From: Candidatus Gastranaerophilales bacterium
GTDB lineage: Bacteria > Cyanobacteriota > Vampirovibrionia > Gastranaerophilales > Gastranaerophilaceae
Direction: 5' to 3'
Length of the DNA stretch: 41,155 bases
Assembly: GCA_944323665.1 (NCBI GenBank)
Contig: CALUTN010000001.1
Coordinates: 1 to 41,155, forward strand
Positions 1 through 41,155 of this stretch are shown here, in pieces; position 1 is the stretch's first letter; the number at the start of each line of letters is the position of its first letter. A model generated the notes under the pieces. That model did not search any database. It saw only the letters and a program-made list of their open reading frames with translations, and was not told the origin of the DNA. The position numbers were made by a program, and so were the translations under genes.

Positions 1-357
1 CTGAGCTAAATTAACATTACGCATAAGTGCGCAGCCATCAGTTCCTTTAACCACTTTATTTACGGGACAGCCCATATTTATATCAATCATATCAGCGTAC
101 TTTTCCAGATATTTAGCTACATCAGCTATCATCTGCGGCTTATGTCCGCTCAACTGGTATGATATAGGAGAGTGATTTTTTCCGCGCATGACTATATCAA
201 CATCTTTAACCTGATTTAAAGCCTCTGAACTTATCATTTCAGTAGTCAATAAGCAGGTTTTCGAATGTTCTCTTATAAGAGATCTTAAAACATAATCCGT
301 TATTCCAGCCATAGGAGCAAGAGAAACCCTGCTCTTAATCAATTCTTTAACCTGCAT
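1..357 (-). CDS. dus: tRNA-dihydrouridine synthase (N-terminal part, runs off window)
   Basis: This is the first 119 residues of an FMN-dependent tRNA-dihydrouridine synthase, which reduces uridines in the tRNA D-loop. The N-terminus carries the FMN-barrel signature APMAGITD. Near the left edge is DINMGCPVNKV, whose Cys is the family's catalytic acid. The rest of the TIM barrel and the C-terminal helical domain lie outside the window. The ATG at 357 lies inside the last codons of the upstream TPR gene (11-bp overlap), so the two are translationally coupled and share a transcript. The subfamily (DusA, B or C) cannot be fixed from this fragment; DusB-like is most likely for a bacterium with one copy. 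Confidence 0.9.
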   Translation of the reverse strand, partial: MQVKELIKSRVSLAPMAGITDYVLRSLIREHSKTCLLTTEMISSEALNQVKDVDIVMRGKNHSPISYQLSGHKPQMIADVAKYLEKYADMIDINMGCPVNKVVKGTDGCALMRNVNLAQ

Positions 358-2476
358 ACGGCCTTAATTCTTCCACCCTTGATTTAGCGTATTTGAGGTA
401 TTCATCTTCGGTTGTATAACACGAAATAAATATGTTGTAATATTTGAATGCCTCTTTATAGTTTTCCAGAGTATCATAATCTACTGCAAGCATATAATTC
501 GCAATCGGTAAATCTTTTGTGTACTTCAATACATTTAAATAATCATTAATCGCTAACTGCCTTTTATTCTGCTCATCGTAGATTAAGCCTCTGTAATAAT
601 AAGCATAAGCATTATTTGCTTCTTTTTTAATAACTTCATTAAACTTTGTTAAAGCTGATTGAAAATCGTTCTTTTCAAAAAGATCAATACCTTGATTTAA
701 AGATGTTAGAGAATAGTTTTGCAGTACATAAGTCAGCAAATTTTTAGCTTCAGACTGCGGGTTCATACTTACAGCTTTTTTTAAATAAGTTTCAGCATCC
801 ATCCATTTTTGCTGTTCGGAATACAGGTATCCGATATAATAAGGTATTTCTGCATTTTTAGGATTAATTCGTTCGGCTTTTCTGTAATATTCAATAGCTT
901 TGTCATAATTTTCCAAAGCCTGATAAGATGCTGCCACACCCAATACAGAATCTTCCGTTGCCGGAGAAATTGCTAAGTATTGTTGTAAAGCTTTATTGTA
1001 ATCCTTGTTTTCATAACTTTCAGATGCTGCAGCCAATGCTGTTGAAGCAGAATCTTTTTGAACATCCTGCAACGTTTTTAGTACAAGGTTATTTGCAGGA
1101 AATTTTGTTTTTGCTGTAGTTAAAATTCCTACTGCATTATTGTAATCATTCCGTGCGGCATAACAAATTGCCAGATTTACATAAGCATCAACATTAGTAG
1201 TTCCGCTTGATATGACGGCACGATATGCTTTAATAGCATCCTCGATTTTGTTTTCTTTATGAAGCTTATATGCATAATCATAAAGCATATTTTGCATTGA
1301 TTTATCCGATGAGTTTTTGGAAAGGTACTGAATATACTCATCCGGAGACATTGCAGCCTGCATAACTCCTGCAATTTCAGCCTTAGCCGTCTGATTAGCG
1401 GGATCGAGAGATAAAACTTTTTTATAAAGAGTTAAAGCTCCTTTTTTATCTCCCATTTCTGAAAGTGCCTGAGCTTTGTATAAATTTGCCTGAACATTGT
1501 CGGGGTAAAGGGTTAAAACAGAATCATACGATTGAATAGCTTTTTGAAAATCTTTTCTTTGCTGGAAAAGAGTACCAACATTGAGTCTTGTATTAACATT
1601 TCCCGGATTTAACTGCTCAGCTTTGCCATAATAGCTTAAAGCTGTTTCAAAATCACCTTGAGCTTGTTTGATTGCACCGATATTTGCGTTTAATTCTGCA
1701 TCTGAAGGAGTTTGCGCAAGTTTTTTAAGATAAATACGCTCTAAAGCATAAAGGATTTCCATATCACCTTTACTATTTGCGAGTGCAAAGTTATACTGCT
1801 CGACCGCTTCATCAAACTTGCCCAACTTATCCAGAGTTCTTGCGTATTTCATTCGCAAGGCTCCGTTTGTTGGCGTCATATCAAGAGCCATTTTATAATA
1901 ATCTGCTGAACGAGGTTCGTTTGCAAGAAGTTTCATTAAGTCTGCAATTTGCTCATTAGCTTGTGCCGAAAGTTTTTCATTCTGTGCAGCCTGCGAAAAC
2001 TCAAATGCAGCAGCAGAGAAATTTCCGATTGCTCTTAATTCTTCCGCTGTTTTATATCTTGAAGAAGCTGTTTTGTCAAAACTTATTACGTTTAAACATT
2101 GATTTAAATTTTCGTTAGCAGAAGCTATCATTGCTGCCGAATTTTGAACGGTTTGATCTTTAGAAGGGTACATTCTTAAATAGAACAATGCACTCCTAAA
2201 ATCATTTGCAGCCTTTTCATAGTTTTTTTCCTGATTGGCATAATATGTAGCACGTGCAAGATAAGAGTTTATAAGTCCGATTCTGGCGGAGTTATCCAAA
2301 TAATTGATTCTCAAAGCCTTTCTAAAATCTACAATGGCTGAGGAGTATTGTCCCTGTGCCAGATAACTCTGTGCGGAATTATAATACTGTGCAAACATTC
2401 CGTTCGGAGCGCTATAAACAGGCATCAAGGCCGAAAATACTAAAAAACAGACAGTCCCTAATAAAACTTTTTTCAT
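347..2476 (-). CDS. Exported TPR-repeat protein, 709 aa
   Basis: A long tetratricopeptide-repeat protein that probably acts as a scaffold in the envelope. Residues 1-23 form a Sec signal peptide (MKKVLLGTVCFLVFSALM, then VYSA before the cleavage site). The rest is almost entirely TPR units with the usual spacing, for example blocks reading A-x-x-x-Y-x-K-A-x-x-L-x-P near residues 280, 315, 350, 535, 570 and 650. No enzymatic domain is visible. The ATG at 2476 has no Shine-Dalgarno; a TAAAAT hexamer sits 7 nt upstream (2483-2488), so a leaderless mRNA is possible. The downstream dus start overlaps its stop. Partner proteins are unknown. Confidence 0.85.
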   Translation of the reverse strand: MKKVLLGTVCFLVFSALMPVYSAPNGMFAQYYNSAQSYLAQGQYSSAIVDFRKALRINYLDNSARIGLINSYLARATYYANQEKNYEKAANDFRSALFYLRMYPSKDQTVQNSAAMIASANENLNQCLNVISFDKTASSRYKTAEELRAIGNFSAAAFEFSQAAQNEKLSAQANEQIADLMKLLANEPRSADYYKMALDMTPTNGALRMKYARTLDKLGKFDEAVEQYNFALANSKGDMEILYALERIYLKKLAQTPSDAELNANIGAIKQAQGDFETALSYYGKAEQLNPGNVNTRLNVGTLFQQRKDFQKAIQSYDSVLTLYPDNVQANLYKAQALSEMGDKKGALTLYKKVLSLDPANQTAKAEIAGVMQAAMSPDEYIQYLSKNSSDKSMQNMLYDYAYKLHKENKIEDAIKAYRAVISSGTTNVDAYVNLAICYAARNDYNNAVGILTTAKTKFPANNLVLKTLQDVQKDSASTALAAASESYENKDYNKALQQYLAISPATEDSVLGVAASYQALENYDKAIEYYRKAERINPKNAEIPYYIGYLYSEQQKWMDAETYLKKAVSMNPQSEAKNLLTYVLQNYSLTSLNQGIDLFEKNDFQSALTKFNEVIKKEANNAYAYYYRGLIYDEQNKRQLAINDYLNVLKYTKDLPIANYMLAVDYDTLENYKEAFKYYNIFISCYTTEDEYLKYAKSRVEELRPYAG

Positions 2477-2573
2477 AACAATATTTTACTACAAGATAAA
2501 AAAAATACATACTCATATCGGGTAAAGCTCCGGGGGTTGATATAAGTTTATATTTTTATATAGGCTGAAACAC

Positions 2574-2601
2574 AAAAAAGCCGTCCGTTTTTTCGGACAG
2601 C
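2574..2601 (-). terminator. Rho-independent terminator of the 100-aa gene
   Basis: On the minus strand an 8-bp stem (GCTGTCCG / CGGACGGC, one G-T wobble) with a six-A loop is followed directly by six T. It lies 32 nt after the stop of the gene at 2633-2935. It separates that gene from the TPR-dus transcript. Confidence 0.8.
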
Positions 2602-2632
2602 AGATTTTTGTTTTGGTTTTGTGTGATGACTT

Positions 2633-2935
2633 TTAGTTATTAATTTCAGCGTCATCGGCGGTTTGAAGCTGTTTTGATTTGTAGTTGTGAATAACTGCAT
2701 CCACAAGTAAATCATATGAAGAACTTTTCTCGATATTCGGGAATTCCTCCTTCAATTGTTGTCTGACCATTGCTTCCAACCTCTGTTCGTCAGTTCTGAT
2801 TTTGAGTTCTGTACTCGACAGAGACTCTATATATTTTTCATTAGCTTCCCTTTGCCCGTTTGAAAATGTCAACAAATTAGCTTTAGGATCTAATGCCTGT
2901 TTCAATGATTTGATGAATGATTTAGGGTTAAACAT
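2633..2935 (-). CDS. Hypothetical 100-aa protein
   Basis: Not recognised. A charged, helical, soluble protein without signal peptide or membrane segment. The N-terminal third is basic (MFNPKSFIKSLKQALDPK). The middle is rich in Glu, Gln and Arg and is probably helical. The ATG at 2935 is supported by an AGAGG ribosome site 5 nt upstream, and a clear terminator follows, so this is a real single-gene unit. Upstream lies a 9-bp inverted repeat (2957-2993) that may be its operator. Confidence 0.7.
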   Translation of the reverse strand: MFNPKSFIKSLKQALDPKANLLTFSNGQREANEKYIESLSSTELKIRTDEQRLEAMVRQQLKEEFPNIEKSSSYDLLVDAVIHNYKSKQLQTADDAEINN

Positions 2936-2956
2936 AACGACCTCTTTTCACTTACC

Positions 2957-2993
2957 TTCACTTTGTACACTATTAAAGTATCCTCAAAGTGAA
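2957..2993. promoter_or_regulatory. Inverted repeat upstream of the 100-aa gene
   Basis: The arms TTCACTTTG (2957-2965) and CAAAGTGAA (2985-2993) are perfect 9-bp inverted copies separated by 19 bp. They lie 22-58 bp upstream of the ATG at 2935, between this gene and the 3' end of glyS. Arms about two and a half turns apart would suit a dimeric regulator or a weak hairpin. No good -35/-10 pair was found around it. Confidence 0.35.
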
Positions 2994-3027
2994 AATTTAC
3001 TCATTTTTGTCAAGTTGTTACAATTTT

Positions 3028-5019
3028 TTACAATTTTGAAAAATCTGTTAATATTATATACTTATTTTTCAAACCGTTCAATAGTGCCAGTCTGTTATTT
3101 TTAATCTTTTCATCATTGTCCATAACAAGAACGTCTTCAAAAAACTTTGTAACAACAGGATTAAGACTAATTAAGCTATTAAGATACTGTTTATAATCTC
3201 CGGTAAAATTAATCTTTTTGACCTCGTTATACAAATTCTTTTCAGCGTCGAATGTAAAGAGTGATTCATTGATTTCCGCAATTACTTCTTCTTTTAAGAT
3301 TCTTAAGACACGGTTTGCATTCTCAAGCAGAGCTGTATTATCCATATCGGACACTGCGTCAACTCTTTTTACATAATCACAAAGGTCCTTGCATGGATTA
3401 TTAGCTGCGCAAGCTTCAAGAACAGTCTTTTTGTAATCATTATTCAAGAAAATGATTAATCTCTGTACAAAGAATTCTTCCACATCCTTTTTACAATCAG
3501 ACTTGACAGGAAGAAGTTCCAGGCTTTCCGAAATCAATTTTGATAAATCTAATTTTAAATCATACTCAAGGATTGTCTTAATAATTCCGAGAGCCGCACG
3601 TCTTACACCAAGCGGGTCAGAAGAGCCGGTAGGCTTTCTGCCGGAAGCAAATACAGCACAAATTGTATCAATTTTATCAGCTATACCCACAACCTGTCCC
3701 TCAATTGATTTTGCGGTTTCACTGTCTGCATTGAGCGGAAAATAATGTTCTTTTATACCCTCTGCTGCTTCGGCAGATTCTCCGGAAACCCTTGCATAAT
3801 CCGCTCCGATAAATCCCTGAAGTTCAGTAAATTCAAAAACAAGGTTTGTAGCCAAATCCGCTTTACAAAGCTCAGCCGTTCTCTTGATAGAAGACTTATT
3901 TACACCGAGAGCGGAAGCAATCTTTTCAGAAAGTTTAATAATTCTTTGTGTTTTGTCATAAACAGAGCCCATACCCTTCTGGAAAGTCATGCCTTTTAGG
4001 TTTTCAACATAGCTTTCAAGCGGCTTTTTAGTATCTTCTTTAAAGAAAAATACAGCATCATCAAGACGGGCTTTGATTACTCTTAAGTTACCTGCCTTAA
4101 TATTTTCAAAATCATTTCCGATATAATTTGTTATAGTAACAAATTTGTTAATTAATTTGCCCTCTTTAGTATAAAGAGCAAAATATCTCTGATGAGTTTC
4201 CATAACAGTAACCGCAACTTCCTGCGGGATTGTCAGGAATTCTTCATCAAAACTGCAAGTTACAGCGACCGGATATTCACAGATAAATGTTACTTCTTCT
4301 AATAAGTCATCAGAGATTTTTGTTACTGCATTTAATTTATCCGCTTCAATTTTTGTAAGCTCCAAAATTCTTGCTTTTCTTTCATCCTGATTAACTATTA
4401 CATGAGCATCTTTCAGTTTGGAAACATATTCATCAGGATTATTAATAATAATATTTTGTTTTGAGAATCTGTGACCGTTTGTAAAGTTAGAAGATTCTTT
4501 ATCAATTATCTTTATCTTAACTTCTTCCCCGTCCAAGATAGAAAGCACCCATCTTATCGGACGTGAAAATTTAACATCATTAGAGCCCCATCTCATAAAA
4601 TGCGGACCTTGAAGTTTAGAAAATATTACCGGAACATTTTCTTGAAGCAAATCTTTTGTGTTTTTACCTTTAATAGAAATTTTTGCGTAAAGATAATTGT
4701 CTTCTACATACAAATCCTCGGGAGTAACTCCGTTTTTCTTTGCAAAACCTTCGCCGGCCTTTGTCAGGTTCTTATTCTCATCATAAGCAACTGTTGAAAT
4801 AGGACCTTTAACAACTTTCTCCACATCCGGCTGTGAAGCAGAAAGCCCGTCAACAATAACAGCTAACCTTCTTGGGGTTGCCATAACTTTTATATCTTTA
4901 TATTCAACTTTGTTTGTTTCTAAAAAGTTTTTAAAACCTTCTCTAAGCTGGGATATTGCCATTGGGATAAACTTGTACGGCAATTCTTCCACACCGACTT
5001 CCAACAAATATTTACTCAT
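3028..5019 (-). CDS. glyS: Glycyl-tRNA synthetase beta subunit
   Basis: Beta chain of the bacterial alpha2beta2 glycyl-tRNA synthetase, which recognises tRNA-Gly. It opens with the family signature LLEVGVEELP. It contains the conserved segments KGP near residue 75, MRWG and FSRPIRW near 145-160, and GSSDPLGVRRAALGI near 500. A DALR-type anticodon-binding region ends the protein. At 663 aa it is close to family length. I chose the ATG at 5019 (GGAG about 10 nt upstream). The frame stays open to 5100, but that extra 27-residue stretch lacks a ribosome site and is not conserved. The alpha subunit gene glyQ is not next to it, so the two subunits are encoded apart. Confidence 0.95.
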   Translation of the reverse strand: MSKYLLEVGVEELPYKFIPMAISQLREGFKNFLETNKVEYKDIKVMATPRRLAVIVDGLSASQPDVEKVVKGPISTVAYDENKNLTKAGEGFAKKNGVTPEDLYVEDNYLYAKISIKGKNTKDLLQENVPVIFSKLQGPHFMRWGSNDVKFSRPIRWVLSILDGEEVKIKIIDKESSNFTNGHRFSKQNIIINNPDEYVSKLKDAHVIVNQDERKARILELTKIEADKLNAVTKISDDLLEEVTFICEYPVAVTCSFDEEFLTIPQEVAVTVMETHQRYFALYTKEGKLINKFVTITNYIGNDFENIKAGNLRVIKARLDDAVFFFKEDTKKPLESYVENLKGMTFQKGMGSVYDKTQRIIKLSEKIASALGVNKSSIKRTAELCKADLATNLVFEFTELQGFIGADYARVSGESAEAAEGIKEHYFPLNADSETAKSIEGQVVGIADKIDTICAVFASGRKPTGSSDPLGVRRAALGIIKTILEYDLKLDLSKLISESLELLPVKSDCKKDVEEFFVQRLIIFLNNDYKKTVLEACAANNPCKDLCDYVKRVDAVSDMDNTALLENANRVLRILKEEVIAEINESLFTFDAEKNLYNEVKKINFTGDYKQYLNSLISLNPVVTKFFEDVLVMDNDEKIKNNRLALLNGLKNKYIILTDFSKL

Positions 5020-5262
5020 ATTTATATTTCTCCAATCTTTATCTTTGAAATAATTATACATCAAAAGTTTTGGGGGTAAATATATTAAATTATCCGGCAA
5101 AACTCTAATTTGGGAAGCCTTTAAGGGATAATCTAAAACTGTTTACAAGCTTCAAGCCGGAAAATAAAAAGTCGGAATAATACAGACTGAGACTTTAAAA
5201 ATACTCCATTTAGTTGTTATTTTTATGTTCTTTGTTCTGTAGAATAGAATCGGGAGAGATCT

Positions 5263-6033
5263 ATGCAAATAAATTCCAATACAGATAATAATCTGGCAAA
5301 AGTAGTAACTACGGTTACAGCACTTAAAAAGTCACGTTCTTATGAACTTTGTGTTAACGCGGATGCTCTCAGGTTTGCTAAATCTTATCAGGAATCCGTA
5401 AAAACATACCTTGAGTCTGTTATGATGGATAGATTTAATAAGGAAGCATATTTCGGGCTGGTTCTCTCATATAAATATTTGAAACAATATCAGAAGGCTA
5501 TAAGAAATCTTTCAAAACTTATAAAAATTGATAATCAAAATGATGAGTATTTCTACGAACTTGGGGTCTGTTATCTTTCCGACGGCAAACCGGAATGTGC
5601 CATTCCGCAATTTGTAAAGGCCATCGTTCTTAATAAAGAAAATCTTGAGGCTCAAATACAACTCGCTATAGCTCATGAACTTGTTGATGAAGCAGATTTG
5701 TCATTAATGATATACAACAAACTGATTGAAACAAATCCGGAGTTTTTAAAAGCTTATTATAATAAAGCGGCAATGCTAATGGGCATGGGCAATTTTCATG
5801 AAGCTTCCAAAACTTTTTTCCAAATTGTTAAAAGGAATCCTGATTATTATAAAGCTTATTTTGGCATTGCTTTGAGCTTTGATAAACTTGGACGATATTC
5901 GGATGCAATCAGGTATTATAAAAAGTTTTTGGAACTCAAAAAAAATTCACAGGATGCTGATTTCGCCCGAACAAGAGTGGTCGAACTCCGCAACAAGCGT
6001 GTGAAAGAAAAACGTCAATTAAAATTGGTTTAG
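5263..6033 (+). CDS. Cytoplasmic TPR-repeat protein, 256 aa
   Basis: A TPR protein of about six repeats (residues 33-235) with no signal peptide, so probably a cytoplasmic adaptor. Typical helices are seen at residues 60-75 (YFGLVLSYKYLKQYQKA) and 195-215 (AYFGIALSFDKLGRYSDA). The basic tail (NKRVKEKRQLKLV) is outside the repeats. The start is fixed by GGGAGAG 5 nt before the ATG. Its stop overlaps the stop of the convergent MCE gene by 4 bp, with no terminator between them. Binding partner unknown. Confidence 0.8.
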   Translation: MQINSNTDNNLAKVVTTVTALKKSRSYELCVNADALRFAKSYQESVKTYLESVMMDRFNKEAYFGLVLSYKYLKQYQKAIRNLSKLIKIDNQNDEYFYELGVCYLSDGKPECAIPQFVKAIVLNKENLEAQIQLAIAHELVDEADLSLMIYNKLIETNPEFLKAYYNKAAMLMGMGNFHEASKTFFQIVKRNPDYYKAYFGIALSFDKLGRYSDAIRYYKKFLELKKNSQDADFARTRVVELRNKRVKEKRQLKLV

Positions 6034-6887
6034 TTCTTCGTGCTTATGGTTTGCCCGAATATAAGCCTCAGCCCCCCAAACCTTTTCTTAAGAGTATTTC
6101 CTATACCAATAATGATTTCGTTTACGTTATTTATAACAATATTTATATTTTGAATAACGCAATTTATCATATTAACGCTTGTGTTGTTTATACTGCCTGT
6201 TATTCCCGTGATATTTTGTGTTGTTAGTACAAGGTTTGCACTTGTTTCTTCCAGATTGGCAAGTGTTGTTGATATATAGTCTCCTCGCACGGAATCTTTT
6301 ATATCATACGACATATCGGCAAGGTTTCTTGTAGTAATCGTTAAATTACCGGCAGATTCTCTGATAGATGGCTTAATATCGTTCATAATGGAGGTTAAAA
6401 CATTAAGCATTTCGGTAAGAGCATCAAAAGTTTGTCCGGCAGCGGCAATTGTTCCGTTCAAATTTTCTTTAATTTCATCCAATCCTCCGTTTTTTGCTTG
6501 ATCTTGTATATAGGTTTCAAAATTGATACCTTTTTGTCCTTCTATCAGTGAATTATTTTTTAAGTTCGCAAGATAGGGACTGTCCGGATAAAGAAGTTCT
6601 ATATAATCTTTTTTATCTTTTCGTCTTATCATAGCATATGTGTTTGCGGGAAGTTCAAGGTTTTGGAGCCGAATTTTTAAATCAACTCTGGTAGACTGAT
6701 AATCCGGACCGGGATAGACTCTGGAAGTGTGTCCGAGCCTGAAACCTTTATAAAATACCGGTAAGCTGCCTTTAAACGGTTCAAGTTCTTTAAAATCAAC
6801 CGTAACGCATATTTGACTCAAAAGATATATTATATAGAAAATAATAGCAATACTAATTATTACATATATTGATAATTCTTTTTTCAT
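6030..6887 (-). CDS. MCE/MlaD-family lipid-transport protein
   Basis: A membrane-anchored MCE-domain protein; the family shuttles lipids between membranes with an MlaE/MlaF-type ABC transporter. A single N-terminal membrane helix (residues about 5-24) precedes the MCE domain (about 28-115), which contains the family core GSLPVFYKGFRLGHTSRV and a beta-rich stretch. The C-terminal half is an Asn/Thr-rich helical region that could form the long needle or barrel of MCE assemblies. No mlaE or mlaF homologue lies nearby, so the transporter must be elsewhere. There is no obvious ribosome site before the ATG. It sits 63 nt downstream of two exported proteins in the same direction. Confidence 0.75.
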   Translation of the reverse strand: MKKELSIYVIISIAIIFYIIYLLSQICVTVDFKELEPFKGSLPVFYKGFRLGHTSRVYPGPDYQSTRVDLKIRLQNLELPANTYAMIRRKDKKDYIELLYPDSPYLANLKNNSLIEGQKGINFETYIQDQAKNGGLDEIKENLNGTIAAAGQTFDALTEMLNVLTSIMNDIKPSIRESAGNLTITTRNLADMSYDIKDSVRGDYISTTLANLEETSANLVLTTQNITGITGSINNTSVNMINCVIQNINIVINNVNEIIIGIGNTLKKRFGGLRLIFGQTISTKN

Positions 6888-6950
6888 AAAAGAATTATTA
6901 TTTTAATATGCTTAAGAAAACACCCCCGTTCGGAGATATCCTGCTTGGTA

Positions 6951-7520
6951 TTATTTCCAATTCGGATAATAATATACAGTGATAATATCGTTGGTTGAGA
7001 TTTTAGCATGCCCCCCTTTGATAAAGTTAGTAAGTGAGCCTGTCGGAGGGAGCGGCGTCAGCGCCCATTTAAGAGGCAGAACCCAGTATGTTCTGTTCCA
7101 GCCGGATTTTTGATAATTTGCATGAATTTTTGACGAAGGGAGATTTTGAAATTTAAAATCATTTAAATATATATAATAAGGAATTCCGTTCATACCGCTG
7201 TCAACAATAAGTTCTATTTTGGCAGAAACAGGTTCATTTCTTTTCACAATAATCTTCTCATTGTAATAGACATTACTTCTTGACTTAAGATTAACTGTTT
7301 GTCCTTCCTGTAACATTTCATCCCGGGTAGAGATATCTTGTGTTACCTGAAGCTTAATCGGAATTCTTTCAATATCGGTAAAATCGTAATCAGTATTGGT
7401 TTCCGGTTTTTCAAAAATTCTGCCGGACAAAAACTTATCGGTCAAAAAGTCATTTGTTAAAGCACAAGCCTGTAGCGGAAGAAATATTAATATAAATAGC
7501 GGAATTAAAATTCTATTCAT
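6951..7520 (-). CDS. Exported hypothetical protein, 189 aa
   Basis: Not recognised. A signal peptide (MNRILIPLFILIFLPLQACA) ends in A-C-A. The L-Q-A-C could be read as a lipobox, but Gln at -2 is atypical, so ordinary signal peptidase I cleavage is as likely. The mature part looks beta-rich, with a Gly/Pro-rich tail (PLPPTGSLTNFIKGG). The start overlaps the stop of the M48-like gene by 8 bp and uses a GGAG inside it, so the two are translationally coupled and probably work together in the envelope. Confidence 0.65.
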   Translation of the reverse strand: MNRILIPLFILIFLPLQACALTNDFLTDKFLSGRIFEKPETNTDYDFTDIERIPIKLQVTQDISTRDEMLQEGQTVNLKSRSNVYYNEKIIVKRNEPVSAKIELIVDSGMNGIPYYIYLNDFKFQNLPSSKIHANYQKSGWNRTYWVLPLKWALTPLPPTGSLTNFIKGGHAKISTNDIITVYYYPNWK

Positions 7521-8202
7521 AATTTATTTTCTCCACGGAACGACTGCGGATTTTTGACTCCAAAAGTTTTCTGTTCTCAATGGAATTTAACAGAAAATTC
7601 TGATAAGCAGGATTCTCAAGGTATGTATTGTTAGCCAGAAAATACGGATATTTAGTAAAAATATATTCATAAATATTTGCCAGCCGTTTTGATGTTAAAT
7701 TATGGTTTGAAAATCTGTCAAATCGTTTCTGCGGACATGATTTATTAATAAAAGTAATAAGTCCGAGCGGGTTATATCCTGCCTTTACCATAAAATCAAC
7801 CGCTCTTTTATCCGCAACAAGTTCATATTTTTTCGGAGCCATTTTAACCTGAGCTGCACTTACCGTTCCACCCCAGGCTCCATCATAAGATTTTAAAGCA
7901 TCAGAAATTTTTCTCGCAAGTAATGCCGCCGCCTCATCTTCATATTCCGCATATTTTATATCTTCGTCATAAACAATTATCTGTCTTTTAGTGAGCTCGG
8001 GAGCGCCTTTAAAACTTTTATCTTCCTTTGAATACGTAAAAACTATACGTTTATCAATTTTATTAGAGTTTAACAAATGCATACCGATATTGCTTATCTG
8101 GTTTTGTATAGTAATTTCTTTAGCCAGGTGCTCTTCTGTTACCGCATAAACAGATGCCGGCAGAGAAAATATAATTAATAATATAAAAATCTTCTTCAAC
8201 AT
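7513..8202 (-). CDS. M48-like peptidase homologue with lost HExxH motif
   Basis: An exported protein (signal peptide 1-20, ending VYA) that follows the M48 metallopeptidase pattern. In the usual EDExAAVLAHExxH region it reads YEDEAAALLARKISDAL, so the two zinc His and the catalytic Glu are Arg97, Lys98 and Asp101. The downstream E-x-x-x-D element survives (YELVADKRAVDFMVKAGY, Glu127 and Asp131), as does the LTSKRLANIYEYI segment matching the M48 'HPxTxxR' region. It is therefore probably a non-catalytic relative with a binding or chaperone role. The start has GGAG 7 nt upstream, and an extended -10 promoter lies at 8219-8227. Confidence 0.65.
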   Translation of the reverse strand: MLKKIFILLIIFSLPASVYAVTEEHLAKEITIQNQISNIGMHLLNSNKIDKRIVFTYSKEDKSFKGAPELTKRQIIVYDEDIKYAEYEDEAAALLARKISDALKSYDGAWGGTVSAAQVKMAPKKYELVADKRAVDFMVKAGYNPLGLITFINKSCPQKRFDRFSNHNLTSKRLANIYEYIFTKYPYFLANNTYLENPAYQNFLLNSIENRKLLESKIRSRSVEKINYE

Positions 8203-8218
8203 AACAGCTCCATAATTT

Positions 8219-8227
8219 ATTATACCA
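8219..8227 (-). promoter_or_regulatory. Extended -10 promoter of the envelope cluster
   Basis: On the minus strand TGGTATAAT, a TGn-TATAAT extended -10 with consensus hexamer, sits 17 nt upstream of the ATG at 8202. No clear -35 is seen. It would drive the M48-like, exported and MCE genes. Confidence 0.5.
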
Positions 8228-8251
8228 AAAATTTGTTTAAGGGAAACACCA

Positions 8252-8821
8252 TCAGCCTATTTTTGCGAGAACTTGTTCTATATGAGGTATATCTTGATGG
8301 ATTGTACCGAATAACTCTTTAATAAAATTTAAAATATTTTCTCGGGAGGGAATTTCAGATTTATAAGCAATGTAATATAAGTCCATAGCCAAATCTCCCT
8401 CACGATTCGGATAATAGTAATCAATATTAATTTTTTCAGCCCCATGCCTTTGATAAAAAGATATTCTCCTATAGGTATTATTGTCAACAGGATTAGGTTT
8501 TTCGACTTCCAAAAAGCATCCGGCTTTATCAGGATACATTTTTTTAAGACTGTTAAGGATTTCCCCTCCGAAACCTTTTCCATGATACATTCCGGCCACA
8601 GCAAGGTAGTCCAGAAGCAGATATTTGTCTGATTTAAAGATTATTGCATATCCTGCCGGAATATTATCATTATGAGCAAGAATTATATCATAATTTCCGG
8701 ATTTAATGAGATTCAGATACGCTTGATAATCTTTTAATTCTGATTGCGGGAATTGTTTCAGCATATCCTGATATACTGATTTAAACTCTTCTGTTGAGGT
8801 TCTTTTAAATTGTAATACCAT
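8252..8821 (-). CDS. GNAT-family N-acetyltransferase
   Basis: An acetyl-CoA-dependent acetyltransferase of unknown substrate, 189 aa. The GNAT motif A is LLDYLAVAGMYHGKGFGG (residues about 70-87), where the HGKGFGG loop holds the CoA pyrophosphate. Motif B follows as FYQRHGAEKI near residue 122. A helical C-terminal tail of about 45 residues lies outside the fold. The ribosome site is weak (AAAGAT). It lies upstream of the M48-like operon in the same direction but is separated from it by that operon's own promoter. Confidence 0.8.
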   Translation of the reverse strand: MVLQFKRTSTEEFKSVYQDMLKQFPQSELKDYQAYLNLIKSGNYDIILAHNDNIPAGYAIIFKSDKYLLLDYLAVAGMYHGKGFGGEILNSLKKMYPDKAGCFLEVEKPNPVDNNTYRRISFYQRHGAEKINIDYYYPNREGDLAMDLYYIAYKSEIPSRENILNFIKELFGTIHQDIPHIEQVLAKIG

Positions 8822-8915
8822 ATCTTTTAAATAACAAAAATAAATAATTTTGGCAATCTTTAATTACGAATAATAAATAGTTAACCCGGAAATGTGACAA
8901 TTAATTTCTAAGCTT

Positions 8916-10445
8916 TTAGTTCAGAATTTTTTTTACTGATTCCAATTCTTCGGGAGAAAGTCTGAATGCATGAATCATCAATTTTTCTTTAAGGGCAGAC
9001 TCGGAAGCTTTCAGATTTCCGAAAATACTTTTTATCGCAAAAAGTAAATCTTCATTTTGTACAAAATCAAGCTTATATATAAGTCTGTCATGAAGCGCAT
9101 AGTTATCAATTTTTGCCAGCCGCTCGTAATATGGTCGAAATTGTTTATGCGGCAGAAGATGAAGAAAACTCGCCAGATGTTCAATTGAGTCCGGATGGGC
9201 ATATTTTTCAGCTATATTATACAGTTCCAGAATCTTTTCCGGAACAATATCTGTTCCGCTAAATTTTAAATCATCTTTTATAACAATATTTTTATTATCC
9301 ATTGCAAGCAGAGGTATTTCATTAAATAAAATAACCTGTGTAACAGTATCATCTGTTTGTACAAGTTTCTCAAAATATTTCAGAGAATCTTCATAAGGAA
9401 GATATTTAAGTACGTAAGACAGGCTTCTGTTTACGAGAGGGTCATTTAATTCAAGGCATTTATTGATATAAAAATTTTTATTTGGCATGTGTTTTATGGA
9501 CATCGCAAGTCCGGCATTTTTCTGACTTTTATCCATATGCTTACTATGAAATAATCTTGCCCATTCCATCTCCCGGTATTTATCTTCCGTGTCTCTGATT
9601 TTGCTTTGAACAGCTCTTGCGGTTTTACTGTTATTTTTAATCCGGTTAATTATTCTGACACCACCCCAGTCATAGCTGTACATTTTACAAACATTATGTT
9701 TGGTTACAATATCTTCATCCGTGCATTTTAGTCCGTAGGTATAGGGTGACACAATTCTCCGGGGATTTCTGACATCTTCATCAATGTACTTTACAATCAT
9801 ATACCCTTGCTTAAGGTTTCCCCAGAAAAATTTTCCTCTTTGGGTGTCAAAGCCAACATTGTTCATCCAGTAAACCGCGCTGTTTTGTTCAGCATAATTC
9901 CCGTGGCTTTTATACGGCTGCCAATCCTTACCTTCTATCATATGATAGTTTTTCATTACAAGTTCATCTTCATCAATATCATGGCCCCTCAAGCCTATAA
10001 TACGATACCCTGCTCCTTTTCCCCCTTTGTCTATATATTCAATATCAACATCATCTAAAATTCCGGCTAATTTGTATTTTCTGATGAGCGTCTCCAGTAG
10101 TTCTTTATTGTAATTATATCGTCTTTTGCGAATTTCTTCCAATTTAACGGCTTTTGATTCGTCAAAATTTCTTAACTCTTCGGATATTCGGTCAAAAACC
10201 GAGTAAAAATCCCTTATTGCAGCTTCCCTGTTCTCTTTGGGAAGCTTTTCAAAAATGAAAGATGGCAGTCTTCCCGCAATCTGGCTCTTTCCTGCCCTTT
10301 TTTCAATAATGGCTTTGATATCTTTTTGACCGTCTATATGCATTATTTTTTTTAATTGCTTGGTCATTCCGCAGAAAGCAGGTCTTGTAAAATTATGATA
10401 TTCTTGAGCCTGGAAATTATTTGTTGTGATATTGTTAATTTTCAT
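8916..10445 (-). CDS. Kinase-like protein with helical C-terminal half and FCG leader
   Basis: No family is recognised with certainty. The N-terminus is a leader of the type shared by other proteins here (MKINNITTNNF..., then PAFCGM at 22-27). Residues 130-265 resemble a protein/aminoglycoside-kinase fold: a Gly-rich loop (DKGGKGAGYRI, 139-149), a VMK lysine (Lys165), a helix Glu (Glu186), a hinge-like YMIVKYIDED and a DFG-like YDWGG (258-262). A clear HRD loop is missing; Asp243, Asp245 and Asn251 are the only candidates. Residues 300-509 are repeated helical pairs, HEAT-like. The ATG at 10445 is preferred over the upstream TTG at 10463. It could be a pseudokinase or something unrelated. Confidence 0.5.
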   Translation of the reverse strand: MKINNITTNNFQAQEYHNFTRPAFCGMTKQLKKIMHIDGQKDIKAIIEKRAGKSQIAGRLPSFIFEKLPKENREAAIRDFYSVFDRISEELRNFDESKAVKLEEIRKRRYNYNKELLETLIRKYKLAGILDDVDIEYIDKGGKGAGYRIIGLRGHDIDEDELVMKNYHMIEGKDWQPYKSHGNYAEQNSAVYWMNNVGFDTQRGKFFWGNLKQGYMIVKYIDEDVRNPRRIVSPYTYGLKCTDEDIVTKHNVCKMYSYDWGGVRIINRIKNNSKTARAVQSKIRDTEDKYREMEWARLFHSKHMDKSQKNAGLAMSIKHMPNKNFYINKCLELNDPLVNRSLSYVLKYLPYEDSLKYFEKLVQTDDTVTQVILFNEIPLLAMDNKNIVIKDDLKFSGTDIVPEKILELYNIAEKYAHPDSIEHLASFLHLLPHKQFRPYYERLAKIDNYALHDRLIYKLDFVQNEDLLFAIKSIFGNLKASESALKEKLMIHAFRLSPEELESVKKILN

Positions 10446-10508
10446 ATCAGTATTAAACCTCAAAATAAAAAATTTTGCTGGTAAAATTTTTATTTTTGAG
10501 TTTAATTA

Positions 10509-10514
10509 TATAAT
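10509..10514 (+). promoter_or_regulatory. -10 element of pgi
   Basis: A consensus TATAAT lies 25 nt upstream of the pgi ATG, with no convincing -35. A strong AGGAGGG ribosome site follows at 10530-10536. Confidence 0.4.
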
Positions 10515-10539
10515 GTACATTGAAGATTCAGGAGGGAGT

Positions 10540-11862
10540 ATGTTAAATAGTACAGTACACAACAGCGAAATATCCACAAGTTACTTTAACACTGACTTTG
10601 CTAAGGCAGAAAAAGTTATTAAAGAAGTTATTTTCTCTTTTAAAGAAAGAGCAAATAAACCAGGGCAGTTTTTGAACTGGGTTGGACTTCCGGAAGTCCA
10701 ACTGGCAAGGATTGATGAAATATATGATTTGGCTGAAAATTTTAAGCAACAAACAAATGCACAATATTTAAGCGTATTTGGTATAGGAGGTTCAAAACAC
10801 ACTGTTGAACACATGCTCGGAATTAGCGGATTAAATATTAACAAAGATAAAATTCTTTTCTTTTCAGATGTTGATTCGGTTAGTTTAAACAGATATCTTT
10901 ACAAATTGGATAATGATATAACCAAATCCAATTTCTTGATTGCTTCAAAGTCAGGTTCGACGTTCGAAACAAAAGATGGCTTTTTAAAAGTTAAACACTT
11001 ATTAACTGAAGCATATAAAAACAAGGGTTACGGAGAAAAAGAGGCGGAAGACGCAACATCAAAGCATTTTATTGCCGTAACGGATAAGAACCCTGCCGGA
11101 AGCGAGCTTAGGAGAATATCAGATTCTGAAAACTGGTTGGGCAAATTATATATCCATGATGATGTTGGCGGCAGATTTTCCGCTCTTGATGATCATAGTT
11201 TATTTACCCTTGCTTATGCCGGCATGGACAAAAACGATATGAAGCAGATGCTTGAATCAGCCAAAAATATCTCTGAAACAGCTCTGATTCCGGATATAAA
11301 AATTAATGATTCTTACGCCCAAGCGGCTTTTTGGGTTCTTGCAAGATTAGACGGAATCAAAACTTCCGTGCATCAATATATGGGCTCTATGTTTGAAGAT
11401 ACTGTAAACTGGCATTCACAGATGCAAAATGAGTCAGTAAAAGATACTTTGAAGCAGATAGCCAAAGTTCCGGATGCGATGCATCACAGTGCAGAAGCGC
11501 ATTTTAATCCGGCAAATAAATATGCTTTTGCGTTAACATCTCCTGTTGATAAGGGCGTCTCAAGAGAAAATGCCCGGGGATATATCGGCGCTTTAGCAAA
11601 ATCCTATTCAAATGCCGGCCCGTTCTTTAATGAGTCTGTTCAAACGGCAAAGCTCGGCTTAACCCCGGCTGCAGCGGGTGCTATGACTCAGTCCAGGGCT
11701 TTTTCTACCGTATATCAAGAAATGATAGAAAAAGCAATTACCGGAACTCCGCTTCCGTCAGTACTTGACAGTGTTTTACAGCCGCATGTGGAAGTCTATA
11801 AGAAAAATCTTAAACCGCAGGCCGGTGAACCGGATGTAGTTACGGCCGGCAAGTTTTCTTAA
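10540..11862 (+). CDS. pgi: Glucose-6-phosphate isomerase (divergent, short)
   Basis: Interconverts glucose 6-phosphate and fructose 6-phosphate in glycolysis, and here feeds both glmS and glycogen metabolism. The SIS fold signatures are FGIGGSKHTVEHMLG (first sugar-phosphate loop), ASKSGSTFET (phosphate-binding Ser/Thr) and VGGRFSALDD. The C-terminus has LQPHVEVYKKN, matching the family's QPGVExxK with the catalytic Lys. The central part, between the GGRFS box and that Lys, is poorly conserved. The length of 440 aa suits the short bacterial type. The start is set by AGGAGGG 3 nt before the ATG; the longer frame from 10426 has no ribosome site. A terminator follows at 11885. Confidence 0.85.
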   Translation: MLNSTVHNSEISTSYFNTDFAKAEKVIKEVIFSFKERANKPGQFLNWVGLPEVQLARIDEIYDLAENFKQQTNAQYLSVFGIGGSKHTVEHMLGISGLNINKDKILFFSDVDSVSLNRYLYKLDNDITKSNFLIASKSGSTFETKDGFLKVKHLLTEAYKNKGYGEKEAEDATSKHFIAVTDKNPAGSELRRISDSENWLGKLYIHDDVGGRFSALDDHSLFTLAYAGMDKNDMKQMLESAKNISETALIPDIKINDSYAQAAFWVLARLDGIKTSVHQYMGSMFEDTVNWHSQMQNESVKDTLKQIAKVPDAMHHSAEAHFNPANKYAFALTSPVDKGVSRENARGYIGALAKSYSNAGPFFNESVQTAKLGLTPAAAGAMTQSRAFSTVYQEMIEKAITGTPLPSVLDSVLQPHVEVYKKNLKPQAGEPDVVTAGKFS

Positions 11863-11884
11863 ATCTTAGTATTAAAAATTTCTA

Positions 11885-11924
11885 CCGGCGAAAGAGATTA
11901 AAATCACTTTCGCCAGTATTTTTT
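11885..11924 (+). terminator. Rho-independent terminator of pgi
   Basis: A stem GGCGAAAG (11887-11894) / CTTTCGCC (11907-11914), extendable by four more pairs with one mismatch, is followed by A-T6. It lies 22 nt after the pgi stop. Confidence 0.85.
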
Positions 11925-11968
11925 CAGATTTAATGCAAGAAATAGTTTTACGGGTTTTATTTATAAGT

Positions 11969-12712
11969 ATGAAAATCTCTCCTATAATGTCAAATAGCTA
12001 TAATAATGTATCTTTTTCCAGTTGTGCCAGGATTGTTAAAAATAAATCCGGCAGTATTATATATAGAAATACGACAACTTTTTTCCGAAATGATTTGGAT
12101 TGGAACAGTTTATGCATGTATATAAAAGATAAATATAAAAATGCAAATAAAGTTAATCTTGTTTGTTATGCCTGTTCGGATGGTTCAGAGCCAATGTCGC
12201 TTGCAATGCTAATTAAAGAGAATTTCGGCAATGATTTTCAAAAATTTTTCCCTATTGTAGCTAAAGATGTGGATGATGTTATAATTCGCAGAGCCAAAAG
12301 CTGCTTTGTTAATATGGATATTGAAGATATTCGTACTATAAATAATTACACAAATAATAATATAAGAAATTATTTTAAATTTCCCCGCAAGGCACTCGGT
12401 ATAGAATTTATACCTGCTTTAATAAATCCCTGGTTTAAAAAAGGAATAAATTATTCAGTTGCAGATATTAAAAAGGACTGCTCTAATATACCGTCAGATA
12501 ATACTCTGCTTTTCTTTCGTAATGTTTGGCCCTACCTTGCAGATGATTCCGAAAGAATGAAACTTATAAAAAAAATTAAGTCCCAATTTAGTAAAAATTG
12601 TGCGATTGTTATAGGAAATTTTGATAATAAAAATATATCAACACATAATCTTCTGCTGGATGCCGGTTTAAAAGAATCCGGATTATTAAAAAATGTATAT
12701 GAACTTGGATAA
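11969..12712 (+). CDS. CheR-type SAM-dependent methyltransferase domain protein
   Basis: Related to the catalytic domain of CheR, the glutamate methyltransferase of chemotaxis receptors. It shows the CheR entry TTFFRND..W (residues about 36-46). The SAM-binding motif I is CYACSDGSEPMSLAM, against SAGCSTGEEPYSLAM in CheR. It also has the FFRNVWPYLAD element, equivalent to CRNVLIYF. The CheR N-terminal helical domain is missing. Instead there is a leader (MKISPIMSNSYNNVSFSS). No chemotaxis gene is nearby, so the substrate is unknown. The start at 11969 is chosen for the leader; 11933 is an in-frame alternative, and neither has a ribosome site. Confidence 0.65.
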   Translation: MKISPIMSNSYNNVSFSSCARIVKNKSGSIIYRNTTTFFRNDLDWNSLCMYIKDKYKNANKVNLVCYACSDGSEPMSLAMLIKENFGNDFQKFFPIVAKDVDDVIIRRAKSCFVNMDIEDIRTINNYTNNNIRNYFKFPRKALGIEFIPALINPWFKKGINYSVADIKKDCSNIPSDNTLLFFRNVWPYLADDSERMKLIKKIKSQFSKNCAIVIGNFDNKNISTHNLLLDAGLKESGLLKNVYELG

Positions 12713-12723
12713 ATTAACAAAAT

Positions 12724-14586
12724 TTATTCTAACGGCAGGGGATTTATACTTATATACATTTTATCAGATTCTTTATCTCCTCTTTTAACGGTTCTGTAAA
12801 ATATATTTTTTTTAATCCAGGGTATAAGTTTGTCATATATTTCACCTGTCATTTTGAGGAACAAATCCGTGTCAATATCAAGAGTAGAATTATTAATTAT
12901 GTAATCTCTTGATAGCAGTTCTCTTAGTTCGGATTCGTTTTTATCAAATTTTTGGCAGTATTCTTTGAACAATTGTTCATTTAAATATTTACGCTTACGG
13001 ATTCTTTTTTGGATGACTTGTATTGGTTCTTCCGGGAAAAGTGTTTTTCCTTGCTTAAAACTGTTATATACAGCATGAGCTATTTCTGCACTCCGGGGAA
13101 GAGAAATAATTCTAAAATCCGCTTTCACATTAGAGTTCGGGTTATCAATTTTTAACGCCATAGCTGTTTGTCTCTGAGGACGCGAAACCGCCTGGAAACC
13201 TACAGCAGTCAGATTATTTTCACGGGCAAGCAGCGCAAAATTTGATATATATAAGGTCGGGTTATATTTTTCAAAATTGTCCACCGGATAATAACTTCCG
13301 TCAATACAGTATGTGTACGCAAAGAATAGTGCCGTGAGAATATCTTTTGTTACATCCAGATAGTCTGTTGCAAATTCGTAATGCTGAGCAATTGCATCAA
13401 GGTCAAATTCAAAATAATAATCCATAATCTTCATTCCGGACAGAATTTGGTAATAAGGGGTAAGTTTAAAATAATTTTTAAACTCTTCCCTTTTAATATA
13501 TTCTGCACAATGTTTTGCAGGATTTTCAATCAGTTCTTTTCTCTGAAAGCTGGGAATAAATTTTTCATAATCATTATTTTGACCTCTGAAAATACAAGGT
13601 TCAAATTCCCCGCCTAAAAGAATTTTAGCTTTATTATTCTCCGATTTAATAAAAAAACCCGTTTTTGTACTATCAGTATTCAATCTAAACGGCAGCATAA
13701 AATGCAAACCTTTTGTTGCGAGAATTGAAAGCCTTCCCATTTGTTGGTAATCCTGCATTGTTATAAGCTCAAATCCGTTAATGGACGGAACCAGTTTACA
13801 AATGTCTTTTTTATGACATTTTTTTATCTTATAGCATATTTTTAATACATTTTTCAGCCGGTGTATAAAACTCTCTTTCTTTATATCAGGTTTAATAAAT
13901 GCTTTTTTCCATTCTTTACTTTGTAATGTCGTATTAATTTCTTTCTCTGCATATTCAATATATCCCGTTATATTATCAACTTCATAATAAGACACAAGAG
14001 AATGCCTCTTGCCTAAATATTTTGAATAATTAAGGGTGTGTTTTATTAATTGTGCAAGAATAAAAATCCCCATATTTATTGAAAGAATAATATCAGAAAA
14101 AGTTTTTTCCGAATGCAGTCTTGCTATTGTCAGAGCATTTTCTTTTGAAATATTACCGGCAAGAAGACTGGCTATTTCATCATTATATGCTCTTGCCGTG
14201 CACAATGCCGATTCAAGTGCCATTATGTACCTGAATATACACTCGACAATCATGTAATCTTTTTTGATTGTAAATGCATAGTCCGCAATATTAATTTTAA
14301 AATTCAGCTTTGGCGGATTAAAAAAGCAAAAAGCTTTCTGCCTGTTTTCATCCGTCGGATTTTCCAAAAAATCATTTTTATATGCCTGCATATTCAATGC
14401 CAGTTGTTTTAAATTTGTAAAGAAACGAAATTGGTCGTCCGCAGCGCTTAATAAATAATTTAAAAGATCCCGTTCTTTTTCTAATATTCTCTCTTGTTCA
14501 AAGAAATTCCGAATCAGATAATTAATATATATTAAACCGGATATAAGTATTAATCCTAAAAATAAATAGAAAAGATATTCTAACAT
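12724..14586 (-). CDS. Membrane-anchored FRG-domain protein, 620 aa
   Basis: An N-terminal membrane helix (residues about 3-25) is followed by about 300 residues of helical, coiled-coil-prone sequence, then an FRG domain from about residue 328. The FRG domain is recognised by CIFRGQNNDYEKFIPSFQR and, about 45 residues later, AIAQHYEFATDYLDVTKD followed by LTALFFAY. This matches the FRG pattern of F-R-G-Q, P-S-x-x-R, Q-H-x-x-x-T-x-x-L-D and A-L-x-F-A. The biochemical role of FRG domains is not settled; many occur in mobile or defence contexts. The second ATG (14586) sits 4 nt from AGGGAG and is preferred over 14589. It has its own promoter. Convergent with the CheR-like gene, 11 bp apart. Confidence 0.7.
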   Translation of the reverse strand: MLEYLFYLFLGLILISGLIYINYLIRNFFEQERILEKERDLLNYLLSAADDQFRFFTNLKQLALNMQAYKNDFLENPTDENRQKAFCFFNPPKLNFKINIADYAFTIKKDYMIVECIFRYIMALESALCTARAYNDEIASLLAGNISKENALTIARLHSEKTFSDIILSINMGIFILAQLIKHTLNYSKYLGKRHSLVSYYEVDNITGYIEYAEKEINTTLQSKEWKKAFIKPDIKKESFIHRLKNVLKICYKIKKCHKKDICKLVPSINGFELITMQDYQQMGRLSILATKGLHFMLPFRLNTDSTKTGFFIKSENNKAKILLGGEFEPCIFRGQNNDYEKFIPSFQRKELIENPAKHCAEYIKREEFKNYFKLTPYYQILSGMKIMDYYFEFDLDAIAQHYEFATDYLDVTKDILTALFFAYTYCIDGSYYPVDNFEKYNPTLYISNFALLARENNLTAVGFQAVSRPQRQTAMALKIDNPNSNVKADFRIISLPRSAEIAHAVYNSFKQGKTLFPEEPIQVIQKRIRKRKYLNEQLFKEYCQKFDKNESELRELLSRDYIINNSTLDIDTDLFLKMTGEIYDKLIPWIKKNIFYRTVKRGDKESDKMYISINPLPLE

Positions 14587-14623
14587 CATTCTCCCTAAAA
14601 TAAAATTTATATTGTTACGGATA

Positions 14624-14632
14624 ATTATATCA
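14624..14632 (-). promoter_or_regulatory. Extended -10 promoter of the FRG gene
   Basis: TGATATAAT on the minus strand (TGn plus consensus TATAAT) lies 38-46 nt before the ATG at 14586, just downstream of the pepA terminator. No -35 is visible. Confidence 0.5.
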
Positions 14633-14680
14633 AAATATGATTTACTTTTGGTTTGTGTAAAAAATGTTACATTATATTTA

Positions 14681-14717
14681 AAAACGGGGAGCAGATTAAA
14701 ACCTGTTCCCCGTTTTT
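14681..14717 (-). terminator. Terminator of pepA (symmetrical)
   Basis: A 12-bp stem AACGGGGAGCAG / CTGTTCCCCGTT with one G-T pair and an 8-nt loop has A-runs and T-runs on both flanks, so it can work in both directions. It is positioned 16 nt past the pepA stop. Confidence 0.85.
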
Positions 14718-14732
14718 ATTTAACGGTTTGAC

Positions 14733-16133
14733 TTACTGTTCCAAAATATAGTTTAAAATTGTTCTTACACCTGCACCGGTGGCACCTTTGATAAACTCTT
14801 TCTGCGGTTTTTCTAAAAATGCGGTTCCTGCTATATCAATATGTGCCCATTTTACATCTTTAACAAACTTTTGGAGGAAACATCCTGCAGTAGAAGCCCC
14901 ACCCCAGCGAGAGCCGGTATTTTTCATATCAGCTATATCGCTCTTAAGGCTTTCAAAATAGTCATCCCACAAAGGAAGCTTCCAATACCTTTCGCCGCTT
15001 CTTTGAGCTGTATCAATGAGTTTTGAAACAAACTCATCATCATTACCCATAATACCGGCTGCAGCAGTACCGAGAGCCACCATGCAGGCACCTGTCAGAG
15101 TTGCAAGGTCAACAACTTCATCAACACCGAGTTCGCATGCGTAGCACAAAGCATCTGCAAGAGTTAGTCTGCCTTCTGCGTCAGTATTATCTATTTCAAT
15201 CGTCTTGCCGTTTTTAGCGGTTAAAATATCACCCGGCTTATATGCGCTGCAGCCCGGCATGTTTTCGCAGGCTGCAATTATTCCGTGGACTTCCACCTGA
15301 GGGTTAAATTCTTTTATAACACTCATTACACCAAGTACACATGCTGCTGCTGACATATCGTCTTTCATTGTAAGCATGGATGAAGGAGGTTTAATATCCA
15401 ATCCGCCGCTATCAAAAGTTATACCTTTTCCGATAATTGCAATTCTCTTTTTCGGGTTGTCAACAGAGTATTTCATGTGAATAAATTTTGGCTCTTGAGC
15501 GCTTCCTTTTGCTACTGCTAAAAATGCACCCATTCCCATATGTTCACATTCTTCTCTGTCATAGATTTTTGTTTCAAGCCCCAAATCACAGGCAATCGCT
15601 GCAAGTTCAGATGGTGTTGCAAATTGAGCCGGTTCGTTTGCAAGATTTCTTGCAAAACTCATTGCTGCTGCAATCTTTTCGGCTTTTCTTACCATAGCTT
15701 CGTTTGCCTGAACATAGACTTCTTTAACCTTTTTGTCTTTCTTTTCACTCTTATATTTATCAAAAGAATAATCAGCGATTAAAGCTCCCATTGTGAATTG
15801 TTCCGAGTAATCAAATTCAATTCCGTCAAGAGAAAAAGCAACGGTTTTAGCTTCTATCTGCATTGCTTTTTTTATAGCCTTTGCAGAAGCTTCTCTCATT
15901 TTGTTTGGATTGAATTCTTCTTTTTTGCCAAGTCCCAAAACAAGAACTTTTCTGTAAACTTCCTGGCCGTATGTCGGCAAAAGATATGTTTCGCCGAATT
16001 TTCCTTCAAATTTATCTTCGTCAACCGCGTATTTATTAGCAAGTTCGCAAGAAGTTTTTTCGCCTTCAAACATACTCACTACAAGCAAGTCACAGTTGAT
16101 TGATTTGCTGTTTTCAACAACTTTAATTTCCAT
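14733..16133 (-). CDS. pepA: Leucyl aminopeptidase (M17)
   Basis: A cytosolic di-metal aminopeptidase that removes N-terminal residues from peptides; the family forms hexamers. The C-terminal catalytic domain carries the metal and active-site motifs GKGITFDSGGLDIKP (Lys and Asp), KDDMSAA and the M17 signature NTDAEGRLTLADAL. The N-terminal macro-like domain (1-150) is more divergent. At 466 aa it is close to the usual size. The ATG at 16133 follows AGGAG at 7 nt. Promoter and imperfect palindrome lie at 16151-16187, and a terminator closes the unit, so it is monocistronic. Confidence 0.96.
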   Translation of the reverse strand: MEIKVVENSKSINCDLLVVSMFEGEKTSCELANKYAVDEDKFEGKFGETYLLPTYGQEVYRKVLVLGLGKKEEFNPNKMREASAKAIKKAMQIEAKTVAFSLDGIEFDYSEQFTMGALIADYSFDKYKSEKKDKKVKEVYVQANEAMVRKAEKIAAAMSFARNLANEPAQFATPSELAAIACDLGLETKIYDREECEHMGMGAFLAVAKGSAQEPKFIHMKYSVDNPKKRIAIIGKGITFDSGGLDIKPPSSMLTMKDDMSAAACVLGVMSVIKEFNPQVEVHGIIAACENMPGCSAYKPGDILTAKNGKTIEIDNTDAEGRLTLADALCYACELGVDEVVDLATLTGACMVALGTAAAGIMGNDDEFVSKLIDTAQRSGERYWKLPLWDDYFESLKSDIADMKNTGSRWGGASTAGCFLQKFVKDVKWAHIDIAGTAFLEKPQKEFIKGATGAGVRTILNYILEQ

Positions 16134-16158
16134 ACTAAAACTCCTTTCTTCTTCAAGT

Positions 16159-16187
16159 ATTGTATACTATTTGAAGCTATTTTTAAA
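16159..16187 (-). promoter_or_regulatory. pepA promoter inside an imperfect palindrome
   Basis: On the minus strand TTTAAA (16187-16182), 17 nt, TACAAT (16164-16159). The -10 lies within a 26-bp imperfect palindrome (16151-16176) with CTTCAA / TTGAAG ends, a possible operator for pepA. Confidence 0.45.
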
Positions 16188-16281
16188 TACGTTAATCGGA
16201 TTAGTAATCATTCACAAAGTCTGTTTGAAAAACTGTTAAAATTCCGGGACAGAAGTACTTGTATTTAAACTTATACAAAAT

Positions 16282-16315
16282 AAAAAGGACAATAACTAAA
16301 GTTATTGTCCTTTTT
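16282..16315 (-). terminator. Terminator of tRNA-Val
   Basis: A perfect 15-bp inverted repeat (AAAAAGGACAATAAC / GTTATTGTCCTTTTT, 4-nt loop) begins 2 nt after the encoded CCA of the tRNA. The stem ends in a T-run on the minus strand. Confidence 0.9.
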
Positions 16316-16316
16316 A

Positions 16317-16392
16317 TGGTGGGCGTTGAGGGACTTGAACCCCCGACCCTCTCCTTGTAAGGGAGACGCTCTACCAACTGAGCTAAACGCCC
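16317..16392 (-). tRNA. tRNA-Val(UAC), CCA encoded
   Basis: The minus strand gives acceptor stem GGGCGTT / AACGCCC, a D-arm with AGCTCAGTTGGTAGAGC and an anticodon arm TCTCC-CTTACAA-GGAGA with anticodon TAC (valine). The T-arm contains GGTTCAAGTCC and the CCA end (16317-16319) is encoded. The mature part is 73 nt plus CCA. It has its own terminator. Its first 18 nt and upstream flank are repeated at 16508-16549. Confidence 0.97.
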
Positions 16393-16416
16393 GCACACCA
16401 TATTTAATTTTCACTT
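16375..16416. repeat. 42-bp direct repeat, copy A (tRNA 5' end plus promoter side)
   Basis: Identical to 16508-16549. It includes the first 18 nt of tRNA-Val (16375-16392) and 24 bp of upstream flank. The tRNA is intact at this copy. Confidence 0.9.
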
Positions 16417-16699
16417 TGTTCAGTTGGTAGAGCGTTAATTTCTTTATTCGCTCGGCTCTGCCTTTCTGAACTCTTTACGGATTATCTAACCTCGTCGCCT
16501 CGCTGGGCAACTGAGCTAAACGCCCGCACACCATATTTAATTTTCACTTCGCTAGTTGCATTTGAGGCTATAACATAAATCAGAGATTCATTTACCCCCG
16601 TCCGTACACCTTGCGGCAAGACTTATATTAACCTAAACAAATTTTATTGTCAAATCTTTGATTAAAAAACTACATGAATCAAAACCCAAGACGCTGTTT
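16393..16699. other. Gene-free stretch with rearranged tRNA fragments
   Basis: No protein gene is visible in these 307 bp. It holds a plus-oriented tRNA D-arm fragment (CAGTTGGTAGAGCG, 16421-16434). This is the exact inverse of 16367-16380 in the tRNA. It also holds the second 42-bp repeat copy and a locally GC-rich segment (about 16450-16510) unlike the rest of the window. Beyond 16560 the sequence is AT-rich and featureless up to the prfB stop. Confidence 0.7.
16508..16549. repeat. 42-bp direct repeat, copy B (truncated tRNA 5' end)
   Basis: Perfect copy of 16375-16416, 133 bp away. Here the tRNA stops after 18 nt (at GGGCGTTTAGCTCAGTTG) and continues into unrelated sequence, so this copy is a remnant, not a tRNA gene. 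Confidence 0.9.
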
Positions 16700-17780
16700 T
16701 TAAGCATTTCTCTTCCCGCCTGTTTTTAAATACTCTTCAATAAACCCGTCAAGGTTCCCGTCCATGACTGAATCTACATTCCCGACTTCATAACCTGTCC
16801 TGTGGTCTTTAACCATTTTATATGGATGAAAAACATAAGAGCGGATTTGAGAACCAAAATTAATATCAACGTTTTCGCCTTTTAGTTCAGCTAATTTTTT
16901 TTCATGCTCTCTTTGTCTGATTTCAAGGAGTTTGGAAGCCAGCATCTGCATGGCATTTTCTTTGTTTTGAAGCTGCGACCTTTCCTGCTGGCATTTAACC
17001 ACAATCCCTGTAGGCTTGTGCAGAATTCTTACTGCCGTTTCTACCTTATTAACATTCTGCCCGCCGGCGCCTCCTGAGCGCATTGTATCAATTTCTAAAT
17101 CCTCGGGCGGAATTGTTATTGTTTTTTCATAATCCGGAATAATCGGAGAAACCTCGCAGGAAGCAAAACTTGTCTGGCGTTTGCCGTTAGCATTGAAAGG
17201 AGAAATTCTTACAAGCCTATGCACGCCTTTTTCTGCCTTAGCATAACCGTACGCATATTTTCCGGTAATCTTGATTGTTGCAGACTTAATCCCCGCTTCT
17301 TCTCCGTCAGAACGGTCAATAAGTTCAACTTTCCATCCTCTTGATTCTGCCCAGCGGGTATACATTCTAAGAAGCATTTCCGCCCAGTCCTGAGCATCAG
17401 TTCCGCCCGCTCCGGCATTAATCGTTAAAAAAGCGTCTGCTTCGTCGTATTCTCCTGATAGCATTTTTTGGATATCGTATCTATCGAGTTCCTTTTCAAG
17501 TTCGCTAAGAGAAGGCTCTGTTTCTTTAATAAGCTCTTCATCCCCAATTTCGTAAGCAATCCGGGCATCGTCAATTATAGAATCCCATTTTTTAACCTGC
17601 TCTAAAGTGTCCTTTATTTCTCTTGATTTCTGTCCCAATTCTGTTGCAAGCTTCTGGTCAGTCCAAACTTCAGGACTCTGTAGTTTGGTTTCAAGTTCTT
17701 TTAATTCTTTCTCCAGACCGGCAAGGTCAAAGACACTCCTTATTTTTATTTACTCTTTGCTTCAGTTCTTCTAAATTCAT
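16700..17780 (-). CDS. prfB: Peptide chain release factor 2, programmed +1 frameshift
   Basis: Recognises UGA and UAA and releases the finished chain. The first frame runs from the ATG at 17780 for 17 codons ([17 protein letters not shown]) to an in-frame TGA at 17727-17729. After a +1 slip translation continues as [13 protein letters not shown]... to 16700, about 359 aa in total. The release-factor anticodon-like SPF (RISPFNANG) and the catalytic GGQ ([11 protein letters not shown]) are both present. Length and domain order are normal for RF2. The ATG overlaps the tmk stop as ATGA, so it is translated after tmk on the same message. Confidence 0.96.
17726..17740 (-). promoter_or_regulatory. 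prfB autoregulatory frameshift site
   Basis: On the minus strand AGGAG (17740-17736), 3 nt, CTT TGA C. This is the canonical RF2 arrangement: an internal Shine-Dalgarno 3 nt before a CUU codon, followed by the UGA stop that RF2 itself reads. Low RF2 favours the +1 slip to UUU-GAC and restores RF2 synthesis. Confidence 0.95.
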
Positions 17781-18370
17781 TTTCCTATTAACTCAACTAC
17801 TTTTTTATGAATATTCTCTATTGTATCAGAAGAATTTATAACTTTAACTCTTTGAGGCTCTTCTTTTGCAATCTCTAAAAAGCCTTCACGAACCTTTTTA
17901 AAGAACTCAATCCCTGCAGATTCCATTCTGTCTTTATTCTTGCCTACACGAGCTTGAGAAGTTTCTATATCGACATCAAAAACAATTGTTAAATCCGGCT
18001 TAAGCCCGCCGGTTGCAAGGGCATTAAGCTTCTTAATTTCTTCTATATCAAGCCCTCTTCCGTAACCCTGATATGCGACAGTTGAATCAGTATGTCTGTC
18101 ACAGAGAACAATTGTACCTTCTTGAAGTGCCGGCTTTATAATGCAATCAACATGCTGCGCTCTATCAGCCAGAAATAAGAAAGACTCACACCTTGAAGAA
18201 ACCTCTCCGTCATAGTTAAGCAAAATTTCTCTTATTTTTTCACCCAGACCTTTGGAACCAGGCTCTCTTGTTAAAAGAGTTTTGTACCCTTTTGAGCGGA
18301 GATATTCATCAATCAGTTTTATCTGGGTGGTTTTTCCGCAGCCATCCGCCCCTTCAAATGTTATAAACAT
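17777..18370 (-). CDS. tmk: Thymidylate kinase
   Basis: Phosphorylates dTMP to dTDP with ATP. The P-loop is GADGCGKTT at residues 7-15, and the DR motif is in LCDRHTDSTVAYQGYGRG near residue 90, which also holds the dTMP-binding Tyr/Gln. The lid region follows at about 140. 197 aa is standard. The start has AGGAGG 5 nt upstream. The stop overlaps the prfB start by 4 bp. It lies 40 nt after a DUF3137 gene and is probably in the same operon. Confidence 0.95.
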   Translation of the reverse strand: MFITFEGADGCGKTTQIKLIDEYLRSKGYKTLLTREPGSKGLGEKIREILLNYDGEVSSRCESFLFLADRAQHVDCIIKPALQEGTIVLCDRHTDSTVAYQGYGRGLDIEEIKKLNALATGGLKPDLTIVFDVDIETSQARVGKNKDRMESAGIEFFKKVREGFLEIAKEEPQRVKVINSSDTIENIHKKVVELIGK

Positions 18371-18410
18371 AACTTCCTCCTGGCTTTATTGTAGTAAATA
18401 AAAAGGAAGT

Positions 18411-19355
18411 TTACAACCCAATTCTTTGATTCAGTTTAAAGTGATCAATTAATTTAACTATAGAAACAATTTCTTCATACATCTGGAAGTACTGCTGAGC
18501 ATCATCAATAGGTTTTGTAAGAGAGCATAGGGAAAATAAATCCTTGCCCGTTGAAAGAGCTATAAGAAGATATTTGTCATAGAAAGAACAACTTACTTTT
18601 TGTGCCTTAAAAGCTGTCTGCATGTTATTTAATCTATTCATAAAAGCAGTTGTAATAAGGTATCTTGCTTCTACTTCATCATCCGTAAATACATCAAACT
18701 TCTTTTCAAATACCACATCTTCTAATGTTGTATGTTTGAGTGCCGCATCAGGAGAGGAATGGAATATTCCGTCCGGTTTAATAACCGTATGTCCTTCAAA
18801 ATTTTTATTCATGTCCAGCTTTACTATAACACCGTTGAAAACAGTTGTTCTGTTTTTCCCGGAACCTCGGTCATATTCAGCTTCAATAATTTCAATTCCG
18901 ACATCTTTATAAATACCTTCAAAAACATCATCATAAGAAGATGAGGTAAAATCAGGAACTACATTGGAATCAGAAAATAAATATTCATTATCTGTATAGT
19001 GCCCTTCATACCATCTCATCGCTCCAAAGCAGCTGCAAACGGTAGGCATTATTTTTGATTTTATTTTGTTTTCAAAGCTCTTTTTTATTGAATACCAGAC
19101 AAACCATGCAGCCCCTAAGAAAAGAATTCCGCCCTTTAGCACTCCCTCTTTTGCATCTGAATCCAGTCCTTGCAGAAAGAAGCCTGCCCATAATAAAAAT
19201 AGTCCCGGAATAGATAACAGCGTTGAGGAAAGAATTGCCAGGACAAGACGTAATTTCCTTTGGTTTTCATACTGTCTGACAACGGGAACTATTTTTTTAT
19301 TATAGTTCTCATAAAATTCATTGCGCATTTGAACATAGGTTTTTGCTTTACCCAT
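18411..19355 (-). CDS. DUF3137 membrane protein, copy 2
   Basis: A 314-aa DUF3137-type protein of unknown function. Two membrane helices (residues about 36-58 and 70-88) are followed by a soluble domain. The soluble part contains CSCFGAMRW near 108 and ALKHTTLEDVVFEKKFDVF near 210, with VEARYLITTAFMNRL after it. It closely resembles the next upstream gene in domain order and in these motifs, so the pair arose by tandem duplication. The family is often found beside lemA, as here. The start lies 2 nt after the stop of copy 1. It is likely to act at the inner membrane together with LemA. Confidence 0.8.
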   Translation of the reverse strand: MGKAKTYVQMRNEFYENYNKKIVPVVRQYENQRKLRLVLAILSSTLLSIPGLFLLWAGFFLQGLDSDAKEGVLKGGILFLGAAWFVWYSIKKSFENKIKSKIMPTVCSCFGAMRWYEGHYTDNEYLFSDSNVVPDFTSSSYDDVFEGIYKDVGIEIIEAEYDRGSGKNRTTVFNGVIVKLDMNKNFEGHTVIKPDGIFHSSPDAALKHTTLEDVVFEKKFDVFTDDEVEARYLITTAFMNRLNNMQTAFKAQKVSCSFYDKYLLIALSTGKDLFSLCSLTKPIDDAQQYFQMYEEIVSIVKLIDHFKLNQRIGL

Positions 19356-19357
19356 AT

Positions 19358-20326
19358 TTAAAGTCCTATTTTCTGGTTGAGTTTAAAGTGTTCTATTAAA
19401 TGAAGAAGGGAGTTTATCTCTTCAAACATTGTAAAGAATTGTTTTTCATCGTTGACAGGTTTGAATAACGAAGCCACCGAAAACAAATCCTGATTAACCC
19501 CGATAGCTAAGATTAACTTATCTTGATAAAAGGCACAGGATATATTTTTTGCTTTAAAAGCCGTTTCAATATTTGTTAATCTTTCCATAAATGCAGTTGT
19601 CAAAAGATATCTGGCTTCAACTTCATCATCTGTAAAAACATCAAATTTCCTTTCAAATACAACATCCTCCAGAGTTGTATGTTTCAGTTTACTAAACCCT
19701 AAATTTTTTATAAGAGCATCCGGTTTAACTATAGTGTGTCCGGAAAAGTTTTTATTCATTTTAAATTGGACAAGAACACCTTTCCAAACTGTATGTTCAC
19801 GTGTTCTTGTTCTGCCGTCGCTATCGGTATACCGTTCTATTTTTAAATATTTTAATTCGGCAATCTCTAGAGGAACATCTTTAACCGAGCCGGTAAATAC
19901 ATCATCAACAGTACATTTATCGTAATTATTTATTAATTCAGCATCTTTTAAGATTCTGTGAGAAGGATAAACTCCCTGACTCCATTGCAAATTACCGAAA
20001 CATCCGCACAAAATCGGCATAACTTTGCCTTTTACTTTGTTTTCAAAAGTTTTTGCAATAAAAGCATATATACCAAAAACCAACGCCCCGGAAATTACCG
20101 CAGGAACAAATATTTTTTGTAAATCAATAGAGCCGCCGTTTACCATTATGAAAGTGAATTCAACATAACAGCATGCTATCAATACCAAAACAGGTACTAT
20201 AAATAAAGCAATTGATATATTAAGCCAAGTTTTTCTTTCTTTCTCAAAACCTTCAAGTGCAGGTAAACAAACTGTTTTGAATTTTTTGTAAAATTCATCA
20301 CAATAATTATTTTTTTGTTCTTCCAT
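19358..20326 (-). CDS. DUF3137 membrane protein, copy 1
   Basis: A 322-aa paralogue of the following gene: two membrane helices (residues about 36-60 and 75-93), then CGCFGNLQW, KLKHTTLEDVVFERKFDVF and VEARYLLTTAFMERL. The soluble domain also has a charged insert (KIERYTDSDGRTRTREHT) that is shorter in copy 2. It starts 15 nt after the lemA stop and is part of the same run. Biochemical function unknown. Confidence 0.8.
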   Translation of the reverse strand: MEEQKNNYCDEFYKKFKTVCLPALEGFEKERKTWLNISIALFIVPVLVLIACCYVEFTFIMVNGGSIDLQKIFVPAVISGALVFGIYAFIAKTFENKVKGKVMPILCGCFGNLQWSQGVYPSHRILKDAELINNYDKCTVDDVFTGSVKDVPLEIAELKYLKIERYTDSDGRTRTREHTVWKGVLVQFKMNKNFSGHTIVKPDALIKNLGFSKLKHTTLEDVVFERKFDVFTDDEVEARYLLTTAFMERLTNIETAFKAKNISCAFYQDKLILAIGVNQDLFSVASLFKPVNDEKQFFTMFEEINSLLHLIEHFKLNQKIGL

Positions 20327-20341
20327 TATTTACTCCGGGAT

Positions 20342-20914
20342 TTATTTTAAGAAATCTGCTGCATTAACCGGTTTTGTTTCAGCTTCTGCAACCTGGAAGA
20401 ATTCTTGGCGTTTTACCCCGACCATTGAAGCAACAAGTGAAGAAGGGAATATTTCCACTGCATTATTGAGTTCAAGCACAGCTGAGTTATAGAATCTCCT
20501 TGCTGCTGCGATATGTTCTTCTACTTCATTATAAGTCTGCATTGCGGTCATCATGGTTTGGTCTGATTTTAACTGAGGATAATTTTCTACAGCTACCATA
20601 ATTTGACCCATTGCATTTTTAATCTGATTATCAAGTTCAAGTTTCTTGCCGATACTGTTCATATCATTTGGAAGAGCCATTGCCTGGGTTCTGAGTTCTG
20701 TAACCTTTTCCATTAACCCTCTTTCATGCTCCATGAATTTACCTGCCAGAGTCAAAATATTAGGAATAAGGTCATATCTCTTTTTAAGCTGGACACTAAT
20801 ACTTGAAAAAGCCTCCATAACTTTGTTTTTCTTTTTGATTACGCCAACATATACACTGTAAAAACCTAATGCTATAACAGCTACTGCAATAATCAAAATC
20901 AAGCTTGTATCCAT
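20342..20914 (-). CDS. lemA: LemA-family protein
   Basis: A 190-aa LemA protein: one N-terminal membrane helix (MDTSLILIIAVAVIALGF), then a helical-bundle domain with the family hallmark F-x-x-I-x-V-Q-L-K-x-R-Y-D-L-I-P-N (residues about 36-50), ENYPQLKSD and RRFYNSAVLELNN. LemA proteins are inner-membrane proteins of unclear role, often next to DUF3137 or TPM-domain genes. The ATG at 20914 has AGGAAG 6 nt upstream; the frame is open to 20947, but the extra 11 residues are unsupported. It leads the DUF3137-tmk-prfB run. Confidence 0.9.
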   Translation of the reverse strand: MDTSLILIIAVAVIALGFYSVYVGVIKKKNKVMEAFSSISVQLKKRYDLIPNILTLAGKFMEHERGLMEKVTELRTQAMALPNDMNSIGKKLELDNQIKNAMGQIMVAVENYPQLKSDQTMMTAMQTYNEVEEHIAAARRFYNSAVLELNNAVEIFPSSLVASMVGVKRQEFFQVAEAETKPVNAADFLK

Positions 20915-20978
20915 AACTCTTCCTTTCTTATCATATAACCCAAACAATTTTACTATATATTATGCACAACAGAATCAG

Positions 20979-22949
20979 CTACAAAGAGTATATATTTCCA
21001 TAAACCCAATATGAGCGCAAAACTTTTTTTACATAATTCTTAGTTTCCGGATATGGAATCTGTTCCACAAATTCATCAGTATCATTATAAATAAGTTTTG
21101 AAAACCAGCCCGTTACAGAACCTATACCGCCATTATATGCAGAAATCGCATATAAGTCCTTATTCCCTAAAACTTTTTTCAAACTTTCATAATAAACACT
21201 TCCTCCTCTAATATTATTTTCAGGGTTAAAAATATCATTCGGCAATTTATTGTTTTTAACTATTTCAGCATAAGTAGCCGGCATCAACTGCATTAATCCG
21301 CCGGCGCCGGTTGGGCTTTTAGCGTAAGGATTAAAGTGGCTTTCTTCTTTTATAATTGATTCAATAATTATAGGATTATTATTGCCTTTGTACTTATCTG
21401 CAATTTCGTAGTAATGCAAAGGATAAATCAAGCGCCATCTTAAATCCGTAAACGGCGGCTTAACCGTAAGTTCTTCCATCGCATTTCTCGCGAGCACAGC
21501 TGAAATTGTATAATCTCCTTTTTGATATGCTATCCAGCTTTGTATAAATTTATCCTGTCTGCATAGTTCGGCGACAAGGTCATAATCCTTTAACAGCGCC
21601 AACTTTATGACTAAATTTTTCTCCAAAGATTTTTTATATGGAAAAACAACCGGCTTGTTGTTCAAATCGAAAAACGGGAGCGTACCATCATCCTTAAACA
21701 GATTATAATTCGCTCTATACGCATAATAAGTATCCGGGTATTTTGAAAGAACCTGTTTATAATAATTATTAGCGCTTTCATAATGTTTAAGCTTGTTTGA
21801 AATTCTTCCCATATAATACATTACTGCCGGGCTTGATTTTATATTAGGGAATTTTTTCAAATGCAAAAATCCAAGCCGCTGCGCATCTTGATATTTCTTA
21901 TGAAGATATTTCGCCATAAAAATGTTATACAGAGCTTCTCCTGAAAATTGTCCGTTAGGATATTTTTCATATAGTGTTCTGTAGCAGGCTTCCTGCAAAT
22001 TGTCCGGAGTAACCTCGTTACAATTAAGGTAAGCTATATAATCCGCACCTGTTGAATTATAATTTTTTGAAGCGAGAAAAGATATACCTTCTTTCCGGGA
22101 AGGAAAAACAGAAACATAGTTATCAATAACTTCTATGACATCATCTTGCGAAACACCTGCCGCGTAATCTTTCAGCCCTAATTCTGTATAATATTTTACC
22201 TTGTCTTTGTTACCCAGTTTAAATTCATTTTTTGCAAAATCCGCCCAGCTTTCTGCAAGAGTTGTTTTATTTAGAAAAGCTTTTGTTTTCTCATAATCAC
22301 CGTTTGCATAATAAGATTTGGCAATAAGGAGATTATCATAGTTGGTTAATTTTGGATGTAATTTTTCTATCTCTTCTATGGAACTAATTGCAAAGCGTCC
22401 ATCCGGAGCTTTTTCTAAATATGTTTTAAAATTAATAACTGCTTTTTCTTTTGCTTTTGCCTGCCGTTTTTCATTTTCCGGCAAATTTTTTAACCCTATA
22501 AGCCCCAAATAATACTCGGAAGCTATTGCATAATCACTCGTAGGATGTTTTTTTATAATACGTTTAAAATGGCGTTTGGCTCCTTTATCACCTGTATCAA
22601 GCATAAGCGTCGCCATATTATATTCACTTATCGGAACAATGCTTGACTTTGAACTTGAACGAACAATGCGTTTATACTTCTTTATAGCAAGTTCTTTTTT
22701 CCCCATATTTGTAGCACATCTTGCCTGGCGAAAAAGAGCTGACGCTTTAAGACTGGAGCCTGAAGGAACCTTCCCAAACTCTTGATATGCTGTCTCATAA
22801 TCGGCATTTTTATAGCTCTCCAGCGCCGTAGTATACGCTTTTATTCCGCGGCTTTCAGAAGATATGTGATTATAAGTAAAATATCCGATACAAAAAATAG
22901 CAAGAGCTACTACTATATATAAATCATACTTTTTTCTTCGTCTTCTCAT
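20979..22949 (-). CDS. Slt70-like soluble lytic transglycosylase, membrane-anchored
   Basis: A periplasmic peptidoglycan lyase that cleaves MurNAc-GlcNAc with formation of 1,6-anhydroMurNAc. A basic N-terminus (MRRRRKKYD) and one membrane helix (9-27) anchor it. Residues 35-510 are TPR/U-shaped superhelical repeats. The C-terminal SLT domain has catalytic Glu in ESIIKEESHFNPYAKSPTGA, then GLMQLMPAT and AISAYNGG. 656 aa matches the Slt70 type. The start has only a weak GGAAAAG site. The lemA start lies 64 nt downstream, so shared transcription is possible. Confidence 0.92.
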   Translation of the reverse strand: MRRRRKKYDLYIVVALAIFCIGYFTYNHISSESRGIKAYTTALESYKNADYETAYQEFGKVPSGSSLKASALFRQARCATNMGKKELAIKKYKRIVRSSSKSSIVPISEYNMATLMLDTGDKGAKRHFKRIIKKHPTSDYAIASEYYLGLIGLKNLPENEKRQAKAKEKAVINFKTYLEKAPDGRFAISSIEEIEKLHPKLTNYDNLLIAKSYYANGDYEKTKAFLNKTTLAESWADFAKNEFKLGNKDKVKYYTELGLKDYAAGVSQDDVIEVIDNYVSVFPSRKEGISFLASKNYNSTGADYIAYLNCNEVTPDNLQEACYRTLYEKYPNGQFSGEALYNIFMAKYLHKKYQDAQRLGFLHLKKFPNIKSSPAVMYYMGRISNKLKHYESANNYYKQVLSKYPDTYYAYRANYNLFKDDGTLPFFDLNNKPVVFPYKKSLEKNLVIKLALLKDYDLVAELCRQDKFIQSWIAYQKGDYTISAVLARNAMEELTVKPPFTDLRWRLIYPLHYYEIADKYKGNNNPIIIESIIKEESHFNPYAKSPTGAGGLMQLMPATYAEIVKNNKLPNDIFNPENNIRGGSVYYESLKKVLGNKDLYAISAYNGGIGSVTGWFSKLIYNDTDEFVEQIPYPETKNYVKKVLRSYWVYGNIYSL

Positions 22950-23083
22950 TTAAATCTTTTCCGGTTTTTGTATCCACCAGGGCAAGGGAATTCCTTAACC
23001 ACTATTGTAATATATTATCATGCAAAAGAAAAATCCTGTAATAAAAAATTACATTTTATCGCCAATAAAATTCGTTCTCAAAG

Positions 23084-23119
23084 AAAAAGAATGCCCGAAA
23101 TATTCGAACATTCCTTTTT
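23084..23119 (-). terminator. Terminator of ileS
   Basis: The stem GAATGTTCGAA / TTCGGGCATTC (11 positions, two G-T wobbles, 3-nt loop) is flanked by A and T runs. It lies about 33 nt beyond the ileS stop on the minus strand. Confidence 0.75.
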
Positions 23120-23152
23120 CTAAAAATAAAATAATCTTTGTTCACAAAGACT

Positions 23153-25954
23153 TTAGTTAACAGCCTCATAGCAATCTGAGCAAATTGTCTCAAATCCTGC
23201 ATGTTCGCCAAGTTTACGGTATTTCCAGCAGCGTTCGCATTTTTCTCCTTCTGCTTTTGTTACCCAGACAGTGACCCCTTCTTCTGTATATTCATTCAAA
23301 ATGTTTTCAGGAGCTTTGTCAGTTACGTAAGCTTGAGATGTAATAAAGATATCCGCAAGGTCTTTTTCGTTCTGTTTCAATATCTCAGCATCATCCGACT
23401 TAACATAAACAGCAACTTCAAGCGAACTTCCAACCTTTTTATCCGCTCTCAAAGGTTCAATTGCTCTTGTTACGACTTCTCTTGTCTTTAAGATTTTTTC
23501 AAAATCTTTTTCAAGCTCAGGGTTGTTCCATTCTTTATTTGCTTCTGCCCAATCGGCAAGCAGAATACTTTCCAATCCGCCTCTCTGACATTCAGGAGTA
23601 TTCTGCCAGATATCTTCTGCCTGGTGCGGCATTACAGGAGTAAGAACTCTTACAAGAGCTTGCAGGGTTTCGTAAAGAACAGTCTGACATGCTCTTCTTG
23701 ATAAAGATTTTTTACCTGCCGTATAGAGTCTGTCTTTTACAATATCAAGATAGAATGAGCTTAAATCCACTGCTGCAAAGTTTTGCAAGCATTGGAAATA
23801 TTTATAGAATTCATAGTTTTCAAATGCAACTGTTACTTCTTCCACAAGTTTATTCAATTTGTGAAGCGCAAACTTATCAATCGGTTTTAAATCATCATAT
23901 TTTACATAATCAACAGCAGGGTCAAAATCAAATATATTACCAAGCAGGAATCTTGCCGTGTTTCTTGTTTTCTTAAAGATTTCCGCAAGCTGTTTAATAA
24001 TATTGTCACCGATTTTGGTATCATTTCTGTAATCCACGGAAGCTGCCCAGAGTCTTAAAATATCAGCTCCGTAGTTTTTAATAATATCATCCGGTCTTAT
24101 ATAGTTTCCAAGTGACTTGGACATCTTTCTGCCGTCTTCTCCAAATACGAAACCGTGGGTTAAAACTGTTTTATAAGGTACTTTACCCTGAGTAGCAATT
24201 GAAGTAAGCAAAGATGACTGGAACCAGCCTCTATGCTGGTCAGAACCCTCCAGATACATATCAACAGGCGTATGTCCTAATTCATCAGCGCGTCTTTCTA
24301 CAACAGCTCTCCAGGTAACACCAGAATCGAACCAGACATCCATAATGTCTTGCTCTTTTCTAATATGTTTTCCCCCGCATTTAGGGCATACAAAACCAGC
24401 CGGTAAAAGCTCTTCCGAAGTGTGTTTTACCCAGGCGTCAGAACTTTCTTTTTCAAATATTTTTGCAACATTTTCTATAGTTTCATCAGTAACAATAGTT
24501 TCACCGCAGTCTTCGCAATAGAATACCGGTATCGGAACTCCCCAGGCTCTTTGACGGGAAATACACCAGTCTGTACGTCCTGCAACCATGTTAGAAATTC
24601 TGGCTTCGCCGCTTGCAGGTATCCATTTTACCCCTTTAATTGCCTCAAGTGTTTCATCACGGAATCTGTCTACTTTTACAAACCATTGCGGAGTTGCTCT
24701 GTAGATTACAGGATTTTTACATCTCCAGCAGTGCGGATAAGAGTGGTTTATATCAGCAGCAGCAAGTAAAGCACCGCAAGCTTCAAGCTTATCTATAACA
24801 ATTTTGTTTCCTTTATAATACGGAACACCTTCTAAATCTTTATCATTGACAATCTCTGTCCAAACACCTTTGCTGTCCAGAGGTGAAAATACTTCAATAT
24901 TATATCTGCACCCGACTTCATAGTCCTCAAGACCATGTCCCGGAGCCGTATGAACAGAACCGGTACCTGCATCCAGAGTAACATGTTCGCCTAAAATAAT
25001 TGGTGATTTTCTGTCATATAACGGATGTTTTGTTTCTAAGAGTTCTAAATCCGCACCGGCGCAAGAACCTATGACAACAATATCTTTTTCTTCCCAGCCG
25101 ACACCTTCAAGGAAGCTGCCTAAAAGTCCTTGAGCAGCTACATATACATCATTCCCGTATGTAAAGAATGTGTATTCAAATTTAGGGTGCATACTGATTG
25201 CCATATTTGAAGGAATTGTCCAAGGAGTAGTTGTCCAGATGACCGCATAAACATCCTTTCCTTTTGTATCAACCAGCTTATTAATCTTTTCAACTGATTC
25301 CGGTGTAAATTTGAATCTTACATAAATAGATGTTGAAGTATGATCAGCATATTCAACCTCTGCTTCCGCCAGAGCTGTTTCGCATGAAGCGCACCAGTAA
25401 ACAGGTTTTAACCCTTTTTCTACATACCCTTTCTTGTACATTTCTCCGAAAACTCTGACCTGTTCTGCTTCAAATTCAGGATTAATAGTTAAATAAGGAT
25501 GCTCCCAGTCTCCCCAAACTCCGAGACGCTTAAATTCAGCCTCCTGACCTTTAAGGTTTTTGTGTGCAAATTCTCTGCATTTTGCTCTGAGTTCTACCGG
25601 AGTGAGAGCTGCTCTTCCGCCTTTAATATTTTTTACTACAGCATTTTCGATAGGAAGTCCGTGTCCGTCATAACCCGGAACGTAAGGAGCGTAATATCCT
25701 CTCATAGATTTATATCTGATTAAGATATCCTTAAGGATTTTGTTCAAAGCTGTTCCGACATGAATTTTTTCGGAACTCAAATACGGAGGACCGTCATGGA
25801 GTACAAAGGAATTCGCTTTATCACGCTGTTCCAAGTTCTTTTGATATACATTTACCTCTTCCCAGAATTCTTGGGTTTGCGGCTCTTTTTTAGTAGCATT
25901 AGCTCTCATCTCAAGAGTCGTTTGCGGTAAATTCAAGGTCTCTTTATATTCCAT
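23153..25954 (-). CDS. ileS: Isoleucyl-tRNA synthetase
   Basis: Class I synthetase charging tRNA-Ile, with an editing domain against valine. The HIGH-equivalent is IHVGTALNK, with Thr in place of the last His. WTTTPWTIPSNMA marks the editing (CP1) domain, KMSKSLGN the second signature, and a C-terminal zinc finger reads CERCW...CSDCYE. 933 aa is the normal bacterial type. I chose the ATG at 25954 (GGGTG 7 nt upstream) over the GTG at 25963. The gene starts 34 nt after the symporter stop, so it may be read from that promoter. No T-box leader can fit in the gap. Confidence 0.96.
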   Translation of the reverse strand: MEYKETLNLPQTTLEMRANATKKEPQTQEFWEEVNVYQKNLEQRDKANSFVLHDGPPYLSSEKIHVGTALNKILKDILIRYKSMRGYYAPYVPGYDGHGLPIENAVVKNIKGGRAALTPVELRAKCREFAHKNLKGQEAEFKRLGVWGDWEHPYLTINPEFEAEQVRVFGEMYKKGYVEKGLKPVYWCASCETALAEAEVEYADHTSTSIYVRFKFTPESVEKINKLVDTKGKDVYAVIWTTTPWTIPSNMAISMHPKFEYTFFTYGNDVYVAAQGLLGSFLEGVGWEEKDIVVIGSCAGADLELLETKHPLYDRKSPIILGEHVTLDAGTGSVHTAPGHGLEDYEVGCRYNIEVFSPLDSKGVWTEIVNDKDLEGVPYYKGNKIVIDKLEACGALLAAADINHSYPHCWRCKNPVIYRATPQWFVKVDRFRDETLEAIKGVKWIPASGEARISNMVAGRTDWCISRQRAWGVPIPVFYCEDCGETIVTDETIENVAKIFEKESSDAWVKHTSEELLPAGFVCPKCGGKHIRKEQDIMDVWFDSGVTWRAVVERRADELGHTPVDMYLEGSDQHRGWFQSSLLTSIATQGKVPYKTVLTHGFVFGEDGRKMSKSLGNYIRPDDIIKNYGADILRLWAASVDYRNDTKIGDNIIKQLAEIFKKTRNTARFLLGNIFDFDPAVDYVKYDDLKPIDKFALHKLNKLVEEVTVAFENYEFYKYFQCLQNFAAVDLSSFYLDIVKDRLYTAGKKSLSRRACQTVLYETLQALVRVLTPVMPHQAEDIWQNTPECQRGGLESILLADWAEANKEWNNPELEKDFEKILKTREVVTRAIEPLRADKKVGSSLEVAVYVKSDDAEILKQNEKDLADIFITSQAYVTDKAPENILNEYTEEGVTVWVTKAEGEKCERCWKYRKLGEHAGFETICSDCYEAVN

Positions 25955-25988
25955 CTTAATCACCCTTTCTTAATCCTTAATCAAAAAT

Positions 25989-27335
25989 TTATGCTGCAAA
26001 ATCTTTTTGAAAACTTACATTGCTTTCTGTTTTACCCAATGTATTAGTTTTGGCGCTTCTGTTCTTAATAAATTCGTGCATTTTATTATAATCAAAAACA
26101 TTTTCCCATCTTGCAATTACAACTGTCGCAACACAGTTCCCTATAAGGTTAACGGTCGTTCTTCCCATATCAAGAATCTGATCAATCCCGAGAAGAATAG
26201 CCACCCCTAAAATAGGTATATTGAAACTTGTCAAAGTTCCGGCAAGAACGATTAACGAGGCTCTGGGCACCCCTGCAACCCCTTTGGATGTCAGCATAAG
26301 CGCAAACATAATTACAAGCTGCTGTTCCAGAGATAAATTAATGCCCACAAGCTGGGTGGAAAAAAGAACTGCCATTGCAAGGTACAAAGTTGAGCCGTCA
26401 AGATTAAACGTATAGCCTGTCGGCATAACAAAACTTACAATTGATTTTGGCACTCCAAACTTTTCCATTATAGACATAGCCTTAGGCAAAGCAGCCTCCG
26501 AACTTGCTGTAGTAAATGTCAAAAGAGCCGGCTCTTGAATAGCCTTGATTAAACTTCTAAATGATATTTTTACTATTCTGCACACTATAAAAAGTACAAT
26601 GAGTACAAATACCGCAAGCGCTACATATAATGATAAAATTATTTTTCCGTAATTGAACAAAATTTCAATACCGTTTGAGCCGACAGTGTATGCAATCGCA
26701 CCAAAAATACCAACCGGAGCAAAAACCATAACATATTCTGTAAATTTAAACATTATAGTAGAGACAGAGTTAAGGATATCCACAACCGGCTGGGCTTTTT
26801 TCCCGGCTGCACATATTGCCAAAGCAAAGAATATACAGAATACAACTATTTGAAGCAGGTTACCGTCTGACATTGCCTGAAAAATACTCGTTGGGAAAAG
26901 ACTCAAAAACATCTCCCCAAAAGAATTGTGATGAGTCGAAGATGCCATTCTGGTAATTTCGCCAAGTCCTATATGCTGCGAAGCAAGACTGACCATCCCT
27001 TCTCCGGGTTTAAATAAATTAGCGAATCCAAGACCTATAATCAAGGCAAAAGTTGTAACAACTTCAAAATAAGCAACCGTCTTGATACCTAATCTTCCAA
27101 GACTCTTAACATCACCGTGCCCCGCTATTCCGACAACAAGTGTTGCAAACAAAAGCGGTGCAATAATCATCTTGACCATTCTTAAAAAGACTTCCGCCAA
27201 AACATGAGTTCTGACTGCAAAAGCCGGGAATGCCCATCCGACAATTATCCCGAGAGCCAGTGAAATAAATATTGCTATTGTTAATCTCGACTGTTTCAAA
27301 TATGATTTTCCTTGTGTTTGTACAAAACGGAACAA
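25989..27335 (-). CDS. Dicarboxylate/amino acid:cation symporter (GltP/DctA type)
   Basis: An inner-membrane secondary transporter of the glutamate/C4-dicarboxylate (DAACS) family with eight helices and two re-entrant loops. Signatures are TTASSEAALPKAM (HP1 serines), NLDGSTLY (equivalent of NMDGT) and DQILDMGRTTVNLIGN in helix 8. The helix-8 substrate Asp and Arg are kept, but the last Asp of DxxRTxxNVxGD is Asn. This suggests altered cation coupling; substrate cannot be fixed. The start is a TTG at 27335, supported by AAGGAG 4 nt upstream; the first in-frame ATG is inside the transmembrane part. ileS follows at 34 nt. Confidence 0.88.
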   Translation of the reverse strand: MFRFVQTQGKSYLKQSRLTIAIFISLALGIIVGWAFPAFAVRTHVLAEVFLRMVKMIIAPLLFATLVVGIAGHGDVKSLGRLGIKTVAYFEVVTTFALIIGLGFANLFKPGEGMVSLASQHIGLGEITRMASSTHHNSFGEMFLSLFPTSIFQAMSDGNLLQIVVFCIFFALAICAAGKKAQPVVDILNSVSTIMFKFTEYVMVFAPVGIFGAIAYTVGSNGIEILFNYGKIILSLYVALAVFVLIVLFIVCRIVKISFRSLIKAIQEPALLTFTTASSEAALPKAMSIMEKFGVPKSIVSFVMPTGYTFNLDGSTLYLAMAVLFSTQLVGINLSLEQQLVIMFALMLTSKGVAGVPRASLIVLAGTLTSFNIPILGVAILLGIDQILDMGRTTVNLIGNCVATVVIARWENVFDYNKMHEFIKNRSAKTNTLGKTESNVSFQKDFAA

Positions 27336-27355
27336 TCAGCTCCTTACAAGAGTAG

Positions 27356-27382
27356 ATTATACACTAAAAAAACTTAAGACAA
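27356..27382 (-). promoter_or_regulatory. Promoter of the symporter gene
   Basis: Consensus TATAAT (27361-27356) with TTGTCT (27382-27377) 15 nt upstream. The spacer is short, so the -35 assignment is weak. It may also drive ileS. Confidence 0.45.
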
Positions 27383-27393
27383 TACATGGTTTT

Positions 27394-27660
27394 TTACTGT
27401 ATATTTAAATCTTTTCTTTTGTAATGCCAATAAAGAGTCATATCTGTGAGCAAAAAGAAAGTATTTAACAGATATAGCCAGATAACCCAATCGTTATAAA
27501 AGAATAATTTATGAATAATGCCGCAAATATATCCGGTTAAAATTAAAAGGTCAAATGTAAAACTTTTTCCCTTAACGCACTTAGCTTTATAAGTTTTATA
27601 TGTTGCAATCGGCCAGCTTACTCCAAAGCAAATCATCATTCCGGCTTCAAATACACTCAT
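27394..27660 (-). CDS. PQ-loop-like small membrane protein
   Basis: 88 aa with three membrane helices (residues about 5-22, 35-52, 58-78). The order helix-KCVKGKSFTFD-helix-helix resembles SemiSWEET/PQ-loop half-transporters. In those proteins a W-P or P-Q pair in helix 1 (here GVSWPIATYK) precedes a K-G-K-S loop. Such proteins dimerise to move small solutes; the substrate here is unknown. The ribosome site is strong (AGGAGGGGG, 2-5 nt). It is the last gene of the MBL-TIGR04076-PQ operon. Confidence 0.65.
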   Translation of the reverse strand: MSVFEAGMMICFGVSWPIATYKTYKAKCVKGKSFTFDLLILTGYICGIIHKLFFYNDWVIWLYLLNTFFLLTDMTLYWHYKRKDLNIQ

Positions 27661-27683
27661 AACCCCCTCCTCTTAAACAGATT

Positions 27684-28016
27684 TTAATCTGCATTTAATT
27701 CTATATTAGCTGCTTCAATTTTGAAGATAACAGGTCTGATTCCGTCATTGCAGGAACAAATTGCAACTCCGGGTTTTTTTACCCAGTCTCCATTGTAAAA
27801 CAATTCCTTTGCTCCGCCGTGTGCCAGCGTAAAGACGTATTGATATACAGCTTTCCAGGCTTCATTACAAAAACCTTCCGGACATTCCCAATCTGCATAG
27901 AAAACCTGCCCTTCTTTGAGTAAAGGACATGCTCCTATACCATCAGCCCCGTACTCTTCTGCTAATTCTTTATCAAATGTTCTTTTAAGAACCGTAATTT
28001 TACATTTTTTCATCAT
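27684..28016 (-). CDS. TIGR04076-family protein
   Basis: A 110-aa Cys-rich protein matching the TIGR04076 pattern: KKCKITVLKRTFDKELAEEY, CPLLKEGQVF, ECPEGFCNEAW, a central AHGG and the ending GVAICSCNDGIRPVIFKIE. The family is common in anaerobes and has no assigned function; its conserved Cys residues suggest metal or thiol chemistry. The first ATG overlaps the MBL stop (ATGA), and an immediately following ATG is an alternative start. Translational coupling points to a role beside the MBL hydrolase. Confidence 0.75.
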   Translation of the reverse strand: MMKKCKITVLKRTFDKELAEEYGADGIGACPLLKEGQVFYADWECPEGFCNEAWKAVYQYVFTLAHGGAKELFYNGDWVKKPGVAICSCNDGIRPVIFKIEAANIELNAD

Positions 28017-28621
28017 AAGAATCTATTATGTTCTTTTTCCCATTCTACTGTTGTTCTGCTTCCATGACCCGGATATATAATGGTTTCCGGAGGAAGAGTG
28101 AAAATCTTGTTCTCAATGCTTTCAACTATTTGGTCAAAATCTCCGCCTTCAAGGTCGCAACGCCCTACACATTCTCTAAATATAGTATCTCCGGAAAATA
28201 AACTTCCCTCCGTATAATAACAAACCCCGCCTTGTGTATGCCCCGGAGTATGGATAACTTTTATTTCCGTTTCTCCTAGTTTAATTATGTCACCGTCTTC
28301 TACAAATACATCTATTTGGGGTATGCTCATTTCCGGCATTCCAAACATCGGCATAAAACTGTTAACTTTATTCAGCCAGCCCATGTCAGCTTTGTGCATA
28401 AAAATTTTTACATCAGGATTAGGTCTTATTCCCGCAATATGGTCAAAATGTCCATGAGTCAACAAAATATACTTAAGTTTTGCACCTTCGGCATCCAATT
28501 CTTCCAGAATAGAGCTATCTGTTGCGGAACAGTCAATTAAAGCCGCATTCCTTGTTTGTTCATCTATTAAAAGATAATTATTATTATCAATAGGTGGTTC
28601 AATAAATGTTTTTATAATCAT
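28013..28621 (-). CDS. MBL-fold hydrolase (glyoxalase II-like)
   Basis: A 202-aa metallo-beta-lactamase-fold hydrolase with a dinuclear metal site. The ligands are seen in THGHFDH (H-x-H-x-D-H), in HTPGHTQGG, in FSGDTIF and in YPGHGSRTT. It matches the small YcbL/glyoxalase II-like group, probably acting on thioesters. It lacks the C-terminal substrate domain of true glyoxalase II. The ATG at 28621 has no ribosome site and coincides with the predicted transcription start, so the message may be leaderless. Confidence 0.9.
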   Translation of the reverse strand: MIIKTFIEPPIDNNNYLLIDEQTRNAALIDCSATDSSILEELDAEGAKLKYILLTHGHFDHIAGIRPNPDVKIFMHKADMGWLNKVNSFMPMFGMPEMSIPQIDVFVEDGDIIKLGETEIKVIHTPGHTQGGVCYYTEGSLFSGDTIFRECVGRCDLEGGDFDQIVESIENKIFTLPPETIIYPGHGSRTTVEWEKEHNRFL

Positions 28622-28627
28622 AATCTA

Positions 28628-28655
28628 ATTGTAAACAAAAAACCCGAAGATTCAA
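28628..28655 (-). promoter_or_regulatory. MBL operon promoter overlapping the glycogen synthase terminator
   Basis: TTGAAT (28655-28650), 16 nt, TACAAT (28633-28628). The -35 occupies the loop of the upstream gene's terminator hairpin. The predicted start, about 7 nt after the -10, falls on the A of the MBL ATG (28621). Confidence 0.55.
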
Positions 28656-28664
28656 CTTCGGGTT
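28635..28664 (-). terminator. Terminator of the GT5 gene
   Basis: A perfect 9-bp stem AACCCGAAG / CTTCGGGTT with 6-nt loop, followed on the minus strand by a T-run. It lies 9 nt past the stop of the GT5 gene. Confidence 0.9.
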
Positions 28665-28672
28665 TTACTGTT

Positions 28673-31351
28673 CTAACCTATTGCAGAAAGGTGTTTTTCT
28701 TCCTTATCTTTTTTTTCTGTTTTGGACGATTTACCGACCAATTTATAGCCTAATCCTGCAAGAGCAAGTATACATACCGCACCTATTGCTAATTTCTTAT
28801 TCCTTGCAAACCATTTACCGCCTTCGTTTCCGGGTTTGCCGCCTCTAAATACGGTTTCATCAAAAGTTCCTCTTGCATCAGATTTTATTTCTATCGGTAT
28901 ATTATTGTCTTTAGTATGAAGTTTACTGTTAAGATACAAATCTAAAGCAGATTTGCCTTCATTATAGCTGTTATTATTGTGCCATTCAACTTTTTCCTGA
29001 AGACAATTTTCGATGTAGGTTTTTTGTTTATCAGCAAAAGTATTGTCATCCAAAGACTTCAGGTATTCTTTTAATTTTTGTGCGATTTGTTTGGAGCTGT
29101 GATTTTTTCTTGCTTTATCCAAATCTTCGTATGGTGTATCAGCAGCTAATCCCAATTTTTCTGCACTTAACATAAACGGTTCATCCGTGAGCATTCCGGT
29201 CTTTCCGGGTTTGATAAAATCAGGAGCGCCTCCGGTTTTTATTGAAAGAACCGGGGTTCCTGCCGCATAACTCTCAAACGGAGTAATTCCGCATGGTTCA
29301 TAACGGCTTGTGAATATTGCTAAGTCGGCACAGTTAGCAATTCTGTTCGGAAATAAACCGTTCACATAACATACATTGCCTTTAAAGATTCCTTTTTGAC
29401 CGCCGGATTCAATTCCCTCAATCCTTTGGACAGCTTCTTTGATAGCCGTCCATTCCGAATGACCTTCTCGGAATGCGTCATTTCCTCCCCCGGCTCCAAG
29501 AAGCAGTTTGCAGTGTTTGCGAATTTCCAAAGGTACAGATTCATCTTTTAATAAAGCTTCAAAAGCTTCTAAGGTGATTGGCAGCCCTTTTTGAGGATCC
29601 GGGCGCCCCCAGGTTGTGAAAAGAATGTCCCCTTCCTTAAATTTTGAAAAACCGCCGAGAGTAAGAGCCAAGTCCTTATCAGCTCCTCTGATAGCGCTGA
29701 TTTTTGTATCGTTAAAGAATACTTTTGCCACGGCATCGTTATCATTGTCTAAGTTAGATGCTGCATCTGCAATTATATTAATAAGATTTTTCTTATTGGA
29801 GGCTTTAGCTTCATATATTACCTCAGGGCTGTCTGAACTAAGGTATGGAGTGTATTTTCTGGGATCATTTGTATCCTTGAAAATTTCATTCAGAGTTCCG
29901 GTTCCGAAGAAACCGTCTTGTTTACCGGTCGCCATATTGGCTGGTTTCGCACCGTTTACAACATCTACAGTTTTATTTTCAATTCCTTTTAATTGTTGAG
30001 TTAATCCCTTCGCAATGTCTTCTGTTGCCATATCCCTGGTCTCTTTACCGAAATATTTGGATACATTACCGGGAACACAGTTGCCGGGATTTTCTTCTGC
30101 CATGTCAATTGCAATCATTGTCATATTAAACAGACCTTCACTATCCAGATATTTAGGGAAGTATGATTTAAAGAAATTATAAACTTTAAGACATTCTTCA
30201 CCGGTTGCCTTTCCTTCGGCGATTTTCTTAGAAAGAGATTCTATTTGAGAAAAGTGCGGACTTGCTTTAAGATTTTCAAGATCTTTTCTAGTTGCCACGA
30301 CCTTGAAAAAGTCTATAGGATTCATATAACATCCCTGATAGGACCTGCCAATGTTATGAAATATAGGAACATATCTCATCCCTTCATAATATTTATTACC
30401 GGATTTTTGTTTTTGGATTGCATCCGAAAGCATTACATATCCAAAACGGTCATGCAAAATAATATTTTGCGGATTAAATTTTCCCCCCGGATTGCTGCTC
30501 ATTTTTTCAAGAGCTTCTTCCATTGCTCTGACCTGTTCTGTATAAAACATATCTCCCGCTACTCTTCCAGAATAGAAAATATTGTTTTTCTTTTCTATTC
30601 CGACTCGGCCTCCGTATGCGGTGCTGCCGCCATATGCACTTGAACCGTTATTTAATTGTGTCCTGTATTTTTGATAAATTCCGTATGAAGATTTTCCGCT
30701 TGCTACTTCCGGAGTGTGAATCACATACATTTTGTCTTTCCTTGCTCCGTTTGTATCAACTTCAAATACTCTGTAGGGAATATTTTCCATTGCAAAACTG
30801 TCCATTGCTACACGCTCAACGGAACCTTTAAGGTTTGCATCTTTTAATAGAAAATACCTATCAACTTTGTTCCCGTCTCTGGCTTCGGTAATTAATGCAA
30901 AAGACTCGCCGTTTTTTAATTTATAATCTGAATCAACAAGGAAAAAATCATTCCCGCGAGTCGGCTTATAATTTGGGTTATTTTTGATGTTTTCAGCACT
31001 CTCCGCCTTTAGTACATATATTTTCCCTTCATTATTGTCAAATGAGTGATATGGCAAAAAAGTGCGTATATCAATATCCTTGTTAGTTACAGTTTTACCA
31101 TGTTCTGCAATTGCTTCAGGCAGAGCCTCCGCTACATCTCCGAGACCTCCGGCTTTGTATATTCCGCCCAGAAAATTGTTTTCAGTCGCATATGCGGCAA
31201 TCTGTCCGGGATTCTTATCAGGATTCCCCTTGAAGGATATTCGCATTATCGGGATTGCAGGTTTAGCACTTTCTGTCGGAATTTCCTGTATTTTTAATGA
31301 AGGTACGGCATTGTACCTGACGGAATGCGGCGTAATCGCACTTACTTTCAT
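28673..31351 (-). CDS. GT5 glycogen/starch synthase-like enzyme, leader and tail anchor
   Basis: A retaining glucosyltransferase of the GT5 glycogen/starch synthase type, 892 aa against about 480 in GlgA. The catalytic set is present: Lys66 in YKAGGLGD, His332 in IFHNIGRSYQG, Arg583 and Lys588 in WGRPDPQKG, and Glu685 in SRYEPCGITPFES. It is therefore probably active. Three features are odd: an N-terminal leader of about 45 residues ending RISFKGN (38-43), large insertions between residues 340 and 540, and a C-terminal membrane helix (about 854-872) with a short basic/acidic tail. The start has AGGAG 8 nt upstream. It is divergent from the GNAT-like gene. Confidence 0.8.
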   Translation of the reverse strand: MKVSAITPHSVRYNAVPSLKIQEIPTESAKPAIPIMRISFKGNPDKNPGQIAAYATENNFLGGIYKAGGLGDVAEALPEAIAEHGKTVTNKDIDIRTFLPYHSFDNNEGKIYVLKAESAENIKNNPNYKPTRGNDFFLVDSDYKLKNGESFALITEARDGNKVDRYFLLKDANLKGSVERVAMDSFAMENIPYRVFEVDTNGARKDKMYVIHTPEVASGKSSYGIYQKYRTQLNNGSSAYGGSTAYGGRVGIEKKNNIFYSGRVAGDMFYTEQVRAMEEALEKMSSNPGGKFNPQNIILHDRFGYVMLSDAIQKQKSGNKYYEGMRYVPIFHNIGRSYQGCYMNPIDFFKVVATRKDLENLKASPHFSQIESLSKKIAEGKATGEECLKVYNFFKSYFPKYLDSEGLFNMTMIAIDMAEENPGNCVPGNVSKYFGKETRDMATEDIAKGLTQQLKGIENKTVDVVNGAKPANMATGKQDGFFGTGTLNEIFKDTNDPRKYTPYLSSDSPEVIYEAKASNKKNLINIIADAASNLDNDNDAVAKVFFNDTKISAIRGADKDLALTLGGFSKFKEGDILFTTWGRPDPQKGLPITLEAFEALLKDESVPLEIRKHCKLLLGAGGGNDAFREGHSEWTAIKEAVQRIEGIESGGQKGIFKGNVCYVNGLFPNRIANCADLAIFTSRYEPCGITPFESYAAGTPVLSIKTGGAPDFIKPGKTGMLTDEPFMLSAEKLGLAADTPYEDLDKARKNHSSKQIAQKLKEYLKSLDDNTFADKQKTYIENCLQEKVEWHNNNSYNEGKSALDLYLNSKLHTKDNNIPIEIKSDARGTFDETVFRGGKPGNEGGKWFARNKKLAIGAVCILALAGLGYKLVGKSSKTEKKDKEEKHLSAIG

Positions 31352-31550
31352 AAGACAAACTCCTTATAATACACACTTCTATATACATAAAAAACTCAAA
31401 AGAATAAAAATTAACTCTCCAACCCTTTTTGTTAAGAAATATTAAGTAAATTTTTATTAAGAGATTTCGTAATTATATTAACAAAAAGGTCAATTTTTTT
31501 CAATAGGATTACTTTATATATTTAAGGTTAGAATTTAGGTTAGGTTTATT

Positions 31551-32171
31551 ATGATTAACAACATCACAAATGTTGACAGTCAAATAAGTATGACTGTCAA
31601 CAAGGCAAAAGCCTCAGCAGTCAGCATGCCGATGCCTCCTATTATAGGATTTAAAACTCCGCTTTTAAAACAGAAAGCTTTAATCCGGATAAAAAAGATT
31701 AAGCGTACAGATAACATTGTTGTTATAGGTGACATTGATGATGATTATGTTGACATTGTAGAAGATAATTTAATGGAAAAAATACCGCAGAGCGAGTTTA
31801 ATTTTTTCCAGCTGCAGCCTGAAAAAAGAACGACGGCATTTTTAAAAAACTGTTATATAATCGACTATATTCAATCTCCAACGCCAAAATGCGGATTAGG
31901 AACGGAAGCTGTAAAATCTCTGGCGGAGAAGGCAATGTTTGATCCGAGGGCAGAAGGACGTATTGTGACTTTTTCAGCTCCGGTGTGGAAGGAGTCTTCT
32001 CCTGCGCTATTCTTCTATAAACTTGGCTTCCGGTTTGTTGAAAAAGGTGCAAATGAGTATATGGAGGAATGTTTAATCAAAAAGGTTCCGGACATACCTC
32101 CGCAAATCGGGATGATGTATCTCCCAAAATCGAATTTGCACAGATTACTACGATATGGAGAATTATTTTGA
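31551..32171 (+). CDS. GNAT-like protein with leader
   Basis: A 206-aa protein with a probable GNAT acetyltransferase fold in residues 45-175. It has a motif A-like CGLGTEAVKSLAEKA and, further on, SSPALFFYKLGFRFVEKG, typical of motif B. The first 40 residues form a leader (MINNITNVDSQISMTVNKAK..., then PPIIGFKTP). The ribosome site is a weak TAGG. Its last codon overlaps a TTG start of the next gene. Substrate unknown; the pairing with a divergent GT5 enzyme that also carries a leader is notable. Confidence 0.6.
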   Translation: MINNITNVDSQISMTVNKAKASAVSMPMPPIIGFKTPLLKQKALIRIKKIKRTDNIVVIGDIDDDYVDIVEDNLMEKIPQSEFNFFQLQPEKRTTAFLKNCYIIDYIQSPTPKCGLGTEAVKSLAEKAMFDPRAEGRIVTFSAPVWKESSPALFFYKLGFRFVEKGANEYMEECLIKKVPDIPPQIGMMYLPKSNLHRLLRYGELF

Positions 32172-32437
32172 TAGAAACCAATTCTTATTATACTTCTAAT
32201 CCTAAAGCTGAGCAACCTTTGCGGGAGGTCATACAGGCCCCTGTGGAAATTCCGGTACGGCATGTGTTTAATGACAGAGACGCACAGGTTAAAATGAATA
32301 AGCTTAATCAGGATATTTATATTAAGGGTGAGAAAGAAAAAAGAAAAGAAAAAGTTTCAATGCTAGCTTTTATTGGCGGATTTACGGCTATTGCACTTGC
32401 TCTTGTCGGGCTTAAGGGTATCTTTAAAAAATCTTAA
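32168..32437 (+). CDS. Small C-terminally anchored protein, TTG start
   Basis: Not recognised. 89 aa: a soluble, partly basic N-terminal part (IETNSYYTSNPKAEQ...), a Lys/Glu-rich linker (KGEKEKRKEK) and one C-terminal membrane helix (SMLAFIGGFTAIALALVGL) ending in KGIFKKS. The start is a TTG at 32168, 7 nt after GGAG and overlapping the upstream stop as TTGA, which implies translational coupling. No ATG fits better: the in-frame one at 32069 would overlap the GNAT gene by about 100 bp. Confidence 0.65.
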   Translation: MIETNSYYTSNPKAEQPLREVIQAPVEIPVRHVFNDRDAQVKMNKLNQDIYIKGEKEKRKEKVSMLAFIGGFTAIALALVGLKGIFKKS

Positions 32438-32441
32438 TAAG

Positions 32442-32471
32442 AGAATAATTATTTCATGCTAGAATAATTAT
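32442..32471. repeat. Direct repeat upstream of glmS
   Basis: The 11-mer AGAATAATTAT occurs at 32442-32452 and 32461-32471, 19 bp apart, just before the likely glmS promoter region (TATATAAAA). Two-turn spacing would suit a regulator, but AT-rich chance is possible. Confidence 0.3.
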
Positions 32472-32494
32472 ATAAAATTTTAAGAGAGGTAACT

Positions 32495-34339
32495 ATGTGC
32501 GGAATAGTCGGATATATAGGGAGTAAATCAGCTGTTGATATTCTTTTGGAAGGATTAACAAATCTTGAATACAGAGGATATGATTCAGCCGGAATTGCCG
32601 TTGAAGTTGATAACAAAGTAGAATTATATAAAGCCGAAGGTAAGCTCCAAAATCTTAAAGATATAGTTAATAAAAATTATACTCATATAGCAAAATCTAC
32701 TATAGGTATCGGTCATATACGCTGGGCAACTCACGGAGTTCCTAATACAGTGAATGCCCACCCGCATTCATGCAATTGCGGAAGAGTAGCGGTTGTTCAT
32801 AACGGAATTATTGAAAATTATAAAGAACTTAAAGCAAAACTTGAAAAGCAGGGCTGCACATTCCGCTCGCAAACTGATACTGAAACTGTTGCGCACCTCG
32901 TCGCATCCGAATATGCCAAGTGCGGAGATTTAACAGAAGCCGTAAGACTTGCGACAAAACAAATTGAAGGTGCTTATGCCCTCTGTGTAATTCATCAGGA
33001 TGTTAAAGATACAATTGTTGCAACAAGAAGAAATGCTCCGCTCCTTGTCGGAATCGGAGAAAAAGAATACTACGTAGCTTCTGATGTTCCGGCAATTATT
33101 CAATATACAAAAAAAGCTATGTATCTTGATGATAATCAAATAGTTACGCTCACACCTGATTCTATGAAGCTTATTGATATTGAGAATAATTCTCTTGAAC
33201 AAAAAATCGAACATCTTCCTTGGGAACCGATTGCATTAAGTAAAATGGGTTACAAACATTTTATGTTAAAAGAAATTCATGAGCAGCCGGATGTTGTAAG
33301 GAATGTTCTTTCCGGAAAACTAAGGGCAATTGATGAGCCGGTATATTTGAAAGAAGTTACCTTAGATAGAGAAAAATTGAAAAAACTAAACAGGATTCAG
33401 ATTGTAGCCTGCGGAACATCTCTGCATGCGGCACTTGTAGGTAAATATATTATTGAAGATTTCTGCGGGATTGCTGTTGATGTTGAACCTTCAAGTGAAT
33501 ATATATACAGAAGAACTATTACGGATGAAAATACTCTTGTAATAGGTGTTTCACAATCCGGAGAAACTGCTGATACAATTACGGCAGTCAGATTGGCAAA
33601 GAAAAAAGGGTCTCATATCCTTATTGTAACTAATCGTCCGGATTCTACTATGGCAAGAGAAGCGGATAGTCTTGTGCCTGTTAATGCCGGTATTGAAGTT
33701 TCTGTTGCGGCTACAAAATCTTATATGGCACAGTTAATTTCTTTCTACCTGCTTGCAATTTATATGGCGGAGGTTAAGGAATCCATTGCTAAGGAAAAAT
33801 TGGAAGAATTAAAGCATGAACTCATTGTTCTTCCTCAAAAGATAGAAAAAGTTTTATCTCATAAAGAAAATATTCAAGCTTGTGCAAAAAAATTCTCCGG
33901 CTCCAAGGACTTTGTTTTTATTGCAAGAGGAATAAATTATCCTACAGCACTCGAAGGAGCGTTAAAATTAAAAGAAATCAGCTATATTAATGCAACGGGT
34001 TATCCTGCGGGAGAATTAAAACACGGTCCTATCGCTATGCTGGATGAATCAATGCCGGTGCTTTCAATTCTTATGTCCGGAAAAGTTTATGAAAAAATAC
34101 TTTCCAATTCAGAAGAGGCAAAAGCACGTAATGCAAAAATGATTGCGCTAACAGATTCTACTGACCCGAAATTAAATGAACTTTTTGATTCAACAATCAG
34201 GGTGCCGGAAATTTGTGAGCTTCTTTCTCCGGCGCTTGCAGTGGTTCCTTTGCAGCTGCTTGCATATTATATTGCAGAATTTTTGGGTAAAGATGTTGAC
34301 CAGCCGAGAAACCTTGCCAAATCTGTTACTGTTGAATAG
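32495..34339 (+). CDS. glmS: Glutamine--fructose-6-phosphate aminotransferase
   Basis: Makes glucosamine 6-phosphate from fructose 6-phosphate and glutamine, the entry to peptidoglycan and LPS sugars. The N-terminal amidotransferase domain begins MCGIVGYIG with the Cys nucleophile. It contains EYRGYDSAG, HIRWATHG and HNGIIENY. Two SIS domains follow (CGTSLHAALVGKY, SQSGETADT, SVAATKSYMAQL). The tail DQPRNLAKSVTVE is the usual ending. 614 aa is standard. The ATG follows GAGAGG at 6 nt. No glmS ribozyme-like leader is present. Confidence 0.97.
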   Translation: MCGIVGYIGSKSAVDILLEGLTNLEYRGYDSAGIAVEVDNKVELYKAEGKLQNLKDIVNKNYTHIAKSTIGIGHIRWATHGVPNTVNAHPHSCNCGRVAVVHNGIIENYKELKAKLEKQGCTFRSQTDTETVAHLVASEYAKCGDLTEAVRLATKQIEGAYALCVIHQDVKDTIVATRRNAPLLVGIGEKEYYVASDVPAIIQYTKKAMYLDDNQIVTLTPDSMKLIDIENNSLEQKIEHLPWEPIALSKMGYKHFMLKEIHEQPDVVRNVLSGKLRAIDEPVYLKEVTLDREKLKKLNRIQIVACGTSLHAALVGKYIIEDFCGIAVDVEPSSEYIYRRTITDENTLVIGVSQSGETADTITAVRLAKKKGSHILIVTNRPDSTMAREADSLVPVNAGIEVSVAATKSYMAQLISFYLLAIYMAEVKESIAKEKLEELKHELIVLPQKIEKVLSHKENIQACAKKFSGSKDFVFIARGINYPTALEGALKLKEISYINATGYPAGELKHGPIAMLDESMPVLSILMSGKVYEKILSNSEEAKARNAKMIALTDSTDPKLNELFDSTIRVPEICELLSPALAVVPLQLLAYYIAEFLGKDVDQPRNLAKSVTVE

Positions 34340-34349
34340 GTTGAACTTT

Positions 34350-35784
<1,435 letters not shown>

Positions 35785-35788
35785 TATT

Positions 35789-35824
35789 AAAAAGCGGGTG
35801 AATTTATTCCTTACCCGCTTTTTT
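35789..35824. terminator. Bidirectional terminator, ahcY versus 74-aa gene
   Basis: The stem AAAGCGGGT / ACCCGCTTT has A-run and T-run flanks on both strands. On the minus strand the last codons of the 74-aa gene (Lys-Ala-Gly) form one arm, and its stop codon lies in the loop. Confidence 0.85.
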
Positions 35825-36028
35825 ATTTCCTGATAATTGTTTTTTAAGATATGATATGCAGGTTTTAAGACTTTGTTTTTTATCAGCTTTAGGAGTATTT
35901 ATTGCATTATCCCGGACTGTGCGGCTAAGCATAAGTCTGGGTGAAGCGTATTTGCGCGCTATCAACAAGTCACGGGTTTTTCCACGGTATGAAATACCGG
36001 ATGTATTAAATGAATCTATTTTTAACAT
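35804..36028 (-). CDS. Small basic protein with ISYRG leader
   Basis: Not recognised. 74 aa, strongly basic, no membrane segment. It begins MLKIDSFNTSGISYRGK, a compact form of the leader seen on four other proteins here, and continues with helical Lys/Arg-rich sequence. I chose the ATG at 36028; the frame is open to a TTG at 36046, and the ribosome site (GAAAG) is weak. The gene is convergent with ahcY and ends inside the shared terminator. It is in the same direction as pflA, 69 nt downstream of it. Confidence 0.6.
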   Translation of the reverse strand: MLKIDSFNTSGISYRGKTRDLLIARKYASPRLMLSRTVRDNAINTPKADKKQSLKTCISYLKKQLSGNKKAGKE

Positions 36029-36097
36029 ATAATAACTTTCTTTCAAGAATAAAAACCGTAATATTATTTTTTGCTAATTTTGATAGATTGGATAACA

Positions 36098-36847
36098 TCA
36101 AAATTTTTTGGATTTTTCTTCTTTTAGAGCTTCTATAATGATATTTCTTGCTTTTTTCGCCTCATCATGTGTAAGAGGCGGAACCCCTTTTAGCGGATAA
36201 TCTATACCTAAATTTTCATATTTAGGTATAGCCATATCATGGTATGGAAGAACATCCAAGGCTTTAATATTGTGTAATCCTGCTAAAAATTGACCTAATC
36301 GGGTCAAGTATTCTTCTTTAAAAGTTATTCCCGGTACAACAACATGGCGTATCCAAACGGGTTTATTTATCTCAGATAGATATTTTGCAAAATCAAGAAT
36401 ATTTTTGTTTGAATGTTTTGTAAGTTTAATATGTTCTTCATTATCAATATGTTTAATATCGAGAAGGACAAGGTCAGTATATTTTAAAAGTTCATCAACT
36501 TTTTCGGTATTTTCTCTATTGAAGTATAACCCGGAGGTATCGAGAGCTGTATGAACCCCTGCTTCATTGAATTTTTTGAACAGCTCAGTTACAAAACCTA
36601 TCTGTGCCATCGGTTCACCGCCTGTTACGGTAATTCCTCCGGCACAAAATTCTTTAACTCCCTCGTATTGTTCAAAAATCTCTTCAACACTCATTTTTTG
36701 ATTTTCTTTAAAATCCCAGCTGTCAGGATTGTGGCAATACTGGCACCTAAGCGGACAGCCTTGCGTAAACACAACAAACCTTATTCCGGGGCCGTCAACT
36801 GTACCACAGCTTTCTATTGAATGTATATTGCCATATATTTCGGTCAT
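36098..36847 (-). CDS. pflA: Pyruvate formate-lyase activating enzyme
   Basis: A radical-SAM enzyme that installs the glycyl radical in PflB. The CxxxCxxC cluster reads GCPLRCQYCHNPDSW, and GGEPMAQ is the SAM-binding GGE motif. DTSGLY and the ending region fit PflA; 249 aa is standard. The start at 36847 has AGAGGAG 9 nt upstream; an upstream GTG at 36868 is not needed. pflB lies about 2.5 kb away on the other strand, separated by uvrC and the SprA-like gene, so the pair is not in one operon. Confidence 0.95.
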   Translation of the reverse strand: MTEIYGNIHSIESCGTVDGPGIRFVVFTQGCPLRCQYCHNPDSWDFKENQKMSVEEIFEQYEGVKEFCAGGITVTGGEPMAQIGFVTELFKKFNEAGVHTALDTSGLYFNRENTEKVDELLKYTDLVLLDIKHIDNEEHIKLTKHSNKNILDFAKYLSEINKPVWIRHVVVPGITFKEEYLTRLGQFLAGLHNIKALDVLPYHDMAIPKYENLGIDYPLKGVPPLTHDEAKKARNIIIEALKEEKSKKF

Positions 36848-36941
36848 TTTGTTAATCTCCTCTTTCACTAATATTTTACTATAAAAAATATTTTATATCA
36901 GAACGTATATGTGAATAAAATACACCATACTTATAATGTTG

Positions 36942-36947
36942 TATAAT
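36942..36947 (+). promoter_or_regulatory. -10 hexamer directly before uvrC
   Basis: Consensus TATAAT, with a second one at 36932-36937. From the nearer one the start point would be about 36954, the A of the chosen uvrC ATG. There is no -35 and no Shine-Dalgarno. Confidence 0.4.
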
Positions 36948-36953
36948 ATTTCT

Positions 36954-38618
36954 ATGAATGAATCATTGAAAGAAATTATAAAACTTGTGCCCGAACAGCC
37001 CGGATGCTATCTTTATTATGATAAAGACGGAGAAATTATTTATGTAGGCAAAGCGAAAAACCTTAAGCGCAGGGTTTACAGCTATTTCCATAAGCAGCAT
37101 GATAGTGTTAAGACCAGTGTACTTGTATCTCAGATTGACAAACTGGAATATATTATAACCGATTCCGAAGTTGAAGCTCTTATTTTAGAATCCCATTTAA
37201 TAAAAAAACATAAACCAAAGTATAATATTTTACTCAAAGACGACAAAAAATATCCGTATTTTTTAATTACAGACGAAGATTTTCCGAGGATTCAAATTGT
37301 ACGCAAAAAAAATCTAAATCCGGATAAGGGAAGGTTTTACGGTCCTTATACGGATGTCGGTGCAATGTATGCCACTCTGGATTTTTTAAAGAGATTATTC
37401 CCGCTAAAACAGTGTAAAACCCCTAAATTTTCAAACCGTCCATGCCTTTATTATCATATAGGTAAATGCCTTGCTCCGTGTCAGGGAAAAGTTACACCCG
37501 AAGAGTATCAGAAATTAATCCGACAGGTGGAACTATTCTTAAGCGGCAAACAGTCGGAACTTTTAAAACAAATCCAAGCTCAAATGCAAAAGTATGCAGA
37601 GGAAGAGCAGTTTGAAAAGGCTGCAAAAATGAGAGACAGCTATCTTGACCTTCAAAAAACACTTGAGAGACAGAAAGTTGTTTATGAAAATACTAAGCTT
37701 AATGAAGATATTCTTGCTGTTTTGTATGAAGACGGAATCCTTGCAATAGTCATAATGATGATTAGAGAAGGGCGATTGATTGATAAAAAAGATTTTACTT
37801 ATTTTGCGGATAATATTGATAAAACAGAGTATTTTGAAACATTTTTCAGAGATTATTACACGGGGCTAAAGCTTGAGTATCCGGATAAAATTATCTCTAA
37901 GGATTTGGAAGAAATCGGAGATAAGGAACTTTATCAAGATTGGCTCAAAATTATTTCCGGTAAAAAAATAACAATTAATTACGGTAAAGGACGCGGAAAA
38001 TACGGAGAATTATATGAACTTGCGCTAAAAAATGCAAGAAACCTTCTCGATAATGCCAGAATCAAAAAAATGTCCCAAATAAGAGATGATTTTAATGAGG
38101 TTGGCTCGTATTTAGCAGAAAAATTGCATCTGAAAAATTTCCCAAACAGAATGGAATGCTATGACATTTCACATATTCAGGGTACAAATACCGTAGCTTC
38201 AATGGTAGTATTTCAAAACGGTCTCCCTAAAAAATCCGCATATCGCAAGTTTAAAATCCGTTCAACTGAAGGAAAACCGGATGATTTCCTGTCAATGAAA
38301 GAAGCTTTGACCCGCAGACTCGCGCGATTAGGCACAAAAAATTGGGAGAAGCCGGATTTAATAATCATAGACGGCGGCAAGGGTCAGCTTTCCAGTGTTA
38401 TGCAGATAGTTGAAGAATTGGGGATAAAAGATATCGATTTCATTTCGCTTGCTAAAAGAGAAGAGGAAGTGTTTCTTCCGCACAAGTCAAAATCAATACT
38501 CCTCCCCAGAGACTCAAACGCACTATATCTGATTCAGCGCATAAGAGATGAAGCACACAGGTTCGCTATAACCTTCCATCGTGATTTAAGAAGTAAAGCC
38601 ATAAGAAAAGAATCTTAA
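36954..38618 (+). CDS. uvrC: Excinuclease ABC subunit C, lacking C-terminal HhH
   Basis: The nuclease of nucleotide excision repair; it cuts both sides of the lesion with UvrB. The GIY-YIG domain (residues about 10-95) contains GCYLYYDKDGEIIYVGKAK. The Cys cluster is CKTPKF...CLYYHIGKCLAPC, the UVR domain lies at about 195-235, and the RNase H-like 5' nuclease has ECYDISHIQGT, IIIDGGKGQ and HRFAITFHR. It stops right after that. The (HhH)2 region, normally about 60 more residues with IPGIG, is absent, and a terminator follows. The ATG at 36954 has no ribosome site; 36936 is the open-frame alternative. Confidence 0.93.
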   Translation: MNESLKEIIKLVPEQPGCYLYYDKDGEIIYVGKAKNLKRRVYSYFHKQHDSVKTSVLVSQIDKLEYIITDSEVEALILESHLIKKHKPKYNILLKDDKKYPYFLITDEDFPRIQIVRKKNLNPDKGRFYGPYTDVGAMYATLDFLKRLFPLKQCKTPKFSNRPCLYYHIGKCLAPCQGKVTPEEYQKLIRQVELFLSGKQSELLKQIQAQMQKYAEEEQFEKAAKMRDSYLDLQKTLERQKVVYENTKLNEDILAVLYEDGILAIVIMMIREGRLIDKKDFTYFADNIDKTEYFETFFRDYYTGLKLEYPDKIISKDLEEIGDKELYQDWLKIISGKKITINYGKGRGKYGELYELALKNARNLLDNARIKKMSQIRDDFNEVGSYLAEKLHLKNFPNRMECYDISHIQGTNTVASMVVFQNGLPKKSAYRKFKIRSTEGKPDDFLSMKEALTRRLARLGTKNWEKPDLIIIDGGKGQLSSVMQIVEELGIKDIDFISLAKREEEVFLPHKSKSILLPRDSNALYLIQRIRDEAHRFAITFHRDLRSKAIRKES

Positions 38619-38645
38619 TTTGTTTGTTGGTTATTCAAAGCATTC

Positions 38646-38669
38646 AACCTTGACGTAACAAGGTTTTTT
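38646..38669 (+). terminator. Terminator of uvrC
   Basis: A stem AACCTTG / CAAGGTT with 6-nt loop and four further T, 28 nt after the uvrC stop. Confidence 0.75.
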
Positions 38670-38700
38670 AGTCAAAAAGTTATATAAAGAAATAATCATT

Positions 38701-39066
38701 TTAAGCATAATAATCTAACCTCTTGTTGTTGAGTAAACTTTGAGCTTGATTTTTTACGGCTCTTGCCTTAGAAGCAACTTTAAAATCCTGTCCTGACGGA
38801 TCAGAAGGCGCCAATGCGGATTTTACCACTTTATCTGCATGTTTAATGGTTTCTTCCGGATTTTCAGGGTTAAGGACAGGCATTTTAATATCAACATGAC
38901 CGCTGACAGGGATACCTTGAGCATTTTTTTCTATCACAATCGGACCGGCAAGAGAACCTGCTGTTTGTTTGTGTGCCAGCTCATGTCTATATATTTCCGA
39001 GTAATTCCTCTGCGCCAATGCCTGTTGTTCTAAGCTTCTGAAGGTCGATATAGTTAAACAGTCCAT
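38701..39066 (-). CDS. Minimal SprA-related putative metallopeptidase
   Basis: 121 aa matching the core of the SprA-related (PF12118-like) family. The HExxH is HELAH at residues 28-32, followed by TAGSLAGP, a GIPVSGHVDIKMPVL segment and ALAPSDPSGQDFKVASKA, which match that family's AG-Y-x-G, GGEVxID and ALAPxDPSxQD blocks. The long N-terminal part of the usual family member is missing. No signal peptide is seen, and the substrate is unknown. The ATG at 39066 has AAAGGGG, but about 14 nt away. Divergent from pflB. Confidence 0.65.
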   Translation of the reverse strand: MDCLTISTFRSLEQQALAQRNYSEIYRHELAHKQTAGSLAGPIVIEKNAQGIPVSGHVDIKMPVLNPENPEETIKHADKVVKSALAPSDPSGQDFKVASKARAVKNQAQSLLNNKRLDYYA

Positions 39067-39193
39067 TTAAAATTAATATACCCCTTTACACTTGTTTTAT
39101 CATTATACACAATTTTAAAAATTTTGCAAGGGGGTCTTAGCAACTTTGTATAAGAACCATTTTATTCCCTTAATCACCTATTCACTATTCACC

Positions 39194-39207
39194 GGTCACA
39201 ACTGACC
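39194..39207. promoter_or_regulatory. Palindrome in the pflB upstream region
   Basis: GGTCA-N4-TGACC is a perfect 5-4-5 palindrome. This is the geometry of Crp/Fnr-type sites, but not the Fnr or Crp consensus. It overlaps the -35 of the candidate promoter below. Confidence 0.4.
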
Positions 39208-39231
39208 AACTTTATAAAATCTTAATATAAT
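39202..39231 (+). promoter_or_regulatory. Candidate pflB promoter
   Basis: CTGACC (39202-39207), 18 nt, consensus TATAAT (39226-39231). Two more TATAAT (39269-39274 and 39274-39279) lie nearer the gene but lack a -35. The leader of about 90 nt holds no recognised riboswitch. Confidence 0.4.
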
Positions 39232-39328
39232 GTTGTAAAAACAATGTACTATTATTTTATTTAGGGGGTATAATATAATTAGTGTAAACTTGACAACTAC
39301 GTATGAGTGAAAAATAAGGAGATTACAA

Positions 39329-41155
39329 ATGTCAGAATTAACATTAGAAAGAGAATCTTCAACAACTGATTTCGTAGGCGGAAAATGGCAGACAGAAATC
39401 AACGTTAGAGATTTTATTCAAAAGAACTACACACCTTATGATGGTGACTCAAGCTTTTTAGCAGGTCCAACCGAAGCTACAACAAAATTGTGGCAGGAAT
39501 GCTGCGAACTTTTCAAAAAAGAACGCGAAAACGGCGGTGTTCTTGATATGGATACAAAAATTGTTTCTACAATAGTATCTCATGGTGCCGGCTATATTGA
39601 TAAAGACTTAGAAAAGATTGTAGGTTTGCAGACAGATAAACCTCTTAAAAGATCTTTACAACCGTTCGGCGGTATCAGAATGGCTGAAACTTCTTGCAAA
39701 TCATACGGTTATGAAGTAGATCCTGAAATAACAGAAATCTTTACTAAATACAGAAAAACCCATAACCAGGGTGTATTTGATGTTTACACTCCGGAAATGA
39801 GAGCTGCAAGACATGCTGCTATCCTTACAGGGTTGCCTGATGCATACGGAAGAGGTCGTATCATAGGCGATTACAGAAGAATTGCTCTTTATGGTATCGA
39901 CAGATTAATTGAAGATAAAAAAGAACAGCATGCTTCTGTTGACGGCGAAATGACTCCGGATAAAATTCAATTAAAAGAAGAGCTTGCTGAACAAATCAGA
40001 GCTCTTGAAGAAATGAAAGAACTCGGTCAAATCTACGGTTACGACATTTCCAAACCGGCTAAAAACGCTAAAGAAGCTGTTCAATGGTTATACTTTGGCT
40101 ACTTATCAGCTGTAAAAGAACAAAACGGTGCAGCAATGAGTCTTGGCAGAACTTCTACATTCCTCGATATCTTTATTGAAAGAGATTTGAAGAATGGTAC
40201 TTTAACAGAATCAGAAGCTCAAGAATTAATCGACCACTTTATTATGAAGTTAAGATTGGTTAAGTTTGCAAGAACTCCTGAATACAATTCATTGTTCTCA
40301 GGCGACCCTACCTGGGTTACTGAATCAATCGGCGGTGTTGGTATTGACGGACGCCACATGGTTACTAAAAACTCTTTCAGATACCTTCACACTCTTGAAA
40401 ATCTCGGTACAGCTCCTGAACCTAACATGACAGTACTATGGTCTAAGAGATTACCGCATAACTTCAAACAGTATGCTGCTCATATTTCTATCAAAACTTC
40501 ATCTATCCAATACGAAAACGATGACTTGATGAGAGTAACTCACGGCGACGATTATGCAATCGCATGCTGCGTATCTTCAATGGTTGTAGGTAAAGAAATG
40601 CAGTTCTTCGGTGCTCGTGCTAACCTTGCTAAATGCTTGCTTTATGCAATCAACGGCGGTGTTGACGAAAGATTAAAAACTCAAGTCGGTCCTAAATTCA
40701 GACCTATTACTTCTGAATACCTCAACTACGATGAAGTTATTGAAAGATATGAAGATATGATGGAATGGTTAGCAGGTCTTTATGTTAACACATTGAACTG
40801 CATCCACTACATGCACGACAAATACTGCTATGAAAGATCTCAAATGGCTCTCCATGACAGAGATGTTAAGAGATATTTCGCAACAGGTATTGCAGGGCTT
40901 TCAGTTGTTGCTGACTCACTTTCTGCTATTAAATATGCAAAAGTTAAAGCAATCAGAGACGAAGATGGTGTTGTAGTTGATTATGAAATCGAAGGGGATT
41001 ATCCTAAATACGGTAACAACGATGACAGAGTTGACGAAATCGCTGTTCATGTTGTTAAGAAATTCATGGCTATGATTAGAAAACATTTCACTTACAGAAA
41101 TTCTATTCCTACAATGTCAATCTTAACAATTACTTCAAACGTTGTTTACGGTAAG
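39329..41155 (+). CDS. pflB: Pyruvate formate-lyase (C-terminus beyond window)
   Basis: A glycyl-radical enzyme that converts pyruvate and CoA to acetyl-CoA and formate, central to sugar fermentation. 609 residues are present and the frame is open at the edge. The active-site Cys pair is seen in [17 protein letters not shown] and [17 protein letters not shown] are family signatures. The glycyl-radical loop (RVSGYAV type) would lie in the missing part, about 130-150 residues. The ATG is fixed by AAGGAG 7 nt upstream. It is activated by the PflA encoded at 36098. Confidence 0.96.

Follow-up and report, generated by a model that had tools for sequence, protein, structure and literature searches.

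A divergent protein-kinase-like family of Gastranaerophilales whose kinase-like module probably ends near its DFG-like motif and is joined in one clade to a predicted HEAT-like solenoid

In protein kinases, a Gly-rich loop, a Lys, a Glu, an Asp, an Asn and the Asp of the DFG motif jointly bind ATP/Mg and catalyze phosphate transfer. Kinase-fold proteins of the SelO type transfer AMP, and HEAT-like solenoids, which usually bind proteins, follow a kinase domain in VPS15 and ULK4. The same order is described in the accessible part of PMC7195191 for SCYL1, in which an N-terminal kinase-like domain lacking residues critical to activity is followed by HEAT repeats. Kinases can also be trimmed: in the accessible text of PMC13395416, SteC is an effector kinase with a depleted C-lobe that keeps and needs helix F and the activation segment, and OspG is also named among the minimal effector kinases. 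SidJ is presented as a kinase-fold polyglutamylase in the available portion of PMC6858067, and FTA2 (PF13095) is assigned to the Pfam PKinase clan in that of PMC9758233. The kinase fold, the kinase-then-HEAT order and reduced C-lobes are already known, but in the literature covered, which mostly excludes subscription journals, we found no description of the bacterial family reported here, of its stop at DFG or of its spread in Gastranaerophilales.

The window analyzed here is a stretch of 41,155 nucleotides of contig CALUTN010000001.1, from a Candidatus Gastranaerophilales bacterium. The open reading frame proposed in the initial annotation is correct, with its ATG at 10445 and a TAA ending at 8916 (Table 1), and a TTG located 18 bases upstream of the ATG is a possible alternative start. 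That annotation had described the product as a possible divergent kinase or pseudokinase followed by helical repeats and knew of no family with such an order, which SCYL1 shows to be too strong a statement (accessible part of PMC7195191). Compared by description, SCYL1 and the window protein have the same domain order, but the catalytic residues lost in SCYL1 are kept here.

Table 1. Features of the kinase-like gene, with positions in the window and the basis for each; counts are of domain rows with a letter in the column.
Feature	Position	Strand	Basis or remark
Whole gene	8916..10445	-	509 aa; stop 8916-8918; same start in A1 homologues
Disordered N-terminal tail, residues 1-23	10377..10445	-	pLDDT < 50
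F-x-G motif closing the tail, residues 24-26	10368..10376	-	F in 85/91, G in 81/91
Helical module, residues 28-123, with G-x-LP motif (P61)	10077..10364	-	predicted helices; P61 in 107/107
Protein-kinase-like module, residues 130-266	9648..10058	-	AlphaFold2, Foldseek, VIA, hhalign
Gly-rich loop, residues 139-147	10005..10031	-	G141 invariant in A1; in register with kinase Gly loops
ATP-binding Lys K165 (V-M-K)	9951..9953	-	Lys in 106/107
Helix-C Glu E186, inside family motif H-G-x-x-x-E	9888..9890	-	Glu in 108/108
Strand 5 and hinge, residues 214-222	9780..9806	-	sequence and model
Degenerate catalytic loop, residues 238-251 (C-T-D243, N251)	9693..9734	-	conservation; hhalign on HRD/Asn
DFG-like D-W-G-G, residues 259-262	9660..9671	-	D259 in 91/91, G261 in 90/90
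HEAT-like alpha-solenoid, residues 270-509	8919..9638	-	model, structure searches, tandem profile matches in relatives

The kinase motifs recognized in the initial annotation do follow one another along the protein (D139-KGGKGAG-Y147, V163-M-K165, E186, G214YMIVKYID and D259WGG). In an alignment of the window protein with 27 homologues that are 20-61% identical to it (A1), nine columns are invariant in all 28 sequences, and six of these are the kinase positions G141, K165, E186, N251, D259 and G261, the other three being P61, G238 and G312. With six of nine invariant columns at kinase positions, the order of the motifs is more than chance. We then counted residues in a wide set of 122 unique domain rows, setting aside the 14-33 gap rows in each column. 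The strand-3 Lys, the helix-C Glu and the DFG-like Asp and Gly are kept as listed in Table 1, G141 is found in 104/108 rows and N251 is Asn in 77/89. The catalytic loop, which the initial annotation could not clearly discern, does exist in degenerate form, as C-T-D243 ... N251 and then D259-W-G. Its Asp is present in 18/18 members of the closest clade (A3), in 23/28 sequences of A1 and in 67/94 rows of the wide set. Among the 27 rows with another residue is a branch of four loci (L026, L027, L029 and L031) that retains the Lys, Glu, Asn and DxG Asp and has no clear HRD-like Asp; judging by these residues, its members are possibly inactive or altered.

Compared with Ser/Thr kinases of PF00069, the window protein has the Gly loop, Lys, helix-C Glu, catalytic Asp/Asn and DFG-like motif in the same order, but it has no Pfam match, no activation segment with APE and no recognizable C-lobe past DFG, and the stretch from hinge to catalytic loop is short, with one short helix at 234-237. 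The sequence following D259WGG is VRIINRIKNNSKTARAVQSKIRDTED, in which no [A/S]PE was found.

For the window protein no usable match came from Pfam, NCBIfam, PHROGs or PADLOC, and neither Pfam Pkinase nor APH (PF01636) matched it at E <= 1. Where tested, the family reached no Pfam or NCBIfam cut-off, and this widespread bacterial family is without a name in the family databases searched. We built a profile of the kinase part (A2) from the window and 87 of 88 extracted stretches, leaving out L079. Pkinase (PF00069) was absent among the 25 families listed for A2. A direct hhalign comparison was made with 23 cyanobacterial Pkinase domains, which were kept from 30 loci for their length, freedom from stops and canonical H-x-D-x4-N pattern. 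The alignment spans 124 columns with a score of 43.9 (probability 83.9, P 7.7e-6), and in it D243, N251 and D259 line up with the HRD Asp, the catalytic Asn and the Asp of DFG, respectively. As controls, 100 column shuffles scored at most 18.7, and the scores were 12.8 for the reversed profile, 13.2 for the HEAT part and 12.5 for the N-terminal part. Against 28 APH domains (PF01636; chosen by length from 30 loci) the score was 21.3 with a probability of 2.2, while Pkinase against APH gave 76.3 in the same set-up. The window clade alone (31 rows) scored 36.6 against Pkinase (probability 57.6) in an alignment ending short of the catalytic loop, and the equation of D243 with HRD therefore rests on the whole family. 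Locus numbers were used to divide A2 into the clade (31) and the remaining rows (57), which placed one clade member, L020, in the second group.

Searches of PDB sequences with the family profiles returned kinases in 57/60 and 11/14 of the rows listed; these matches are individually weak (E 0.006 to 10), with the Gly loop and Lys in register. At E 6.8e-4, A2 also reaches L168, a genuine Pkinase protein that Pkinase itself matches at E 1.5e-46. Fragments of LRP6 and ORC6, found by phmmer with the window protein against PDB sequences at E 0.03 or worse, were judged to be chance matches. FTA2 weakly matches 15/88 family members, with the Gly loop on profile positions 28-59 and the catalytic loop and DFG on 164-211 of 214, so the FTA2 model likewise ends soon after its DFG-like position. 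All FTA2 matches seen fall under the curated cut-off of 30.2 bits, however (24 bits for L106), and the window protein is unmatched.

The whole protein was modeled by AlphaFold2 with a mean pLDDT of 88.7 and a pTM of 0.85. Because Foldseek and VIA searches with this model gave solenoid matches and no kinase among the rows listed, the kinase part was modeled separately (residues 108-322 with 88 sequences; pLDDT 91.1, pTM 0.85). This model has strands at 134-140, 144-153, 161-167, 206-210 and 215-219, helix C at 183-196, a catalytic region whose one short helix is that at 234-237, and helices from 268 onward. All 50 PDB rows listed by Foldseek are kinase-fold proteins by name, counting 6fai_l, a chain of a pre-40S structure that we take to be one. 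Methylthioribose kinase (E 6.7e-4), Bud32, APH(2''), choline kinase and RIO2 rank highest; only one row reaches E 0.001, and query TM-scores are low, at 0.22-0.41 across the 50 rows listed. With VIA-align, 49/50 rows listed are kinase-fold by name, the exception being 7cyr (MSMEG_1954), and the top row among them is CDKL1 (Z 10.2, rmsd 3.6, 118 aligned). The initial annotation had named a kinase match over residues 130-265 as what would support its reading, and VIA alignments do reach model residue ~159, which is protein residue 266. Most stop at model residues 156-165 (protein residues 263-272), an end point that excludes no C-lobe helices F to I. The expectation of a bilobal kinase-like fold holds for the kinase N-lobe and catalytic core, both of which are predicted, but the evidence does not point to a strictly bilobal kinase, as nothing kinase-like was matched after DFG.

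A BFVD search gave nothing at E <= 0.001. Minimal kinases of the HopBF1 and OspG/NleH types were absent among the structural rows listed, an absence that excludes nothing. Bud32/PRPK, RIO, ABC1 and ArkI, which rank high in the structural lists, are compact atypical kinases like the window module, but they have their own C-lobe helices and no HEAT solenoid. Compared by description, SteC-type kinases share a reduced C-lobe and an HRD-like motif without Arg, whereas SteC retains helix F and the activation segment (accessible text of PMC13395416) and nothing kinase-like was found after DFG in the window protein.

How far the chain extends past this point is best seen in 17 short paralogues, defined as those whose A1 match ends by profile position 257. 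A D-x(4-7)-N ... D-x-G core (e.g., FFHCDLHDENVLITKDKNGKLILKLIDLG in L014) is present in 17/17 with a widened motif pattern, the narrower first pattern having caught 6/17. These proteins, of 280-358 aa as annotated in this analysis, terminate 5-26 residues after DxG in every case and within 5-10 residues in 14/17, and the usual C-lobe after DFG is therefore missing. By hhalign, the short branch matches Pkinase with a probability of 97.1 (P 7.6e-11) and the window clade with a probability of 99.3 (P 1.5e-20) over the N-terminal module and N-lobe, the alignment past the hinge being without meaning. It is this branch that decides the question of kinship with kinases. ABC1, Pkinase, RIO1 or APH, which we take to be kinase-clan Pfam families, matched 4/10 scanned members at E <= 0.1, all below cut-off; the best Pfam match of L014 is ABC1 (E 8.2e-4, below cut-off). 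In genome G027 a short paralogue (L014 538-1377, also L134 7092-7931) lies directly upstream of a full-length member of the HEAT clade. The short paralogues pose the question of how little C-lobe a kinase needs, which they share with minimal effector kinases, and they are small enough for expression and assay.

The C-terminal half is HEAT-like, as first annotated; in the AlphaFold2 model it forms an alpha-solenoid whose 15 helical elements span residues 274-508. VIA-align places it near AP-3 (Z 12.8, rmsd 4.6, 217 aligned) and the PP2A A subunit (Z 12.7, rmsd 4.3, 222 aligned), a likeness that may reflect only a common helical-repeat arrangement. Sequence support for HEAT is weak, with HEAT_2 matching 2/28 members of A1 (best E 0.017). 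The solenoid varies in length because longer relatives carry more copies of profile section 310-395, which matches them repeatedly in tandem; in L063 the 317-395 region recurs four more times. At the other end, the helical N-terminal module precedes the Gly loop in every family part examined, and it may occupy the place of the C-lobe.

Taken together, the window protein is probably a divergent protein-kinase-like member with an intact ATP/Mg site, its kinase module phosphorylating a partner gripped by the solenoid. ATP and Mg would be bound by the Gly loop, a K165-E186 salt bridge, and N251 and D259 as metal ligands, with D243 as the catalytic base. The C-lobe after DFG (activation segment and helices F to I) would be absent, its place in the chain, and perhaps also in space, being taken by the helical module at the N-terminus together with, in this clade, the HEAT-like solenoid. 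The solenoid, possibly with the N-terminal module, would grip a protein partner against the cleft, and the kinase module would phosphorylate a Ser/Thr residue, in this partner or in itself, with the gamma-phosphate of ATP. Because the catalytic residues of kinases are kept, we consider activity more probable than its absence, and because HEAT-like solenoids in addition usually bind proteins, a kinase modifying a solenoid-held partner is the best supported reading. The gene neighbors, mobile-element collections and N-terminal tail gave no pointer to that partner.

The fold could instead carry out other ATP-dependent chemistry on a solenoid-held partner, either AMP transfer as in SelO-like proteins or an acyl-adenylate reaction as in SidJ-like ones. 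Kinase-fold proteins without an ordinary C-lobe or activation segment are capable of such reactions, and further helices stand directly after DxG in the model, but we consider this unlikely given that the conventional residues (Gly loop, Lys, Glu, HRD-like Asp, Asn and Asp) are present in normal order. A second alternative is a pseudokinase or ATP-binding scaffold, in which the module would bind nucleotide or no ligand at all, with the solenoid serving as an adaptor in the manner of SCYL1. The shared domain order with a protein whose kinase domain lacks activity-critical residues (accessible part of PMC7195191), the weak HRD-like motif and the branch without a D243-type Asp are all compatible with it. 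A long-inactive family would not be expected, however, to keep N251, D259, K165 and E186 invariant in A1 and D243 in 18/18 of the clade, so we judge this quite unlikely and retain from the initial annotation the divergent kinase fold, not the pseudokinase. A small-molecule kinase of the APH, choline kinase or methylthioribose kinase type, though enzymes of this type stand near the top of the Foldseek and VIA lists, is highly improbable given the low APH profile score set against that for Pkinase, the lack of a counterpart to the C-terminal substrate-binding half of APH and a solenoid that suggests a macromolecular partner.

A single-sequence search found matches in 40/191 genomes of the same taxonomic family, profile A1 in 152/382 genomes of the class and profile A2 in 121/386 genomes of the phylum, including 11 from outside the class. 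One of these 11 (G496) reflects the ordinary Pkinase protein L168 matched across families, while the other ten have proteins of 287-360 aa with the H-G-x-x-x-E motif; Pfam named none of the six that were scanned, except for FTA2 (E 0.035) in one. Near-full-length relatives (E <= 2e-183) were listed at 36 places, all within the taxonomic family of the window. The closest named relatives are from Candidatus Gastranaerophilales genomes (72% identity, L176). In the genome of the window (a 1.74-Mb assembly in 183 contigs) the protein search finds only the protein itself, and A2 gives one match. The distribution is patchy: 6/35 genomes of the window's genus have a near-full-length relative, and in a seventh (G162) the reading frame of a gene closely related to that of the window is interrupted (L021), which suggests loss in a sister species. 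The window protein and L057 are 89% identical over the kinase part, 67% over the solenoid and 62% over residues 1-120. Their dN/dS of 0.09 is only rough, owing to saturation at synonymous sites (dS at least 2.4, or undefined).

At E <= 1e-20, Pkinase was absent from 21/21 genomes of the window's family and found in 38/38 from other families of the phylum. Because ordinary Hanks-type kinases were not found in the sampled genomes of its family, the protein may be part of a replacement kinome there. A more speculative and less likely possibility is a kinome specific to non-photosynthetic Cyanobacteriota that consists of DFG-ending kinases, in which the N-terminal G-x-LP module, at the opposite end of the chain, would stand in for the C-lobe and variable HEAT-like solenoids or long multidomain proteins would supply the target; in gut Gastranaerophilales it would replace Hanks kinases, and exported effectors may be among its members. 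If the kinase reading is true, the family found in 152/382 sampled class genomes represents unannotated kinases of a common gut lineage, for which searches of 21/21 sampled family genomes revealed no ordinary Ser/Thr kinase.

A conserved operon was considered and rejected, since no cluster other than that of the gene is shared by more than 4/21 loci (20 further loci and window positions 1-20000). Nearby in the window, the 621-residue product of 12724-14589 contains an FRG domain (45.7 bits, cut-off 25). The family had no match in plasmid or phage collections that would point to a mobile-element origin, and of 55 stretches of viral contigs that fit the pattern none was confirmed by closer alignment. 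One family fragment (L106 3461-3859) matches PHROG 4301, of unknown function (E 5.9e-5), so a related phage family may exist.

From unrelated window proteins we had suspected by eye that the F-x-G tail is a general sorting tag of the lineage, but a loose pattern test did not support this, with the tail pattern in 57/495 non-family ORFs versus 76/495 in a control stretch (residues 62-120) and in 13/176 versus 27/176 for photosynthetic cyanobacterial loci. One protein with such a tail, encoded at 11933-12712, has a CheR-type methyltransferase domain (79.9 bits), and its N-terminal tail MKISPI...VSF resembles by eye that of the kinase protein. Another (28673-31351; 892 residues) looks by eye like a glycosyltransferase of the glycogen-synthase-like kind; its C-terminal segment is hydrophobic and its tail reads ISFKG.

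Several family members have unusual arrangements. In genome G016, four paralogues stand in a row on one strand (L087 3053-7427), each with DxG, as a tandem expansion. A 1695-residue protein (L100 3721-8805) has its kinase-like domain at 1069-1304 and, at 1424-1604, a RelA/SpoT region that scores 27.6 bits against a cut-off of 27. In three proteins of 529-824 residues (L099 2031-4100, and the neighbors L102 2789-4375 and 4433-6904), the kinase-like domain lies at the extreme C-terminus, a layout that resembles modular effectors.
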